Positions 1 to 64,000 of a stretch of DNA of 64,000 nucleotides are shown one piece after another. The notes beneath the pieces were generated by a model. That model saw only the letters and a list, made by a program, of their open reading frames with translations. It did not search any database and was not told the DNA's origin. A program made the translations under genes and the position numbers. Source of the stretch: Arthrobacter sp. SW1 (lineage in GTDB: Bacteria > Actinomycetota > Actinomycetes > Actinomycetales > Micrococcaceae); the NCBI RefSeq assembly GCF_001766675.1, contig NZ_MJLT01000034.1, forward strand, positions 1 through 64,000. Direction: 5' to 3'. The number at the start of each line of letters is the position of its first letter. The first letter of the stretch is position 1.

Positions 1-709
1 TGCCTTCCGCGCCGCCGCCGTGGCCGGACAGCAGTTCGAGCCCGACCACGAAGGCGCCGACTCCGAGGGTGGCCAGCGCGAGGCCGGGCCAGTCCATCCT
101 GCGGCTGCGGTCGTGGCCGCCGCGGGGCACCAGGCGCAGTGCGGCGAGGAAGGCGGCCGCCCCCAGGGGCAGGTTGACCAGGAAGATCCAGTGCCAGGAG
201 AGGTATTGCGTCAGCATGCCGCCCACCAAAGGGGCGAGGACGGGTGCCACCAGCCCCGGCCAGACGAGGTAGGCGGTGGCCCTGAAGAGCTGCTCCTTGG
301 GGGTATCGCGGAGGACCACCAGGGTGCCCACCGGAACCATCAGGGCGCCACCGAAGCCTTGGAGGGCGCGGAAGGCCGTCAGTTCCCAGATGCCGGGGCT
401 GAGTGAACACAGCAGGGAGGCCAGGGTGAAGACGGCGATGGCGGTGCAGAAGACCCGCCGGGCGCCGAACCGTTCGGCCAGCCAGGAGCTGGCGGGGATG
501 CCCATGGTGACGGCGAGCAGGTAGGCGGTGATGGCTACGTTCGCATCGGCCGGTGCGATGCCGAAGTCATGCCCGATTGCGGGCAGGGCGGTAGCCAGTG
601 CCGTGCCGTCGAGGAACTCCATGAAAAACGCGGCCGCGACGAGCGTGGCGAGGCCGCGGCCGGGGGCCTTGGGTGCCGGTGGGGCCGCCGCTCGTGGGAT
701 CTGCTGCAA
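1..709 (-). CDS. MFS transporter, DHA2 (EmrB/QacA-like) family, 3'-truncated by window edge
   Basis: An inner-membrane proton-driven exporter of the 14-TM drug:H+ antiporter type; the substrate cannot be read from sequence. The 236 visible residues hold the first membrane helices. The helix-1 motif LDGTALATALPAI, the loop motif with WLAERFGARRVF, and the helix-5 stretch ending WHWIFLVNLPLG are all typical of DHA2 transporters. I chose a TTG start because a strong AAGGAGG lies 6 nt upstream on the minus strand (about 714-720); the in-frame ATG options give no such spacing. The gene is divergent from the dehydrogenase at 816 and shares its short upstream region. The C-terminal half lies beyond base 1. 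Confidence 0.85.
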   Translation of the reverse strand, partial: MQQIPRAAAPPAPKAPGRGLATLVAAAFFMEFLDGTALATALPAIGHDFGIAPADANVAITAYLLAVTMGIPASSWLAERFGARRVFCTAIAVFTLASLLCSLSPGIWELTAFRALQGFGGALMVPVGTLVVLRDTPKEQLFRATAYLVWPGLVAPVLAPLVGGMLTQYLSWHWIFLVNLPLGAAAFLAALRLVPRGGHDRSRRMDWPGLALATLGVGAFVVGLELLSGHGGGAEG

Positions 710-728
710 ATGAAGCCTCCTTGATGCA

Positions 729-776
729 TTGACAGGACAAAGTTTAGCGTCCTACGCTCGTTTGGAGCGCTCCAAA
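729..776 (+). promoter_or_regulatory. Promoter with LacI-type palindromic operator
   Basis: TTGACA at 729-734 and TACGCT at 753-758 (18-nt spacer) look like a -35/-10 pair. Directly downstream, 761-776 is the perfect 16-bp palindrome TTTGGAGCGCTCCAAA with the central CG typical of LacI-family operators, placed where it would block transcription start. It precedes the Gfo/Idh/MocA gene at 816 and differs from the CTAGA-type sites next to the LacI gene at 3031-4008, so it may answer to another repressor. Confidence 0.65.
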
Positions 777-815
777 TTTTGGCGAGCCCACCTTGGATTC
801 CAAAGGAGGAACCCC

Positions 816-2003
816 ATGAACAAGCCCCTCGGCGTTGCCGTCATCGGTGCCGGAATGGCAGGGAAGGCCCACGCCGCGGCCTACCGCAGTGCGAGCACCG
901 TTTTTGCTCCAAGCCTGCCGGAGATCCGGCTCGTCTCCATCGGCGACGTAAACGCCGGATTCGGCCAGGCCGCGGCCGATCGCTTTGGCTATGAGCGCCA
1001 CGACTCCAGCTGGCAGGCCATTGCGGAAGCGGAAGATATCGACGTTGTCTCCGTGGTGGTCGCCAACTCCCTGCACCGCGAAGTGGTTGAGGGCCTCCTT
1101 GCCGCCGGCAAGCACGTGCTGTGCGAGAAGCCGCTCTCGGACACCCTGGAGAACGCGGCAGCGATGGCAGCTGCCGCCCGTGCGGCCGAGGAGAACGGAG
1201 TCCTGGGCCGCATCGGCTTCACTTTCCGCCGCACTCCAGGGATTGCTGCCATCCGTGAACTTGTCAGCAACGGCACGCTGGGAAAGCCGCTGCACTTCTC
1301 CGGCCGCTACTGGACCGACTATTCCTGCAGCCCGGACGCGCCGATGAGCTGGCGCTATAAGGGCGGGGCAGGTTCCGGCGCCCTGGCCGACGTCGGGAGC
1401 CACCTGACGTACATCGCTGAATTCCTGTGCGGGGAGACCAAAGCCGTGTCCGGCGGCCGCCTGCACACCGCGATCGCCAAGCGTCCGCTGCCGCTGGGCG
1501 CAGTGATGGGCCACGACCATGCGGCCGTCAGCGATGTCTTCGAGGAAGTGGAGAACGATGATTACGCCACCTTCTCCGCGGAATTCGAAAGCTGCATCGG
1601 CAGCCTCGAGGTGTCCCGGGTTGCCGCCGGCCACCCGAACTCCCTGACCTTCGAAATCTTCTGCGAAAACGGCGCCGCCCTCTTCAACCAGGACCGGCCC
1701 TCGGAGATCGGGCTGTACCTGAACCACGGCCCCTACGAGCAGAACGGCTTCCGCCAGGTCCTGCTCGGCCCGGGCCACCCCTACCTCGCCGGCGGTCTGC
1801 CCATGGACGCCCCCGGCGTCGGCTTCGGCCAGAACGAGGCCTTCACGTTCCAGGCCCGGGCCTTCCTCGAGGAGCTCGCCGGACTCTCCGCCGAGGAATC
1901 GCTTCCCCGCTGTGCCACTTTCGATGAAGGCCTGCGCAACATGCAGGTCCTCGACGCCGTCGCCCGCTCGGCTGCCGGACACGGCATCCGCGTCAGCCTC
2001 TAA
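816..2003 (+). CDS. Gfo/Idh/MocA-family oxidoreductase (sugar/inositol dehydrogenase-like)
   Basis: A 395-residue NAD(P)-dependent dehydrogenase of the Gfo/Idh/MocA family, which oxidises cyclitols and sugars. The N-terminus holds the Rossmann motif VIGAGMAGKAH (residues 9-19). The family signature EKP at 104-106 supplies the conserved active-site lysine. The C-terminal domain (from about residue 130) is the alpha/beta substrate domain. An ATG at 816 follows AAAGGAGG, so the longer frame opening at 729, which would run through the promoter and operator, is not the start. The TIM-barrel isomerase gene begins 10 nt after its stop, indicating co-transcription. The exact substrate is unknown; myo-inositol-like or a keto-sugar is likely from the neighbours. 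Confidence 0.88.
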   Translation: MNKPLGVAVIGAGMAGKAHAAAYRSASTVFAPSLPEIRLVSIGDVNAGFGQAAADRFGYERHDSSWQAIAEAEDIDVVSVVVANSLHREVVEGLLAAGKHVLCEKPLSDTLENAAAMAAAARAAEENGVLGRIGFTFRRTPGIAAIRELVSNGTLGKPLHFSGRYWTDYSCSPDAPMSWRYKGGAGSGALADVGSHLTYIAEFLCGETKAVSGGRLHTAIAKRPLPLGAVMGHDHAAVSDVFEEVENDDYATFSAEFESCIGSLEVSRVAAGHPNSLTFEIFCENGAALFNQDRPSEIGLYLNHGPYEQNGFRQVLLGPGHPYLAGGLPMDAPGVGFGQNEAFTFQARAFLEELAGLSAEESLPRCATFDEGLRNMQVLDAVARSAAGHGIRVSL

Positions 2004-2013
2004 GGACAAGCGC

Positions 2014-3015
2014 ATGAAACTCGGTGTCTACAACGCCATCCTCCACGACCGCCCGCTTGGGGACGCCCTCAAGGTCATCGCTGACCTTGGCCTCACGGGA
2101 ATCGAGATCAATACCGGCGGCTTCCTGCCCGCGGTCCACGTGCCCGCCATGGACCAGATCCTCGTCAGCGATGCCGCCCGGGACGACTACCTGGCTCTGT
2201 TCGAAGGAACAGGGGTCTCCATTGCGGGCCTGAACTGCAACGGCAACCCGCTGCATCCCAAGGCGGAGATCGGCGAAAAGCATGCCGAGGACGTCCGCCG
2301 ATCCATCCGGCTGGCCGAACGCCTGGGGCAGGACCGGGTGGTCACCATGTCCGGGCTTCCCGGCGGCGAGCCCGGTGCGAGCGTGACCAACTGGATCGTC
2401 AACGCCTGGAACTCCGCGGCCCTGGACGTGCTGGACTACCAATGGGAAGTGGCGGCAAAGTTCTGGCGCGAAACGGACCGGCTCGCGGCCGATCACGGCG
2501 TCAAGGTCGCCCTCGAACTGCACCCGCAGAACCTGGTCTTCAACACGGCGGATGTCCACAAGCTCGTGGAGCTGACCGGCGCCACGAATGTCGGCGTGGA
2601 GCTGGATGCCTCGCACCTGTTCTGGCAGCAGATGGATCCGGTGGCCGTAGTCCGCGAGCTGGGACCCCTGGTGTTCCATGCCGCGGCCAAGGACGTGCGG
2701 GTCAATACGGAACATGCCCGGCTGTACGGCGTTTTGGATAACCGCTTCCGCCGGCTCTCCCCGGATGAGCCGCGCACCAACCTCGGCGGCGACGAATGGG
2801 CCAACGAGTGGCCCAAGGACTCCGCCTGGGACTTCGTGGCGCTCGGCCGCGGGCATGACACCGCCTACTGGGCGGAGTTCCTCCGGGCCTTGCATGAGGT
2901 GGATCCGGACATGATGGTCAACATCGAGCACGAGGATGTCTCCCTGGGCCGCATCGAGGGCTTGGAAATCGCGGCCAAGGTGCTGCTGGACGCCGCGGAG
3001 CAGGCTGGAGTTTGA
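2014..3015 (+). CDS. Sugar phosphate isomerase/epimerase (TIM barrel, AP-endonuclease-2 fold)
   Basis: A 333-residue cytoplasmic protein of the xylose-isomerase-like TIM-barrel superfamily (sugar phosphate isomerases/epimerases, inosose isomerases and dehydratases). Visible family features are the N-terminal strand MKLGVYNAILHD, the metal-ligand-type segments VALELHPQNLVFN and VGVELDASHLFW, and the C-terminal NIEHEDVSLGRIEG, where acidic and His residues form the divalent metal site. ATG at 2014 follows AAGGAC, 10 nt after the dehydrogenase stop, so the two form an operon. Dehydrogenase plus isomerase pairs of this kind degrade inositol-like or rare sugars; the precise reaction is not determinable here. 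Confidence 0.85.
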   Translation: MKLGVYNAILHDRPLGDALKVIADLGLTGIEINTGGFLPAVHVPAMDQILVSDAARDDYLALFEGTGVSIAGLNCNGNPLHPKAEIGEKHAEDVRRSIRLAERLGQDRVVTMSGLPGGEPGASVTNWIVNAWNSAALDVLDYQWEVAAKFWRETDRLAADHGVKVALELHPQNLVFNTADVHKLVELTGATNVGVELDASHLFWQQMDPVAVVRELGPLVFHAAAKDVRVNTEHARLYGVLDNRFRRLSPDEPRTNLGGDEWANEWPKDSAWDFVALGRGHDTAYWAEFLRALHEVDPDMMVNIEHEDVSLGRIEGLEIAAKVLLDAAEQAGV

Positions 3016-3034
3016 CCTGACCGCGCAAGGTCAA
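3012..3034. terminator. Possible short bidirectional terminator
   Basis: TTGACCT (3012-3018) and AGGTCAA (3028-3034) form a 7-bp hairpin between two converging genes. It overlaps both stop regions and has no T-run, so the call is weak. Confidence 0.3.
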
Positions 3035-4008
3035 GGGGTGGGTGCGGGCGCCGTGCTGCTGCGGACCGTCAGCGACGGCGGCACGTTCGAAACCGTGCGC
3101 CGTCCCTCCAGTGCCGCGCGTGCGGCAGCGAGCCCGGCCTCGGCCAAGGCGTCCGGGTCCTGGCGCACGCTGGTGAGGGAGAGCTGCGCCATGGCTGCGA
3201 GGTGGGAGTCGTCGAACCCCACCACGGACAGCCCCGCCGGCACACCGATGCCATGCCCGGACAAGCCGTGGATGAGTCCAGCGGCCGAGGCATCGTTGAA
3301 AGCCACGACGGCGGTCACTCCCTCTTCGTGCAGCCTCGCCGCCTGCCCGGCCGCCTTGATGCCGTCCCCTTCCGCGGGTCCGCCGGCAATCACATGTGGC
3401 GGCAGGCCGGCGTCGGACATCAAGCGCTTGAACTCACGACGGCGGGCGGTGGCTCCGGCTGCCTTCCCGCCGTCGAGATGGGCGAGCGTCCGGTGCCCGA
3501 GAGAGCGCAAGTGCTCGACCGCGAGCCGGACACCCAAGGCTTCGTCGGTGCTGGCGCTGGAAAGACCCGTCGCAGGAGCAAGCAGCGAGGTGACCGGAAC
3601 CGGGAGCCCTGCGAGATCCTTCGCTGCGGAGTCCGGAGCGAGGATCAGCAGGGCCTCGGCGCCCAGGTCCAGGAGTGAATCGATGGCCTGGCTTTCCGTG
3701 CGGCGCGGTCCCCGGGCGCTCAGGGCCAGCTGCATTCCTTCGGCCTCGGCGGCGGGATAGAGGGCCTCGACAACGTCCGCATGGAACGCGCCGTCCAGCG
3801 CAAAGACGACGCCGAGCAAACCGGTCCGTGAACTGCGCAGCAGGCGTGCCCGGGTGTCCGGGCGGTAGCCGAGCTGTTCCGCGGCGGCCATGACCCTGGC
3901 CCGGGTGGCATCGCTGGCGCCGGGCGCCTTGCGCATGACGATCGAGGCCAATGCCCGTGAGACGCCGGCCTCCGCGGCGACGTCGGCCAGCGTGATGCGT
4001 CGCGGCAC
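3031..4008 (-). CDS. LacI-family transcriptional regulator
   Basis: A 325-residue repressor. Residues 5-53 are the LacI helix-turn-helix and hinge (ITLADVAAEAGVSRALASIVMRKAP then EQLGYRPD). The rest is a periplasmic-binding-protein-like ligand domain with FNDASAAGLIHGL and VVGFDDSHLA, the usual effector-site landmarks. It converges on the isomerase gene at 2014-3015 and is divergent from the dehydrogenase at 4179. Two identical CTAGA-type sites lie in the 170-bp gap, so it most likely represses the 4179-6043 operon and itself. The inducer is probably a sugar or cyclitol. Confidence 0.9.
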   Translation of the reverse strand: MPRRITLADVAAEAGVSRALASIVMRKAPGASDATRARVMAAAEQLGYRPDTRARLLRSSRTGLLGVVFALDGAFHADVVEALYPAAEAEGMQLALSARGPRRTESQAIDSLLDLGAEALLILAPDSAAKDLAGLPVPVTSLLAPATGLSSASTDEALGVRLAVEHLRSLGHRTLAHLDGGKAAGATARRREFKRLMSDAGLPPHVIAGGPAEGDGIKAAGQAARLHEEGVTAVVAFNDASAAGLIHGLSGHGIGVPAGLSVVGFDDSHLAAMAQLSLTSVRQDPDALAEAGLAAARAALEGRRTVSNVPPSLTVRSSTAPAPTP

Positions 4009-4034
4009 GTCCGCTCCTTGCTGTCGTTCCGATG

Positions 4035-4132
4035 CTTGGATCCATCCAAGCAGAAAAGTTCTAGAACGATCTAGATTAAAGCGGCGGGTTCTGCGAAACT
4101 CGTCCCCGGGAGCAAGAACTAGAACGATCTAG
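4035..4132. promoter_or_regulatory. Duplicated LacI-type operators in divergent promoter
   Basis: CTAGAACGATCTAG occurs identically at 4061-4074 and 4119-4132 (arms CTAGA/TCTAG around ACGA), 58 bp apart centre to centre, which would suit repressor looping. A further inverted repeat with 7-bp arms CTTGGAT/ATCCAAG spans 4035-4050. All lie between the divergent lacI gene (start 4008) and the dehydrogenase (start 4179). Confidence 0.75.
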
Positions 4133-4178
4133 TCCTTGTGATCCGAACCCTGAGCTGAATCACCGTAAGGACCCTTCC

Positions 4179-5279
4179 ATGCCATACCTTTCCGTCACCT
4201 CCACCCGTCCCGTGCCCCTGCGTGTCGGCCTCATCGGCGCCGGGTGGATGGGCGCCTACCACGCCCGCAGCCTCGCCCTTCGCATTCCGGGCGCCGAACT
4301 GGCCGCCATCGCAGACCCTGCCACCGACGCCGCCACCGCACTCGCTGCCGAGCTGGGGGTGGCCAAGGTGACCGCCGAAGCCGCCGACCTTTTCGCGGAT
4401 CCGGAGATCGGCGCCGTCGTCATCGCCGGCCCCGCACGCTTCCATGCCCGGTTGTCCATCGACGCCGCCCGTGCCGGCAAGCACGTCTTCTGCGAGAAGC
4501 CCGGCGCCCTCACCCTGGACGAACTCGCCGCCGTCGAGGCCGCCGTGCAGGAAGCCGGCGTCCACTGGCAGATCGGCTTCAACCGGCGCTACGCCTCGGA
4601 CTTCCTCGCCGCCCGCCGGGACATCGACGCCGGCGTGGCCGGAACCCCGCAGCTTCTGCGCTCCCTCACCCGGGACCCCGGTAACGGCAGCATCCCGCAT
4701 GCCGCCCGGACCCCGCAGTGGACCATCTTCCTGGAAACCCTCATCCACGACTTCGACACCCTGAACTGGTTCAACCCGGGTGCGGAGCCCGTGAGCGTCC
4801 ACGTCACGGCGGATGCCCTCGTGGAACCCGGGTTCAAGGAGCAGGGCTTTCTGGACACCGCCGTGGTCGCTGTGCGCTACAGCAACGGAGCCATCGCCGT
4901 GGCCGAAGCCAACTTCTCGGCGCTCTACGGCTACGACTGCCGCGGCGAGGTTTTCGGTTCGGCAGGCATGGTGCAGGCCGGTCGCGCCACGGAGACGGCG
5001 GCGCGGCGCTTCACCGCCGCCGGGCTCGCGGCCGATACTCCACGGCTGAACATCGAGCTTTTCGCCGAGGCCTACACGGACGAGCTCGCCGACTTTGCCG
5101 CCGTGGTCCGCGCCCGCCGGGACGGAACCGCCGTCCCGGACTGTGGCGTGGAGCTGACGCCCGGACTGCCCGACGCGCGGCGGGCGCTCGCCGTCGCGCT
5201 CGCCTGCATCGAATCGGCGCAAACCGGCGCTCCTGCAGCTGTTGCCGCCGCCTCGCCCGCGGTGGAGGTGCGGGCATGA
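4179..5279 (+). CDS. Gfo/Idh/MocA-family oxidoreductase (inositol 2-dehydrogenase-like)
   Basis: A 366-residue NAD(P)-dependent dehydrogenase. It has the Rossmann motif VGLIGAGWMGAYHAR (residues 16-30) and the EKP motif at 106-108. The segment IGFNRRYASDF and the later HDFDTLNWF contain the conserved Asp-His region that binds sugar hydroxyls. ATG at 4179 has TAAGGA 6-10 nt upstream. Its stop overlaps the next start (ATGA), so the isomerase gene is translationally coupled. Two LacI sites sit upstream. Similar to IolG/MocA-type enzymes, but the substrate is not fixed by sequence. Confidence 0.87.
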   Translation: MPYLSVTSTRPVPLRVGLIGAGWMGAYHARSLALRIPGAELAAIADPATDAATALAAELGVAKVTAEAADLFADPEIGAVVIAGPARFHARLSIDAARAGKHVFCEKPGALTLDELAAVEAAVQEAGVHWQIGFNRRYASDFLAARRDIDAGVAGTPQLLRSLTRDPGNGSIPHAARTPQWTIFLETLIHDFDTLNWFNPGAEPVSVHVTADALVEPGFKEQGFLDTAVVAVRYSNGAIAVAEANFSALYGYDCRGEVFGSAGMVQAGRATETAARRFTAAGLAADTPRLNIELFAEAYTDELADFAAVVRARRDGTAVPDCGVELTPGLPDARRALAVALACIESAQTGAPAAVAAASPAVEVRA

Positions 5280-6043
5280 GGCTTGCGGTCTGTGCCGAAA
5301 TGGTTTTCACGGAGCTGCCGTTCGTGGAGCGCGTGGAGCGTATCCATGCGGCCGGCTTCGACGTTGAACTGTGGGATTCGCGGGGCAAGGACATTGCAGC
5401 GCTCAAGGCCACTGGCGCGCGGTTCTCCTCGATGACCGGGTATTCGGCGGGTTCGCTGGTGGAACCGGACACCGCTGGCGATGTGGTGCGCAGCGCGGAA
5501 AAGCTGGTCCCCGTGGCGCTGGAACTCGGCATCGAGAGAATGGTTGTCCACCCGGCCGAGCTGATCGACGGGCAGGCGGCCCGCCCGCAGCTGCGGGCAA
5601 CGGGGGAGATGTGGCTTAGCGCCGCGAAAACCCTTGAGAAGCTGGGTGCGCTGGGGGAGCGGTACGGGCTGGTTTTCGCCCTGGAAAATCTCAACACCGT
5701 CCTGGACCACCCGGGCATTCCCCTCGGCCGGGCGAAGGACACCCTGGCGATGGTCCAGGCCGTGGACCATCCCAACGTCAGGCTCATGCTGGACCTCTAC
5801 CACGCGCAGATGGGCGAAGGAAATCTCGTGGAGCTCGTGCGCCGCGCCCTTCCGTGGACGGGCGAAATCCAGGTGGCCGACGTGCCCGGCCGTTGCGAAC
5901 CCGGTACCGGGGAGATCAACTACGCCGCGGTCCACCGTGTGCTCTCCGGGCTGGGCTACGAGGGCGCAGTTGGCATGGAGGCGTGGGCCGCCGGGGATCC
6001 GGATGAAGCATTGCGGGCGTTCGGAGCAGCCTTCGGACGCTAA
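5276..6043 (+). CDS. Hydroxypyruvate isomerase-like TIM-barrel protein
   Basis: A 255-residue TIM-barrel isomerase. The C-terminal segment VPGRCEPGTGEINY is the hallmark of the hydroxypyruvate isomerase (Hyi/OtnI) group, which interconverts hydroxypyruvate and tartronate semialdehyde or acts on related 3-oxo-acids. FALENLN and LMLDLYHAQ carry the metal and substrate ligands of the fold. The start ATG overlaps the preceding TGA by 3 nt (ATGA), giving coupling with the dehydrogenase. The length matches the family (about 255-265 residues). The pairing suggests oxidation of a sugar or sugar acid followed by isomerisation. Confidence 0.82.
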   Translation: MRLAVCAEMVFTELPFVERVERIHAAGFDVELWDSRGKDIAALKATGARFSSMTGYSAGSLVEPDTAGDVVRSAEKLVPVALELGIERMVVHPAELIDGQAARPQLRATGEMWLSAAKTLEKLGALGERYGLVFALENLNTVLDHPGIPLGRAKDTLAMVQAVDHPNVRLMLDLYHAQMGEGNLVELVRRALPWTGEIQVADVPGRCEPGTGEINYAAVHRVLSGLGYEGAVGMEAWAAGDPDEALRAFGAAFGR

Positions 6044-6097
6044 TTTGTCAATTTGTCCAGACATATCTTGACGGTGGGGGCTCGGGCCGGGAATACT
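6044..6097 (+). promoter_or_regulatory. Promoter and inverted repeat before third dehydrogenase
   Basis: TTGACG (6068-6073) and AATACT (6092-6097, 18-nt spacer) form a plausible promoter. Just upstream TTTGTC is repeated at 6044-6049 and 6052-6057, and TGTC-CA-GACA (6054-6063) is a small inverted repeat, so a regulator probably binds here. The gene at 6140 therefore seems to have its own transcript. Confidence 0.5.
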
Positions 6098-6139
6098 CCT
6101 CTACGGTTCCACTGATCCCCGACACGAAGGAGTGCCCCC

Positions 6140-7186
6140 GTGAAAGCCGTTCCCACGCGAACCGTGACCCTTGGACTGATCGGCGTTGGCCGGATCGGGG
6201 TCATGCATGCCCGCAACATCGCCGCCATCACCGGGCAGTTCGCGGCAAGGAACGTCCAGCTGCGGCTCAAGCTCACGGATGTGGCCGAGGAGCACGCCCG
6301 TACGGTGGCAGAAGAGACAGGCGCGGAATTCGTTTCCGGTGGCGCTGAGGGCCTTTTGGCATCTGGCGTGGATGCCCTGCTCATTGCTACCGGAACGCAG
6401 ACCCACCCGGGCCTCATCCTCGCCGGGGTGGATGCCGGCGTGCCCGTGTTCTGTGAAAAGCCCGTGGCGGCATCGGTCGACGAGTCCCGGCCGGTGCTGG
6501 AAGCGATCGCAGCCAAGGGCGGGGTGGTGCAGATCGGCCACCAGCGCCGCTTCGACGCCGGCTACCTCGAGGCCAAGCGCCGGTTCCAGGCCGGTGACCT
6601 CGGCTGGATCCACTCCTTGCGCGCCATCACCGGGGATATGTTCCCGCCGTCGGTCGAGTTCCTGGCCACCTCCGGGGGCCTGTTCCGCGACTGCTCCGTC
6701 CACGATTTCGACATCCTGCGCTGGCTGACCGGCCGCGAGATCGTCGAGGTCTACGCCCGCGGCTCGAACAACGGCGACCCCGCCATCGGTGCGGTCGGCG
6801 ACGTGGACACCGCGCTCGCCGTCGTGACTTTCGACGACGGCACGGTGGGCACAGTCTCAGCCACCCGATACAACGGGGCGGGCCACGACGTCCGCCTCGA
6901 AATCCAAGGGTCCAAGTCCTCGGTGATGGTGGGCTTGGACGCGAAGGCGGCGCTGCGCTCCGCCGAACCGGGCGTGGCATTCCCGGACGGTGAAAGCCAC
7001 CGGACCTTCGCCGAAAGGTTCGACGCCGCCTACCGGGCGGAGCTGGCCGCGTTCATTGAGCTGGTGCTGGGGGAACGGGAGAACCCCTGCACGCCGGAAG
7101 ACGCCGTCGCGGCTTCCCGGGTGGCCGACGCCGCCCAGGAATCCCTCGCCACGGGCGTGCCCGTCAAAGTGGTCCAGCCGGCCTAG
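6140..7186 (+). CDS. Gfo/Idh/MocA-family oxidoreductase (probable inositol 2-dehydrogenase)
   Basis: A 348-residue dehydrogenase with Rossmann motif GLIGVGRIGVMHARN (residues 12-26), EKP at 106-108, IGHQRRFDAGY in the active-site helix, and CSVHDFDILRWLTG carrying the conserved Asp-His pair. This set is closest to myo-inositol/scyllo-inositol 2-dehydrogenases among the three paralogues here. The start is GTG at 6140, 7 nt after AAGGAG. It ends in CTAG shared with the converging amidotransferase gene, so the two stops overlap by 4 nt. No iolC/D/E/B genes accompany it. Confidence 0.87.
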   Translation: MKAVPTRTVTLGLIGVGRIGVMHARNIAAITGQFAARNVQLRLKLTDVAEEHARTVAEETGAEFVSGGAEGLLASGVDALLIATGTQTHPGLILAGVDAGVPVFCEKPVAASVDESRPVLEAIAAKGGVVQIGHQRRFDAGYLEAKRRFQAGDLGWIHSLRAITGDMFPPSVEFLATSGGLFRDCSVHDFDILRWLTGREIVEVYARGSNNGDPAIGAVGDVDTALAVVTFDDGTVGTVSATRYNGAGHDVRLEIQGSKSSVMVGLDAKAALRSAEPGVAFPDGESHRTFAERFDAAYRAELAAFIELVLGERENPCTPEDAVAASRVADAAQESLATGVPVKVVQPA

Positions 7187-7959
7187 CCCCCGCCAGCCTC
7201 CCGGCACACCTCAACGAAGGCCCGGAACGGCGCCAGACGCTGTTCTTCCGGCAGGCTGGCGGCCTCGGGGTGCCACTGCATGGACACCACCCAGCGTGCG
7301 GGGTCTTCCAGGCCTTCGATGGTGCCGTCGTCGGCCACCGCGGTCACCAGCAGCCCGTTGCCCACACGGGCCACGGCCTGGTGGTGGCCCGAGGCAATCC
7401 GCACGGAAGGGGCCGAGCCGCCGTACAGCGCGGCGAGGCGCGAACCCGCGGTCAGTCCGACGTCGTGCCACGCCCATGAATGTTCAGCCCACTCGTGCTC
7501 CGGATCCGGTGCAGGCTCGCCCGCCACCACCCGATGCACCACCGGCGAAGGGTGCATGTCCTGGATGAGCGTGCCGCCGTAGAGCACGTTCAGGAGCTGG
7601 TGGCCGCGGCAGATGCCCAGCACCGGGATTCCGGCCGCGATGCCCGCCTTGGCAACGGACATGTCCAGCTCGTCCTGCGCGGGGTTGACGTCGTACAGTT
7701 CGGGCCCGGGCTCCTCGCCGTAGAGGCCGGGGTCCAGGTCGCCGCCGCCGGGCAACAGCACGCCGTCGAGCTCGCGGACTGCGCCGCCGTTGCCGGGCTC
7801 AACAAGCGAATCCAACAGCACGGGTTCCGCCCCCGCCTGCCGGAGCAGCTCGACGATGAGTTCAAAGAGGTGGTTGGCCTTGCCGACGCGCGGATCGGCG
7901 CCTTCGGAGCTGCTGAGCCGGACGGGAACGCCGATGCGCGGGGAACCATGTGCCTGCAT
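7183..7959 (-). CDS. Class I glutamine amidotransferase / gamma-glutamyl-GABA hydrolase-like (PuuD family)
   Basis: A 258-residue cytoplasmic hydrolase of the peptidase C26 group. The nucleophile elbow GICRGHQ places Cys at 117, and the MQWHPE segment provides His230 and Glu232 for the triad. PGGGDLDPGLY near residues 70-80 is the usual oxyanion-region motif of PuuD-type proteins, which cleave gamma-glutamyl amides such as gamma-glutamyl-GABA in polyamine breakdown. No other puu genes are adjacent. The window's guanidinobutyrase, which would make GABA, is 50 kb away, so the substrate remains open. Confidence 0.85.
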   Translation of the reverse strand: MQAHGSPRIGVPVRLSSSEGADPRVGKANHLFELIVELLRQAGAEPVLLDSLVEPGNGGAVRELDGVLLPGGGDLDPGLYGEEPGPELYDVNPAQDELDMSVAKAGIAAGIPVLGICRGHQLLNVLYGGTLIQDMHPSPVVHRVVAGEPAPDPEHEWAEHSWAWHDVGLTAGSRLAALYGGSAPSVRIASGHHQAVARVGNGLLVTAVADDGTIEGLEDPARWVVSMQWHPEAASLPEEQRLAPFRAFVEVCREAGGG

Positions 7960-8020
7960 GGCCCCATTCTGCTACGGCACCCTGCTAGGGGGCGCGTGCC
8001 GCGATGCCTAAGCTGGGGAA

Positions 8021-9166
8021 ATGACTCCGCCCGACCCACGGACACACACCACGCTGAACCCCAGCCCGCGCACCCTGGATGTCGAGAGCGTGGCCCACTT
8101 CGACCGCCTGGTCACCGCGGGCGCGGGCACGATGCACGGCTGGCACGCCCAGTCCCTGGACCTGCGGGGCCGCAGCCGCGAGTTGACCGCGCTCGACGCC
8201 CAGGGCGCCATTTTCCTGGGCTGTACCTTCGACGACGGCGTGGAGGACAGCCTGCGCAGCCGCGGCGCGCTGATCTTCCCCAAGCTGCACGGTGTCCCGT
8301 TCAACCCGTACCGCGGCAGCCTCTACGATTCCCGCGAGCTCTACGAAGACATCGCCGGACACGAGTACGAGGCCACCCCGGACGCCCGGATCTACCAGTG
8401 GAGCATCCTCCCCGGACAACGGAGCAGCCTGGACGCCACGCTCGCCGCGGCGCTCCACGACCACGCCATCGGCGACGCCCTCGAGGAAGCCCTCTCCAAC
8501 GGAGACTTCGCCGGCACCCGCATGGTGGGCGTCATGGGCGGCCACGCCGCACAGCGTGGCACCATCGAGTACGCCGACGCCGCACGGCTCGGCAGGCTCC
8601 TGGCCCGGGAAGGCTTCACCGTCGCCACCGGCGGCGGACCCGGCGCCATGGAAGCGGCGAACTGCGGCGCCTACCTCAGCGGACTGCCCGACGCCGGCTT
8701 CACCGCCGCGCTCGAGGCGCTCGGGGCGGTGCCGGGTTTCCGCCCCTCGGTGACGGAATGGGCGCGGGCGGCGGCCGCCGTCGTCGGGCAACACCCGGGA
8801 GGCACGGCGTCACTGGGCATTCCCACCTGGTTCTACGGGCACGAACCGCCCAACCTCTTCGCCACGCATATCGCGAAGTACTTCGCGAACTCGGTGCGGG
8901 AAGCGATCCTGCTGGAGCTGTGCACAGGCGGCGTGGTCTTCCTGCCGGGTTCGGCCGGGACGGTGCAGGAAATCTTCCAGGACGCGTGCGAAAACTACTA
9001 CGGCGCGCCGGAGACCGTCACGCCCATGGTGCTGGTGGGCCGCCGGCACTGGCAGGAGACGTACCCGGCCTGGCCCATGCTCCAGGGCCTCGCAGCGGGC
9101 AAGCCGATGGCGGACCATGTGCACCTGGTGGATACGGTGGAGGAGGCGTTGGCGGTGCTCAGGTAG
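8021..9166 (+). CDS. LOG-family Rossmann nucleotide-binding protein (lysine-decarboxylase-like)
   Basis: A 381-residue protein whose C-terminal two-thirds is the LOG fold. GGGPGAMEAAN (from residue 204) and VVFLPGSAGTVQEIF match the paired motifs PGGxGTxxE/GGGxGxM, with Ser in place of one Gly. LOG proteins bind nucleotides and some hydrolyse cytokinin ribotides or AMP. The first roughly 160 residues are an extra N-terminal region containing DLRGRSRELTALDAQGAIFLGCTFDDGVE, common in long actinobacterial LOG proteins. ATG at 8021 is chosen because the frame is clean from there. It converges on the proX terminator. Its cellular role is unknown. Confidence 0.8.
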   Translation: MTPPDPRTHTTLNPSPRTLDVESVAHFDRLVTAGAGTMHGWHAQSLDLRGRSRELTALDAQGAIFLGCTFDDGVEDSLRSRGALIFPKLHGVPFNPYRGSLYDSRELYEDIAGHEYEATPDARIYQWSILPGQRSSLDATLAAALHDHAIGDALEEALSNGDFAGTRMVGVMGGHAAQRGTIEYADAARLGRLLAREGFTVATGGGPGAMEAANCGAYLSGLPDAGFTAALEALGAVPGFRPSVTEWARAAAAVVGQHPGGTASLGIPTWFYGHEPPNLFATHIAKYFANSVREAILLELCTGGVVFLPGSAGTVQEIFQDACENYYGAPETVTPMVLVGRRHWQETYPAWPMLQGLAAGKPMADHVHLVDTVEEALAVLR

Positions 9167-9202
9167 CGCGGTGCGGGCGTCGGACCCAGCCCCCCTTAAC
9201 GC

Positions 9203-9242
9203 AATGAAGCTCCCCCGGATCCAGGATCCGGGGAGCTTCATT
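9203..9242. terminator. Bidirectional rho-independent-type hairpin
   Basis: AATGAAGCTCCCC...GGGGAGCTTCATT forms a stem of about 19 bp (9203-9242) with one bulged C and a very small loop. It sits between converging genes ending at 9166 and 9255. Confidence 0.75.
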
Positions 9243-9254
9243 GATGGCGAGGGG

Positions 9255-10229
9255 TTACTTAAGCCACGCCTCCACCTGCTGCGGGTGGGCATCCACCCAC
9301 TTCTTGGCGGCGGCTTCCGGCGTCATGCCGTTCTGGATGTCCGTGGCCACGGAGTCCTGGTCCGCGTTGGTCCACGTGAACGCCTTGACCAGCTTCGCGG
9401 CGGGGGAGCCGCTGTCCGAGAACTTCTTGGAGATGATCTTGTTCAGCGTGTAGTCCGGGTAGTCGCAGGCCACCTTCTCAGGATCTGCGTCGCAACCCGG
9501 GGTCCACTTGGGAAGATTGACCTTCACCAGCGGAACCTCGGCCAGGAACCACTGGGGTTCGTAGAAGTAGCCCAGCAGCGGGGTCTTGTTCTTCTCCGCG
9601 GCGCGGAACGACTGGATCAGGGCGGCCTCCGAACCGGAGTAGACCACCTTGAAATCCAGTCCGAGGTTCTTGACCAGGGCTTCGTCATTGGTCACGAACG
9701 CCGGATCGCCGTCCAGGAGCTGGCCCTTGCCGCCGGACTCGGAGGTCTTCAGCAACGAGGCGTACTTGTTCAGGTTCTTGCTGTCCAGGATGTCCGGGTG
9801 GGCCTTTGCCAGCCATGGCGGCACGTACCAGCCGATACGTCCTTTGTTCCCAGTGGGGCCGGCGTCCACGGCCACGGCCTGATCGGTGATGTACTGCTTC
9901 ACGAGGTCCTCGTGGCCCCAGTTTTCGATGATGATGTCGACCTCGCCGGAGCTGAAGCCCTGCCAGGCGATCTGCTCGTTGAGGTCCTTCTGGACCACGT
10001 TGCAGCCGAGCTTTTCCTTGGCCACGTAGCTGTACACGGCGGCATTCGCCGTGTAGCCGACCCAGGCGTTCATCGCCACGTTGACGGTGCCGCAGGCGGC
10101 CTTCGAACCGTCGGCCGCGGCGGCCTGGTTGACGGACGAGCCGCCGCAGGCGGTGAGGAGCATGGCTGCGGCCGCAGCCCCGGCGAGTGCGGGAACGAGC
10201 CGTTTGAAGACGGAGCCGTTTCTTGTCAT
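9255..10229 (-). CDS. proX: Glycine betaine/proline ABC transporter, substrate-binding lipoprotein
   Basis: The extracytoplasmic receptor of a betaine/proline-betaine uptake system. It is a 324-residue lipoprotein with signal and lipobox LTAC (lipidated Cys28), followed by an OpuAC-type domain. VAMNAWVGYTANAAVYSYVAKEKLGCNV opens the domain, and Trp-rich segments (IIIENWGHE, GWYVPPWLAK, YEPQWFLAE) offer the aromatic cage that holds trimethylammonium groups. ATG at 10229 lies 7 nt after AAGGAGG; an in-frame TTG two codons earlier is too close to that site. It follows the permease stop by 2 nt, so proV-proWW-proX is one operon. Confidence 0.92.
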   Translation of the reverse strand: MTRNGSVFKRLVPALAGAAAAAMLLTACGGSSVNQAAAADGSKAACGTVNVAMNAWVGYTANAAVYSYVAKEKLGCNVVQKDLNEQIAWQGFSSGEVDIIIENWGHEDLVKQYITDQAVAVDAGPTGNKGRIGWYVPPWLAKAHPDILDSKNLNKYASLLKTSESGGKGQLLDGDPAFVTNDEALVKNLGLDFKVVYSGSEAALIQSFRAAEKNKTPLLGYFYEPQWFLAEVPLVKVNLPKWTPGCDADPEKVACDYPDYTLNKIISKKFSDSGSPAAKLVKAFTWTNADQDSVATDIQNGMTPEAAAKKWVDAHPQQVEAWLK

Positions 10230-10231
10230 GG

Positions 10232-12283
10232 TCAAGCCTCCTTGGTGGTAGCGGATGGTGCGGTAGAACGGGATCTGGATGGTGCGCTGAAGGCGGCGGC
10301 CTGCGTGATGCGGTCAAGCAGGATGCCCAGGAAGACGATGGCGAGGCCGGCGGCCAGGCCCTTCCCGAAGAGGGAGCTTTGGACGAAGCCCGCCACGACG
10401 TCGTAGCCGAGGCCGCCGGCGCCCACCAGGGCACCGACCACCACCATGGCCAGGACGTAGATGAGGCCCTGGTTGGCGGCCAGCCCGAGGGACTTGCGTG
10501 CCATGGGCAGCTGGACTTTCGTGATGACCTGCCAGGGCGTCGAACCGCTCGCGACGGCGGCCTCGACCACAGTGGGCGAGACGCCTGAGATTCCGTCCGC
10601 CATGATCTTGATGGCGGCAGGTGCCGCGTAGATGACGCCGGCGATGATCGCCGTGAAGCGGGTTGCCCCGAAGAGGCCCAGGAACGGCACGAGGTAGACG
10701 AAGGCAGGAAGGGTCTGGCCGGCGTCGAGCACTGGCCGCATGAGCTTGTCGAAACGCTCCGAGCGGCCCATCGCCACGCCGAACACAATGCCCAGGACCA
10801 TGACGATCACCGTGGCCACGAGCGTGCTGGCCAGGGTCACCATGGCATCGCCCCAAAGGCCGAGGTAGACGATCACCGTGAGGCAGGCCAGGACCAGCGC
10901 CGTCAGTTTCCAGCCGCCGAACGCGTACGCGACGAGGGCGAGCGCGGCGAACATGATGAAGAACGGTGTGTCCGTGATCGCGGTCTGGAAGGGGTTGAGG
11001 AAAGCGACGGTGACGGCTTCGCGGAAGGCCCCGGTCAGCAGGAACAAGTGGGTCTGCAGCCATTCGCTGGCGGCGTCCACGCCACTGGTGATGGCGGGCC
11101 CGATGTTGATCTCTTGCGGGAAGCGCGCGGCCCACAGCATGGTCCTGGACAGCTGGACCAGCACCAGGGCCAGGGCAAAAGTGGCTCCGACCAGGATCAT
11201 GCGTGTCCTGCGCGGGAGGGCGCTCCGCCGTCGCTGGGTTGCCGGCCGTGCCCGCTCGCTGGCCGCCGTGGTCACACGGTCCAGCACGATCGCCATCAGC
11301 ACGATCGACAGGCCGGCGTTCACCGCGGTGCCGACGTCCAGGGACTGCAGGGCGCGGACCACCACCTGTCCCAGGCCGGGCGCGGCGATCAGCGCCGCGA
11401 TGGTGACCATGGACAGGGCCGCCATGGTGCCCTGGTTGATGCCCATCACGATGGTCCGTTTGGCCATGGGGATCTGGAGCGTGAACAGCCGCTGCAGGGG
11501 AGTGGTTCCCAGTGAGTCGGACGCTTCGCGGGTGTTCTCCGGGATGCCCCTGATGCCGTGCGCGGTCAGGCGGATGATCGGGGGCGCCGCATAGATCACA
11601 GTGGCGATGACGGCGGACGCCGGGCCAATGAGGAAGACCAGCGCCAGCGGTGCCAGATAGACGAACGTCGGGAGGATCTGCATGAAGTCCAGGACGGGCG
11701 TGATGATCTTCTCCACCCGGCTGCTGATGCCGGCCAGGACACCGAGCGGCAGGCCGACGAGCAGCGACAGCAGGACGGAGGTCACCACGAGAGCGAAGGT
11801 GTGCGCGGCTTCGACGAAAAGGCCCTGCAGGCCGAAGAAGGTGAAGACGGCGACGGTCAGCAGCGCCACGCGTGCGTTCCCGACGGCGAATGCGAGCCAG
11901 CCGAGGAGCGCGACGGTTCCCAGCCAGCCGATTTCCGGCAGCCCCAACCCCGTGGAACTGGCCGCGAACACGGTGGTGAAGACGGCGGCCACCGCGTCCA
12001 CGGCTGAACGCAGGGGCGAGAGCAGGTAGAGGAACACCGGGTTGTCGTCGCGGTTGGACGCCACCCACGAATTGAACTGGTTCAGGGAGCGGTGCAGGTC
12101 CGTGAGTTCGGACGTCGGAAGGGCGAGCGTTCCGGTGCCGTGCAGGAAGACGAACCCCACGGTCCAGACGACGGCGGCGCTGATGAGGAGGAGCGCCCTG
12201 CGGCTCAGGCGCCTGCGCGGGACGGTTGGCGGTGCGGCCGGGGTGTTTGTTGCTTTCTCCGCGCCGAGGAGGGTTGCGCTCAT
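10232..12283 (-). CDS. proW: Glycine betaine/proline ABC transporter permease, tandem two-domain fusion
   Basis: A 683-residue membrane protein made of two ProW-like permease domains in one chain. Each domain has the binding-protein-dependent permease loop that contacts the ATPase: [31 protein letters not shown] in the first and [31 protein letters not shown] in the second. Each also has its own leading helices, including the [18 protein letters not shown] pair. A usual ProW is about 300-350 residues with one such domain, so this is an internal duplication/fusion replacing a homodimer or a ProW/ProZ pair. ATG at 12283 overlaps the ATPase stop (ATGA). The longer frame to 12589 lies inside proV and is rejected. 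Confidence 0.92.
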
Positions 12284-13329
12284 GCCGCTGCTCTCGTGCC
12301 GTGCGGTACTGCGCCGTGCAGGACCGACAGGATGCTGTCCCGGTCGATCTGGCCCATGATGGTGCCCGATTCCTCGACCAGTACGGGGCTGGACGAGTGC
12401 ATCACCGTGGAGATCGCGTCGCGGATGATGGTGTCCGAACTCAGCACCGGGGCGTCGCCGGGCGTGCCGGCAGCTACGGGATCTGCGATCCACTTCAGGG
12501 TCAGGACGTCGGAGCGCGGGACTTCGGAGACGAAGTCGGCGATGTAGTCGTTGGCCGGGGATCCGACCAGTTCGTCGCCGGTGCCGCACTGGACGGCTTC
12601 ACCGTGGCGCATGATCAGGATCCGGTCGCCCAGTTTGAGCGCTTCCGAAAGATCGTGCGTCACGAAGACCATGGTCTTGCCCATATCCTTGTGGAGCCGG
12701 ATGACCTCTGCCTGCATGTCGCGGCGGATCAGTGGGTCCAGCGCGGAGAACGGCTCATCGAACAGGATGGCGTCCGGGTCTCCGGCCAGGGCGCGGGCGA
12801 GTCCCACGCGCTGCTGCATGCCGCCCGAAAGCTGCTCCGGGAAGTGGCTTTCGTAGCCTTTGAGGCCCACGAGTTCGATCACTTCCCGCGAGCGGGCGTA
12901 GCGTTCGTTCTTGGCAGCGCCCCTGATCTGCAGGCCGTAGGCAACGTTGTCCAGCACCGTCCGGTGCGGGAGCAGGCCGAAGTGCTGGAACACCATGGAC
13001 ATCTTCTGCCGCCGAAGCTCACGCAGCTCCGCGGGACGGGCCTGGAGGATGTCCCGCCCTCCGATCGTGACGCTTCCGGAGGTGGGCTCAATCAAGCGGG
13101 TCAGGCAACGGATCAGGGTGGACTTGCCCGAGCCGGACAGGCCCATGATCACGAACACCTCGCCCTTGGCCACGTCAAAGTTCATGTTCTTTACAGCGGC
13201 CACGCATCCGGTGCGTTCGAGCAGCTGCGAGGACGGCAAAGCGGACAGCTCCGGGTCCAGGGGAATCTTCGCACCACCTGCGCCGAAGACCTTCCAAAGA
13301 TTGCGTACCGATATGTCGGAACTGGTCAT
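12280..13329 (-). CDS. proV: Glycine betaine/proline ABC transporter ATP-binding protein
   Basis: The cytoplasmic ATPase of the betaine importer, 349 residues. Walker A is [10 protein letters not shown], the Q-loop [14 protein letters not shown], the ABC signature [15 protein letters not shown], and Walker [13 protein letters not shown], followed by the switch His in [11 protein letters not shown]. The C-terminal 80 residues ([33 protein letters not shown]) form a single CBS-like segment, shorter than the tandem CBS pair that senses ionic strength in OpuA. First gene of the proV-proWW-proX operon. Two copies of the 15-bp TTG...CAA repeat lie 77-109 bp upstream of the start. Confidence 0.93.
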
Positions 13330-13405
13330 GCCTGCACTCCTGCCGGGTTCGGCGTCAGCCGGGGATCACATTGGGGAAGCCAAGGAAAAGCTTGGATTGC
13401 CGAGG

Positions 13406-13438
13406 TTGTTTAATGTGCAACCATTGCGCAATACGCAA
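13406..13438. promoter_or_regulatory. Two 15-bp inverted repeats upstream of proV
   Basis: TTGTTTAATGTGCAA (13406-13420) and TTGCGCAATACGCAA (13424-13438) share TTGYN-NAATN-NGCAA and are 18 bp apart, so they could bind two dimers on one face. A degenerate copy, TTGCGCATCGTGCGG, is at 13552-13566 before the tetR gene. The rest of the 301-bp gap 13330-13630 shows no reading frame or hairpin I would call. Confidence 0.7.
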
Positions 13439-13630
13439 CACGGTGACGTAGCTCACATCGTCTTGTCAAGCATTCGCCCCACTTGTTCCGCTTCGTGACT
13501 TGCGTTGAACAGAAGGATCTGATTCGGCTTCGACGCGCCATCTGAAATTTGTTGCGCATCGTGCGGCTATGACGGCCGCTGCGGGGCGCGCGAGGATGCA
13601 GCGGTGCTGCTTTCGCCATAGTCTGGCCGG

Positions 13631-14215
13631 GTGGATACCAAGACAGTGAACGCCGGGGAGCAGGTGGACAGGCAGTCCCGCATTTTGGATGCGGTACTCG
13701 AACTCTTGTCGCGCCATGGAATTTCCGGCGTCAACATGCGGGCAGTGGCCCGCGAGGCCGGCGTCGCGCTCGGGCTTGTCAACTACTACTACGCGGACAA
13801 GCCGAGCCTGATCCGTGCGGTGCTGGGCAGGATCGGCGAGAGCGATATGAGGCTGGTGTCTCCCGATCCGGAGGCACTCCCTGATGAGCAGCTTCGTGAT
13901 GCCCTGCGGCGGGTCGCCGCGCCGGAAATCCTCACCACGCAGTACCTGTCCCTCCGGCTGCATCTCTGGGCGCTTGCTCAGGCCGATGAAGAGTTCGCCG
14001 CGATCAACGCCGAAGCGTTCGACCAATACCTGGATGGCCTTGCCGCGCTGATCGGCAACGCGAAGCCCGGACTCTCGCCGGAAGAGTGCAAGGACCGGGC
14101 TGCGGACATCGTGGTGGTACAGAACGGCATGTGGCTGACCTCCCTGCTGGGGATCGACAAGTCCTCCATCGAGCGGAGCATCGTCCGCACCGAAGAAATC
14201 GCCTTCGCCGACTAG
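13631..14215 (+). CDS. TetR-family regulator, BetI-like
   Basis: A 194-residue repressor with an N-terminal TetR helix-turn-helix at about residues 16-60 (RILDAVLELLSRHGISGVNMRAVAREAGVALGLVNYYYADKPSLIRAVL) and an all-helical ligand domain. The variant LGLVNYYYADK is common in BetI-type proteins that sense choline. The start is GTG at 13631. The gene lies directly upstream of betA-betB in the same direction, separated by 319 bp containing two TTGAACA/TGTTCAA palindromes, so a role as choline-responsive repressor of betAB is the simplest reading. Identity as BetI is inferred from context. Confidence 0.82.
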   Translation: MDTKTVNAGEQVDRQSRILDAVLELLSRHGISGVNMRAVAREAGVALGLVNYYYADKPSLIRAVLGRIGESDMRLVSPDPEALPDEQLRDALRRVAAPEILTTQYLSLRLHLWALAQADEEFAAINAEAFDQYLDGLAALIGNAKPGLSPEECKDRAADIVVVQNGMWLTSLLGIDKSSIERSIVRTEEIAFAD

Positions 14216-14349
14216 CGGTTGTTGCTGCATGGCCGCGCATGGTGGCCGCGGCTTCTCCTGACGCTTTATGACTGCGGGCCCTGGCGTGCCCGGAATGCGG
14301 GCTTCCGCGTCGTCATTCAAGGCTTCAAAAAGCCGGGATCCTGCACCGT

Positions 14350-14402
14350 TTGAACAGATGTCCAAATTAACTCTTGAACACTTGTTCAACCTCGGCTAAC
14401 CT
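14350..14402 (+). promoter_or_regulatory. betA promoter with two TetR/BetI-like operators
   Basis: TTGAACACTTGTTCAA (14374-14389) is a perfect 7-bp-arm palindrome around CT; TTGAACAGATGTCCAA (14350-14365) is a one-mismatch copy 24 bp upstream. TTGAAC (14374-14379) and TAACCT (14397-14402, 17-nt spacer) form a promoter, so the stronger palindrome covers the -35. The remaining DNA from 14216 to 14534 holds the untranslated leader and the ribosome site AAGGAG before 14535; nothing else is evident. Confidence 0.75.
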
Positions 14403-14534
14403 CGAATGTATGACCTACGCCACACTGGCGGGGTCCCGCGGAGAAGAGGCCGCCTGGGCCTGCGGCACGTGCCGCGCCATGGTCTGTGGTTGGTGCCAGG
14501 CCGCATCCGCCCGAGGTACAAGGAGACTTTCAGA

Positions 14535-16238
14535 ATGACCGAGAGTAGCTACGACTACGTCATCGTAGGTGGGGGAAGCGCCGGCTCCGTGCTGGCCAAC
14601 CGTTTGAGTGAAGGCGGCACGCGCAGTGTCCTGGTCCTTGAAGCGGGCCGCAGCGACTTCCCGTGGGACCTGTTCATCCAGATGCCGGCAGCGCTGACTT
14701 TCCCCAGCGGCAACCCGTTCTACGACTGGCGCTACCAGTCGGATCCGGAGCCCTACATGGGCGGCCGCCGCGTGGCCCACGCCCGCGGCAAGGTGCTGGG
14801 CGGTTCCAGCTCCATCAACGGCATGATCTTCCAGCGCGGCAACCCCATGGACTACGAACGCTGGGGCGCCGACGCCGGCATGGAGACCTGGGACTTCGCG
14901 CACTGCCTTCCCTACTTCCGCCGCATGGAGAACACCCTCGCCGCCGATCCCGAGGACGAGTTCCGCGGCCACGACGGCCCTTTGGTGCTCGAGCGCGGCC
15001 CGGCCACCAATCCGCTGTTCCAGTCCTTCTTCCAGGCAGCCCAGCAGGCCGGCTACCCGCTGACGGACGACGTCAACGGCTACCGCCAGGAAGGTTTCGC
15101 TCCCTTCGACCGCAACGTCCACAAGGGCCAGCGCCTTTCGGCCTCCCGTGCGTACCTGCGCCCCAACACCGGCCGCCACAACCTCAAGGTCCTCACCCGG
15201 GCGTTCGTCACCAAGGTCAACTTCAAGGGCAACGTGGCCACCGGCGTCACCTTCCGCCGCAACGGCAAGCTGCACACCGTCAACGCAGGCGAGGTCATCC
15301 TGTCCGGCGGCGCCATCAACACCCCGCAGCTGCTGCAGCTTTCCGGTGTGGGCGATGCCCAGCACCTGAAGTCCCTGGGCATCAACCCGGTGGTCAACCT
15401 GCCCGGCGTCGGCGAAAACCTGCAGGACCACCTGGAGGTCTACATCCAGCACGCCTGCACCCAGCCGGTGTCCATGCAGCCCGCCCTGGACGTCTGGCGC
15501 ATGCCGTGGATCGGCATGCAGTGGCTCTTCGGCCGCACCGGCCCGGCGGCCACCAACCACTTCGAAGGCGGCGGCTTCGTCCGCTCCAACGAGGACGTGG
15601 CCTACCCGAACCTCATGTTCCACTTCCTGCCCGTCGCGGTCCGCTACGACGGCCAGAAGGCGGACGCGAAGCACGGCTACCAGGTGCACATCGGTCCCAT
15701 GTACTCGGACGCCCGGGGCAGCCTGAAGATCAAGTCCACGGACCCCACGGTCCACCCGTCCATGGTCTTCAACTACCTCTCCACCGACCAGGACCGCCGC
15801 GAATGGGTCGAAGCGGTGCGCATCTCCCGCGACATCCTGGGCCAGTCCGCCATGGCACCGTTCAACGGCGGCGAGATCTCTCCCGGCCCCCGCGTCCAGA
15901 CGGACAAGGAGATCCTGGAGTGGGTTGCCGAGGACGCCGAGACCGCGCTGCACCCGTCCTGCACCGCCAAGATGGGCCCGGCATCGGACCCGATGGCAGT
16001 GGTCGATCCGCTGACCATGGGCGTGCACGGCACCAAGGGCCTGCGCGTGGTGGACGCCTCCGCCATGCCGTATGTCACCAACGGCAACATCTACGCGCCG
16101 GTGATGATGCTGGCCGAGCGCGCCTCGGACCTCATCCTCGGCAAGACGCCGCTCGCGGCGCAGCACACCGAGTTCTACCGCCACGGCATCTCCCCGCTGG
16201 AGCGGGACAAGTCCGCAAGCCAGGCAGTGAAGGGCTAA
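14535..16238 (+). CDS. betA: Choline dehydrogenase (GMC oxidoreductase)
   Basis: Oxidises choline to betaine aldehyde, and often the aldehyde further, passing electrons to the membrane chain. It has 567 residues, near E. coli BetA (556). The FAD dinucleotide motif [14 protein letters not shown] is at residues 11-24. GMC signature 1 lies around [18 protein letters not shown] (86-103), and signature 2 around [17 protein letters not shown] (257-273). The catalytic His473 is in [14 protein letters not shown] at 14535 follows AAGGAG; an upstream in-frame ATG at 14406 would lie at the transcription start and is rejected. betB begins 4 nt after its stop. Confidence 0.94.
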
Positions 16239-16242
16239 GGCG

Positions 16243-17748
16243 ATGACCATCACGGAAACCGAAACGAAGACCGTCCGCGGCATCTTCATCGACGGCGCCT
16301 GGCACGAGGCGTCCGACGGCGGGACGACCGTTGTGCGCTGCCCGGCGGACGGGCGCGAGGTGGCTGTTGTCGCCTCCTCCACCGTCGAGGACGCGGAGCG
16401 GGCGATCGCCAGCGCACGTGCCGCGTTCGACGGCGGCCCCTGGCGCCGGATGACGGACCTGGAACGCGGTGAGGTGCTGCTCCGCATCGCCGGGCTGCTC
16501 GAACGGGACAAGGCGATCTATGCCCGGGCCGAGTCGCTGGACACGGGCAAGCGCCTTGTCGAAGCCGAGTACGACATCGACGACATCGCCGCCTGCTTCC
16601 GCTACTACGGCAAGGTGGCCGGCCTCGACGCCGGCCGGGTCATCGACACCGGCCGGCCGAACGCCATCAGCCGCGTGGTCTACGAACCGCTCGGCGTGTG
16701 CAGCCTCATCGCACCGTGGAACTACCCGCTCCTCCAGGCAGCCTGGAAGGTGGCCCCGGCTCTCGTCGCCGGCAACTCCTTCGTGCTCAAGCCGAGCGAG
16801 CTGACGCCGTCGACGTCCATCCTCCTGATGGAAACGCTGGCAGAGGCGGGCGTTCCCGCCGGCGTCGCGAACCTGGTCACGGGCAAGGGTTCCAAGGTGG
16901 GCCCGGTGCTGAGCTCGGACCCGCGGGTGGACCTCGTGTCCATGACCGGAAGCCTGGCCACGGGGCAGACCATCATGGCAGCGGCTGCGGACACCGTGAA
17001 GCGCGTCGCCTTCGAACTCGGCGGGAAGAATCCCAACGTCGTCTTCGCGGACGCTGACTGGGACTCCGCCGTCGACAACGCCCTGACCGCGGTGTTCCTG
17101 CACTCCGGCCAGGTGTGCTCGGCCGGCGCGCGGCTGGTGGTCGAGGAGTCCATCGCCGAGCGCTTCGTCGCGGAGGTGGTGGAGCGGGCCAAGAAGATCC
17201 GGATGGGCGGACCCTTCGATCCCGAGGCGGAAACCGGTCCACTTATCTCCGCGAAGCACCGCGAGCAGGTCCACGCCTATGTCCAGGCGGGCATCGCGGA
17301 AGGCGCCGAGCTGCTGTGCGGCGGGTACATCCCCGACGACGGCGTGCTGGCCGATGGCTTCTTCTACCCGCCCACGGTGCTCGCCAACTGCCGTTCGGGC
17401 ATGAGCGTGCTGAAGGAGGAATCCTTCGGTCCGGTGCTGACCGTGGAGACCTTCCGGAGCGAAGACGAAGCCATCGCCATCGCCAACGACACGGAATACG
17501 GACTGGCAGGTGCGGTCTGGACCTCGGACGGCTCGAAGGCGCAGCGTGTAGCCAGTGCCCTCCGGCACGGGACGGTGTGGATCAACGACTACCACCCGTA
17601 CGTGCCGCAGGCGGAATGGGGCGGCTTCGGCAAGTCCGGCATCGGCCGTGAACTTGGCAGCGCCGGCCTCAACGAATACCGCGAGGCAAAACACATCTGG
17701 CAGAACATCCAGCCCGCTCCCAGCGGCTGGTTCGGCCAGCCCGCCTAA
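16243..17748 (+). CDS. betB: Betaine aldehyde dehydrogenase
   Basis: Oxidises betaine aldehyde to glycine betaine with NAD(P)+. The 501-residue aldehyde dehydrogenase has IAPWNYP (Asn160), the general-base Glu258 in FELGGKNPNV, and the nucleophile Cys292 in HSGQVCSAGARL. The C-terminal ESFGPVLTVETF and WINDYHPYVPQAEWGGFGKSGIGRELG motifs are typical of BetB-type ALDHs. It is 4 nt downstream of betA, forming the betAB operon. A hairpin and an APC permease gene follow. Specificity is inferred from the betA partnership. Confidence 0.93.
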   Translation: MTITETETKTVRGIFIDGAWHEASDGGTTVVRCPADGREVAVVASSTVEDAERAIASARAAFDGGPWRRMTDLERGEVLLRIAGLLERDKAIYARAESLDTGKRLVEAEYDIDDIAACFRYYGKVAGLDAGRVIDTGRPNAISRVVYEPLGVCSLIAPWNYPLLQAAWKVAPALVAGNSFVLKPSELTPSTSILLMETLAEAGVPAGVANLVTGKGSKVGPVLSSDPRVDLVSMTGSLATGQTIMAAAADTVKRVAFELGGKNPNVVFADADWDSAVDNALTAVFLHSGQVCSAGARLVVEESIAERFVAEVVERAKKIRMGGPFDPEAETGPLISAKHREQVHAYVQAGIAEGAELLCGGYIPDDGVLADGFFYPPTVLANCRSGMSVLKEESFGPVLTVETFRSEDEAIAIANDTEYGLAGAVWTSDGSKAQRVASALRHGTVWINDYHPYVPQAEWGGFGKSGIGRELGSAGLNEYREAKHIWQNIQPAPSGWFGQPA

Positions 17749-17807
17749 GACCCGCCCGCAGAAAGCTGGACGGGTACAGCAGGCAGCACCCACCCAAGGG
17801 GGACACG

Positions 17808-17837
17808 GGCCGGGCGTGCAATGAGGCATGCCCGGCC
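17808..17837 (+). terminator. Hairpin between betB and the APC permease gene
   Basis: A 12-bp stem (17808-17819 with 17826-17837, one mismatch) with a 6-nt loop. There is no T-run, so it may only reduce read-through from betAB into the permease gene at 17896. The in-frame ATG at 17821 lies in this hairpin. Confidence 0.5.
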
Positions 17838-17895
17838 GGTTCCGCCGCCTCCAGGCGCGGCGGGAAAGATCGTGCCATTCGATTTAGGAGCTCAG

Positions 17896-19509
17896 ATGTC
17901 AGAAATGCGCAGCACTGGCACAAGCAAGACCGCTGATACCAGCGGAATGGACGAGTTCGGCTACGCCCAGACACTCGACCGCAGCATCGGAAAGTTCGCA
18001 AGTTTCGCCGCCGGCGTCAGCTACATCTCCATCCTGACCGGCGTTTTCCAACTGTTTTACTTTGGCTTCTCCACCGCCGGACCGGCCTATGCCTGGTCCT
18101 GGCCCATTGTTTTCGTCGGCCAGTTGATGGTCGCACTCTGTTTTGCCGAACTCGCCGGGCGCTACCCGGTGGCCGGCTCCGTTTACAACTGGGCCAAGCG
18201 GCTCACGACGGGCACCTTCGCCTGGCTTTCGGGCTGGCTGCTGCTGATCTCCTCGATCGTGGCACTTGGCTCCGTGGCCCTGGCCCTGCAGATCACCCTG
18301 CCGCAGCTCTGGGAGGGGTTCCAGATCGTCGGCGACGGCACCGGCCCGTTCGACTTCGCGGCCAACGGCGTATTGCTGGCCACGATCATGATCACCATCT
18401 CCACCCTGATCAACGCCTTCGGCGTGAAGCTGATGACCAAGATCAACAGCATCGGCGTGTTCGTCGAGCTGATCGCGGCCGCCCTGCTCATCGTGGCCCT
18501 GTTCTGGCACGTCGTGAACGGCCCGGAAGTCCTCTTCGACACCTCGGGCTTCGGTGAGGAACACCCCATGGGCTTCTTCGGCGTCTTCCTGATCGCCGCC
18601 ATGGCCTCCGGCTACGTCATGTACGGCTTCGACACCGCTTCCTCGCTGGGCGAGGAAACCAAGGACCCCAAGAAGACCGCGCCGAAGGCGATCATCCGCG
18701 CCGTCACCGCGTCCTTCCTGCTCGGCGGCCTGATGCTCTTCGGCGGCATCCTCGCCGCACCGGACCTCAACGATCCCAAGCTCGGCGCAGCCGACGGCGG
18801 CCTGCAGTACATCGTGCTGTCCGTCCTGGGCGGCCCCTTCGGCAAGGCGTTCCTGGCCTGCATCGTGGTGGCCGTGGTGGTCTGCACCCTGGCCGTCCAC
18901 GCCGCGGCGATCCGCATGATGTTCGCCATGGCACGTGACAACAACCTGCCGTTCAGCCGCCAGCTCAGCAAGGTGGACCCGGTCCGCAAGACCCCCACCG
19001 TTGCTGCGATCGTGATCGGTGTCCTGGCCATCATCCCGCTGCTCGTCAACGTGGCGCAGCCGGCCATCTTCACCATCCTCTCCAGCATCAGCATCGTCCT
19101 GATCTACCTGTCCTACCTGTTGGTCACCGTCCCGATGCTGCGCCGCCGCTTCCTGAAGAAGTGGCCGCTGCCGGACGACGGCACCGAGGTGGGCTTCAGC
19201 CTCGGCAAGTGGGGCTTCGTGGTGAACCTCCTGGCGGTGCTGTGGGGCGCCGCCATGACGATCAACCTGATCTGGCCGCGCCAGGAGATCTACAACTCCG
19301 TGCCGCCGTTCGAGTGGTACCTGCAGTGGGGCGGCGTCTTCTTCGTGGGGGCCGTGGCCGTTGCCGGCATCCTGCTCTACCGCCTGAAGATCCGGCACCA
19401 GACCGGCGTGCTCGCCGAGCACGCAGCCGCGGTCGCTGCCCACCCGTCCTCGGGCCCTCCTACGGAAGCGGTGGTCACGGAGAAGGCCGGGATTGACACC
19501 CGGGTGTGA
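17896..19509 (+). CDS. APC-superfamily amino acid/amine permease (possible choline uptake)
   Basis: A 537-residue membrane transporter with about 12 helices. The N-terminal segment SIGKFASFAAGVSYISILTGVFQLFYFGFSTAGP and FAELAGRYPVAGSVYNWAKR are classic APC motifs for helices 1-3; FDTASSLGEETKDPKKTAPKAIIRAV is the conserved cytoplasmic loop after helix 6. ATG at 17896 follows TTTAGGAG; the longer frame from 17821 begins inside a hairpin. It lies just after betAB in the same orientation, so choline or a related quaternary amine is a reasonable substrate guess, but many APC carriers take amino acids or polyamines. Confidence 0.82.
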   Translation: MSEMRSTGTSKTADTSGMDEFGYAQTLDRSIGKFASFAAGVSYISILTGVFQLFYFGFSTAGPAYAWSWPIVFVGQLMVALCFAELAGRYPVAGSVYNWAKRLTTGTFAWLSGWLLLISSIVALGSVALALQITLPQLWEGFQIVGDGTGPFDFAANGVLLATIMITISTLINAFGVKLMTKINSIGVFVELIAAALLIVALFWHVVNGPEVLFDTSGFGEEHPMGFFGVFLIAAMASGYVMYGFDTASSLGEETKDPKKTAPKAIIRAVTASFLLGGLMLFGGILAAPDLNDPKLGAADGGLQYIVLSVLGGPFGKAFLACIVVAVVVCTLAVHAAAIRMMFAMARDNNLPFSRQLSKVDPVRKTPTVAAIVIGVLAIIPLLVNVAQPAIFTILSSISIVLIYLSYLLVTVPMLRRRFLKKWPLPDDGTEVGFSLGKWGFVVNLLAVLWGAAMTINLIWPRQEIYNSVPPFEWYLQWGGVFFVGAVAVAGILLYRLKIRHQTGVLAEHAAAVAAHPSSGPPTEAVVTEKAGIDTRV

Positions 19510-19547
19510 CCCCTGCCATATTTCAATAACGCGCCATGCGCATCGTG

Positions 19548-19562
19548 TTGTGTAATACGCAA
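19548..19562. promoter_or_regulatory. 15-bp inverted repeat upstream of mscR
   Basis: TTGTGTAATACGCAA matches the proV-upstream box TTGCGCAATACGCAA at 13 of 15 positions. It lies 140 bp before the mycothiol-dependent formaldehyde dehydrogenase gene and after the permease gene, so it probably controls the mscR module. Confidence 0.7.
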
Positions 19563-19598
19563 TTAGACGAGGCTTGTGTGGAGCTACCCTTTCGAGCA

Positions 19599-19626
19599 AC
19601 CCGGCTACCCCTTTGGGTAGCCGGGT
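19599..19626 (+). terminator. Rho-independent-type hairpin after the APC permease gene
   Basis: A perfect 12-bp stem, ACCCGGCTACCC with GGGTAGCCGGGT, with loop CTTT, followed shortly by GGGTTTTC. Because it lies downstream of the TTGTG box it may instead act as a leader structure for mscR. Confidence 0.6.
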
Positions 19627-19701
19627 GCCGGGTTTTCAGCTCATACCATGGGTAAGTCGTATCGGGGCTTGCGCCCGGTCAACGGAAGGAAACAAGGAAA
19701 C

Positions 19702-20787
19702 GTGGTTCATAAGGTCCAGGCGGTAGTCGTCAAGGAAAAGAACGCCCCCGCCGTCATCGAGACCATCCTGGTCCCGGAACCGGGTCCGGGCGAGGCTTTG
19801 GTCGATGTCCTGACGTGCGGTGTCTGCCACACCGACCTGCACTACAAGCTCGGCGGCATCGGCAACGACTACCCGTACCTGCTCGGGCACGAATCCACCG
19901 CAGTCGTCAGCCAGGTGGGCCCCGATGTCACGGACCTCAAGCCCGGCGACCGCGTGATCCTCAACTGGCGCGCCGTCTGCGGCAACTGCCGCGCCTGCGC
20001 CAAGGGCCAGCCGCAGTACTGCTTCGCCACCCACAACGCCACCCAGAAGATGACCCTCGAAGACGGCACTCCGCTTTCCCCGGCGCTGGGCATCGGTTCC
20101 TTCGCCGAGAAGACCCTCGTGGCAGCCGGCCAGTGCACCAAGATCGATGACGACGTCGACCCCGCCGCTGTCGGCCTGCTCGGCTGCGGCATCATGGCCG
20201 GCATCGGCGCCGCCATGAACACCGGTGAGGTCAAGCGCGGCGAGTCTGTCGCCGTCATCGGCTGCGGCGGCGTCGGCATTGCCGCCATCGCCGGAGCCAA
20301 GCTGGCAGGCGCGACGACGATCATCGCCGTCGACCTCGACCCCGCCAAGGTGGAACTCGCCAAGACCCTCGGTGCCACCCACGGCGTCGTCTCCGGCGAC
20401 ACCGACCCCGTCGAAGCGATCCGCGAACTCACCGACGGCAACGGCGCCGACGTCGTAATCGACGCCGTCGGCCGCCCGGAGACCTACAAGCAGGCCTTCT
20501 ACGCCCGCGACCTCGCCGGCCGCGTGGTACTGGTGGGTGTCCCGACGCCGGAAATGACCCTCGAACTGCCCCTGCTGGATGTGTTCGGCCGCGGCGGCTC
20601 GCTCAAGTCGTCCTGGTACGGCGACTGCCTGCCGTCCCGTGACTTCCCGATGCTCGTGGACCAGTACCGCCTGGGCCGCCTGCCGCTGGATGCCTTCGTG
20701 ACCGAACGCATCGGCCTGGGCGACGTGGAAGCCGCCTTCGAGAAGATGCACCGCGGCGAGGTCCTGCGCTCGGTGGTGGAAATCTGA
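19702..20787 (+). CDS. mscR: S-(hydroxymethyl)mycothiol dehydrogenase (formaldehyde detoxification)
   Basis: A zinc-dependent medium-chain dehydrogenase that oxidises the spontaneous formaldehyde-mycothiol adduct to S-formylmycothiol with NAD+. It has 361 residues, the usual family length. Catalytic zinc ligands include Cys39 ([11 protein letters not shown]) and His63 (GHE); structural zinc uses Cys93, 96, 99 and 107. The NAD motif is [11 protein letters not shown]. The C-terminal [14 protein letters not shown] stretch is characteristic of the mycothiol-dependent group. I chose GTG at 19702, preceded by AAGGAAA, over the frame from 19648. It overlaps the metallo-hydrolase gene by one base (TGATG). 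Context: formaldehyde is released by GbcAB. Confidence 0.9.
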
Positions 20788-21404
20788 TGGCCGTCACCGT
20801 AGAGAACCGGGTCACCTCCGGCACGTTTTCGCTCGACGGCGGCACCTGGGACGTGGACAACAACGTCTGGATCGTGGGCAATGACGAGGAATGCGTCATC
20901 ATCGATTCCCCGCATGACGCCGCCGCGATCGTGGAGCAGGTCCGTGGCCGCAAGGTGCTGGCCATCCTGATGACGCACGCCCACAACGACCACATCGGCG
21001 CGGCACGCGAGGTGGCTGCCGCCGTCGGCGCCCCCATCCACCTGCACCCGGAAGACATGGTCCTGTGGAAGCAGGTCTACCCGGACGTCCAGCCGGACCA
21101 GTTCCTTTCCGACGGCCAGGAATTCACGGTGGGCGGCGCCACGCTGAAGGCGATCCACACCCCGGGCCACTCGCCGGGATCCACTTGCTTCTACCTGGAA
21201 AGCGAAGGCACCGTCTTCACCGGGGACACGCTGTTCAACGGTGGCCCCGGGGCCACCGGCCGCTCGTTCAGCGACTACCCGACCATCCTGTCCTCGATCC
21301 GGGAGCGCCTCCTGACGCTGCCGGCCGAAACGGTGGTGCGTACCGGCCACGGCGACAACACCACCATCGGCGCCGAACGCGAGACCCTCGCGCAGTTGGC
21401 GTAA
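20787..21404 (+). CDS. MBL-fold metallo-hydrolase linked to mycothiol formaldehyde oxidation
   Basis: A 205-residue metallo-beta-lactamase-fold hydrolase of the glyoxalase II-like branch. The metal-binding motif THAHNDH gives His64, His66, Asp68 and His69, with IHTPGHSPGS and VFTGDTLFNG supplying the further His and bridging Asp, and TGHGDNT the last His. It is translationally coupled to mscR (1-nt overlap), as seen in many actinobacteria. It is therefore a good candidate for hydrolysing S-formylmycothiol to formate and mycothiol. That activity is inferred from linkage, not read from the motif. Confidence 0.88.
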   Translation: MAVTVENRVTSGTFSLDGGTWDVDNNVWIVGNDEECVIIDSPHDAAAIVEQVRGRKVLAILMTHAHNDHIGAAREVAAAVGAPIHLHPEDMVLWKQVYPDVQPDQFLSDGQEFTVGGATLKAIHTPGHSPGSTCFYLESEGTVFTGDTLFNGGPGATGRSFSDYPTILSSIRERLLTLPAETVVRTGHGDNTTIGAERETLAQLA

Positions 21405-21436
21405 CAGTCCATCCGGCCGGGGTCCCGGCCACCGAA

Positions 21437-21454
21437 GTACACCGTTGTACACCG
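21437..21454 (+). promoter_or_regulatory. Direct repeat before the formate-dehydrogenase-like gene
   Basis: GTACACCG occurs at 21437-21444 and 21447-21454, spaced 10 bp (one helical turn), in the 76-bp gap before 21481. It may be a binding site or chance. Confidence 0.3.
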
Positions 21455-21480
21455 CAGTTCCACAGTGAGGCACTCCCGGC

Positions 21481-23787
21481 ATGAAATTCACCAAGCAGCC
21501 TGCGCCCGTCGCGGACATCGACGAAACGCAGCTTGAGGTCCACAAGCCCAAGAAGGAAGCCGCCGGCGTCAAGGCCGTCATGGTCGCCCTGGACCGGGCC
21601 GTCGCCCAGGCCGGCGTGACCCGTTCGGTGCAGTCCCTGTTCCGGCTCAACCAGAAGGGCGGCTTCGACTGCCCGGGCTGCGCCTGGCCGGAAACGGACG
21701 GCAAGCGCAAGGCCGCCGAGTTCTGCGAGAACGGTGCCAAGGCTGTGGCGGAGGAAGCCACGCTGCGGACTGTTGGCGCCGAATTCTGGGCGCAGCACTC
21801 CATCGAGGAACTGCGGGACAAGACCGAATACTGGCTGGGCAGCCAGGGCAGGCTCAGTGAACCCGTGGTGATCCGCCCGGGTGACACGCACTATTCGCCG
21901 ATCTCCTGGGCGGATGCCTTCGCCTTGATCGGAGAGCACGTCCGGGCAAGTACGCCGGAGCGTTGCGTCTTCTACACCTCCGGGCGGACTGCGAACGAGA
22001 CGGCGTTCATTTACCAGCTGTACGCCCGTGCGCTCGGCACCAACAACCTGCCGGACTGCTCCAATATGTGCCACGAGTCGTCCGGCTCTGCGCTGAACCC
22101 CACCATCGGTATCGGCAAGGGCACGGTGTCCCTGGAGGACCTGCACGAGGCCGAGCTGATCTTTGTAGTGGGCCAGAATCCGGGCACCAACCACCCGCGC
22201 ATGCTGGGCGCCCTGCAGGAATGCAAGGAGAACGGCGGCAAGGTGGTGGCCGTGAACCCGCTGCCCGAGGCGGGCTTGTTCAACTTCAAGGATCCGCAGA
22301 CCTTCTCCGGCGTGGTGGGCAACGGCACCCCCATTGCCGATGAGTTCCTGCAGATCAAGGTGGGCGGCGACCTTGCACTGTTCCAGGCCTTGGGCCACCT
22401 GCTCCTGGAAGAGGAGAAGCGCAACCCGGGCACCGTCGTCGACCGCGCGTTCATCGAGGCCCAGACCGACGGCTTTGAAGCCTACGCCCAAGCCCGTGCC
22501 ACCCTGGACTGGAAGGTCACCGAGGAAGCCACTGGCCTGTCCCGCGAACAGATCGAGACCGTTGCCGGGATGCTGATCCGTTCCAAGGCCTCCATTTTCT
22601 GCTGGGCTCTTGGCGTCACGCAGCAGCCACACTCGGTGGACACCATCAAGGAAATGGTCAACGTCCTGCTGCTGCAGGGCAATTTCGGCAAGCCCGGCGC
22701 CGGTGCCTGCCCGGTGCGCGGCCACTCCAACGTGCAGGGCGACCGCACCATGGGCATCTGGGAAAAGCCGGCCGAGCCGCTCCTGGAAGCCCTGGACCGT
22801 GAATTCGGAATCGTTTCCCCGCGGGAGCACGGCCATGACGCCGTGGAGACCCAGCACGCCTTGGAAAACGGTGACGTGGACGTGTTTGTTTGCATGGGCG
22901 GCAACTTCGCCGCTGCTGGCTCGGACACCGAAGCCCTGGAAGCCGGCATGCAGCGCGCCGGTCTCACGGTCCACATCTCCACCAAACCCAACCGTTCGCA
23001 CATCGTGCACGGCAAGACCTCCCTGATCCTGCCCACCCTGGGGCGCACGGACCGCGACGACAAGCATGCCAAGGGCATCCAGTTCCTCTCCGTGGAAAAC
23101 TCCATGTCCGTGGTGCACTCCACCCAGGGCAGGCTCCAGCCGGTGTCCGAGCATCTGCTGGCTGAGCCGGTCATCGTTGCCCGCATGGCCGAAGCCACCT
23201 TCGGCCCGGAACACCCCGTGGACTGGCGGGCCATGGCCGAGGACTACGACGTCATCCGGGACCACATCTCCCGCGTGATCCCGGGCTTCGAAGACTTCAA
23301 CACCCGGGTGCGGAACAAAGCCGGCTTTGTGCTGCCCAATCCGCCGCGGGACACCCGTTCCTTCAAGACCGACATCGGCCGCGGCCGCTTCACGGTGAGC
23401 CCGCTGGAGTACCTCACCCCGCCGCCCGGCCACCTGGTACTGCAGACCATGCGCAGCCATGACCAGTACAACACCACCTTCTACGGCCTCGATGACCGGT
23501 ACCGCGGCATCTCGGACGGCCGCCGCGTCATCCTGGTCCACCCGAAGGACCTGGCCGCGCAGGGCTTCCAGGACCGGGACCTGGTGGACGTCATCAGCGT
23601 TTTCCAGGGATCGGAACGCCGGGCGGACAAGTTCCGGCTGGTCGCCTACCCCACGGCAGAGGGCTGCGCCGCCGCGTACTTCCCGGAAGCCAACGCGCTC
23701 GTCCACAAGGAGAACGTGGCACGCGTGTCCAACACCCCCGGGTTCAAGGCGATGTTCGTCCGTTTCGTACCGCACGTGGAGGGCTGA
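21481..23787 (+). CDS. Molybdopterin oxidoreductase, FdhF/YdeP-type formate dehydrogenase-like alpha subunit
   Basis: A 768-residue molybdenum enzyme of the FdhA/YdeP alpha-subunit group. CPGCAWPE (Cys64, Cys67) begins the N-terminal iron-sulphur-type region. SNMCHESSG places Cys197 as probable Mo ligand instead of selenocysteine. GNFGKPGAGACPVRGHSNVQGDRTMG is the family's cofactor-binding loop, and the C-terminal MopB domain includes HDQYNTTFYG. Its position after mscR and the metallo-hydrolase suggests it oxidises formate to CO2, finishing formaldehyde removal and consuming PurU-derived formate. No beta/gamma electron-transfer subunits or fdhD lie alongside, so the electron acceptor is unknown. 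YdeP itself has a different, poorly understood role in E. coli. Confidence 0.85.
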   Translation: MKFTKQPAPVADIDETQLEVHKPKKEAAGVKAVMVALDRAVAQAGVTRSVQSLFRLNQKGGFDCPGCAWPETDGKRKAAEFCENGAKAVAEEATLRTVGAEFWAQHSIEELRDKTEYWLGSQGRLSEPVVIRPGDTHYSPISWADAFALIGEHVRASTPERCVFYTSGRTANETAFIYQLYARALGTNNLPDCSNMCHESSGSALNPTIGIGKGTVSLEDLHEAELIFVVGQNPGTNHPRMLGALQECKENGGKVVAVNPLPEAGLFNFKDPQTFSGVVGNGTPIADEFLQIKVGGDLALFQALGHLLLEEEKRNPGTVVDRAFIEAQTDGFEAYAQARATLDWKVTEEATGLSREQIETVAGMLIRSKASIFCWALGVTQQPHSVDTIKEMVNVLLLQGNFGKPGAGACPVRGHSNVQGDRTMGIWEKPAEPLLEALDREFGIVSPREHGHDAVETQHALENGDVDVFVCMGGNFAAAGSDTEALEAGMQRAGLTVHISTKPNRSHIVHGKTSLILPTLGRTDRDDKHAKGIQFLSVENSMSVVHSTQGRLQPVSEHLLAEPVIVARMAEATFGPEHPVDWRAMAEDYDVIRDHISRVIPGFEDFNTRVRNKAGFVLPNPPRDTRSFKTDIGRGRFTVSPLEYLTPPPGHLVLQTMRSHDQYNTTFYGLDDRYRGISDGRRVILVHPKDLAAQGFQDRDLVDVISVFQGSERRADKFRLVAYPTAEGCAAAYFPEANALVHKENVARVSNTPGFKAMFVRFVPHVEG

Positions 23788-23800
23788 GCCCTCAAGCGTC

Positions 23801-23839
23801 CGACGGCGACACCCGGCACTCTGCCGCGTGTCGCCGTCG
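23801..23839. repeat. REP-like palindrome, copy 1 (terminator-like)
   Basis: A 39-nt hairpin: outer arms CGACGGCGACAC (23801-23812) and GTGTCGCCGTCG (23828-23839), a C/C mismatch, then inner arms CGGCA/TGCCG around CTC. Nearly identical to the element at 26389-26429. Lies between converging genes and probably ends both transcripts. Confidence 0.8.
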
Positions 23840-23864
23840 TGCGTTAACGCGTTAGCTGCTGGCT

Positions 23865-24731
23865 CTACCGCCCCAGCCGCAGCACCGCCGCGTTAGCGCC
23901 CACGATCACGAGGATGCCCGCCCACTGAAGCGGGTTGAGCGCCTGGCCCATCGCCAGGCCGATCAACGCCGCGAAGACAGGGTTGACGCTCATGAGCATG
24001 CCGAACAGGCCGGCAGGCACCCGGCGGAGGGCAAGGAGGTCGGCGATGTACGGGACCGCCGAGGCCAGCACGCCCGCGGCCGCGGCGCAGAGGATGGTGA
24101 ACCAGCTGACCGGCCGGCTGAGCAGGATCACGACGGCGACCGGCAGGAACGCCGCCGCGGAGACGGCCAGGGCGGCGGCTGTGCCCTGGATGCCCGGGAT
24201 ACGTGCGCCGATGGTCCGGTTCAGCAGGATGTAGGCGGCCCAGCTCGCCGCGCCCACCAGGCCCATGCCTATGCCGAGGTAATCCGTGCTGGGTCCCGGC
24301 TGCGTGATGGCGAGGACGCCCGCTGCCGCTGCAAGGGCGCACAGGGCACCGGCCGTGCTGCGGGCACCCGCCAGGGCGCCGTACAGGGCAATGGACAGCG
24401 GCCCCAGGAACTCCAAGGTGACAGCCAGGCCCAGGCCGATCCGCTCGATGGCCGAGTACAGGCCAAGGTTCATGGTGGCGACCACTACCGCGAGCAGGAA
24501 CACCGGCCACAGCTGGGCCCGGGTGAAGCTCCTGAACCGGGGCCGGGCGATGGGCAGCAGTAGGGCGGCAGCGATCAACTGGCGCACCGCCACCACGCCC
24601 AGCGGGCCGATCACGGGAAACGCCAGGGAGCCTGTTGCCGCGCCCAGCTGGTTCGACAGGGAACTGGCCATCAGCGTTGCCACCCCGCGCGCGGTGCCGT
24701 TTTTGCTCTCGTTCCCCTCGCTGTTGTCCAT
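23865..24731 (-). CDS. EamA-family exporter (RhtA-like, drug/metabolite transporter)
   Basis: A 288-residue inner-membrane exporter with about ten helices in two EamA repeats. The first repeat contains FPVIGPLGVVAVRQLIAAALLL and ERIGLGLAVTLEFLGPLSIALYGAL; the second contains YILLNRTIGARIPGIQGTAAAL and ALRRVPAGLFGMLMSVNPVFAALIGLAMGQ. These match RhtA-type threonine/homoserine exporters. ATG at 24731 (MDNSEGNES) is preferred; the frame to 24773 would run into the divergent control region. Divergent from the lysR gene at 24818 and very likely under its control. The exported metabolite is unknown. Confidence 0.85.
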   Translation of the reverse strand: MDNSEGNESKNGTARGVATLMASSLSNQLGAATGSLAFPVIGPLGVVAVRQLIAAALLLPIARPRFRSFTRAQLWPVFLLAVVVATMNLGLYSAIERIGLGLAVTLEFLGPLSIALYGALAGARSTAGALCALAAAAGVLAITQPGPSTDYLGIGMGLVGAASWAAYILLNRTIGARIPGIQGTAAALAVSAAAFLPVAVVILLSRPVSWFTILCAAAAGVLASAVPYIADLLALRRVPAGLFGMLMSVNPVFAALIGLAMGQALNPLQWAGILVIVGANAAVLRLGR

Positions 24732-24781
24732 GCGGAAATCATCGGCCCCGCCCGGGCTTTCCGCACAATGCATGGACCGTG

Positions 24782-24808
24782 CTATTCATGCGCACACTGC
24801 ATGAATAG
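24782..24808. promoter_or_regulatory. LysR-type inverted repeat in divergent promoter
   Basis: CTATTCATGC (24782-24791) and GCATGAATAG (24799-24808) are perfect 10-bp arms around a 7-nt spacer, ending 10 nt before the LysR start codon. Placement between the divergent exporter and lysR genes fits an autorepressed LysR binding site. Confidence 0.8.
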
Positions 24809-24817
24809 AATCGCCCC

Positions 24818-25705
24818 ATGGACGTGGAACTGCGGCAGCTGCGCTGCTTCGTGGCGGTGGTGGAGGAAGGTAGCTTCACCGACGCCGGCATCAGCCTCGG
24901 GATCTCCCAAACCGCTGTCTCGCGGAACCTTGCCGCCCTGGAAGAACACCTTGGTGCGCGGCTTATCCAGCGCACTACCCGCAGCGTTTCACTGACGGAG
25001 GCGGGGGAGCGTGCACTGCCGCACGCGCGCCGGGTGCTTGCCGCCGTCGTCGGGCTTGAAGGCGCTGCCCAAGGCGGCGGACGGCTGCGGCTGGGATACG
25101 CATGGTCCGCCCTTGGCCGGCACACCCTGGAGCTGCAGCGGCGCTGGGCGGCGGAATGCCCGGAAACCGAGCTTGAGCTGGTGATGGAAAACAGCCCGAC
25201 GGCGGGGCTGCTTGAGGGCGCCAGCGACCTCGCGATCCTCCGGAGGAAGCCGTCCGCACGGCGCGTGGAGCTGCAACAGGTGGGAGAAGAGAAGCGGTAC
25301 TGCGCCATGGCCGCGGACGATCCCCTCGCGGGAAAGCGCAGTGTGGGCCTGGCACAGATCGCCGACCGTCCCCTGGCCGTGGACGTGCGCACGGGGAGCA
25401 CGACGCTGGACCTCTGGCCGCCGGGTGCCGCGCCCGCGAAGACCGTGGAGATCCACAGCGTGGACGACTGGCTGACACTCATCGCGGCGGGGAAGGCCCG
25501 GGGCGTCACGGCCGAGGCCACAGCCCACCAGTACCGCCGCCGCGGCCTCGTCTACCGGCCGGTGCGGGATGCCCCGCCGGTGCCGGTCCATGCTGCCTGG
25601 ATCAAGGGCGAACTGGCGCCGGCCGGACAGAAGCTGATTGCCCTGCTGGCGGAGCTGTACCGTTCAGGGGACGAACACCGAGAAAGGCATCGTGGGGATG
25701 GTTGA
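24818..25705 (+). CDS. LysR-family transcriptional regulator
   Basis: A 295-residue regulator: N-terminal winged helix-turn-helix at residues 1-60 (ELRQLRCFVAVVEEGSFTDAGISLGISQTAVSRNLAALEEHLGARLIQRTTRSVSLTEAG) and a LysR substrate domain from about residue 90 (LRLGYAWSALGRHTLELQRRW). It faces away from the EamA exporter gene across an 86-bp gap holding a 10-bp-arm palindrome, the classic LysR/target arrangement, so it likely activates export in response to the accumulating metabolite. The next gene's start lies inside its 3' end. Confidence 0.9.
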   Translation: MDVELRQLRCFVAVVEEGSFTDAGISLGISQTAVSRNLAALEEHLGARLIQRTTRSVSLTEAGERALPHARRVLAAVVGLEGAAQGGGRLRLGYAWSALGRHTLELQRRWAAECPETELELVMENSPTAGLLEGASDLAILRRKPSARRVELQQVGEEKRYCAMAADDPLAGKRSVGLAQIADRPLAVDVRTGSTTLDLWPPGAAPAKTVEIHSVDDWLTLIAAGKARGVTAEATAHQYRRRGLVYRPVRDAPPVPVHAAWIKGELAPAGQKLIALLAELYRSGDEHRERHRGDG

Positions 25706-26381
25706 TGGGGGAGTACGGAAAGCTGGCTTCAAGGATCTACCATGGCTTGCCTGGCTGATCGCAGAGGCTTCCACGGGCGGGCCGCCGGTCCGACCCGTGC
25801 AACGACGAGTCAGCTTCCTCGCCGGGATCTTGGCTTCCGCTGCCGGACCGGCGTTTCTGTGGACGGACGCCTCCCGGAGGATGGTCGTCGGCGTGCAGTC
25901 CAAGGAAGAAAGCGCCTCGCAGCTGGTTCGCGGACTTGTCCTGTCAGGGCTCGTGAGCTTGATCGGCATGGCCGTCCTGGTGCCCGGCTTCATATGGATG
26001 ATGGGCCATTTCCCCGTTTATGCCGGGCTGATTCTGCTTGCGGTGCTTGGTCTGCTGACTTTCTTCTTGGTCATGCTCGGGCCGCTTGGATTAGACGAGT
26101 ACGGCGCAATGCGGGCGCTGAAGCCCTGGGAAGCGTCGCCGGCGGGGTTCCGGTATGTGTCCGTCCTCGCTGCGGACCCGGCGGTCACGCCGCAGGAACT
26201 GGAAGCGTTCGTCAATCAGGTCCTGATGGGGCTGTGTCCAGAGGGAACGTGCCTCGGAGTCGTGGCAACGGCACCAAGCCAGCTCGGCTTCTTCCAAAGG
26301 ATGGGGTTCTCGCGGCTCGGAAACACGCTCGCGCTGATCGGCCATGTGCCGGCACGCACGAGCACTCCTGACCTCCTTTGA
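25698..26381 (+). CDS. Hypothetical membrane protein with GNAT-like C-terminus
   Basis: A 227-residue protein of unknown role. Two hydrophobic helices lie at about residues 77-97 (LVLSGLVSLIGMAVLVPGFIW) and 100-125 (FPVYAGLILLAVLGLLTFFLVMLGPL). The C-terminal 80 residues resemble a GNAT acetyltransferase core: YVSVLAADPAVTPQELEAFVNQVL then LGVVATAPSQLGFFQRMGFSRLGNTLALIG, the last part matching the GNAT motif B position. ATG at 25698 overlaps the LysR stop by 8 nt, indicating coupling. It ends just before the second REP-like hairpin. A membrane-anchored acetyltransferase is possible, but no catalytic residue can be assigned. Confidence 0.6.
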   Translation: MVDGGVRKAGFKDLPWLAWLIAEASTGGPPVRPVQRRVSFLAGILASAAGPAFLWTDASRRMVVGVQSKEESASQLVRGLVLSGLVSLIGMAVLVPGFIWMMGHFPVYAGLILLAVLGLLTFFLVMLGPLGLDEYGAMRALKPWEASPAGFRYVSVLAADPAVTPQELEAFVNQVLMGLCPEGTCLGVVATAPSQLGFFQRMGFSRLGNTLALIGHVPARTSTPDLL

Positions 26382-26388
26382 GCAACGC

Positions 26389-26429
26389 ACGACGGCGACA
26401 CTCGGCACTTTGCCGCGTGTCGCCGTCGT
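26389..26429. repeat. REP-like palindrome, copy 2 (terminator-like)
   Basis: A 41-nt hairpin: ACGACGGCGACAC (26389-26401) with GTGTCGCCGTCGT (26417-26429), a T/C mismatch, and inner CGGCA/TGCCG around CTT. Differs from the copy at 23801 at only a few bases. Between the GNAT-like gene and the converging dehydrogenase gene. Confidence 0.8.
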
Positions 26430-26487
26430 CGGGTCCCCAAAAAGGGTCAGGAAGGCCGCGCCTGCAGCGCTTCCAGCGAGGAAACCC

Positions 26488-27528
26488 CTACAGCGTGGAG
26501 GTATCGATCACGAAGCGGTACCGCACGTCCGAGGCGAGGACGCGCTCATAGGCTTCGTTGATCCGGTCCGCGGAAATGACCTCGATCTCTGAACCGATGC
26601 CGTGCTCGGCGCAGAAATCGAGCATTTCCTGGGTTTCGCGGATGCCTCCGATGTTGGAGCCCGCCAGGGACTTGCCGCCGATGATCAGGCTGAAGATCCG
26701 CAGCTCCAAGGGTTCGCCCGGGGCGCCGACGCACACCAGGGAGCCGTGCGGCTTCACCAGGCCCATGTAGTCGTCCAGGGAGATCGTGGCACTGACGGTG
26801 TTGATGATGAGGTCGAAGCTGCCGGCCAGGTCCTGGAAGGTGGCTTCATCACTGGTGGCGTAGTAGTGCTCGGCGCCCAGGCGGAGGCCGTCTTCCTGCT
26901 TCTTCAGCGACTGGGACAGCACGGTGACCTCGGCGCCCATGGCGTGGGCCAGCTTGACGGCCATGTGGCCCAGCCCGCCCATGCCCACCACGGCCACCTT
27001 CTTGCCGGGGCCGGCGCCCCAGCGGCGGAGCGGCGAGTAGGTGGTGATGCCGGCGCAGAGCAGGGGAGCGGCGACGTCGAGCTCCAGGCTTTCCGGGATC
27101 CGCACGGCGAAGTCCGCATCCACCACCACGTGGCTGGAATAGCCGCCCTGGGTGATGGAACCGTCGCGGTCGGTGGCAGCGTAGGTGCCGATGCTGCCAT
27201 TCAGGCAGTCCTGCTCCTGCCCGGCCAGGCACTGTTCGCATTCGCGGCAGGAGTTCACTAGGCAACCGACGCCCACGCGGTCGCCCACCGCGTGGCGGGT
27301 CACTTCGCTGCCGACGGCGGACACGACGCCGGCGATCTCGTGGCCGGGCGTCAACGGGTAGGGGACCTTGCCCCAGTCGCCGCGGACCGTGTGGATGTCC
27401 GAATGGCAGATGCCTGCGAATTTGATGTCGATCAGGATGTCGTTGGGACCGAGGGCGCGGCGTTCGATGGTGGTGGGGACAAGGGGTTCCGTAGCGGACA
27501 CAGCGGCGTAGGCCTTGGCAGTAATCAT
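26488..27528 (-). CDS. NADP-dependent zinc alcohol dehydrogenase (CAD/YahK-like)
   Basis: A 346-residue medium-chain dehydrogenase of the cinnamyl-alcohol-dehydrogenase group, which reduces many aldehydes with NADPH. Catalytic zinc ligands Cys41 (AGICHSDIH) and His63/Glu64 (GHE) are present, and structural zinc ligands are Cys94, 97, 100 and 108. The nucleotide motif is [13 protein letters not shown]. It lies on the minus strand downstream of the dimethylglycine oxidase gene but is separated from it by a strong hairpin, so it is probably transcribed independently. A role in aldehyde detoxification is plausible; any link with betaine catabolism is only positional. Confidence 0.87.
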
Positions 27529-27541
27529 GTTTAAAAACCTA

Positions 27542-27582
27542 AGGGGTACGGACGGGCCGTGGGAGGCCCTGTCCGTACCCCT
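27542..27582 (-). terminator. Terminator hairpin after dimethylglycine oxidase gene
   Basis: Perfect 12-bp stem AGGGGTACGGAC (27542-27553) with GTCCGTACCCCT (27571-27582), an inner GGCC/GGCC pair, between the oxidase stop (27616) and the next gene (27528) on the minus strand. Confidence 0.7.
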
Positions 27583-27615
27583 GTCAGCGGGAATTAAGTC
27601 CCTGAACGCTTTTCG

Positions 27616-30156
<2,541 letters not shown>

Positions 30157-31086
30157 TTAGCGGAAGACGACGGTGCGGGTGTTGTTGAGCAGGACCCGGT
30201 GCTGGCAGTGCCACTTCACTGCGCGGGACAGTGCCTGGGACTCGGCGTCCCTGCCGACGGTGACCAGGGCGTTCGGATCCAGGCTGTGGTCCACCCGGAA
30301 AACTTCCTGCTCGATGATCGGGCCCTCATCCAGGTCTGCGGTGACGTAGTGGGCGGTGGCTCCGATGAGCTTCACGCCGCGGTCCCAGGCCTGGTGGTAG
30401 GGCTTGGCGCCCTTGAAGCCGGGCAGGAAGGAGTGGTGGATGTTGATGGCGCGGCCGCGGAGCTTGGTGGTGAGCTCATCCGAGAGGACCTGCATGTAAC
30501 GGGCCAGGACCACCAGGTCTGCCTGGTATTCCTCGACCAGTTCCAGCAGGCGCGCCTCGGCCTGGGGCTTGGTGTCCGCGGTGATCGGCACGTGGATGAA
30601 CGGCAGGCCTGCGGCTTCCGCCATCGGGCGGAGGTCTTCGTGGTTGGAAACCACGACGGCGATCTCCGCACCCAGGCTGCCTGCGCGCCACCGGAAGATG
30701 AGGTCGTTGAGGCAGTGGCCGAACTTCGAGACCATCACCAGCAGGCGCTGGGGGCGGCCGTCGTGGATCGCGAACTCCATCTCGAACTCTTCGGCGACGG
30801 CGGCGAACTCGGCGCTCAGGCCCTCCGCGGAAACTTCCTTGTCCCCGGTGGTGAAGGCGGTGCGCAGGTAGAGCTTGCCGCTCATGTGGTCATCGAACTG
30901 CTGGTGTTCGACGATGTCGAAGCCGCGGTCGGCGAGGAAGCCCGTGATGGCCCGGACGATACCCGGGCGCTCCGGGCAGGCAAGGGTGAGGACGTACTGC
31001 GCGGTGCTGGTACCGCGGACGCTGGGGACGGCGCCGGCTTCGGCTGTTGCGCCACCCGTGGGGCGGCTTTCGAGGACGGTGGTCAT
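30157..31086 (-). CDS. purU: Formyltetrahydrofolate deformylase (copy 1)
   Basis: Hydrolyses 10-formyl-THF to THF and formate. The 309-residue protein has an N-terminal ACT domain (YVLTLACPERPGIVRAITGFLADRGFDIVEHQQF, about 31-65) and a C-terminal formyltransferase fold. The catalytic triad appears as Asn/His in GRAINIHHSFLP and Asp in TADLDEGPII. A 30-residue leader precedes the ACT domain. It sits 3 nt after the BCCT gene and 33 nt before dmgO, so it likely keeps free THF available for the oxidase. A second purU (46984) follows the sarcosine oxidase genes. The substrate supply would need FolD, which is not in the window. Confidence 0.93.
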   Translation of the reverse strand: MTTVLESRPTGGATAEAGAVPSVRGTSTAQYVLTLACPERPGIVRAITGFLADRGFDIVEHQQFDDHMSGKLYLRTAFTTGDKEVSAEGLSAEFAAVAEEFEMEFAIHDGRPQRLLVMVSKFGHCLNDLIFRWRAGSLGAEIAVVVSNHEDLRPMAEAAGLPFIHVPITADTKPQAEARLLELVEEYQADLVVLARYMQVLSDELTTKLRGRAINIHHSFLPGFKGAKPYHQAWDRGVKLIGATAHYVTADLDEGPIIEQEVFRVDHSLDPNALVTVGRDAESQALSRAVKWHCQHRVLLNNTRTVVFR

Positions 31087-31089
31087 GCT

Positions 31090-33024
31090 CTACTCCTGGT
31101 TCTTTACAGTGGCTTGGGTGTCAGTGGCGGACGCCGGGCAACGGCCGTCGTCCGAACAGTGTTGGTCGCATTGGTGCTTGGTGACGAGGTCGAACTGGAC
31201 GCCGCCGTGCTGGTCCACGCCGCTGCGGATGGCGCGCTCCACGACCGTGTCGGCCAGGCGGCGGCGCAGCGAAATGGGGTCGCGGCGCAGGTCCCGGGTG
31301 AGGGCGAAGCAAAGCAGGAACATCACCAGCACGAACGGCAGGGCGGCCACGATGGTCATGCGTTGCAGGCCGGACAGGGCTTCGGACGGTTCATCGCCGC
31401 CGGCCAGCAGCATGACTGCTGCGACGGCGCCGGTCAGGCTGCCCCAGAAGATCACCAGGCCGCGGCGCGGTTCGCTGGAGCCGTTCGAGCTCAGGGAAGA
31501 CATCACCAGCGAGGCGGAGTCGGCGCCGGTCACGAAGAAGATGGCAACCAGGACCATGGCCAGGACAATCACGGCGGCGACGGCCCAACCGGGCATCTGC
31601 AGGTTCTTGACCAGATCGAAAAGTGCACCGTCGAAGTCGATGGTGGAGGCGCCGTCGACGATCTTGGCGATGCCGTCGGCGGGGTCGTCGGTCTTGTCCG
31701 CCTGCTGCTGGACCTGGAACGCGGTGCCGCCGAAGATGCCGAACCAGATGACGCTCACGATGCTCGGAACCAGAAGCACACCCGTGACGAACTGGCGGAT
31801 GGTGCGGCCGCGGCTGATCCGGGCGATGAACATGCCCACGAACGGCGTCCAGGAGATCCACCAGGCCCAGTAGAAGATGGTCCAGCCGGACAACCAGGCG
31901 CGCAGGGCTTCGTCGCCGACCGCCTCGGTGCGGGTGGACATCTCGGCGAGGTCCCGGACGTAGTCGCCAACCGCGGAGGGGATCAGGTTGAGGATGAACA
32001 GGGTGGGGCCGGCGACGAACACGATGAGCGCGAGCACCACGGCCAGGACCATGTTGATGTTGGACAGCCACTGGATGCCGCGGCTGATGCCGGACACCGC
32101 GGAGGCCACGAAACAGAAGGTCAGGATGGCCACGATGACCACCAGCACAGGGGTGCCGATTTCACCGGCCCAGCCGTTGGAGGTGATGCCGCTGCCGATC
32201 TGCAGGGCGCCCAGGCCCAGCGAAGCCGCGGTGCCGAAGAGGGTGGCGAAGATGGCGAGGATGTTGATGAACTTGCCCACCGGGCCCTCGACGGTCCGGA
32301 CTCCGAAGATGGAGGTGAAGGCGGCGGAGATGAGCTGGCGGCGGCCCAGGCGGTACGTTCCGTAGGCCATGGCGATGCCGACGACGGCGTACATCGCCCA
32401 GGGGTGCAGGGTCCAGTGGAAGATCGAGGTGGCCATGGCCGTCTGGATCGCCTCGGGAGTGTGGCCGTCCACCGTGCCCGGGGGCGGCGAGATGAAGTGG
32501 TACAGCGGCTCGGCCACACCGTAGAACATCAGGCCGATGCCCATGCCGGCGGCGAACATCATGGCGATCCAGGAGACCGTCCGGAACTCAGGCTTCTCGC
32601 CGTCCTTGCCCAGCGGGATATTGCCGAAGCGGCCGAGGGCCAGCCACAGCACGAACACCACGAAGAGCGATGCCAGGACCATGAACAGCCAGCCGGTGTA
32701 TTCCATGACCCAGCCGAGGGCGTTCGTGGAGACCGTGGCCAGGCTGTCGCGGCCGAGGAAGCCCCAGGCGACGAAGGCCAGGGCGATGACGCCCGTGATA
32801 CCGAAGGTCCACTTGTCCAGCACGAGCTTGCGGTTGCGGCGTTCGGTCACCGCGCGTTCGGTCTTGCTCTGCCGGAGTTCCTGGAGGATCTGCTGGGTGT
32901 CCTCTGCTTCGTGCGCGTCGGGGGTTTCCTGGGAAGAAGAAGTGCTCTCCGGAGCAGGAGCCTCTTGCAGCTCCTCCGGCTCAACGGGAGGTTTGGCATC
33001 CGGGCGGATGTCGTTCAAAGCCAT
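31090..33024 (-). CDS. BCCT-family betaine/choline/carnitine transporter
   Basis: A 644-residue secondary transporter for quaternary amines, coupled to Na+ or H+. Twelve helices are preceded by an acidic 65-residue tail. GMGIGLMFYGVAEPLYHF and the helix-8 signature WWISWTPFVGMFIARISRGRTIRQF are diagnostic and include the Trp cage for trimethylammonium. The C-terminus carries a Cys/His-rich stretch (HQCDQHCSDDGRCP) unusual for the family. First gene of the operon with purU and dmgO, so glycine betaine or dimethylglycine is the probable substrate. The 467-bp upstream region holds copies of the 15-bp TTG...CAA repeat. Confidence 0.92.
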   Translation of the reverse strand: MALNDIRPDAKPPVEPEELQEAPAPESTSSSQETPDAHEAEDTQQILQELRQSKTERAVTERRNRKLVLDKWTFGITGVIALAFVAWGFLGRDSLATVSTNALGWVMEYTGWLFMVLASLFVVFVLWLALGRFGNIPLGKDGEKPEFRTVSWIAMMFAAGMGIGLMFYGVAEPLYHFISPPPGTVDGHTPEAIQTAMATSIFHWTLHPWAMYAVVGIAMAYGTYRLGRRQLISAAFTSIFGVRTVEGPVGKFINILAIFATLFGTAASLGLGALQIGSGITSNGWAGEIGTPVLVVIVAILTFCFVASAVSGISRGIQWLSNINMVLAVVLALIVFVAGPTLFILNLIPSAVGDYVRDLAEMSTRTEAVGDEALRAWLSGWTIFYWAWWISWTPFVGMFIARISRGRTIRQFVTGVLLVPSIVSVIWFGIFGGTAFQVQQQADKTDDPADGIAKIVDGASTIDFDGALFDLVKNLQMPGWAVAAVIVLAMVLVAIFFVTGADSASLVMSSLSSNGSSEPRRGLVIFWGSLTGAVAAVMLLAGGDEPSEALSGLQRMTIVAALPFVLVMFLLCFALTRDLRRDPISLRRRLADTVVERAIRSGVDQHGGVQFDLVTKHQCDQHCSDDGRCPASATDTQATVKNQE

Positions 33025-33168
33025 GTCAAGTCCTCTGGTTTGGATTCATGGGCTGGCGCTGCACTCCGGGCTCCACGGGCCGGGCGGAAGGTGGGGGCTT
33101 CCTGGCTTTCAGTGGACAGAGTCAGCGCTGGTTTTGACCTGAGCGTTTGTTCCGCAAAGATCAACACG

Positions 33169-33317
33169 TCTCGCAATAAGCAACAGAGTGGCCCGAGTCA
33201 CAGCCCTCTGTCAAGGTTTTTCCGAAGTCTTAAGCCCTATTTCGCGGGTTTTTGCTTGTGTTTGACAGGAAATCAGCCGTTCATCCCGTGTTGCGTATCG
33301 CGCAGACTGTTGCGCAA
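33169..33317. promoter_or_regulatory. TTG...CAA inverted repeats upstream of the BCCT operon
   Basis: TTGCGTATCGCGCAG (33291-33305) has 9 of 10 arm positions paired; TCTCGCAATAAGCAA (33169-33183) matches the proV box at 12 of 15; TTGCGCAA (33310-33317) is a further perfect palindrome. They lie 145-295 bp before the start at 33024. The remainder of the gap 33025-33491 holds a terminator at its left-hand gene's 3' end and no supported reading frame. Confidence 0.65.
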
Positions 33318-33449
33318 CGGGCATTTTGCAGGGTGTCTCGCGGGCGAACACCCTTGAAACAGAACAGGCATGTCCTTTCCGCCTCAGCTCATTCATGAAA
33401 ACGTGCTGAAGCCGAAAGAACATGCCTGCCGCCAAGCCCCGTCCGGGCC

Positions 33450-33478
33450 CCGGCCTCTTTCCGCACGAAAGAGGCCGG
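33450..33478 (-). terminator. Terminator hairpin after gbcB
   Basis: Perfect 12-bp stem CCGGCCTCTTTC (33450-33461) with GAAAGAGGCCGG (33467-33478), loop CGCAC, just past the gbcB stop at 33492 on the minus strand. Confidence 0.7.
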
Positions 33479-33491
33479 GCCCGAATGGTGC

Positions 33492-34901
33492 TCAGGCGTC
33501 GATGACGAGGTCTGTCTGCGCAGTGGAGCAGCAGGGCAGGAACTTGCCGGCTGCGATTTCCCGCGCGCGGATTCCGCCCTGGTGGTTCATGTCGACCTCT
33601 CCCGAAAGCTTGACGACCTTGCAGGAGCCGCACATGCCTTCCTTGCAGTTCGCGCCGATCCTGACGCCTGCGCGCTGGGCTGCGTCGAGGATGGGCTCAC
33701 TGGGGTCGATCCGCACATTGATGCCGGTGCGCATGAAGGACATGGTGAGGCTGCCGGTGCCCACGGTGTTGAAGCCCGACGCATCGGGAGCGGCCGCCTC
33801 AGGCGCCGCGCCGCCGTCGGAGGCTTTGGAACCCGGTTCCTCCGGGACAGCCACTTCCAGCGGCAGCCCGGAAGCTTCCAGGGGCCCGTTGGCGTCGTAT
33901 CCGGGCTCGTAGAGTCCGAACGCTGCGGGCTGGCTCTCGTAGTAGTCCTCGGCGGATTCGGCGATCTCCTCCGCGATTTCTTCTGCGATGTTTTCAGCCA
34001 GGGCGAGTTCCGTCTGGTACTCAAGGAGCGTCTGGCGGTCGCCCGAGAAGAACTCCATGTAGATGGAGGTATCGTCGACGCCGACTTTCTTGAGGAGCTC
34101 GGTGGCTCCGTTCAGGTACCCCTCGGGGCCGCAGGCGTACACCTGGCGGCCGTTGGCATCCGGAGCCACTTCGTTGAGCATGGCCGCCGACAGCCGACCG
34201 CTGAGTCCTTCCCAATCGTCGGGCCGGCCGCGGTCACCAAGGGAGTAGAAGACCCGGAACCGCGAATCCACGGAGGCGATGTGCGCCAGCTCGCGGTCGA
34301 AGGCGAAGCCTCCGGCCTCGGAGCCGTGGTAGAGCACCACAACATCCGCCAGCCCGGGCAGGGAGTGGATGGTCCGCACCATCGACATGATGGGAGTGAT
34401 GCCGGCGCCGGCGGCGAGCAGGAGGTACCGGGCCCGGCGGTCGGCGTCGGGCAGGTGGAATGCGCCTACCGGACCGAGCATCTCAAGGACGGTACCGGGC
34501 TTGACGTTTTCGTGGACCCACGGCGAGACAAGTCCCGCGGGGTCGCGCTTGACGCTGATGCTGAAGGTCCATGGCTGCGTTGGCGAACTGGACAGCGAGT
34601 AGCTGCGGTCCACCGGGTCCGCGTCCTCGCCGTGCAGCGGGAAAGCGACGTTCACGTACTGGCCGGCACGGAACGCCAGGGGCGCGCCGTCGCAGCGGCG
34701 GAACACGAAGGTCATGATTCCGCCGGCCTCGGGAACGGTCTCGACGCATTCGGCCATGAACTCCTGTGGGTGCCAGGGGCCCAGGGCGTGGGCGGCGCGG
34801 GCAGGCACTTCGGTGCCGCCCATTACCCTGTTCCACGGCATTTCAAGGCCGCGGATGCGCTGTGGCTCCAGGATTGCCGTTTCGGGGAGGAGCTCAATCA
34901 T
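33492..34901 (-). CDS. gbcB: Glycine betaine demethylase reductase (FAD / 2Fe-2S)
   Basis: Passes electrons from NAD(P)H to the Rieske oxygenase GbcA. The 469-residue protein has a ferredoxin-reductase FAD domain (RSYSLSSSP at 99-107), an NAD domain (AAGAGITPIMSM at 163-174; VYACGPEGYL at 254-263), and a C-terminal plant-type ferredoxin with Cys419, Cys424, Cys427 and Cys457. An acidic, low-complexity linker of roughly 80 residues (about 295-380, with IAEEIAEEIAESAEDYYE) joins reductase and ferredoxin, longer than expected for GbcB. ATG at 34901 overlaps the gbcA stop (ATGA). Longer in-frame starts lie inside gbcA. Confidence 0.92.
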   Translation of the reverse strand: MIELLPETAILEPQRIRGLEMPWNRVMGGTEVPARAAHALGPWHPQEFMAECVETVPEAGGIMTFVFRRCDGAPLAFRAGQYVNVAFPLHGEDADPVDRSYSLSSSPTQPWTFSISVKRDPAGLVSPWVHENVKPGTVLEMLGPVGAFHLPDADRRARYLLLAAGAGITPIMSMVRTIHSLPGLADVVVLYHGSEAGGFAFDRELAHIASVDSRFRVFYSLGDRGRPDDWEGLSGRLSAAMLNEVAPDANGRQVYACGPEGYLNGATELLKKVGVDDTSIYMEFFSGDRQTLLEYQTELALAENIAEEIAEEIAESAEDYYESQPAAFGLYEPGYDANGPLEASGLPLEVAVPEEPGSKASDGGAAPEAAAPDASGFNTVGTGSLTMSFMRTGINVRIDPSEPILDAAQRAGVRIGANCKEGMCGSCKVVKLSGEVDMNHQGGIRAREIAAGKFLPCCSTAQTDLVIDA

Positions 34902-36202
34902 GCCAAGTGCTCCTGCACGCGCTGTACGTACCAGTTGATGAATGCTTCCACCTGGTATTCGCTCTTCATGTACGGGCCGGGCTCGTAGGCCGGGCTGGCG
35001 GCGCCCTGCTGGCACAGCTCCACGAACGCCTTGTCCTGGATGTTCGTCTGCTTCCACACGTAGGTGAGCTTGTCCAGGTCGTAGTCAACGCCTTCCACGG
35101 CGTCGTCGGCAACCAGCCAGGTGGTCCGGACCAGGGTCTGGTGCTCGTTGATGGGGAAGACGCCGAAGGTGATGACGTGGTCGCCCATGAAGTGGAACCA
35201 GCTGTTGGGCTGCAGGTGCATCGAGCAACGACCGAGGCGGAAGTCGCGCAGGTCGCCGAGCAGCTTCTTGGAGAGGCGGCGCCCATCGGCGGAGAATGAC
35301 TCGCCGTCGCCGTCGAGGGCTTCACGGGAAATGCGGATGCCCGCGACGCGGGTGTCCAGCTGCTCGACCACCTCGTAGGGAAGGCCGTAGCGGCGGCAGC
35401 GGTCCTCGAGATCGGCCTGGGCCTGCTTGTTGCGCTCCCACACTTCCTCAAGGTGGGTGGGGATGAGGCCCTCGGTCAGGCCCCAGGTGGGGAAGAGGGA
35501 GCAGGCGAGTTCCGGGTGCCCGTCGCAGTGGTAGCACTCACGGTTGTTCTCCATGACGAGCTTCCAGTTGCCCTCTTCGATGATGTTCTGCTGGTAGGCG
35601 ATCTTCGTCTTCGCCAGCTCGTGGGGCGCGAGGTAGGGCTCGAAGATCTTCGAGGTCTCGTCGAAGTCGGTGGGCGGCTCGCTGGCGATGCAGACGAAGA
35701 TCAGGCCGGCGACTTCGCGGCCGTGGGCGCGCTTGAGCGCGAAGCAGTTCTTGTCGAACTTGGTCTCACCCGGTGCCGAGGCGTGGATCAGGTTGCCCTC
35801 GGGGGAGTAGGTCCAGGAGTGGTAGCCGCAGACCAGGTTGCCGGTGGAGCCGGTGGCTTCGGTCAGGACGCGGGCACCGCGGTGTCGGCAGACGTTGTGC
35901 AGGACGTTCACGCCGCCGTCGTCATTGCGCAGCACGATCAGGGAGTAGGGGCCGTAGTCGACGGTGACGTAGTCCCCGGGCTCGGGCAGTTCAGCGGTGC
36001 TGGCCGCGAAGATCCAGTGCTGGCCGAAGATGGCCTCCATGTCGAGGCTGAAGATCGTGGGGTCCGTGTAGAACGGGGCATCCAGGGAGTAGCCGGTGCG
36101 CCGGAACTCAAACAACGCGGTGATTTCTGCCAGCTGCTCGGCAGGCAGGGTTGAAGCGAGCTTTCCGCGTGAATTCAGGGGCGCGTTCACTGAAGTAGTC
36201 AT
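34898..36202 (-). CDS. gbcA: Glycine betaine demethylase, Rieske oxygenase subunit
   Basis: Oxidatively removes one methyl from glycine betaine, giving dimethylglycine and formaldehyde. The 434-residue alpha subunit has the Rieske cluster motif C-R-H (Cys105, His107) and C-G-Y-H (Cys125, His128). The mononuclear iron site is in NNRECYHCDGHPEL (His225, His229). ATG at 36202 follows GGAGGAAA; the frame from 36223 has no ribosome site. It is coupled to gbcB and divergent from a lysR gene with an 8-bp-arm inverted repeat between. Stachydrine or other Rieske demethylases are related, but the neighbouring dmgO and sox genes support betaine. Confidence 0.93.
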   Translation of the reverse strand: MTTSVNAPLNSRGKLASTLPAEQLAEITALFEFRRTGYSLDAPFYTDPTIFSLDMEAIFGQHWIFAASTAELPEPGDYVTVDYGPYSLIVLRNDDGGVNVLHNVCRHRGARVLTEATGSTGNLVCGYHSWTYSPEGNLIHASAPGETKFDKNCFALKRAHGREVAGLIFVCIASEPPTDFDETSKIFEPYLAPHELAKTKIAYQQNIIEEGNWKLVMENNRECYHCDGHPELACSLFPTWGLTEGLIPTHLEEVWERNKQAQADLEDRCRRYGLPYEVVEQLDTRVAGIRISREALDGDGESFSADGRRLSKKLLGDLRDFRLGRCSMHLQPNSWFHFMGDHVITFGVFPINEHQTLVRTTWLVADDAVEGVDYDLDKLTYVWKQTNIQDKAFVELCQQGAASPAYEPGPYMKSEYQVEAFINWYVQRVQEHLA

Positions 36203-36307
36203 GGGTTTCCTCCCGGGAGGCATGGGTGAATGGGTGTTGCGTGTCGATCACGGGCATGTGGGTGCAAGCGGCGTGCTCGAAGTCCTTATTGAATGAGATT
36301 AGGATCA

Positions 36308-36331
36308 CTTGCGCTGCAACAAAAGCGCAAG
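36308..36331. promoter_or_regulatory. LysR-type inverted repeat between gbcA and lysR
   Basis: CTTGCGCT (36308-36315) and AGCGCAAG (36324-36331) are perfect 8-bp arms around GCAACAAA, inside a 159-bp divergent control region. The TTGCG core resembles half of the 15-bp box seen elsewhere, but spacing differs. Confidence 0.75.
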
Positions 36332-36361
36332 AATTCGATGATAACCATGCAAAATAGGTGC

Positions 36362-37297
36362 ATGATCGATGCGAGACTCATCACACTTCGGGTTTTCGCC
36401 CGTTGCGGCACTATCGGTGCGACTGCGGAGCTCACAGGTTATTCGCCGTCCGCCGTCTCGGCGCAGCTCCGGGAGCTTCAGCGCGTGCTTGGAATGCAGC
36501 TGCTGACGAAGGACGGCCGGGGGGTGCGGCTGACCGCCACGGGCCGCTTCCTGGTGGCGGGTTCGGACCCTCTTATCGCCCAGTGGGAGAGCCTGCGCGC
36601 CGCGGCCATGGAGGCCGGAGACCAGGTGCAACCGCATTTCGGCATCGGCGGCTTCTCCAGTGCCGCCGCCCAGCTGCTCGCGCCGCTTGCCGCGACGCTG
36701 CGCTCGACGCGTCCTGAACTGGAGGTGCAGGTTCTTGAAGCCGATCCGGCCCGCTGCTTCGATTTGCTGGTGGCTGAACGGATCGACCTTGCGGTCATTG
36801 TCGCCATGCAGTCCGACTCCTATGGCGAGGATGATCCTCGGTTCGAGCAGACCGTGCTGCTCGATGATCCGTTGGACGTGATTATTCCCGGGAACCATCC
36901 GCTGGCCTCCCGGTCGTCAGTGACGCTCGACGAGCTGGCCTCGGAGCCGTGGATTACCGAGGCCGCCGGCTCCACCTACCATTCGCTGTTCACTGCGGCC
37001 TTCACGGCAGTAGGCGTGACGCCGCGGATTGCCCATGAAGCCGTTGAATGGGAGACCCTCATCGCGTTCGTGGGCGCCGGGCTTGGCGTTGGCCTGCTGC
37101 CGCGGCTGGCGCCTTTGCATGGGGCGGACAACGTGGTTCGGCTGCGAATTACCGGTAAGGGGAAGCCCGCGCGCCGCATTGTGGCCGCGGTGCGGCGCGG
37201 CAGCATCACCTCGCCGCTGATCCAGGAGTCGCTGGGCATCCTGCAGGCCAACGCCGACCGGATCCTTACCGCCCGGCTCGAAGAAGAGGACCATTGA
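36362..37297 (+). CDS. LysR-family regulator of the gbcAB region
   Basis: A 311-residue LysR protein. The winged helix-turn-helix is at residues 1-60 (LITLRVFARCGTIGATAELTGYSPSAVSAQLRELQRVLGMQLLTKDGRGVRLTATG) and the effector domain from about 85. I chose ATG at 36362 because it gives the usual LysR N-terminus and leaves room for the promoter downstream of the palindrome; ATGs at 36338 and 36347 are alternatives. Divergent from gbcA, so it probably activates glycine betaine demethylation. This differs from Pseudomonas, where the AraC-type GbdR does the job. The effector is unknown. Confidence 0.85.
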   Translation: MIDARLITLRVFARCGTIGATAELTGYSPSAVSAQLRELQRVLGMQLLTKDGRGVRLTATGRFLVAGSDPLIAQWESLRAAAMEAGDQVQPHFGIGGFSSAAAQLLAPLAATLRSTRPELEVQVLEADPARCFDLLVAERIDLAVIVAMQSDSYGEDDPRFEQTVLLDDPLDVIIPGNHPLASRSSVTLDELASEPWITEAAGSTYHSLFTAAFTAVGVTPRIAHEAVEWETLIAFVGAGLGVGLLPRLAPLHGADNVVRLRITGKGKPARRIVAAVRRGSITSPLIQESLGILQANADRILTARLEEEDH

Positions 37298-37348
37298 GCG
37301 TGTTGTGCCCGGCGCCGCCGGCGCGGAGCCCGGCGAAAGGCGCAAGGG

Positions 37349-38158
37349 TCAGCGCCGTGCGTAACCCATGCGCGCGCTGATCCTCAGCCCGGCTTCCTTC
37401 AGCCCGTCCAGCACCCCCGGTTCGGTTTCCGGATCGAAGCGGAAGGCGGGGCCGGAGATGCTGACGGCCCCGATGACCGCGCCCACGTGGTTGAACACCG
37501 GGACGGACATCGAGGTGAGTCCGATCTCGAACTCCTCCCTCACCACGCCGTAACCCTGGCGGGCGACGTCGAGCAGCTGGGTTTCGAGGACCTTCCTGTC
37601 CGTGATGGTGCGCGGCGTACGGGCCGGCAGCCCGGTTTCCTTCAGGATCCGTGCGCGCTCGTCCGCAGGCAGCCCCGCGAGCAGGACCTTGCCGCTGCTG
37701 GTCGCGTGCAGCGGCGTCAGGCTGCCCACCCAGTCGTAGGTGGCAAGGGTGGACGGGCCCATGGCCTGGTCCACGTTCACGGCGAAGTTGGAGCGGAGCA
37801 CCGCCAGGTTGACGGTTTCCTTGAACTCTTCGGCCAAGGCCTCGAGGACCGGCCGCGCTTCCCGTACCAGGCTCAGTCTGCCGGGGATGGAACTGGCCAG
37901 GCGCAGGATGCCGAAGCCAAGCTGGTACTTGCCGCGCTCGCTGTTCTGATGGACCATGTCGCGGCTGACCAGGGAACCAAGCAGGCGCGACACCGTGGAT
38001 TTGTGAATGCCCATCTCCTCGGCAATTTCACTCACGCCGGCATGGCCGTCCCTGGCCAGGATCTCCAGCACCGCCAGCGCCCGGTCAACCGACTGGACGC
38101 CGCCATGCTGCCCGCCGTCTGCCTCAACATCCGGTTCGGCGTCAACGTTTGAAACCAT
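37349..38158 (-). CDS. IclR-family transcriptional regulator
   Basis: A 269-residue regulator with an N-terminal winged helix-turn-helix at about 20-85 (VQSVDRALAVLEILARDGHAGVSEIAEEMGIHKSTVSRLLGSL) and a GAF-like IclR effector domain (LHATSSGKVLLAGL, REEFEIGLTSMSVPVFN). The gene converges on the lysR gene. A half-copy of the 15-bp TTG...CAA repeat, TTGTGTAAT, is 46 bp upstream of its start, which makes it a candidate for the protein that reads that box in this region. That link is inference. IclR proteins commonly control degradative pathways with small-molecule effectors. Confidence 0.9.
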   Translation of the reverse strand: MVSNVDAEPDVEADGGQHGGVQSVDRALAVLEILARDGHAGVSEIAEEMGIHKSTVSRLLGSLVSRDMVHQNSERGKYQLGFGILRLASSIPGRLSLVREARPVLEALAEEFKETVNLAVLRSNFAVNVDQAMGPSTLATYDWVGSLTPLHATSSGKVLLAGLPADERARILKETGLPARTPRTITDRKVLETQLLDVARQGYGVVREEFEIGLTSMSVPVFNHVGAVIGAVSISGPAFRFDPETEPGVLDGLKEAGLRISARMGYARR

Positions 38159-38203
38159 GCTCCATCTTTCAGGTAGTTTCTGTGGCCAGCGACCGCCACA
38201 GGG

Positions 38204-38218
38204 TTGTGTAATGCCCCT
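38204..38218. promoter_or_regulatory. Half-site of the 15-bp box upstream of iclR
   Basis: TTGTGTAATGCCCCT matches the mscR box exactly over its first 9 bases but loses the right arm. Possible autoregulatory site. Confidence 0.35.
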
Positions 38219-38276
38219 TCGCTTACTTCAACTTAGCCGATCCTTAGCGGGAGCGTGTGACGTAGGTGACACAGAG

Positions 38277-38861
38277 TTAACCCGGCTGACACAGATCAAG
38301 CCGCATCAGGACCCGCGGGAACCCGTTGATCACCGACTCCGTGTCTGCTGCTTTGCTGAAGCCCGCATCCTCGAAAAGCTTCCGGGTGCCCACATACGCC
38401 ATGGTGAGGTCCACATGCTCGCCGCCGTTGTCCACCGGGTAGCCCTCGAGGACGGGCGCGCCGTTGCTGCGGGCGAAGTCAACCGCACCGGCGAGCAGTG
38501 CGTGCGAGATGCCCTTGCCCCGGTGCCCGGGCCGCACCCGGATGCACCAGACGGACCACGCCGCCTGCTCGTCCAGCAGGGGAATCTTCCGGCTCCGGGC
38601 AAAGCTGGTGTCCGCCCGCGGATGGACAGCCGCCCACCCGACCGGCTCGTCGCCGTCGTACGCCAGGATCCCGGGCGGCAGCTCAGCGGACAGTAGTTCC
38701 TTGACGAACTCGCCCCGCTGCCGGCCCTGCAGGGCCAGGTTCTGCTTGGCGGGAATGCGGTAGCTCAGGCACCAGCACACGTTGGAGTCCAGGCTCTTCT
38801 TCGGCCCGACAAGCGTGCGGACGTCCTCGAAGTCCCGTGCGGGGCGGATGGTGATTGCCAT
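38277..38861 (-). CDS. GNAT-family N-acetyltransferase
   Basis: A 194-residue acetyltransferase. The acetyl-CoA loop RVRPGHRGKGISHALLAGAVDFAR is at about residues 118-141. The upstream strand segment PVGWAAVHPRAD and the C-terminal LFEDAGFSKAAD complete the GNAT core. The N-terminus (GPKKSLDSNVCWCLSYRIP) is typical of the subgroup that also bears Cys residues near residues 29-31. ATG at 38861 starts MAITIRPARDFEDV; the longer frame to 39047 is unsupported. It is transcribed away from the secreted-protein gene at 39041. The acceptor substrate is unknown. Confidence 0.83.
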   Translation of the reverse strand: MAITIRPARDFEDVRTLVGPKKSLDSNVCWCLSYRIPAKQNLALQGRQRGEFVKELLSAELPPGILAYDGDEPVGWAAVHPRADTSFARSRKIPLLDEQAAWSVWCIRVRPGHRGKGISHALLAGAVDFARSNGAPVLEGYPVDNGGEHVDLTMAYVGTRKLFEDAGFSKAADTESVINGFPRVLMRLDLCQPG

Positions 38862-39040
38862 GTCAGCGACATCCTCTCGGCTGCTCCTCCTACCGATCCT
38901 AGCCACCCGCCGCTTCACAGGCTTCCCCCGGCTTTCACAGCCCAATGACAGCTTCCGGAAAGGCCCCGCTGACCTCGTCCGGCGATCGTGGAAGCAAGGC
39001 GGCACACCAGTCGCCGGTCTACGAAATGAGGAGACTGATG

Positions 39041-39589
39041 ATGGCAACTACCAAGAGAATCACCCTCGGCATCGCCGCCGGTGCGCTGGCGCTCGGCGCC
39101 GGCCTGGGCGTCACGGGGGTGGCGACGGCGGCCACCACCCCCAGCCCGGCCGTCACCGAAAGCGCCCCTGCGGGCGGCTTCGGCCGCCATGGCGGGCATG
39201 GCGGAGACCGCGGACAGCTCGCCGCGGACCTCGCCACCAAGCTCGGGGTCGAGGAAGCCAAGGTGACGGAGGCTCTCCAGACATTCCGTGAGGAGAATAA
39301 ACCCACCACCCCGCCGGCCGAAGGCACTGCGCCGGCCGAAGGTACCAGGCCCGACCGTGCCGCGATGGACGCCGCATTGGCCAAGTCCCTGGCGGAAAAG
39401 CTCGGGGTTGACGAAGCCAAGGTCACCGCGGCCCTGGAGGAAATCCGCAGCGAGGCGCAGGCCGAACGGGCCGAGACGCTGAAGACCCGACTCGACAAGG
39501 CTGTGAGCGACGGAACGCTGACGCAGGCCGAAGCCGACGCCGTCACCAAAGCCGTGGAGAAGGGCGTGATCGGGGGAGGCGGACGCTGA
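39041..39589 (+). CDS. Secreted alanine/glutamate-rich helical protein of unknown function
   Basis: A 182-residue exported protein. The first 31 residues form a signal peptide (MATTKRITLGIAAGALALGAGLGVTGVATA). The mature chain contains a Gly/His patch (FGRHGGHGGDRG) that might bind metal, and two copies of a helical unit, LAADLATKLGVEEAKVTEALQTF and LAKSLAEKLGVDEAKVTAALEEI, separated by a Pro/Thr-rich linker, then a final charged helix. ATG at 39041 (or 39038) follows GAGGAG. No enzymatic motif is visible. Similar actinobacterial proteins are annotated only as hypothetical. A strong bidirectional hairpin follows. Confidence 0.75.
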   Translation: MATTKRITLGIAAGALALGAGLGVTGVATAATTPSPAVTESAPAGGFGRHGGHGGDRGQLAADLATKLGVEEAKVTEALQTFREENKPTTPPAEGTAPAEGTRPDRAAMDAALAKSLAEKLGVDEAKVTAALEEIRSEAQAERAETLKTRLDKAVSDGTLTQAEADAVTKAVEKGVIGGGGR

Positions 39590-39596
39590 GCTAACA

Positions 39597-39661
39597 CCAA
39601 CGCGGGGTCATTTACGGCCCATGTATGGCGGAAACATGGGCCGTAAGTGACCCCGCGTTGG
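39597..39661. terminator. Very long bidirectional hairpin
   Basis: 28-nt arms (39597-39624 and 39634-39661) pair with a single G-U-type mismatch around a 9-nt loop, followed by GTTTT. Lies between the converging secreted-protein and gntR genes. Confidence 0.8.
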
Positions 39662-39664
39662 GTT

Positions 39665-40336
39665 TTAAAGGACCTTGCGGACGGTTTCTTCGAAGCTGGT
39701 CACGTGGTGCAGGGCGAGGCTGGCGGCCGTGTCTTCGTCACCGTCGGCGATGGCGTTGAGGAGCTCGACGTGCTCAGCGATGTGCCCGGTGACCGAGGGC
39801 ATCTTTTCGAGCATGTGGCACCAGATCCGGGTGGCCAGGTTGTCATAGCGGATCAGCACGTCTTCCAGGTGCGCATTGGCCGCGGCCTTGTAGATGAGCC
39901 GGTGCACGCGGATGTCGTAGCGCATGAGTTCGTGCTGTCCGGCGTCGCCGTCGCCAAGGAGGCTGATGCTCCGCGCGATGTCCCGGAATTCTTCGCGGAG
40001 GCGCTGGGGCGCCATCCTTGCGGCGCGGCGGGCCGCAAGGGGTTCGAGGAGTTCGCGGATTTCGGAGATGTCCGCCAGCTGGGTGATGTCGACGCCGGTG
40101 GCGAAGGTGCCGCGGCGGGGATAGGACACCACCAGGTGGTCGCTCTCCAAGCGCTTGATCGCTTCACGCACCGGAGTGCGTCCGATGCCAAGCTCGCCCG
40201 CGATCTGTCCGTCATTGATCGGATCGCCGGGCTTGATGTCCAGCATGATGAGGCGGTCCCGCAGGAGCAGGTAGGCGTTTTCGGCCAGGGAGGCGCCCTG
40301 CGGGCTGGTATCCAGTGCTTCCAAAACTGTGCTCAT
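39665..40336 (-). CDS. GntR-family regulator (FCD/FadR subfamily)
   Basis: A 223-residue repressor or activator: winged helix-turn-helix at about residues 15-85 (LLLRDRLIMLDIKPGDPINDGQIAGELGIGRTPVREAIKRLESDHLVVSYPRRGTFAT) and an all-helical FCD domain with the metal/effector His residues in HELMRYDIRVHRLIY and EHVELLNAIADGD. Divergent from glyA-soxBDAG-purU with a 152-bp gap containing the perfect palindrome CTGATATATCAG, a typical FCD-GntR operator. It very likely controls sarcosine oxidation; the effector may be sarcosine, glycine or a C1 intermediate. Confidence 0.9.
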   Translation of the reverse strand: MSTVLEALDTSPQGASLAENAYLLLRDRLIMLDIKPGDPINDGQIAGELGIGRTPVREAIKRLESDHLVVSYPRRGTFATGVDITQLADISEIRELLEPLAARRAARMAPQRLREEFRDIARSISLLGDGDAGQHELMRYDIRVHRLIYKAAANAHLEDVLIRYDNLATRIWCHMLEKMPSVTGHIAEHVELLNAIADGDEDTAASLALHHVTSFEETVRKVL

Positions 40337-40391
40337 TGCTCTCTCCGCTTGCGGTCATTCAATCTTTGCGCAGAAGCCTTGCGAAGGACGG

Positions 40392-40443
40392 TTGACGTCC
40401 TTGTGATCTACAACATACCATGAATGCAGTTCTGATATATCAG
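40392..40443 (+). promoter_or_regulatory. glyA-sox promoter with GntR-type operator
   Basis: TTGACG (40392-40397) with CATACC (40414-40419) or TACCAT (40416-40421) as -10, then the perfect 12-bp palindrome CTGATATATCAG at 40432-40443 near the expected transcription start. Suits repression by the divergent GntR protein. Confidence 0.7.
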
Positions 40444-40488
40444 TTGCCTAACAGTTGGTGACTATAACGATTGCAAGGAGCAGAGCAC

Positions 40489-41832
40489 ATGGTTGAACCG
40501 CTGATCCGTTCGCTGGCCGAGGCGGACCCGGAAGTTGATCAGGCGATTGCGCAGGAGCTCATCCGGCAGCAGTCCACCCTTGAGATGATCGCCTCTGAAA
40601 ACTTCGCCCCGTCTGCCGTGATGCAGGCGCAGGGCTCGGTGCTGACCAACAAGTACGCCGAGGGCTACCCGGGCAAGCGCTACTACGGTGGCTGTGAGCA
40701 CGTGGACGTCATCGAGCAGCTCGCCATCGACCGCCTGAAGGCACTCTTCGGCGCCGAATACGCCAACGTGCAGCCGCACTCGGGTGCCCAGGCCAACGCT
40801 TCGGCGATGCACGCGCTCATCAACCCGGGTGACACCATCATGGGCCTGAACCTGGCCCATGGCGGCCACCTGACCCACGGCATGCGCATCAACTTCTCCG
40901 GCAAGCTCTACAACGTGGTCCCGTACAGCGTCCGCGAAGACACCCACACCATCGACATGGCAGAGGTGGAACGCCTCGCGCTCGAGAACAAGCCGCAGCT
41001 CATCGTGGCCGGCTGGTCCGCTTACTCCCGCCAGCTGGACTTCGCCGAGTTCCGCCGCATCGCGGACCTCGTGGGCGCGTACCTCATGGTGGACATGGCA
41101 CACATCGCCGGCCTGGTGGCCGCGGGCCTGCACCCGAGCCCGGTGCCGCACGCCCACGTCGTCACCAGCACCACCCACAAGACTTTGGGCGGCCCCCGCG
41201 GCGGCATCATCCTGACGAACGACGCCGAAATCGCCAAGAAGATCAACAGCGCCGTTTTCCCGGGCCAGCAGGGCGGACCGCTGGAGCACGTGATTGCTGC
41301 CAAGGCAGTTGCCTTCAAGTTCGCTTCCGAGCCTGCATTCAAGGAGCGCCAGGAACGCGTCCTGGAAGGTGCCAAGATCCTGGCCCAGCGCTTCCTGCAG
41401 GACGACGTTGCCCAGGCCGGCATTTCCGTGGTCAGCGGCGGCACCGATGTGCACCTGGTCCTGGTGGACCTGCGCAACTCCGAGCTGAACGGCCAGCAGG
41501 GTGAGGATGCCCTGCACCACATCGGCATCACCGTGAACCGCAACGCCGTGCCGTTCGACCCGCGCCCGCCGATGGTCTCCTCCGGCCTGCGGATCGGCAC
41601 CCCTGCCCTGGCCACCCGTGGCTTCGGCGCTGCCGAATTCACCGAGGTCGCAGACATCATCGCGACGGCGCTCATCGGCGCAGCAGCTGATGGCACCCTC
41701 GCTGAGGACACCGCCGTCGAACTCCGCGCCCGCGTTACCGCGCTGGCGGAGCGCTTCCCGCTTTACCCCCACCTCGGAACCGAAGGCTCGGCCACCGAAC
41801 TCGCAGCAGAAATGATTGGAGCAGCCAAGTGA
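40489..41832 (+). CDS. glyA: Serine hydroxymethyltransferase
   Basis: A PLP enzyme that joins glycine and methylene-THF into serine and THF, or the reverse. 447 residues, with the PLP-lysine Lys231 in [29 protein letters not shown] (54-68), HSGAQAN and [10 protein letters not shown] all conserved. ATG at 40489 follows AAGGAG; the TTG at 40471 has no ribosome site. It is first in glyA-soxB-soxD-soxA-soxG-purU and overlaps soxB (GTGA). Placed here it can capture both products of sarcosine oxidation, glycine and methylene-THF. It is probably a pathway-specific copy, with a housekeeping glyA elsewhere. Confidence 0.95.
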
Positions 41833-43061
41833 GCCAGGACCACGATCCCCTGCACCTCCCGGAGCACCCGGACTTCCTCTGGCGCAACCCGGAGCCCAAG
41901 TCCTCCTACGATGCAGTCGTAGTGGGCGGCGGCGGGCACGGCCTGGCCACGGCGTACTTCCTCGCCAAGAACCACGGCATGACCAACATCGCCGTCCTGG
42001 AAAAGGGCTGGCTGGCCGGCGGCAACATGGCGCGCAACACCACTATCATCCGCTCCAACTACCTCTGGGACGAGAGCGCTGCCATCTACGAGCACGCCCT
42101 CAAGCTCTGGGAAGTGCTGCCGGAAGAGCTCGAATACGACTTCCTCTTCAGCCAGCGCGGCGTCATGAACCTGGCGCACACCCTGGGCGACGTCCGCGAA
42201 AGCATGCGCCGCGTGGGCGCCAACAAGCTCAACGGCGTGGACGCTGAATGGCTGGAACCGGAGCAGGTCAAGGAACTCTGCCCCATCCTGAACATCGGCG
42301 ACAACATCCGCTACCCCGTCATGGGCGCCACGTACCAGCCGCGAGCCGGCATCGCCAAGCACGACCACGTGGCCTGGGCCTTCGCCCGCAAGTGCGACGA
42401 AATGGGCGTGGACATCATCCAGAACTGCGAAGTCACCGGCTTCCTCAAGGACGGCAACCGCGTGGTGGGCGTCAAGACCAACCGCGGCACCATCCACACC
42501 GAAAAGGTGGGCCTGGCAGCCGCCGGCCACAGCAGCGTCCTGGCCGAGATGGCAGGCTTCCGCCTCCCCATCCAGTCCCACCCGCTGCAGGCACTGGTTT
42601 CCGAACTGCACGAACCGGTCCACCCCACGGTGGTCATGTCCAACCACGTGCACGTGTACGTGTCACAGGCCCACAAGGGCGAACTGGTGATGGGCGCCGG
42701 CGTCGACTCCTACAACGGCTACGGCCAGCGCGGCTCCTTCCACGTGATCGAAGAGCAGATGGCCGCCGCCGTCGAACTCTTCCCGATCTTCGCCCGGGCA
42801 CACGTGCTGCGCACCTGGGGCGGCATCGTGGACACCACCATGGACGCTTCGCCGATCATCGGCACCACCCCGGTGGAGAACATGTTCGTCAACTGCGGCT
42901 GGGGCACCGGCGGCTTCAAGGGAACTCCCGCGGCCGGCCTCACCTTCGCCCACACGATCGCCACCGGCGCGCCGCACAAGCTCAACGAGCCGTTCTCGCT
43001 GGAGCGTTTCGAAACCGGCGCCCTGATCGACGAACACGGCGCTGCCGCCGTCGCCCACTGA
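41829..43061 (+). CDS. soxB: Heterotetrameric sarcosine oxidase, beta subunit
   Basis: The 410-residue flavin subunit where sarcosine is oxidised to glycine. FAD-binding motif [17 protein letters not shown] is at residues 30-46. [16 protein letters not shown] contains His178, at the position of the His that covalently holds FMN in the corynebacterial enzyme (His175). [12 protein letters not shown] near the C-terminus closes the FAD site. The start is GTG at 41829, overlapping the glyA stop by 3 nt. Gene order B-D-A-G matches known sox operons. Electrons go on to O2, giving H2O2, for which no catalase gene is in the window. Confidence 0.94.
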
Positions 43062-43090
43062 CCCGCAGAACACACAGAAAGAAGCCGGAC

Positions 43091-43411
43091 ATGCTCCTCA
43101 TCTCCTGCCCGAACTGCGGGCCACGGGACGAAACCGAATTCCACTACGGTGGCCAGGCCCACGTGGCCTACCCCGAAGATCCCTATGCACTGAACGACCG
43201 CGAATGGGCTGAGTACCTGTTCTACCGGGACAACACCAAGGGCGCCTACGCCGAACGCTGGGTCCACAGCACCGGTTGCCGCCAGTGGTTCAACATGCTC
43301 CGGGACACCGTCACCTACGAAATCCAGGCGATTTACCCCATGGGCGCCACGGCGCCCGGAAGCGCCGCACCCACTACCAACGCACAGGCCCCGGAAGGAG
43401 CAAGCAAGTGA
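43091..43411 (+). CDS. soxD: Heterotetrameric sarcosine oxidase, delta subunit
   Basis: The 106-residue zinc subunit of sarcosine oxidase. The zinc site begins with [16 protein letters not shown] (Cys6, Cys9, His18), with further ligands in HSTGCRQWF. The length is normal (about 95-110). The [19 protein letters not shown] stretch is the family core. ATG at 43091 lies 29 nt after the soxB stop with GAAAGAAG upstream. Its TGA overlaps the soxA GTG start (GTGA). It is a structural subunit that packs against alpha. Confidence 0.93.
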
Positions 43412-46353
43412 CGTCCCAGAACGCACGCCTCGCCAACGGCGGCCGCATCGATCGCAGCATCTCCTGGCGGTTCACCGTTGACGGCCAGGAATACACCGGC
43501 CACCCGGGCGACACCCTGGCCTCCGCGATGCTCGCCAACGGCCGGGTCACGGTGGGCGATTCGCTCTACGAGCGCCGTGCCCGCGGCATCATGTCCGCCG
43601 GCGTCGAGGAATCCAACGCCCTGGTGAAGATCGCCCCGCGCTTCCCGGGCCACGTGGCCGAGTCCATGCTTCCCGCCACCACCGTTTCCCTGGTGGACGG
43701 GCTGAAGGTGGAACTGCTGAACGGCCTGGGCAAGCTCGATCCCAACGAGGACAAGGCCGAATACGACAAGAAGTACGTCCACACCGACGTCCTGGTGATC
43801 GGCGGCGGCGTCGCCGGCCTGGCTGCTGCCCGTGAAGCAGTCCGCACCGGCGCCCGCGTCATCCTGATCGATGACCAGCCCGAGCTCGGCGGCGCCCTGC
43901 TGTCCGGCTCCACCGCTCCTGGCCTGGCCGAGGAAATCGAAGGCAAGCCGGCACTCGAATGGGTCGCCGACGTCGAGGCCGAACTGGTGTCCGCCGCCGA
44001 ATGCACCGTGCTGAACCGCACCACCGCCTTCGGCGCCTACGACGCCAACTACGTCATCGCCGCCCAGAACCGCACGGACCACCTGAACGCCCCCGCAGCA
44101 GACGGTGTTTCCCGCCAGCGCATCTGGCACATCCGCGCAGCCCAGGTGGTCCTGGCTCCGGGTGCCCACGAGCGCCCCCTGGTGTTCGAAAACAACGACC
44201 GCCCGGGCATCATGCTCGCCTCGGCCGTGCGCAGCTACCTCAACCGCTACGCCGTCGCCGCAGGGTCCCGCGTGGTCATCAGCACCACCAACGACTCCGC
44301 CTACGCACTCGCAGCGGACCTGCTGGCAGCGGGAGTCAAGGTTGCCGCCGTCGTCGACGCCCGTCCGCAGCTGAGCGCCGTTGCCGCCGCAACGGTCGAA
44401 AAGGGCGTCCGCGTGCTGATCGGCAGCGCCGTGGCAGACACCACCGGCAACGGTGAAGGCGGCCGCCTGGACGGCGTCACCGTCCGCAGCATCAACGACG
44501 ACGGCGAACTCACCTCCGGCGTCGAACAGTTCGCCTGCGACCTGCTGGCAGTTTCCGGTGGCTGGAGCCCGGTGGTCCACCTCCACAGCCAGCGCCAGGG
44601 CAAGCTGCGCTGGGATGACGAGCTGGCCGGCTTCGTGCCGAGCACCGTGGTCAAGGACCAGCAGGTGATCGGCTCGGGCCGCGGCAGCTACGAACTGGCC
44701 GACTGCCTGGCCGAGGGCATCAGCGCCGGCGCCGCCGCAGCGATCGCCGCAGGCTTCAGCAGCGAAACCGTTCCGGCAGAGCTCAAGGCACCCGTGGCCT
44801 CCGCGCCCACCCGCCAGCTGTGGCTGGTCCCGGGCCAGAGCGGCACGGCAGGGGAGTGGCACAACCACTTCGTGGACTTCCAGCGCGACCAGTCCGTGGC
44901 GGATGTGCTCCGTTCCACCGGTGCCGGCATGCGCTCGGTGGAACACGTCAAGCGCTACACCTCCATCAGCACCGCCAACGACCAGGGCAAGACCTCCGGT
45001 GTCAACGCGATCGGCGTCATCGCCGCCGCGCTGAAGGCCGAAGGTGCCGCTGCCGCCGGCATCGGCGAGATCGGCACCACCACCTACCGTGCGCCGTTCA
45101 CCCCGGTGGCCTTCGCGGCACTGGCCGGACGCCAGCGCGGCGAACTGTTCGACCCCGCCCGCGTCACCTCCATCCACCCGTGGCACGTGGAAAAGGGTGC
45201 GCTCTTCGAGGACGTCGGACAGTGGAAGCGCCCGTGGTACTACCCGCAGGCCGGTGAAGACATGGATACCGCCGTGCTGCGCGAATGCGCCGCCGTCCGC
45301 GAGTCCGTGGGCTTCATGGACGCCACCACCCTCGGCAAGATCGAGATCCGTGGCAAGGACGCGGGCGAGTTCCTCAACCGCGTCTACACCAACGCCTTCA
45401 AGAAGCTCGCCCCGGGCTCCGCACGCTACGGCGTCATGTGCGGCCCGGACGGCATGATCTTCGACGACGGCGTGACCCTCCGCCTGGACGAGGACCGCTT
45501 CTTCATGACCACCACCACCGGCGGCGCAGCCAAGGTGCTGGACTGGCTTGAAGAGTGGCACCAGACCGAATGGCCGGAGCTGGACGTCGCCTGCACCTCC
45601 GTGACGGAACAGTGGAGCACGATCGCTGTTGTCGGCCCGAAGTCGCGCGAAGTGATCGCCAAGGTCGCCCCGCAGCTGGCCGTCGACGGCGGCCTGACCG
45701 CGGAGAACTTCCCGTTCATGACCTTCCGCGAGACCATCCTGGCCTCCGGTGTGGCCGCCCGCGTCTGCCGCATCTCTTTCTCGGGTGAACTGGCCTACGA
45801 AATCAACGTGCCGTCCTGGTACGGCCTGAACACCTGGGAAGCTGTTGCCGCGGCCGGTGCCGAGTTCAACATCACCCCGTACGGCACCGAGACCATGCAC
45901 GTGCTGCGCGCCGAAAAGGGCTACCCGATCGTCGGCCAGGACACCGACGGCACGGTCACCCCGCAGGACGCCGGCATGGAATGGATCGTCTCCAAGGCCA
46001 AGGACTTCATCGGCAAGCGTTCCTACTCGCGCGTCGACCAGCAGCGCGAAGACCGTAAGCACCTGGTCAGCGTGCTCCCGGTGGACGGCTCGCTGAAGCT
46101 GCCGGAAGGCACCCAGCTGGTGGAGAAGGGCATCGAGGTGAACCCCGCGAACAGCCCGGTCCCCATGGAAGGCTTCGTCACTTCCAGCTACCACAGCGCA
46201 GCACTTGGCCGTTCCTTCGGCCTGGCCTTGATCCGCAACGGCCGCAACCGCATCGGCGAAACCCTCGTGGCCGCCGTCGGCGATCAGCTCGTGGACGTGA
46301 CGGTCGGCGAAACAGTACTTTTCGACCCTGAAGGGAACCGCAAAGATGGTTGA
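43408..46353 (+). CDS. soxA: Heterotetrameric sarcosine oxidase, alpha subunit
   Basis: The 981-residue alpha subunit. It has an N-terminal 2Fe-2S-ferredoxin-like fold without the full cysteine set ([25 protein letters not shown]), then an NAD-binding domain ([18 protein letters not shown], about residues 129-146), and a C-terminal GcvT-like folate domain from about residue 600 ([50 protein letters not shown]). It transfers the sarcosine methyl to THF. GTG at 43408 follows GGAAGGAG and overlaps the soxD stop. The frame extends upstream to 43276 but that part lies within soxD. Confidence 0.94.
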
Positions 46354-46984
46354 GACAGCAGCAGCAACCGCAAACACCAACGGAGTACGTGAGGCCCGCC
46401 GCAGTCCGGCAGCCCACCTGGCCGGAATCTTTGAGGCCGCTTCGCTCGAAGGCATTGTGGAGATCCGGGAAATCCCGTTCCAGACCATGGCGGGCATCCG
46501 CGTCCGCCGCGACTCGGACGAGGGCCGGCGCGTCGCCTCGGTGACCGGCGGCCTGCCGGCGGCCTGCGGCGAGGTCGTGGAGCGCGACGGCGTCGCCACC
46601 CTGTGGCTCGGCCCGGCCGAGTTCCTGGTGGTGGCTCCGGAGAACGCCCACGAATCGCTGGGCGGGGACCTGGTCCCGGCCCTCGTCGAAGCACTCGGCG
46701 ACGGCCAGGGCCAGGTGGTGGACCTCTCCGCCAACCGCACCGTCTTCGAACTCTCCGGCGTCCGTGCCCGCGACGTCCTGGAGAAGGGCTGCTCCCTGGA
46801 CCTGCACCCGCGCGTCCTCAAGGCCGGCACTGCCCTCTCCACCGAAATCGGCCACATCCCGGTGATCCTGTGGAAGAGCGGGGAGGACACCTTCAAGGTG
46901 CTGCCCCGGGCCTCCTTCACCGACTTCCTCGGCCGCTGGCTGGTGGACGGCATGCGTGAATTCGCTTCGCCGGAGGTGCCGTGA
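46346..46984 (+). CDS. soxG: Heterotetrameric sarcosine oxidase, gamma subunit
   Basis: The 212-residue gamma subunit, a GcvT-related fold lacking catalytic folate residues, that completes the tetramer. Recognisable segments are [28 protein letters not shown] and [32 protein letters not shown], the last being the most conserved part of SoxG. ATG at 46346 overlaps the soxA stop by 8 nt. Its stop shares one base with the purU start (TGATG), so all five genes are tightly coupled. Confidence 0.92.
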
Positions 46985-47883
46985 TGACCGCTCCTGTCAC
47001 CGAGCGCGGCAACAGCGCCGCCAAGGAAACCACCGTTGAGCACGTCCTCACCCTGGACTGCGCGGAAACCCCTGGCATCGTCCACGCGGTCTCCGGCTTC
47101 CTGCTGGAACAGGGCTGCGACATCGTGGACAACAAGCAGTTCGGCTCCCGCGATGACAACCACTTCTTCATGCGTGTGCACTTCTCCTCCCCGGGAGACG
47201 AGGGCACGCTGGAGACCCTGCGCGAGGCCTTCGGGCCCATCGCGGAGAAGTTCGGCATGCGCTGGCAGCTGGAACGCCACGGCTCCAAGCGCAAGGTCCT
47301 GATCATGGTGTCCAAGTTCGGGCACTGCCTCAACGACCTGCTGTTCCGTGCACGGGTGGGCGAACTGCCCATCGAGATCGTGGGCGTCGTGTCCAACCAC
47401 ATGGACCACCAGGGCCTGGTGGTCTGGCACGGCATCCCCTTCTACCACGTGCCCGTCACCGCGGAGACAAAGCCGGCGGCCGAGGCCCGCCTGCTCGAGA
47501 TCATCGACGAACTGGATGTGGAACTGGTGGTCCTGGCCCGCTACATGCAGGTGCTCAGCGACGATCTGGCCCGCAAGCTGGACGGACGTGCCATCAACAT
47601 CCACCACTCCTTCCTGCCGAGCTTCAAGGGTGCCAAGCCTTACCACCAGGCCTACGCCCGCGGCGTGAAGACGGTGGGTGCCACGGCGCACTACGTCAAC
47701 GGCGAACTGGACGAGGGGCCGATCATCTCCCAGCAGGTGCTGGAGGTTGACCACACCTACGGTCCGGAGGACCTCGTGGCCGCCGGCCGCGACTCCGAAT
47801 GCAAGGCCCTCAGCAACGCGGTGCGCTGGCACTGCGAGGGCCGCGTGATCTTGCAGGGCAACCGGACGGTCGTACTTAAGTAA
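46984..47883 (+). CDS. purU: Formyltetrahydrofolate deformylase (copy 2)
   Basis: A 299-residue PurU: ACT domain at about 18-55 (HVLTLDCAETPGIVHAVSGFLLEQGCDIVDNKQF), then the formyltransferase fold with catalytic Asn/His in GRAINIHHSFLP and Asp in NGELDEGPII. It ends the glyA-sox operon, one base overlapping soxG, and is followed by a strong terminator. It is clearly homologous to the copy at 30157 (shared KFGHCLNDL, LARYMQVLSD, KGAKPYHQA) but diverged throughout, so this is an old duplication. Its job is probably to recycle THF for sarcosine oxidase and export one-carbon units as formate. Confidence 0.93.
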   Translation: MTAPVTERGNSAAKETTVEHVLTLDCAETPGIVHAVSGFLLEQGCDIVDNKQFGSRDDNHFFMRVHFSSPGDEGTLETLREAFGPIAEKFGMRWQLERHGSKRKVLIMVSKFGHCLNDLLFRARVGELPIEIVGVVSNHMDHQGLVVWHGIPFYHVPVTAETKPAAEARLLEIIDELDVELVVLARYMQVLSDDLARKLDGRAINIHHSFLPSFKGAKPYHQAYARGVKTVGATAHYVNGELDEGPIISQQVLEVDHTYGPEDLVAAGRDSECKALSNAVRWHCEGRVILQGNRTVVLK

Positions 47884-47943
47884 GGCCGGTTCCCAGCAAC
47901 AAATCCTGTTCTGGAACGAAAGTGCTCAGGGGGAAAACAGGAA

Positions 47944-47986
47944 ATGCCCGACGGCGGTTCGCACCGCCGTCGGGCATCTTGCTTTT
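47944..47986 (+). terminator. Rho-independent terminator of the glyA-sox-purU operon
   Basis: Perfect 14-bp stem (47944-47957 with 47964-47977), 6-nt loop, followed by CTTGCTTTT. It may also serve the converging protease gene. Confidence 0.88.
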
Positions 47987-47998
47987 AAGGCGGGCCGC

Positions 47999-48952
47999 TT
48001 AGAGGTCCTTCCGGCAGTGCGCCGAATGGAGCTTGTAGAGGCCGGTGAGGTCGCCGTCCTTGAGCCCGTCCGGGGCACCGATCTCCGGGTACATCAGCTG
48101 GACAGGATCGTCCACATGGTCCAAACCCACCACATGGGCCAGCTCGTGCTGCATGACCGCCAGGACGTAGTCGGAACCGCCGGGCATACCGAGCAGCTCG
48201 GCGATCTGGTGGGTGTCCAGGTCAAGGCGGCCGGAAACGTAGCTGCGGGGCCCGGAACCGAAGCTGTAGGCGGTGCTGCCGCCGGTGCCGATCACCTTGT
48301 CCGCCAGGGTGGGAGCCACCTCCGGGGTGGTCCAGGAAACCAGGATCGGAGCCCAGCGCTCACCGTACAGCTTGGGCTGGTAGGCCTCGCGCTTCTCCGA
48401 GGGTTTTTCCTTGGTGGCGCCGTCGTTGATGAATTTGAGCCCGGTGGCGGCGGAAATGTTCGCGATTGCCTGCTCCAGCAGGCCCTCGGAACCGATCGGG
48501 GCGAGTTCGGCGTTCACCACGTAGTGCACCGGCCGGCAGGGGGAGTAGCCCACGGGCGTGCCGTCCGGATTGGTGGCCAGGAACTTGTAGGAGCCGCTCT
48601 CCGTCGCGGGTTTCGCGGGAGTGAGGAGCGGTTTGCCGGCTTCTTCGAGTCCCGGCGGCGGAGCGTCGTCGCCCTGCTTCGCGGCCTGCTTCGGCACGTC
48701 GGTGGCTTTGCCGGGTTGCGAAGCCGGGGCCTTGCCGGCATGGGTAGAGGGAGCTTCGTGCTCAGTGCTGTGTTCAGCACCCGGCAACGCCGGGAACAAG
48801 GAAGTGATCCTCGGATCGCCGCGCAGGAAGCCGCTGACCAACAGCGCCACCACTGCCGCCACAGCGACCACCAGCAGGTTCCGGAAGACGGCGCGCGCGG
48901 TGCCGGACCGCCTGTGCGGCCGGCCGCCGTCGGGCTCTATTTCCGGGTACAT
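47999..48952 (-). CDS. Membrane-anchored matrixin-like zinc metalloprotease
   Basis: A 317-residue protein with one N-terminal transmembrane helix (about 23-42, FRNLLVVAVAAVVALLVSGF), a Pro/Ala/Lys-rich linker (about 60-118), and a metzincin domain. The zinc motif HELAHVVGLDH gives His269, Glu270, His273 and His279; the Met-turn is QLMYPE (Met287). Such peptidase M10A-like proteins are secreted or anchored outside the cell; substrates are unknown. Two Cys (139 and near the C-terminus) might form a disulphide. It converges on the sox operon terminator and is not part of the betaine pathway. Confidence 0.85.
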   Translation of the reverse strand: MYPEIEPDGGRPHRRSGTARAVFRNLLVVAVAAVVALLVSGFLRGDPRITSLFPALPGAEHSTEHEAPSTHAGKAPASQPGKATDVPKQAAKQGDDAPPPGLEEAGKPLLTPAKPATESGSYKFLATNPDGTPVGYSPCRPVHYVVNAELAPIGSEGLLEQAIANISAATGLKFINDGATKEKPSEKREAYQPKLYGERWAPILVSWTTPEVAPTLADKVIGTGGSTAYSFGSGPRSYVSGRLDLDTHQIAELLGMPGGSDYVLAVMQHELAHVVGLDHVDDPVQLMYPEIGAPDGLKDGDLTGLYKLHSAHCRKDL

Positions 48953-48991
48953 CCAACTCCCTGCGTTGTGGTCGAACGGCGGCAGTGCCGC

Positions 48992-50128
48992 TTAGCCGAC
49001 GACGGTGCCGAAGAGCAGGCCCAGGGCGTACGTTGCGGCGGCGGCACCAAGGCCGATGGCGAGCTGCCGGAGGCCGCGCGTGAGCGGCGAGGTGCCGGAC
49101 AGCAGACCGACGACGGCGCCCGTCCCCAAGAGCGCGACGCCCACCAGCGTACCGGCCGCCACGAGGGCAGCGAAACCGCCCATGCTGAAAATGAACGGCA
49201 GGATGGGCACGATGGCGCCCGAGGCGAAGAAGCAGAAACTGGAGAGCGCGGCGCCCCAGGCCGAGCCGACGGCCTCGTGCTCGTTGCCGCCTTCTTCTTC
49301 CGCCTCGGGGTGCAGGGACAGCGAGGGATCGCAGTCGCAGGAGAAGGTGCCCATGCGTTCGGCGGCGCGGTGCTCGGCGGCCTCGCGGCTCATGCCGCGG
49401 GCCAGGTACACGAGCACCAGTTCGTTGTGCTCGATGTCCAGGGACGGTGCGGCGGCCAGGGTCACCTGCGTGGGACGGGTCGCGCGCAGCAGTTCCAGCT
49501 GCGAACGGACCGAGACATATTCGCCGGCGCCCATGGACAAGGCGCCGGCCAGCAGGCCCGCGATGCCGCTGAACAGCACCACGGTGGTGGGGACGCCGGT
49601 GGCCGCCATGCCCATGACCAGGGACAGGTTGCTGACCAGGCCGTCATTGGCGCCGAAGACGGCGGCCCGGAAGGAACCCGAAAGACGGTTGCGCCCGCGG
49701 GTTGCCAGGCCGCGGACCACTTCTTCGTGGATCTGTTCGTCGGCGGCCATGGCACGGGTGGCCGAGGGATCGTTGGCGTAGGGGGAGCGGCTTTCGGCGC
49801 GCTGGGCGAGGGCCAATACGAACACCGAACCGAAGTGGCGGGCCAGGAAACCCAGCATCCGGCTGCGCATCGAGGCGGCCTTCGGCATGCCCGCGTGATC
49901 GCCCAGCAGGCGCAGCCAGTGGGCTTCGTGGCGGCCTTCGGCCTCGGCGAGTGCCAGCAGGATGTCCCGTTCCTCGCCTTCGCGCCGCTGGGCAAGCTCG
50001 CGGTACACGGCAGCTTCGGCACGTTCGTCGGCGAGGTACTGCCGCCACCGCTTGATGTCTGCGGAGGAGGGGGTTTCCCTCGGCGGGGTGTCTTTTTGTG
50101 TGTCCACTGGGTCTTTTGGCGTTGGCAC
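48992..50128 (-). CDS. VIT1/CCC1-family transporter fused to a ferritin-like domain
   Basis: A 378-residue protein. Residues 25-75 form a rubrerythrin/ferritin-like helical segment with Glu35, Glu38 and ExxH (Glu64, His67), suited to binding a di-iron or other metal site. From about residue 150 comes the VIT1/CCC1 transporter (GSFRAAVFGANDGLVSNLSLVMGMA), then LSMGAGEYVSVRSQ, a cytoplasmic metal-binding loop, and three C-terminal helices. These proteins move Fe2+ or Mn2+ out of the cytoplasm. I chose GTG at 50128, which has an AGGAG about 10 nt upstream; starts at 50197 or 50107 are possible. No iron-responsive box was recognised. Confidence 0.85.
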   Translation of the reverse strand: MPTPKDPVDTQKDTPPRETPSSADIKRWRQYLADERAEAAVYRELAQRREGEERDILLALAEAEGRHEAHWLRLLGDHAGMPKAASMRSRMLGFLARHFGSVFVLALAQRAESRSPYANDPSATRAMAADEQIHEEVVRGLATRGRNRLSGSFRAAVFGANDGLVSNLSLVMGMAATGVPTTVVLFSGIAGLLAGALSMGAGEYVSVRSQLELLRATRPTQVTLAAAPSLDIEHNELVLVYLARGMSREAAEHRAAERMGTFSCDCDPSLSLHPEAEEEGGNEHEAVGSAWGAALSSFCFFASGAIVPILPFIFSMGGFAALVAAGTLVGVALLGTGAVVGLLSGTSPLTRGLRQLAIGLGAAAATYALGLLFGTVVG

Positions 50129-50340
50129 TTGTGATGGGCTCCTGGCTGGCGCGGGCGGATGGTCGTCGCCCCGTTGCAACCCCCACCATAGCGCCAATTT
50201 CCGCGGATTTTTGGCTGGCGATCCTCAGCCGGAAGTTTCGGTACGCCTCAAAGACCGCGCACTGTATCCGGTGCCTTGACCCCCGGCAGGGGCAGTGCTC
50301 AGATGGAGGAACCAGCAGATTGCCAACGGGAGGTTGCACC

Positions 50341-50529
50341 GTGAACAGTACCGAAACGCACGCCTGGCATCCCGAGCGTCCCACCGTGGAGTCGGATCCC
50401 GCCTACGACTACAGCGAGGACATCGCCGTGGACGAGGACTGGGACGAGGAAGACGACGCCATCGATGAAGAGGAACGGGTGGTCCCGCTCGATATCGACG
50501 AACACCGCGAAGAAGAGGACGAGGAGTAG
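50341..50529 (+). CDS. Small, strongly acidic protein of unknown function
   Basis: A 62-residue protein starting at GTG 50341, 7 nt after GGGAGG. It begins NSTETHAWHPERP and from residue 20 is dominated by Asp and Glu (DYSEDIAVDEDWDEEDDAIDEEE and HREEEDEE), so it must be disordered or bind basic partners or cations. No known domain. The ribosome site, codon bias and absence of an opposing gene support it being real. It converges on the small gene at 50536. Confidence 0.65.
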   Translation: MNSTETHAWHPERPTVESDPAYDYSEDIAVDEDWDEEDDAIDEEERVVPLDIDEHREEEDEE

Positions 50530-50535
50530 CCTGCG

Positions 50536-50841
50536 CTAGTCCAGGATGAACGGCAGCTCCTTGCCGGAGCGGCAACCGCGTGCGGCGACGGCGAGGAGCA
50601 GCTTCCGTTCGGCCGGAAACCACAGCGCGGGCCGCACCGCGCGGGCCAGCGCCTGCAGGAGGACGTCCGCTTCCGCGCAGCGGTAGCGTTCGGGGTTGCC
50701 TCCGGTGAACAGCAGCACCCAGCCGCTACCGGCGTCGACACAGGGGAGGACGCGCCGAGGCGTGGGGTCAGCTAAAGGGTTGGTGTCCACCGCGGGCGCA
50801 TCGGCGTGGATGGTGGTGCCGGTGGCGGCATCGAAAGGCAT
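50536..50841 (-). CDS. Small hypothetical protein
   Basis: A 101-residue protein of unknown function, starting at ATG 50841 preceded by AGGAGAAGG. Notable segments are CVDAGSGWVLLFTGGNPERYRCAEADVLLQALARAVRPALWFPAERKLLLAVAARGCRSGKELPFILD; three Cys residues and an aromatic-rich core suggest a small globular cytoplasmic domain. No membrane helix or signal. The longer frame to 51021 has no ribosome site. It may share a transcript with nothing else, since the symporter gene upstream ends in a terminator. Confidence 0.6.
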   Translation of the reverse strand: MPFDAATGTTIHADAPAVDTNPLADPTPRRVLPCVDAGSGWVLLFTGGNPERYRCAEADVLLQALARAVRPALWFPAERKLLLAVAARGCRSGKELPFILD

Positions 50842-51034
50842 GGCCTTCTCCTGGGGGAGTTGCTCTTGCCTGGCCGGTTGTCTCGGGTCCGGTACAGGCC
50901 GCTTCCTCATCCGAACCACCCGTGAACATGGGGTTGGTGCGTGGCCAGTCGGAGCTTGGCGCCACATCTCTTGAAGCTGGAACTTACTGTAGCGCAGCGC
51001 CCGCGGCGCGGTGAACGCCAAGCCGGCTTAACGA

Positions 51035-51073
51035 CGACGGCGGCGCCTCCTGCGAAAGGAGGCGCCGCCGTCG
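51035..51073 (-). terminator. Terminator hairpin of the symporter gene
   Basis: Perfect 16-bp stem (51035-51050 with 51058-51073) and 7-nt loop TGCGAAA, 24 nt beyond the symporter stop on the minus strand. Confidence 0.8.
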
Positions 51074-51096
51074 GGCGTCCAGGGAGTACGCTGCCG

Positions 51097-52614
51097 CTAG
51101 GCGGTGGGCGCGGGGACGTCCTCGTCCGCGATCCGGGTGCCGGCAACGCGGGCGTTCCACGCCTGCATGACCGCGGGATCGGTGGGCTTGCTGAGGAGCG
51201 ACACCGCGATGTAGACCACGGCGGAGGCGACCAGGCCGTAGTAGATCGGTTCGTTGGCGTAGATGCCGTCCAGCGGAGCCTTGGCATTGATCTCCAGCAC
51301 GATCATGGTGCCGAGCGTGATCACGGAACCGACCGCCATGGAGGCTGCCGCCGCCACGCCGGTGCCGCGCTTCCAGACCAGGCCTCCGAGGATGGCAACC
51401 AGCAGGCCGCCCACCAGGATGTCGTAGGCGATGGTGAGGGCGGCGACCACGTCCTTGGTGGTGATCGCGATGATGATCGCCACGATGCCCAGGCCCAGCA
51501 CCCAGTAGCGGTTGGCCTTGACGTCGTGCTCGGGGTTGTCCGTGTCCTCGGTGCTGATGTCCTTGCCGAACCAGCTGGCCACGAAGGGCAGGACGTCGGC
51601 GCGGGCCACCGTGGCGGCGGCGATCAGGGCGCCGGATGCAGTGGACATCATGGCGGCCACGGCAGCGGCGAGCACCAGGCCGCCGATGCCGATCGGGAGC
51701 AGGTGCATGGCGACCTCGGCGTAGACGTCGTCCTTGGCCTTGATCTCGATGCCGGCCAGGGCTACGTTGGCGGCCATGCCGATCAGGGCGCCGGCCAGGC
51801 CGTAGAGGATGCAGTAGACGCCGGCGGTGGCGCCGCCCCAACGGGCCACGGTGGGCGTCTTGGCGGTGAAGACGCGCTGCCAGATGTCCTGGCCGATCAG
51901 CAGGCCCAGGGTGTAGACCACGAAGTAGGTGATGATGGTCTGCAGGCCGATGCCGTCGATCTGGAAGAAACTTTCGTCAACGCGCTGGCGGATGCCGTCC
52001 AGCCCGCCGGCGGCGGTCAGGGAGAAGGGCAGCATGAGGAAGAAGATGCCCACCGTCTTGATGACGAACTGGACCTGGTCGGCCAGGGTGATGGACCACA
52101 TGCCGCCGATGGTGGAGTACACCAGCACGATCGCGCCGCCGATGGCGATGGCCAGGGAACGGTCCCAGCCGAAGAGCACCACGAAGATGGTGGCGTAGGC
52201 ACCGGTGGAGGTGGCGCAGAGCATCAGGGTGTAGGCCAGCATGACGATGCCGGAGGTCTGCGTTGCCTTGCTGCCGTAGCGAAGGGTCAGCATCTGGGAG
52301 ACCGTGTAGATCTTCAGCTTCTGGATGGTGCCGGCGAAAAGCAGGCTGAGCAGCAGCACGCCGGCGCCGATGGCCACCACGAGCCACATGCCGGAGATGC
52401 CGAACTTGTAGCCCAGGCCCACGCCGCCCACGGTGGAGGCGCCGCCCAGGACGACGGCGGCCATGGTGCCGGTGTAGAGGAACGGCCCCAGGCGGCGGCC
52501 GGCCACCAGGAAGTCGCTGTTGTTCTTGGTGCGGGACTTGCCCCACCAGCCGAAGGCCAGCATGGCGAGGAGGTACACCACCACGATGGCGATGTTGATG
52601 AACGTCGAGTCCAT
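51097..52614 (-). CDS. Sodium:solute symporter (SSS family)
   Basis: A 505-residue Na+-coupled uptake carrier with about 13 helices. The N-terminus INIAIVVVYLLAMLAFGWWGKSRTKNNSDFLVAGRRLGPFLYTGTMAAVVLGGASTVGGVGLGYKFG and the helix-5/6 stretch VYSTIGGMWSITLADQVQFVIKTVG are SSS hallmarks; AMMSTASGALIAAATVARADVL is the helix-8 Na+-site region. ATG at 52614 is chosen; the longer frame to 52869 overlaps the divergent gene. It is divergent from an XRE-cupin regulator. Candidates for substrate are polyamines, amino acids or purine-related compounds; sequence alone does not decide. Confidence 0.88.
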   Translation of the reverse strand: MDSTFINIAIVVVYLLAMLAFGWWGKSRTKNNSDFLVAGRRLGPFLYTGTMAAVVLGGASTVGGVGLGYKFGISGMWLVVAIGAGVLLLSLLFAGTIQKLKIYTVSQMLTLRYGSKATQTSGIVMLAYTLMLCATSTGAYATIFVVLFGWDRSLAIAIGGAIVLVYSTIGGMWSITLADQVQFVIKTVGIFFLMLPFSLTAAGGLDGIRQRVDESFFQIDGIGLQTIITYFVVYTLGLLIGQDIWQRVFTAKTPTVARWGGATAGVYCILYGLAGALIGMAANVALAGIEIKAKDDVYAEVAMHLLPIGIGGLVLAAAVAAMMSTASGALIAAATVARADVLPFVASWFGKDISTEDTDNPEHDVKANRYWVLGLGIVAIIIAITTKDVVAALTIAYDILVGGLLVAILGGLVWKRGTGVAAAASMAVGSVITLGTMIVLEINAKAPLDGIYANEPIYYGLVASAVVYIAVSLLSKPTDPAVMQAWNARVAGTRIADEDVPAPTA

Positions 52615-52697
52615 GAAGGCTCCTGGGGATTTTTGGGGAGATTGTGTTCCGGCTTTTTCGGCAATTCCTTGGAATATTGCCTGGAAGTCAACACTTG

Positions 52698-52707
52698 TTG
52701 CATGCAA
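52698..52707. promoter_or_regulatory. Palindrome between symporter and XRE-cupin genes
   Basis: TTGCATGCAA is a perfect 10-bp palindrome in the 218-bp divergent region 52615-52832, a reasonable operator for the XRE-cupin protein. No other structure stands out in that gap. Confidence 0.45.
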
Positions 52708-52832
52708 GGATATGTAGTGATGGGCGTAACAGTCAAGGATGACGCCGGGCGGCGGGCGGGGCTTCAAGGTGACGCCCGCTACTATGGCCCACAGGTACGG
52801 GCCGCGTCTTATCGGCCTTGAAAGGTTCGTGA

Positions 52833-53408
52833 ATGAAGGCTCTTCCCGTTGAACCCAGCAACGTTCCACTTGCCATCGGGTCCAGGATCCGTGCTGCCCG
52901 CCAGTCCCAGCGGCTCACCATCGAACAGGTTGCCGAAGCCACCGGGCTGACCAAAGGCTTCCTCAGCCGCGTTGAACGCGATCTGACCTCGCCGTCCGTG
53001 GCTTCCCTGGTCACGCTGTGCCAGGTCCTGTCCGTGTCCATCGGCGATCTTTTCGCGGCGCCCGAGACGCACCTGACGCGCCGCGACGACGGACCGAAGA
53101 TTTCCCTCGGCGGCGAAGGAATCGTCGAACGGCTCCTCACTGCCCGCTCCGAACGCCGCCTGCAGATCATCCAGGCCGTGATCGAACCGCGTGGCCGCGG
53201 CGAATCCGAGCTCTACGCAGTGGACTGCGACGTGGACGTGCTGCACGTTATCAAAGGCCGGATCCAGCTGATCCTGAGCAACGAAAAGTACGAGCTCGAA
53301 GAAGGGGATACCCTGTCCTTCCCCGGCCGGGAGCCGCACACCTGGGTCAATCCCACCGACGACACCGTCGAGGTGCTCTGGATCCTGGTCCCGGCGGCCA
53401 GCCGCTGA
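52833..53408 (+). CDS. XRE-family regulator with cupin sensor domain
   Basis: A 191-residue regulator: helix-turn-helix 3 domain at about residues 15-70 (AIGSRIRAARQSQRLTIEQVAEATGLTKGFLSRVERDLTSPSVASLVTLCQVLSVSIGDLF) and a C-terminal cupin (about 105-188, ESELYAVDCDVDVLHVIKGRIQLILSNEKYELEEGDTLSFPGREPHTWVNP), which would bind the effector. This is the PuuR/HipB-like architecture common for amine and amino acid catabolic regulators. Divergent from the SSS symporter and probably its repressor. Confidence 0.88.
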   Translation: MKALPVEPSNVPLAIGSRIRAARQSQRLTIEQVAEATGLTKGFLSRVERDLTSPSVASLVTLCQVLSVSIGDLFAAPETHLTRRDDGPKISLGGEGIVERLLTARSERRLQIIQAVIEPRGRGESELYAVDCDVDVLHVIKGRIQLILSNEKYELEEGDTLSFPGREPHTWVNPTDDTVEVLWILVPAASR

Positions 53409-53417
53409 TTTCCCGCG

Positions 53418-55397
53418 TCAGCCTACGTGCACCCAGGGCCGCCGGGTGACGTCCGGTTCGGCCTCGCGGAGCACTTCCCGGGTGACGGGCGCGATTTCCC
53501 CTTCGCCGAAGAACAGGAACTTGCTCAAGTTGGCGATCGGATTGCCCTCGGTCCAACGGAAGTAGATGTGCGGCATCAGCCCGGTGACGTCGCGGATGTG
53601 CAGGAGGACCGCCGCGAGTGTGTTGGGTACGTTGTTGCTGTGGACTTCCAGGACCCGGAACCCGTGCCGATGCTTGCCCTCCACCAGCAGTTCCTGTTCA
53701 AAGTCCGAGCTGTCATCCACGATCACCTCGATGAAGAGGGCGTTGCAGTCCACCGGCAGGTGGTTGGCCTGCTGCGCGTGCTCCAGTTTTTCCCGGTAGC
53801 GCTCGACGCCGGCCCGCTTGGGTTCGTGGGCGATCATCCGGATGGGGCCCTCGTCATTGGCTGCTGTGAACTCCAGGGCCTGTTCGTCCATCTTGATGTG
53901 GGTGGCCCGCAGTTCGAAGGAGCGCCGGATCCTGGATGCGAAGCTCACCACCACGATGCCGAGGATGAACATGGCGGCGATCCGGATGCCGTCCGGCCGT
54001 TCCACCACATTGGCCACCGTGGTGTAGCTGAACACGAGTGCTACCGCGCCGAACGCCAGGGTCTTCACGCGCTGCCGGCGACGCTTGGCGGACAGTGTCA
54101 CCGCAATGGACGCGGAGGTCATCAGCACCAGCACGCCGGTGGCGTACGCGCCGCCCTGCGCTTCGACGTCGGCCTCGAAAACGATGGTGACCAGGAAGGC
54201 AATGGCGGTGAACAGCAGGACCAGCGGGCGGACGGCCCGGGTCCATGACGGAGCCATGCCGAAGCGGGGAAGGTAGCGCGGCACCAGGTTCAGCAGGCCG
54301 GCCATGGCTGAGGCGCCGGCGAACCAGAGGATGGCGATGGTGCTGATGTCGTACGCCGTGCCGAAGGCATCGCCCAGGTACTGGTGTGCCAGGTAGGCCA
54401 GGGCGCGGCCGTTTGCCTTGCCGCCGGCTTCGAATTCGGCGGCCGGGATGAGGAAGGTGGTGATGAAGCTGGAGGCCACCAGGAAGGCACTCATAATGAG
54501 GGCCGCCGTCGTGAGCAGCTTGTGGGCGCCGCGGATGCGGCCCGCCGGGTGCTCTTCGGTGTCGTCCGGCTCGCCCTTGATCTGGGGCATGACGGCCACG
54601 CCGGTTTCGAAGCCGGACAAGCCAAGTGCGAGCTTGGGGAACACGAGCAGCGCGATGCCGATCATCACCAACGGGTTGCCGTGCTGCTGGTTCAGGGCGA
54701 CCCACCAGTCGGTGACAACATGCGCCTCGCTTGCCACATGGAACAGGCCCACCACCACAACCACGGCGTTGAGGAGCAGGAACGCACCGACCAGCAGGAC
54801 CGCCACGTTGATGGCCTCTTTGAAGCCGCGCAGGAAGACGATGCCCAGGCCGGCGATCAGGGCCAGCGTGATGGCAACCTCCTGGCCGTGCATCCATTCG
54901 GGCGCGAACGGGTTTTCCACCGCGTGGGCGCTCGCATCCGCGGCGGACAGAGTCATGGTGATCATGAAGTCGGTCGCCGCGAAGCCGAGCAGGGCCAGCA
55001 CGAACAGCTTGCCGCCCCAGCGGGGGAGCAGCTTCTCCAGCATGGCGATGGAGCCTTCGCCGCGCGGGCTTTCCGACGCGACGCGGCGGTAGACGGGCAG
55101 GGCGCCAAGCAGCGTGACGGCCACCAGGACGATCGTGGCCAGCGGCGAGACCATGCCCGCGGCAAGCGCTGCGATGGCCGGCTGGTAGCCGAGGGTCGAG
55201 AAGTAGTCGACGCCGGTCAGGCACATGACCTTCCACCAGGACTGCGGCTTGTGGTCCTTGGCCGCCTGTGTCCGCTGCGCTCCATGCCGTTTCCGGCCGG
55301 CGGGATCCGGCATGCCTTCAAGCAGCCAGTGCTTGAAGCTTCCGCTGGGTTTGTGCCGATTGGAGGGATCGGCCGGCGGCCGCATCAGGGTGCTCAC
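53418..55397 (-). CDS. APC-superfamily transporter with C-terminal cytoplasmic domain (KUP/KimA-like)
   Basis: A 659-residue membrane protein. After a basic 50-residue tail, [64 protein letters not shown] opens about 12 helices. The last roughly 170 residues ([38 protein letters not shown] onward) form a soluble domain. The layout, and the [10 protein letters not shown] motif, resemble KimA/YdaO-type potassium importers and related APC proteins rather than amino acid permeases. The upstream region has spaced CGTAA repeats suggestive of an OmpR-type regulator. Potassium uptake is a hypothesis only. Confidence 0.75.
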
Positions 55398-55438
55398 AAT
55401 GTCCTTTCACGCAGCCCGGGGGACTGCTCCGGAAAGGA

Positions 55439-55490
55439 GCGTAAGACCCGCGCACACGCCGTAAACCCGGTCTTTACGGAATCCTTACGC
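55439..55490 (-). promoter_or_regulatory. Nested inverted/direct CGTAA repeats upstream of the KimA-like gene
   Basis: GCGTAAG (55439-55445) pairs with CTTACGC (55484-55490), and inside it CCGTAAA (55459-55465) pairs with TTTACGG (55473-55479). On the minus strand CGTAAGGA and CGTAAAGA are direct repeats 11 bp apart, the spacing of OmpR-family binding sites (MtrA/KdpE type). Confidence 0.5.
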
Positions 55491-55662
55491 GGGGTGTGAG
55501 CGGCGTCTCCTTGGATGTCCTTAAAGATTTTTTCCAATCGATGTAAGTAAACGGCTGCGGCGGGAAACCTATGGGGTGACAGGGCACTTCGAACCGGACG
55601 GACCGGACCTTCGCGGGGCGCCTTGCACTACAAGCAACTTCGTTCACGAATGGGGAAAGACC

Positions 55663-56418
55663 ATGCATTCAGCAGCATTTGGAAAGACCGCCGGCGGAAA
55701 GACCACCCTCGGCAAGGCCGCCGCGGCGGCTGCCTTCGCCCTCGCACTGGGCGCTTCGGTTGCCGCATGTGCTCCGGTGCCCTCGGCCGGGCCTGCGCAG
55801 GCGGGTTCCACCGGATCCGTGCAGGCGGGCCCGACGGCGGACCGCACCGCCGTGGAAGCCGTCGCCCTGGCGGCGTCGACGGATCCGGCGCCTGCCGCCA
55901 AGCCCAAGCCCGTCAAGACCTTCACCTTCCCGGACGGGCACATTTCCTTCCAGCACCCGGCCGGCTGGTCCGTACGTACGGCGGAATGCCCCACGATTCC
56001 CGGCGGCCCGGCGGAGTGCGTCGAAGCCAACATCATGAGCAAGGGGAAGCCGATCGCCGTCATGGTCAGCGGCTTTTACGGCGATGGGGCGGCAGGGCCG
56101 GTGAACCGCACGGTCTTTGATTCGGCGCTGGTACCGGGCCTGGCCGTCTCCGAGGACGATCCCACGTTCGCCTTCTTCAAGGACAGCTACGGCGACGTCA
56201 ACGACCACTACTTCATGACCATCGGCAGGGCCTCGGAGGCCGTCTCCGGCAGCATCAGCGGGGGAATGCCGCAGGTGCTCCTGCCCAACGGCGTGGGTGT
56301 CTTCCGGGTTTACATCGACTCCGGAAAGCTCGCCAACGACGCCGAAGCCCAGGCCTGGATGGCCACTGCCGAATACGCGCAGTTCAAGTCCATGTTGATG
56401 AGCGTCACCTACAAGTAG
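55663..56418 (+). CDS. Lipoprotein of unknown function, paralogue A
   Basis: A 251-residue lipoprotein: signal ending in lipobox VAAC with Cys36, a low-complexity Ala/Pro/Thr linker, then a globular domain beginning KTFTFPDGHISFQHPAGWSVRTAECP. ATG at 55663 follows GGGGAAAG; upstream in-frame ATGs lack a ribosome site. The domain resembles that of the next protein (FTF...PxxW(S/T)V(R/K)T, then VNRTVFDSALVPGLA against VQRTVIESGALPGLA), so the pair arose by tandem duplication. PsbP/DUF-type ligand-binding folds often start with such a hydrophobic-tryptophan motif, but function is unknown. Confidence 0.72.
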   Translation: MHSAAFGKTAGGKTTLGKAAAAAAFALALGASVAACAPVPSAGPAQAGSTGSVQAGPTADRTAVEAVALAASTDPAPAAKPKPVKTFTFPDGHISFQHPAGWSVRTAECPTIPGGPAECVEANIMSKGKPIAVMVSGFYGDGAAGPVNRTVFDSALVPGLAVSEDDPTFAFFKDSYGDVNDHYFMTIGRASEAVSGSISGGMPQVLLPNGVGVFRVYIDSGKLANDAEAQAWMATAEYAQFKSMLMSVTYK

Positions 56419-56485
56419 GACCAGTTCCACGGGCGGGGCCGTCGCCTGACGGCTCCGCCCGTGGACCCGCAAGAAAGGAAAGGCC

Positions 56486-57217
56486 ATGAACACATCACTT
56501 CGCCTGGCCGCCGCGGGAGCAGGACTCATGCTCACGGCAGTCCTCGCCGCCTGCGGAATGCCACAAGCGGCACCCGGCACGGCGCCGTCGGGCAGTCCCG
56601 TGATCGGAACGGTCAGCGAAACTCCCACGCCGGCGCCGAGCGTGACGGCGGCACCCACCGCGGAAAGCAAAGCGTTCACCTTCACCACCGAAAAGCTTTC
56701 GCTGCGTTATCCGAAGGAGTGGACCGTGAAGACGGACACCTTCCCCTTCGGCACGGTCACTGCGGAAACCGCGGCGTTCACTGACGCAGCAGGGAAAGCG
56801 GTGCTGGCAGTGAGCATCAACTCCAGCACGTACGACTACGCATGGCCCGTGCAGCGTACCGTGATCGAGTCGGGCGCACTTCCCGGACTTGCCTCGGGGG
56901 ACTGGAACCCTCCGATGAAGTACGCCTTCTATGTCGAAGAGCCGCAGAGTCCGGGCGGGCCGGGGGCCGTGTGCACGGCTTCGGTACTCCAGAAGGTCCC
57001 GAACGACGGCCTGGGCCAGTTGCGCGGCCTGCCCGTGGAGGGCCCGACGCCGGTGCCCTCGCCGATGCCGGAGGACCAGTCCATGCCGTACTTCATCGGC
57101 TTTGAACTGGCGGCGGAGGTCGAGAAGTGCGGCAGCGTTGCCGGGGCCAAGGCCTGGTGGGCCTCCGCCCAGGGCCAGCAGGCCAAAGCGGTCCTGCTGA
57201 GCCTTACCGCATCCTGA
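56486..57217 (+). CDS. Lipoprotein of unknown function, paralogue B
   Basis: A 243-residue lipoprotein with lipobox LAAC (Cys23) and a Pro/Thr-rich linker, then AFTFTTEKLSLRYPKEWTVKTDTFPFG, matching paralogue A. It has two further Cys residues (in AVCTASV and EKCGSV) that could form a disulphide. ATG at 56486 follows AAGAAAGGAAAGG, 67 nt after the first gene, so both are probably on one transcript. A strong hairpin follows at 57313. Both proteins are expected on the outer face of the membrane. Confidence 0.72.
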   Translation: MNTSLRLAAAGAGLMLTAVLAACGMPQAAPGTAPSGSPVIGTVSETPTPAPSVTAAPTAESKAFTFTTEKLSLRYPKEWTVKTDTFPFGTVTAETAAFTDAAGKAVLAVSINSSTYDYAWPVQRTVIESGALPGLASGDWNPPMKYAFYVEEPQSPGGPGAVCTASVLQKVPNDGLGQLRGLPVEGPTPVPSPMPEDQSMPYFIGFELAAEVEKCGSVAGAKAWWASAQGQQAKAVLLSLTAS

Positions 57218-57312
57218 GCTGCTCCGCCTCTGAGTTTCTCCGCCTCTGAGTTTCTCCGCTTCCCGGGTCACGCCAGCGGCAGGGAAGCGGCGGCTCGACT
57301 TAACAGCCATAC

Positions 57313-57359
57313 GGCGCGACGGCGGCCGGTCACCCGAGGTGGCCGGCCGCCGTCGCGCC
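57313..57359 (+). terminator. Long terminator hairpin after lipoprotein pair
   Basis: 22-bp stem (57313-57334 with 57338-57359) with one wobble pair and a CGA loop. In the 345-bp gap 57218-57562, which otherwise holds the tandem repeat and the promoter listed next. Confidence 0.75.
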
Positions 57360-57390
57360 TGCCGGTAGGCCTGTCTGCCGGTAGGCCTTT

Positions 57391-57470
57391 CTGTCGGTGG
57401 TCGAGCCTGTCTGTTGGCGGTCGAGCCTGTCTGTCGGTGGTCGAGCCTGTCTGTCGGTGGTCGAGCCTGT
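57391..57470. repeat. 20-bp tandem repeat, four units
   Basis: CTGTCGGTGGTCGAGCCTGT occurs at 57391-57410, 57431-57450 and 57451-57470, with a two-base variant (CTGTTGGCGG start) at 57411-57430. Degenerate units (CTGYCGGTAGGCC) precede it from about 57360 and CGAGGCCTGT follows. No spacers, so not CRISPR. Confidence 0.9.
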
Positions 57471-57513
57471 CGAGGCCTGTAAACATGTGATGCATATAAG
57501 GAAACTTTGAGTG

Positions 57514-57519
57514 TATGAT
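57514..57519 (+). promoter_or_regulatory. Likely -10 element of the guanidinobutyrase operon
   Basis: TATGAT, close to consensus, with transcription start expected near 57526. The -35 is weak, suggesting activator control. It overlaps the in-frame ATG at 57515, which argues that translation starts downstream. Confidence 0.55.
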
Positions 57520-57562
57520 GGCAGTCACACCCCCGACTCGATCTCGAAGGAGAGAGGCCGCT

Positions 57563-58627
57563 TTGGAAGAGCTCCGCATCGAAGCCAACGGAAACCTTGG
57601 CCCCATTGATTCATCCCGCATCCCGCGTTACGCCGGTGCCGCCACCTACGCGCGTCTCCCGCGCCTGGACCAGGTTGCCAAGGCGGACGTGACCGTGGTG
57701 GGCGTCCCCTTCGACTCCGGTGTGTCCTACCGCCCGGGCGCTCGCTTCGGCGCCAACCACATCCGCGAAGCCAGCCGCCTCCTGCGCCCGTACAACCCGG
57801 CCTGGGACGTCAGCCCCTTCGAAAACGTCCAGGTGGCTGACGCCGGCGATATGGCCGTGAACCCCTTCAACATCAACGAGGCCATCGAGACTGTCCAGCA
57901 GAATGCCCTGGACCTCACGGCCAACGGCAGCAAGCTCGTCACGCTCGGCGGTGACCACACCATCGCCCTGCCGCTGCTCCGCGCGGCCGCCGAACGTGCC
58001 GGCGAACCGATCGCCATGCTGCACTTCGACGCCCACCTGGACACCTGGGACACCTACTTCGGCGCCGAGTACACTCACGGCACCCCGTTCCGCCGCGCCG
58101 TCGAGGAAGGCATCCTGGACACCGAGGCCATCAGCCACGTGGGTACCCGCGGCCCGCTGTACGGCAAGAAGGACCTCGACGACGACCACCGCTTCGGCTT
58201 CGGCATTGTCACTTCCGCGGACGTCTACTACCAGGGCGTGCTGGAGACCGTGGAGAAGATCCGCGACCGTATCGGCAACCGCCCGCTCTACATCTCCGTG
58301 GACATCGACGTCCTGGACCCCGCCCACGCACCCGGAACCGGCACGCCGGAAGCCGGCGGCATCACCAGCCGCGAATTGCTCGAGATCATCCGCGGCTTCC
58401 GCGGCATGAACCTCGTGGGCGCCGACGTCGTCGAGGTCTCTCCGGCCTACGACCACGCCGAGATCACCGGCGTCGCCGCCAGCCACGTGGCCTACGAACT
58501 CGTCACCCTCCTGGCGGACAACGCCGTCGAAGGCAACCGCCACGGCGCCCCGAACGGCTACGCGCAGCAGGCGCTGGGCCAGGCAGTCCGCCGTCCGGCC
58601 GGCTTCGCGGCCGCCGTCAAGGAGTAG
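57563..58627 (+). CDS. Agmatinase/guanidinobutyrase-type ureohydrolase
   Basis: Hydrolyses a guanidino compound to an amine and urea. The 354-residue ureohydrolase has all binuclear manganese ligands: His132 (GGDHTIA), Asp156, His158 and Asp160 (HFDAHLD), Asp247 and Asp249 (SVDIDVLDP). The substrate loop [14 protein letters not shown] differs from classical arginase. I chose TTG at 57563, just after AAGGAGAGAGG; the ATG at 57515 sits on the promoter. The next gene, 5 nt on, is a ThDP decarboxylase, which points to 4-guanidinobutyrase (GABA plus urea) more than to agmatinase. Arthrobacter species are known to have guanidinobutyrases. Confidence 0.85.
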
Positions 58628-58632
58628 TGGCC

Positions 58633-60333
58633 ATGATCGACTTCGATCCCGGAACGGCAGCCCCCACCAAGGGCACTGAGCAGCGCAACGGCGGGGACCT
58701 CGTCGTCGAGACCCTCGAAGCGCTCGGCGCGAAGACCGTCTTCGGCATCCCGGGCCAGCATGCCCTGGGCCTCTTTGACGCCATGGGCCGCGGAAACCTG
58801 CAGTTCGTGTCCTCCCGCGTGGAGAACAACTCGGCGTTCGCCGCGGACGGTTACTCCCGTGCCACCGGCGAGGTGGGCGTGCTGTTCCTGTCCACCGGCC
58901 CCGGCGCGCTGACTTCCCTGGCCGGCCTGCAGGAGGCGTACGCCACGGGCGTGCCGATGGTGGTCGTGGCCAGCCAGATTCCGCTGGAAGGCCTGGGAGC
59001 GCGCCGCAAGGGCATGCTCCACCAGCTCGACGACCAGAAGGCCTCCGCGGCCAACGTCACCAAGAGCCAGCGCCTCATCCAGCACGCCTCCGGCATCCCC
59101 TCGGCCATCCAGGACGCCTGGACCGAGGCGATCTCCTCGCCGCAGGGCCCGGTGTGGATCGAGATTCCGCAGAACGTGCTGCTCGATCCGATCGTGGTAC
59201 CGCCTGTGGAAGACGCCCTGGCCGAGGCTGCGGACAACCCGCCGCGCGTCGAACTGGTGCGCGAGGCCGTGAAGTGGCTGTCGACGGCGGAGCGCCCGGC
59301 GATCATCGCCGGCGGCGGTACCCGGCGGGGCAAGGCCGAAAAGTCGCTGCTGTCGATTGCCGAGCAGCTGCGCGCCCCCGTGATCTGCACGCCCGGCGGC
59401 AACGGGGCGTTCCCGTGGAACCACGATCTGTCCCTGCAGTCCTGGATCGAGGACCGCTACATGACGGACCTCCTCGAGGACGCCGACGTGCTGGTGGTCA
59501 TTGGTTCTTCGCTGGGTGAAGTCACGTCCAACTACTTCACCTTCGAACCCCGCGGCCGGATCATCCAGATCGACGCCGAACCGCGCGTGCTGGAATCCAA
59601 CCGTCCCGGCCTGGGCATCCGTGCCGACGCCGGCCAGGCCCTCGCGGCGCTGGATGAAGCCCTCGCTGACGCCGACGCGGCCTCGGCCGCTGTCCGCAAC
59701 TGGCACGGCGCCACTCCGGAGGAAACCGTCAAGGATGCCCTGGCCAAGGTCAAGGCGCGCCTGGAATCGCAGGACCTGGCCAAGGAACTGAAGTTCATGG
59801 CGGACATCCGCGAGGCCGTGCCGGATGACATGCAGACCTTCTGGGACATGACCATCTCCGCGTACTGGGGTTGGAGCTGCTGGGATTCCCGCGACGGCGA
59901 ATTCCACTCGGCCCAGGGCGCTGGCGGCCTCGGCTACGGCTTCCCGGCTGCGATCGGCGGCGCCGTGGGCCTGGAAACCACCGGCAAGCCTGCCCGCGTG
60001 CTGGCGGTGTCCGGCGACGGATCGTCCATGTACTCCATCTCCGAGCTCGCCACGGCAAAGCAGCACAACATTCCGGTCACCTGGCTGATCGTGGATGACG
60101 GCGGCTACGGCATCCTCCGTGAATACATGGTGGGCGCCTTCGGCAAGGCCACGGCCACCGAGCTTGCCCGCCCCGACTTCGTGAAACTGGCCGAATCCTT
60201 CGGTGTCCCGGCCCGCCGGGTTGCCCCGGAGAACGTGGGGGAGGCCCTCAAGGAGGGCTTCGCCGCGGACGGCCCCAACGTCGTCGTGGTTGAAACCCTG
60301 CTGAAGATGTTCGCCCCGACCCATCTGGACTGA
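58633..60333 (+). CDS. Thiamine-diphosphate-dependent enzyme, possible 2-ketoarginine decarboxylase (AruI-like)
   Basis: A 566-residue enzyme of the acetolactate synthase/pyruvate decarboxylase superfamily. The N-terminal pyrimidine domain has the catalytic Glu in SRVENNSAFAADGYSRATGE. The middle domain has the usual GGGTRRG and GNGAFPWNHDLSL segments. The C-terminal ThDP motif starts VSGDGSSMYSISELATAKQHNIPVTWLIVDDGGYG, with DDG in place of the common NN. ATG at 58633 follows AAGGAG. Its coupling with a guanidinobutyrase-type gene parallels the arginine transaminase pathway, where AruI decarboxylates 2-ketoarginine to guanidinobutyraldehyde. Generic acetolactate-synthase-like annotation remains possible. 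Confidence 0.8.
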   Translation: MIDFDPGTAAPTKGTEQRNGGDLVVETLEALGAKTVFGIPGQHALGLFDAMGRGNLQFVSSRVENNSAFAADGYSRATGEVGVLFLSTGPGALTSLAGLQEAYATGVPMVVVASQIPLEGLGARRKGMLHQLDDQKASAANVTKSQRLIQHASGIPSAIQDAWTEAISSPQGPVWIEIPQNVLLDPIVVPPVEDALAEAADNPPRVELVREAVKWLSTAERPAIIAGGGTRRGKAEKSLLSIAEQLRAPVICTPGGNGAFPWNHDLSLQSWIEDRYMTDLLEDADVLVVIGSSLGEVTSNYFTFEPRGRIIQIDAEPRVLESNRPGLGIRADAGQALAALDEALADADAASAAVRNWHGATPEETVKDALAKVKARLESQDLAKELKFMADIREAVPDDMQTFWDMTISAYWGWSCWDSRDGEFHSAQGAGGLGYGFPAAIGGAVGLETTGKPARVLAVSGDGSSMYSISELATAKQHNIPVTWLIVDDGGYGILREYMVGAFGKATATELARPDFVKLAESFGVPARRVAPENVGEALKEGFAADGPNVVVVETLLKMFAPTHLD

Positions 60334-60352
60334 CACTTCCCGGCGTTCCTTT

Positions 60353-60417
60353 AGCGCGAACGTACACTTGGGGCCCCATTTCCGCCGGATTTGGGGCCCC
60401 AAGTGTACGTTCGCGCT
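60353..60417 (+). terminator. Very long perfect hairpin
   Basis: 26-nt arms (60353-60378 and 60392-60417) are perfect complements around a 13-nt loop, 19 nt past the ThDP enzyme stop. No T-run follows. Confidence 0.75.
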
Positions 60418-60453
60418 TGGCGTTTAAGTGGCCTCCTTCGCAGTTAGTTTCCC

Positions 60454-60489
60454 AAAGCAACCTTTTAGGCGTATAGTTGCTTTAGGCAA
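60454..60489 (+). promoter_or_regulatory. marR promoter and operators
   Basis: AAAGCAAC (60454-60461) and GTTGCTTT (60476-60483) form perfect 8-bp arms; TTGC-TTTAG-GCAA (60477-60489) overlaps; TTTAGGC repeats at 60464 and 60481. TATAGT (60472-60477) is a good -10 within the palindrome, fitting autorepression by the MarR protein. Confidence 0.7.
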
Positions 60490-60507
60490 ACAATCGAGGT
60501 GGTTCAC

Positions 60508-61041
60508 ATGTCCGTTGCATCCGGCACCGCTACCGGGCTCGTCCATCGGATCTTCGATCTTCAACGGGTGCTGCGCTGCATCGTCAGCAGCAACATTTCA
60601 CGCGATGCCCAGGTCGGCTTCGCCCTGCAGGGGGTCCTGCGCTTCATCGGGGAGGGTGAGTCGCGGGCAACGAACCTCGCCGCACGGCTCGGCGTGAGCC
60701 CGCCTGTCCTGAGTCGCCACATCGCCGAGCTCGAGGAACTCGGGCTGGTGGTCCGGCGTCCGGACCCGGCGGACGGTCGCGCCCAGCTGGTGGCGTTGTC
60801 CGAAGAAGGACTCCAGCAAGTGCGTGACTTCGAGGAACACCGCAGCGCCAGGCTCCGTGACTACCTGGCCGAATGGAGCGAGGAGGACGCCCTGGAGGCG
60901 GCCCGCGTCCTCGGGAAGCTCACCGATTCCCTGTCCCGGTCCGTCCGGGAACAGCACTCCAGCCGGGCAAAGGCGGCCGGCTCCGCAGCAACGAACGACA
61001 CAACAGAGGAGGCAGCACGCCTTGCCGAAGCAACCGCTTGA
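60508..61041 (+). CDS. MarR-family transcriptional regulator
   Basis: A 177-residue repressor with a MarR winged helix-turn-helix at about 50-115 (ESRATNLAARLGVSPPVLSRHIAELEELGLVVRRPDPADGRAQLVALSEEGLQQV) and a charged, extended C-terminal tail. ATG at 60508 lies 5 nt after GAGGTGG; the GTG at 60499 is within that site. It overlaps the MFS exporter gene by 20 nt, the usual drug-responsive marR-efflux pair, and should be released from its own promoter palindrome by the exporter's substrate. Confidence 0.9.
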   Translation: MSVASGTATGLVHRIFDLQRVLRCIVSSNISRDAQVGFALQGVLRFIGEGESRATNLAARLGVSPPVLSRHIAELEELGLVVRRPDPADGRAQLVALSEEGLQQVRDFEEHRSARLRDYLAEWSEEDALEAARVLGKLTDSLSRSVREQHSSRAKAAGSAATNDTTEEAARLAEATA

Positions 61042-63106
61042 AAGCCCGACGGCGGCACCCGCCACAGCGGGCACCGCGCCCGTGAACGCAGCGCCGGAAA
61101 ACGCCGCGCCGGAAAAAGCAGCGCCCCGGGACACGGCACAGATGAGCCACCGCCAGATCATGGAGGCCCTTACCGGCCTGCTCGCTGCCTTCTTCACCGC
61201 GATCCTGAGCAGCACCATCGTGGCGAACGCCCTGCCTACCATCATGTCCGAACTGCACGGCACGCAGACCGACTTCGCCTGGGTGATCACCGCCGCGCTG
61301 CTGGCCAACGCCGCCACCACTCCCATCTGGGGCAAGCTCGCCGACCTCTTCGACAAGAAGCTCCTGGTCCAGCTGAGCATCATCATCTTCGTGGCCGGTT
61401 CCGTGCTTGCCGGTTTCGCGGACTCCATTGCGCTGTTGCTGGTGGCCCGCGTGGTCCAGGGCGTCGCGCTCGGCGGGCTCACCGCCCTGGCCCAGGCCAT
61501 CATCGGCACGATGATCCCGCCGCGGGACCGCGGAAAGTACTCCGGCTACATGGGCGCCGTCATGGCGGTGGGCACCGCGGGCGGTCCGCTGCTCGGCGGC
61601 TTCATCGTGGACAGCCCGCTGGGCTGGCGCTGGACGTTCTTCGTCTGCGTGCCGCTCGCCGTCGTCGCGCTCCTCCTGCTCCAGGTGACGCTGAAGATCC
61701 AGCACATCAAGCGTCCGGCGAAGATCGACTGGCTCGGCTCCATCCTGCTCACCGCGGGCGTCAGCCTGCTCCTGATCTGGGTGTCCTTTGCAGGCAACCC
61801 GGACTACTACGACTGGATCTCCTGGCAGTCCGCCGCGATGGTGGGCGGCGGCGTGCTGCTCCTGGCGCTGCTGGTACTGGTTGAGTCCAAGGTGGAGCAG
61901 CCCATCATCCCGCTGAAGATCATCCGTGAACGCACCACCGCTCTCTCGATTGTCGCCTCGGTGGCGGTGGGCGTGGCCATGTTCAGTTCCTCCACCTTCC
62001 TGGGCCAGTACTTCCAGGTGGCCCGCGGCGCCACGCCCACTGAGGCCGGCCTCCTGACATTGCCGATGATCGCGGGCAACCTGGTGGGCTCCGTAGTATC
62101 CGGACAGCTGATCAGCCGCCACGGCAAGTGGAAGGGCTTCCTGCTGGGCGGCTCGGTGCTGCTGATCGGCGGCCTGGCCATGGCCGGCACCATCGACCAC
62201 ACCACCGAACTCTGGATCACCTCCATCTACACCGCCGTGTTCGGCCTCGGCCTGGGCTTGCTGATGCAGAACCTGGTGCTCGCGGTCCAGAACACGGTCC
62301 GGGCCAAGGACATCGGCTCGGCGAGTGCGTCCGTGGCGTTCTTCCGTTCCGTGGGTGGCGCGATCGGTGTGTCGGTGCTCGGCGCCGTCATGAGCAACCA
62401 CGTCAAGGACCTGGCGGCGGAAGGGCTCGCGGCCGCGCACATCCCGGTCACCGGGGGTGCGGACGGTGCCAGCATGGACCTCGCCGATATGCCGGCACCC
62501 ATCCGCGAGGTCATGCGTGCCGCCTACGGCGACGCCACAGCGCTGATTTTCCTGATTGCCGCTGCCATTTCAGTGGTGGCTTTCCTCGCCGTGCTGTTCA
62601 TCAAAGAAGTCCCGCTGCGCCGGACTGTTGATGCGGTGGCTACTGGCGCCGCGCAGGAAAAGGCGCCGGAAACTCCACTTGCCAATGAGGACCTCGATCT
62701 CGAATTCGCCCGGATCCTGACCGGGGAACGTCCCGGACTGCCCGACGGCGCCCGGCCCGCCGCCGGAGTGCCCGCCGAGGGTATGCTGCCCGACGGCGCC
62801 CGGCCCGCCGCCGTCGACGGCCTGCAGCAGGTGCAGGAACAGCTCGCGCGGACGCAGCAGCTGCTCGCCGAGCAGCTGGCCGGCCTCAGCCGCGCGCAAG
62901 GTGAACTGCAGGCCGGCCTCGCCGCCCAGCGGGCCACCGCCGAAGAACAGGCACGGACCGCGGCCGAACTGGCGGCGCTGCGGAAGGAACTCAAGCGTGA
63001 ACGCCGCCGCCTCGAAGGCGCGGCCCTGCTCCTGGTGACGGGCGCGTCCTCCGCCGGGCCGGCGTCGGGCAGTTCAGCCAAAGAGCACGGGCGGCACGCG
63101 GGCTGA
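61022..63106 (+). CDS. MFS exporter, DHA2 (EmrB/QacA-like) family with long coiled-coil tail
   Basis: A 694-residue 14-TM proton-driven exporter. Hallmarks are LSSTIVANALPTIMSELHG (helix 1), WGKLADLFDKKLLVQ (loop 2-3) and GWRWTFFVCVPLAVVAL (after helix 5). After the last helix comes an unusual tail of about 155 residues with LPDGARPAA twice and a long predicted coiled coil rich in Gln, Glu, Ala and Arg (LQQVQEQLARTQQLLAEQLAGL onward). The start is TTG at 61022, 9 nt after AGGAGG and overlapping marR; ATG at 61143 has no ribosome site. Co-transcribed with marR. Substrate unknown, probably a toxic organic compound. Confidence 0.87.
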   Translation: MPKQPLESPTAAPATAGTAPVNAAPENAAPEKAAPRDTAQMSHRQIMEALTGLLAAFFTAILSSTIVANALPTIMSELHGTQTDFAWVITAALLANAATTPIWGKLADLFDKKLLVQLSIIIFVAGSVLAGFADSIALLLVARVVQGVALGGLTALAQAIIGTMIPPRDRGKYSGYMGAVMAVGTAGGPLLGGFIVDSPLGWRWTFFVCVPLAVVALLLLQVTLKIQHIKRPAKIDWLGSILLTAGVSLLLIWVSFAGNPDYYDWISWQSAAMVGGGVLLLALLVLVESKVEQPIIPLKIIRERTTALSIVASVAVGVAMFSSSTFLGQYFQVARGATPTEAGLLTLPMIAGNLVGSVVSGQLISRHGKWKGFLLGGSVLLIGGLAMAGTIDHTTELWITSIYTAVFGLGLGLLMQNLVLAVQNTVRAKDIGSASASVAFFRSVGGAIGVSVLGAVMSNHVKDLAAEGLAAAHIPVTGGADGASMDLADMPAPIREVMRAAYGDATALIFLIAAAISVVAFLAVLFIKEVPLRRTVDAVATGAAQEKAPETPLANEDLDLEFARILTGERPGLPDGARPAAGVPAEGMLPDGARPAAVDGLQQVQEQLARTQQLLAEQLAGLSRAQGELQAGLAAQRATAEEQARTAAELAALRKELKRERRRLEGAALLLVTGASSAGPASGSSAKEHGRHAG

Positions 63107-63153
63107 CCGGCCTCACGGGCGCGGTCCGCGCCGAAAATTGAATCCCTGGGGAG

Positions 63154-63186
63154 CATCCCTGCGGCGTCCGGTACGCCGCAGGGATG
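63154..63186 (+). terminator. Terminator hairpin after marR-MFS operon
   Basis: Perfect 13-bp stem CATCCCTGCGGCG (63154-63166) with CGCCGCAGGGATG (63174-63186), followed by ATCTTTG. Confidence 0.8.
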
Positions 63187-63227
63187 ATCTTTGTCCGAGA
63201 ATATTTCGCTGAGGCAACGGATTTCGT

Positions 63228-63249
63228 ACAGTTGGAAGGCTAAAACTGT
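63228..63249 (+). promoter_or_regulatory. Inverted repeat upstream of ABC exporter gene
   Basis: ACAGTT (63228-63233) and AACTGT (63244-63249) around a 10-nt spacer, 64 nt before the start codon at 63313. Candidate operator, perhaps for a MarR-type regulator. Confidence 0.45.
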
Positions 63250-63312
63250 CAGCGCCTGCTGCTACTACTTTCCTTACTCCATCCGCGCACTTCTATTTAA
63301 GGATCCGTGGGC

Positions 63313-64000
63313 ATGCTTCTCACCCTGATACGGCGCTACTCCAAGCCGTATTTGCCGCAAATTCTGGCCGTCATCATATTCCAGCTGGCGTCCACCATTG
63401 CGACGCTCTACCTCCCCAGCCTCAACGCCAAAATCATTGACGAGGGAGTCGCTAAGGGCGATACCGGTTTTATCTGGCAGACCGGTGCCCTGATGCTCGC
63501 CGTCGCCTTCGGACAGGTCATCACCGCGGTGGCCGGCGTGTACTTCGGTTCACGCGTGGCCATGTCCATGGGCCGCGACCTCCGCCGGGACGTGTTCCGC
63601 AAAGTCAGCAGCTTCTCCGCCAAGGACGTCAACTCCTTCGGGGCACCCACCCTGATCACCCGCGGCACCAACGATGTCCAGCAGGTCCAGATGCTCATGC
63701 TGATGGGCCTGAACTTCATGGTCTCCACGCCCATCATGTGCGTAGGCGGCATCATCATGGCCCTGCAGGAAGACCTCAGCCTGTCCTGGCTGGTGTGGGT
63801 TTCCGTGCCCGTGCTTGTCGCCGTGGTGGGGTACCTGGTGGTCCGCCTGATGCCGCTCTTCCGCTCCATGCAGGCGAAGATCGACGCCATCAACGGTGTC
63901 CTGCGCGAACAGATCATCGGCATCCGCGTGGTGCGTGCCTTCGTCCGCGAACCCTACGAGGCGAAGCGCTTCGGCGCCGCGAACAAGGACCTCACCGAGG
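63313..64000 (+). CDS. ABC exporter, membrane-domain N-terminus (truncated by window edge)
   Basis: The first 229 residues of an ABC exporter half-transporter (type IV, MsbA/LmrA-like). MLLTLIRRYSKPYLPQILAVIIFQLASTIATLYLPSLNAKIIDEGVAKGD is the canonical first helix and its exit; RDLRRDVFRKVSSFSAKDVNSFGAPTLITRGTNDVQQVQ is the conserved intracellular coupling region; REQIIGIRVVRAFVREPYEAKRF follows. The ATP-binding domain would lie beyond base 64000. ATG at 63313 follows AAGGA; GTG at 63307 is too close to that site. A partner half-transporter usually follows such genes. Likely multidrug or lipid export. Confidence 0.88.
   Translation, partial: MLLTLIRRYSKPYLPQILAVIIFQLASTIATLYLPSLNAKIIDEGVAKGDTGFIWQTGALMLAVAFGQVITAVAGVYFGSRVAMSMGRDLRRDVFRKVSSFSAKDVNSFGAPTLITRGTNDVQQVQMLMLMGLNFMVSTPIMCVGGIIMALQEDLSLSWLVWVSVPVLVAVVGYLVVRLMPLFRSMQAKIDAINGVLREQIIGIRVVRAFVREPYEAKRFGAANKDLTE

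What the first reader, a model, noticed from the sequence alone, without database searches (positions are those of the whole stretch)
19548..23787. Formaldehyde-to-CO2 module embedded in the betaine region
mscR, a coupled metallo-hydrolase and an FdhF/YdeP-like molybdoenzyme follow the shared box. Order and coupling suggest S-hydroxymethyl-mycothiol to S-formylmycothiol to formate to CO2. This would give a function to the metallo-hydrolase as S-formylmycothiol hydrolase, a step that is usually left unassigned, and to a YdeP-like protein as a genuine formate dehydrogenase that also burns PurU formate.
Basis: inference. Interest (0 to 1): 0.6.

Follow-up and report, generated by a model that had tools for sequence, protein, structure and literature searches.

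The report
Betaine-linked formaldehyde-to-CO2 gene cluster
A soil actinobacterium carries, beside its choline and betaine genes, a row of three genes that very probably turns the toxic formaldehyde released from betaine into formate and then carbon dioxide; each enzyme kind is already known, but the three-gene arrangement and its shared control site are a modest new variant.

Summary
mscR, an MBL-fold hydrolase and an FdhF/YdeP molybdoenzyme lie in that order on the + strand behind a palindromic box; mscR and the hydrolase gene overlap (TGATG).

The pathway reading is well supported. In an order-wide sample, 109 of 111 mscR genes have this hydrolase gene directly downstream; both exceptions, in one assembly, carry its first 33 codons there. 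The hydrolase keeps all seven metal ligands of the glyoxalase II type. The third gene keeps the formate dehydrogenase Cys/His/Arg set, as does YdeP.

The two "unassigned" functions are already in print: S-formylmycothiol hydrolase Fmh in Mycobacterium smegmatis, FdhF in Corynebacterium glutamicum and FdhF/YdeP proteins acting on formate in Pseudomonas putida. The PurU part is inference; the genome holds two more FdhF paralogues.

New here: the third gene joins the pair in the window's own genus. A 17-bp palindrome lies within 400 bp upstream of mscR in 25 of 41 such clusters, the window included, and in 0 of 51 ordinary mscR-hydrolase loci. Both exact places in this genome lie in the betaine region. 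This suggests a choline/betaine-controlled C1-oxidation operon.

The parts
19547..19563 (.). Palindromic box GTTGTGTAATACGCAAT upstream of mscR, probable operator
   Evidence: a perfect site within 400 bp upstream of mscR in 25 of 41 fdhF-bearing clusters of the genus (this one included) and 0 of 51 loci of the ordinary pair
13423..13439 (.). Second copy of the box (ATTGCGCAATACGCAAC), between proV and the BetI-type TetR gene
13405..13421 (.). Degenerate copy of the box beside the second one
19702..20787 (+). mscR, S-(hydroxymethyl)mycothiol dehydrogenase (mycothiol-dependent formaldehyde dehydrogenase)
   Evidence: TIGR03451 645.1 bits, cut-off 512.9
20787..21404 (+). MBL-fold hydrolase, predicted S-formylmycothiol hydrolase (Fmh type); ATG overlaps the mscR stop
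21481..23787 (+). fdhF, FdhF/YdeP-family molybdoenzyme, predicted formate dehydrogenase
   Evidence: TIGR01701 910.3 bits, cut-off 582.15; Cys/His/Arg set conserved
23801..23845 (.). Strong GC-rich hairpin after fdhF; a 95% identical copy of its first 40 bases at 26390-26429
   Evidence: fold of 23796-23860 -39.5 kcal/mol
13631..14215 (+). TetR regulator with BetI-type C-terminal domain, one candidate for binding the box
   Evidence: Pfam TetR_N and TetR_C_6
14535..16238 (+). betA, choline dehydrogenase
   Evidence: TIGR01810 860.7 bits, cut-off 732.1 (searched from 14526 in the same frame); ATG at 14535
16243..17748 (+). betB, betaine aldehyde dehydrogenase (name from reading and neighbours, no family search run on it)
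   Evidence: translation; found behind betA in relatives
27616..30123 (-). N,N-dimethylglycine oxidase
   Evidence: 1305.5 bits over its whole length to PDB 1pj5, N,N-dimethylglycine oxidase
30157..31086 (-). purU, formyltetrahydrofolate deformylase, a possible second source of formate
   Evidence: TIGR00655 334.9 bits, cut-off 285.95
34898..36223 (-). GbcA-like glycine betaine monooxygenase oxygenase subunit, the likely formaldehyde source (inference)
   Evidence: best hit NF058607 390.5 bits but below its cut-off 670
37349..38158 (-). IclR-family regulator, other candidate for binding the box
   Evidence: Pfam IclR_C and HTH_IclR

Best explanation
It is a formaldehyde-dissimilation operon placed under choline/betaine control. 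Betaine demethylation releases formaldehyde, which binds mycothiol spontaneously. MscR oxidises S-hydroxymethylmycothiol to S-formylmycothiol. The MBL-fold hydrolase (Fmh type) splits that thioester at a two-metal site, giving formate and free mycothiol. FdhF oxidises formate to CO2 and passes the electrons to an acceptor that is not encoded among the three genes. FdhD, encoded elsewhere in the genome, matures FdhF. Shown here: gene order, overlap, family membership, conserved catalytic residues, conserved linkage, recurring box. Inferred: substrates, induction by choline or betaine, maturation in trans, and use of PurU formate.
For: mscR is over the TIGR03451 cut-off. In 198 genomes of the order, 109 of 111 mscR genes have this hydrolase gene directly downstream, most gaps under 60 nt between the aligned parts. 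The two exceptions, both in genome G005, are each followed by the first 33 codons of the hydrolase gene; one copy then runs straight into N, and the rest of a hydrolase gene lies elsewhere on that scaffold, also after unknown bases. 74 of 80 named loci, mostly mycobacteria and rhodococci, have mscR upstream of it. All seven metal-ligand positions of the glyoxalase II type (H64, H66, D68, H69, H128, D147, H188) are invariant in 23 sequences (ligand roles recalled). The model (pLDDT 90) matches S. aureus GloB, BLEG-1 and YcbL best. FdhF keeps the residues aligned with E. coli FdhH U140 (as Cys), H141 and R333 (roles recalled). The only fdhD found lies beside a paralogue 80% identical to the window FdhF. 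In Rhodococcus tukisamuensis a fdhF-fdhD pair lies within 3 kb of mscR-hydrolase. mscR, hydrolase and fdhF stand together in 26 of 28 best-scoring genus loci and 13 of 20 further ones; 20 of 23 fdhF-bearing loci read over longer stretches also show betaine-pathway genes (counted). The box recurs in 25 of 41, the window included.
Against: The Cys/His/Arg set is also present in E. coli YdeP, so it does not separate a formate dehydrogenase from YdeP. The usual four-Cys iron-sulfur motif of FdhH is only half kept (positions 8 and 11, not 15 and 42). No electron-accepting subunit lies among the three genes. 16 of 41 fdhF-bearing clusters have no perfect box within 400 bp (four of them, L104, L120, L246 and L248, have one further upstream), and 3 of 11 close pairs without fdhF have one, although for one of these, L007, the contig ends before fdhF could be seen. 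Only 3 of 68 FdhF genes in the order sample sit behind mscR or the hydrolase, all in the window's genus and one of them the window itself. 7 of 20 further genus loci lack fdhF. Two other FdhF genes in the genome could do the formate step. No activity was measured.
Confidence: 0.75

Rival explanations
1. The hydrolase is a general mycothiol glyoxalase II that splits several S-acylmycothiols such as S-lactoylmycothiol, and S-formylmycothiol breaks down by itself.
For: Best structural and sequence relatives are glyoxalase II type enzymes. A 2022 review says S-formyl-MSH is hydrolysed spontaneously in C. glutamicum (PMC8879981 passages).
Against: It is fixed behind mscR in 109 of 111 cases and falls well below the GloB equivalog cut-off (92.1 against 200.8 bits). 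A review names an S-formyl-mycothiol hydrolase, Fmh, for exactly this step (PMC10950700 passages).
Confidence: 0.12
2. The third gene is not a formate dehydrogenase but a YdeP-like molybdoenzyme with another role, for example acid stress or reduction of an oxyanion, carried along by chance.
For: E. coli YdeP is of the same family and keeps the same three residues. A milk study lists ydeP among genes that might reduce chlorate, without proof (PMC13094775 passages).
Against: Linkage to mscR-hydrolase recurs across the genus. The cluster copies are sister to a paralogue beside fdhD. Family members act as formate dehydrogenases in P. putida, by mutant phenotypes (PMC10308882 passages).
Confidence: 0.15
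3. The pair mainly removes S-nitrosomycothiol (MscR is also a nitrosomycothiol reductase), and its place beside betaine genes is incidental.
For: The dual role of MscR is stated in PMC10950700 (passages).
Against: A hydrolase has no evident use in nitrosomycothiol reduction; fdhF and betaine genes are repeatedly linked and the second exact box of this genome lies between proV and the TetR gene.
Confidence: 0.05

Closest known systems
mscR-fmh of Mycobacterium smegmatis (Wani and Jain 2024, cited in PMC10950700)
   Same: Mycothiol-dependent formaldehyde dehydrogenase plus S-formylmycothiol hydrolase (review passages); that fmh is a putative metallo-beta-lactamase directly downstream of mscR is recalled from the abstract, the paper itself was not held
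   Different: No fdhF in the mycobacterial operon as recalled; here fdhF is the third gene, with a box shared with choline/betaine genes
C. glutamicum FadH (cg0387) and FdhF (cg0618) route
   Same: Mycothiol-dependent formaldehyde oxidation followed by an FdhF (PMC4609165 passages)
   Different: There the locus numbers lie far apart (cg0387, cg0618) and formate oxidation also involves cg0616 and cg0617; here one cluster. The proteins were not compared by sequence here
P. putida PP_0256 and PP_4596, FdhF/YdeP-family formate dehydrogenases
   Same: Same family; assigned from formate-tolerance phenotypes of deletions, with complementation for PP_0256-57 (PMC10308882 passages)
   Different: PP_0256 is transcribed with fdhD and induced by formate; the window fdhF has no fdhD beside it
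Arthrobacter dimethylglycine/sarcosine genes with purU (Meskys 2001, cited in PMC3534580)
   Same: Dimethylglycine oxidase, sarcosine oxidase subunits, serine hydroxymethyltransferase and purU, also found in this window
   Different: The passages seen in PMC3534580 do not mention mscR, the hydrolase or fdhF; Meskys 2001 was seen only as a reference

Membership tests
S-(hydroxymethyl)mycothiol dehydrogenase (MscR) | Score over the curated equivalog model TIGR03451 | tested here: met
   645.1 against 512.9 bits
S-(hydroxymethyl)mycothiol dehydrogenase (MscR) | NAD- and mycothiol-dependent formaldehyde oxidation | not testable with these tools
   needs an assay
S-formylmycothiol hydrolase (Fmh) | MBL-fold protein encoded directly after mscR (feature recalled) | tested here: met
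S-formylmycothiol hydrolase (Fmh) | Sequence orthology to the M. smegmatis protein itself | not tested
   M. smegmatis was not named among the 80 loci returned. 74 of these 80 sit behind mscR; the 23 of them that were aligned are 54-62% identical to the window protein
S-formylmycothiol hydrolase (Fmh) | Hydrolysis of S-formylmycothiol | not testable with these tools
   needs an assay
Glyoxalase II (GloB equivalog) | Score over TIGR03413 | tested here: not met
   92.1 against 200.8 bits
S-formylglutathione hydrolase (FrmB/EstD) | Serine esterase with Ser-His-Asp triad (PMC4776306 passages) | tested here: not met
   All four Pfam matches are of the MBL superfamily
FdhF/YdeP family (TIGR01701) | Score over the curated model | tested here: met
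   910.3 against 582.15 bits
Classical formate dehydrogenase alpha (TIGR01591) | Score over the curated model | tested here: not met
   234.5 against 666.25 bits
Metal-dependent formate dehydrogenase | Mo ligand (Cys or Sec), His and Arg at the positions of FdhH 140, 141, 333 (roles recalled) | tested here: met
   also met by E. coli YdeP, so not decisive
Metal-dependent formate dehydrogenase | Four-Cys iron-sulfur motif of FdhH (8, 11, 15, 42; roles recalled) | tested here: not met
   only positions 8 and 11 kept; E. coli YdeP and both G000 paralogues are the same in this
Metal-dependent formate dehydrogenase | FdhD sulfurtransferase in the genome | tested here: met
   one gene, G000:C4, over the cut-off
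Metal-dependent formate dehydrogenase | Formate oxidation | not testable with these tools
   needs an assay

The most novel reading that the evidence does not exclude
The genus has built a dedicated choline/betaine regulon with its own operator in which mscR, the S-formylmycothiol hydrolase and a duplicated formate dehydrogenase form one expression unit. This FdhF is the common sink for formate from both the mycothiol branch and the folate/PurU branch, so that all three betaine methyl groups are burnt for energy by one regulated module.
Probability: 0.35. Interest if true: 0.45.

Novelty: new variant of a known kind. Interest (0 to 1): 0.3.

Why it matters
It ties formaldehyde removal and formate oxidation to choline/betaine use in a well-sampled actinobacterial genus, and gives a 17-bp site whose regulator can be hunted. 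The nearly fixed mscR-hydrolase pair over the order and in named mycobacterial and rhodococcal relatives supports the view that Fmh-type hydrolysis is general in mycothiol bacteria and not a mycobacterial peculiarity. The individual enzyme functions are not new.

Tried and rejected
Serine-esterase type formylthiol hydrolase: rejected, the Pfam matches are all of the MBL superfamily. True glyoxalase II and classical Fdh-alpha membership: rejected on curated cut-offs. Hydrolase as an accidental neighbour: rejected. The G005 exceptions as real loss of the hydrolase: rejected; the first 33 codons follow each mscR, one of them running into N (what follows the other was not printed).

The regulator of the box was not settled. 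The BetI-type TetR lies beside one box and an IclR-type gene lies further along, but neither follows the box consistently in other genomes: L254 has the TetR and no box, although its stretch begins inside the TetR gene, and L261 has the IclR and no box. Mycobacterium smegmatis was not named among the 80 loci returned. Literature: ten paper searches. Among the papers listed there, no title or passage that I read described an mscR-hydrolase-fdhF cluster under betaine control; most listed papers were not opened. A scan of ten further window ORFs with NCBIfam gave nothing that bears on the question.

Counts depend on sampling. The 28 genus loci are the best-scoring ones beyond those already fetched; the 20 were picked by hand from lower rows as a check. 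One search used all 111 mscR rows printed, the 117 hydrolase rows at 46% identity or more (partial matches included, the weaker rows below them left out) and all 68 FdhF rows. The order sample held seven genomes of the window's genus; in one, G024, the contig ends before fdhF could be seen. In one search, mscR matches under 60% identity or beginning after residue 40 were dropped, as were loci with under 300 bases upstream and loci whose last 120 upstream bases repeated an earlier one. Class A means a hydrolase at least 78% identical to the window's, class B the rest with a hydrolase nearby; one locus without a detectable hydrolase (0 of 1 with a site) stood apart. The 41 include the window and close relatives.
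Full report
What is there. Three genes stand in a row on the + strand. mscR runs from a GTG at 19702 to 20787, the MBL-fold hydrolase from 20787 to 21404, fdhF from 21481 to 23787; the first two overlap in TGATG and 76 nt separate the second and third. MscR and FdhF pass their curated models: TIGR03451 645.1 against 512.9 bits, TIGR01701 910.3 against 582.15. The hydrolase is a 205-residue MBL-fold protein; the 25 NCBIfam models shown for it all score below their cut-offs, while Pfam Lactamase_B is met. A strong hairpin follows fdhF at 23801-23845. Around the three lie choline and betaine genes: choline dehydrogenase, betaine/choline-type ABC transport parts, a BCCT transporter, GbcA/GbcB-like genes (below their curated cut-offs), N,N-dimethylglycine oxidase, serine hydroxymethyltransferase, sarcosine oxidase subunits and two purU genes.

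The pair mscR-hydrolase. In 198 genomes of the window's order, 110 have mscR over the family cut-off. Of 111 mscR genes, 109 have a relative of the hydrolase directly downstream on the same strand, with gaps of 2 to 174 nt between the aligned parts. Both exceptions are in one genome, G005. Each of its mscR genes is followed by the first 33 codons of the hydrolase gene; one of these runs straight into N, and the remaining part of a hydrolase gene lies elsewhere on the same scaffold, also after unknown bases. I read this as an assembly fault. Of the 117 hydrolase rows at 46% identity or more, 8 are not next to such an mscR; one of the 8, G016, does have mscR-like pieces next to it that did not reach the family threshold. 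In a scan of named genomes, 74 of 80 loci (mostly Mycobacterium and its split genera, Rhodococcus, Amycolatopsis) have mscR immediately upstream, Rhodococcus erythropolis among them; of the six without, three begin within 200 bases of the locus start.

What the hydrolase is likely to do. In 23 aligned sequences from the order and phylum, the seven metal-ligand positions of glyoxalase II type enzymes (in the motifs THxHxDH, TPGH, GDTLF and GHG; roles recalled) are invariant, as are a GGPGATGRS stretch and an N-terminal NNxW. AlphaFold2 gives a confident model (mean pLDDT 90.0, below 50 at 154-156) whose best solved relatives are S. aureus GloB 7l0b, BLEG-1 7ev5 and YcbL 2xf4. A thioesterase acting on a small thiol thioester right after the enzyme that makes S-formylmycothiol is the natural reading. 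It is no longer an open assignment: a 2024 review names S-formyl-mycothiol hydrolase (Fmh) and cites Wani and Jain 2024, whose title concerns M. smegmatis (PMC10950700 passages). I could not read that paper; that Fmh is a putative metallo-beta-lactamase in a two-gene operon with mscR is recalled. [quoted passage not shown]

What FdhF is likely to do. It aligns with E. coli FdhH (27% identity) and YdeP (41%). The positions of FdhH U140, H141 and R333 hold Cys, His and Arg in the window protein, in YdeP and in both G000 paralogues; of the four iron-sulfur cysteines only the first two positions are kept. The genome has three genes over the family cut-off. The C4 copy is 80% identical to the window's and lies beside the only fdhD found. 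In a tree of 46 proteins the 11 cluster copies used group together (support 0.945) with the C4 copy as sister (joint support 1.0); the C23 copy is drawn beside E. coli YdeP, with no support value printed for that. FdhF/YdeP-family members are assigned as formate dehydrogenases in P. putida from deletion phenotypes, with complementation for PP_0256-57 (PMC10308882 passages). FdhF (cg0618) is the formate dehydrogenase of C. glutamicum, with unknown electron acceptor (PMC4609165 passages); the C. glutamicum control genome scores over the TIGR01701 cut-off, but I did not compare the sequences. So a YdeP-like formate dehydrogenase is not a new idea.

The three-gene cluster. In the order sample 3 of 68 FdhF genes lie behind mscR or the hydrolase: the window's own, G183's and one in G005, all of the window's genus. 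In the genus the cluster is common: 26 of the 28 loci with the best-scoring hydrolases and 13 of 20 further loci chosen from lower in the list. Some genomes carry a second mscR-hydrolase pair without fdhF (L251 and L261). Of 23 fdhF-bearing loci read over 13-20 kb, 20 also show at least one of betA, dimethylglycine oxidase, purU, BCCT or gbcA; L104, L105 and L246 do not (counted by me). An independent case is Rhodococcus tukisamuensis (L211), where fdhF and fdhD lie within 3 kb of mscR-hydrolase on the other strand; it is the only one of the 80 named loci, with at most 3.5 kb of flank, that shows FdhF.

The box. The palindrome GTTGYGYAWTRCGCAAT stands upstream of mscR at 19547-19563, with a close copy at 13423-13439 between proV and a BetI-type TetR gene. 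In the 4.1 Mb genome the pattern with up to one mismatch occurs at three places. The two exact ones are these; the third, with one mismatch, is on another contig; the reversed control pattern gives none. Within 400 bp upstream of mscR a perfect site is found in 25 of 41 fdhF-bearing clusters (the window included), 3 of 11 close pairs without fdhF, and 0 of 51 loci of the ordinary pair. In L102 and L120 it stands before betA, with mscR further down the same row. When one search was run, 249,165 bases of other loci, two E. coli stretches among them, gave no hit with up to one mismatch. The pattern was drawn from the window sites and slightly widened, so the window sites themselves are no test; the recurrence in other genomes is.

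How it most likely works. Formaldehyde from the first betaine demethylation joins mycothiol; MscR makes S-formylmycothiol; the hydrolase frees formate; FdhF burns it. Methylene groups from dimethylglycine and sarcosine could reach formate through folate and PurU and meet the same FdhF (pathway knowledge and inference). Induction by choline or betaine is inferred; the regulator and the electron acceptor are unknown.

Verdict. The three-gene arrangement, common in the genus and often with its own operator-like site, is a modest new variant.

Noticed in passing
window 23801-23840 and 26390-26429: A 40-bp palindromic hairpin occurs twice at 95% identity, after fdhF and after the ORF 25638-26381, bracketing an EamA-like transporter (named by reading), a LysR regulator and that ORF.
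   Followed up: partly
window 30157-31086 and 46981-47883: Two purU genes in one window, one next to dimethylglycine oxidase and one after the sarcosine oxidase genes.
   Followed up: partly
L121 (G000:C4), fdhF at 33089-35299 and fdhD at 32210-32971: The only fdhD found in the genome sits beside an fdhF paralogue 80% identical to the window copy.
   Followed up: yes
L122 (G000:C23:322343-324553): A third FdhF/YdeP paralogue, drawn beside E. coli YdeP in the tree; role unknown.
   Followed up: partly
L119, L124 and L125 (G005:C17): Unknown bases and apparent scaffold disorder inside hydrolase genes; the gene looks lost in coordinate searches but its first 33 codons follow both mscR copies.
   Followed up: yes
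L211 (Rhodococcus tukisamuensis): fdhF-fdhD lie within 3 kb of mscR-hydrolase, on the opposite strand.
   Followed up: partly
L207: A MAG contig titled Bifidobacterium breve carries a hydrolase 74% identical to the mycobacterial-type query; probably a binning contaminant.
   Followed up: no
window 17896-19509: Amino-acid-permease-like transporter behind betB scores best to the urea-carboxylase-system permease model but below its cut-off (523.7 against 740.45 bits); substrate unknown.
   Followed up: no
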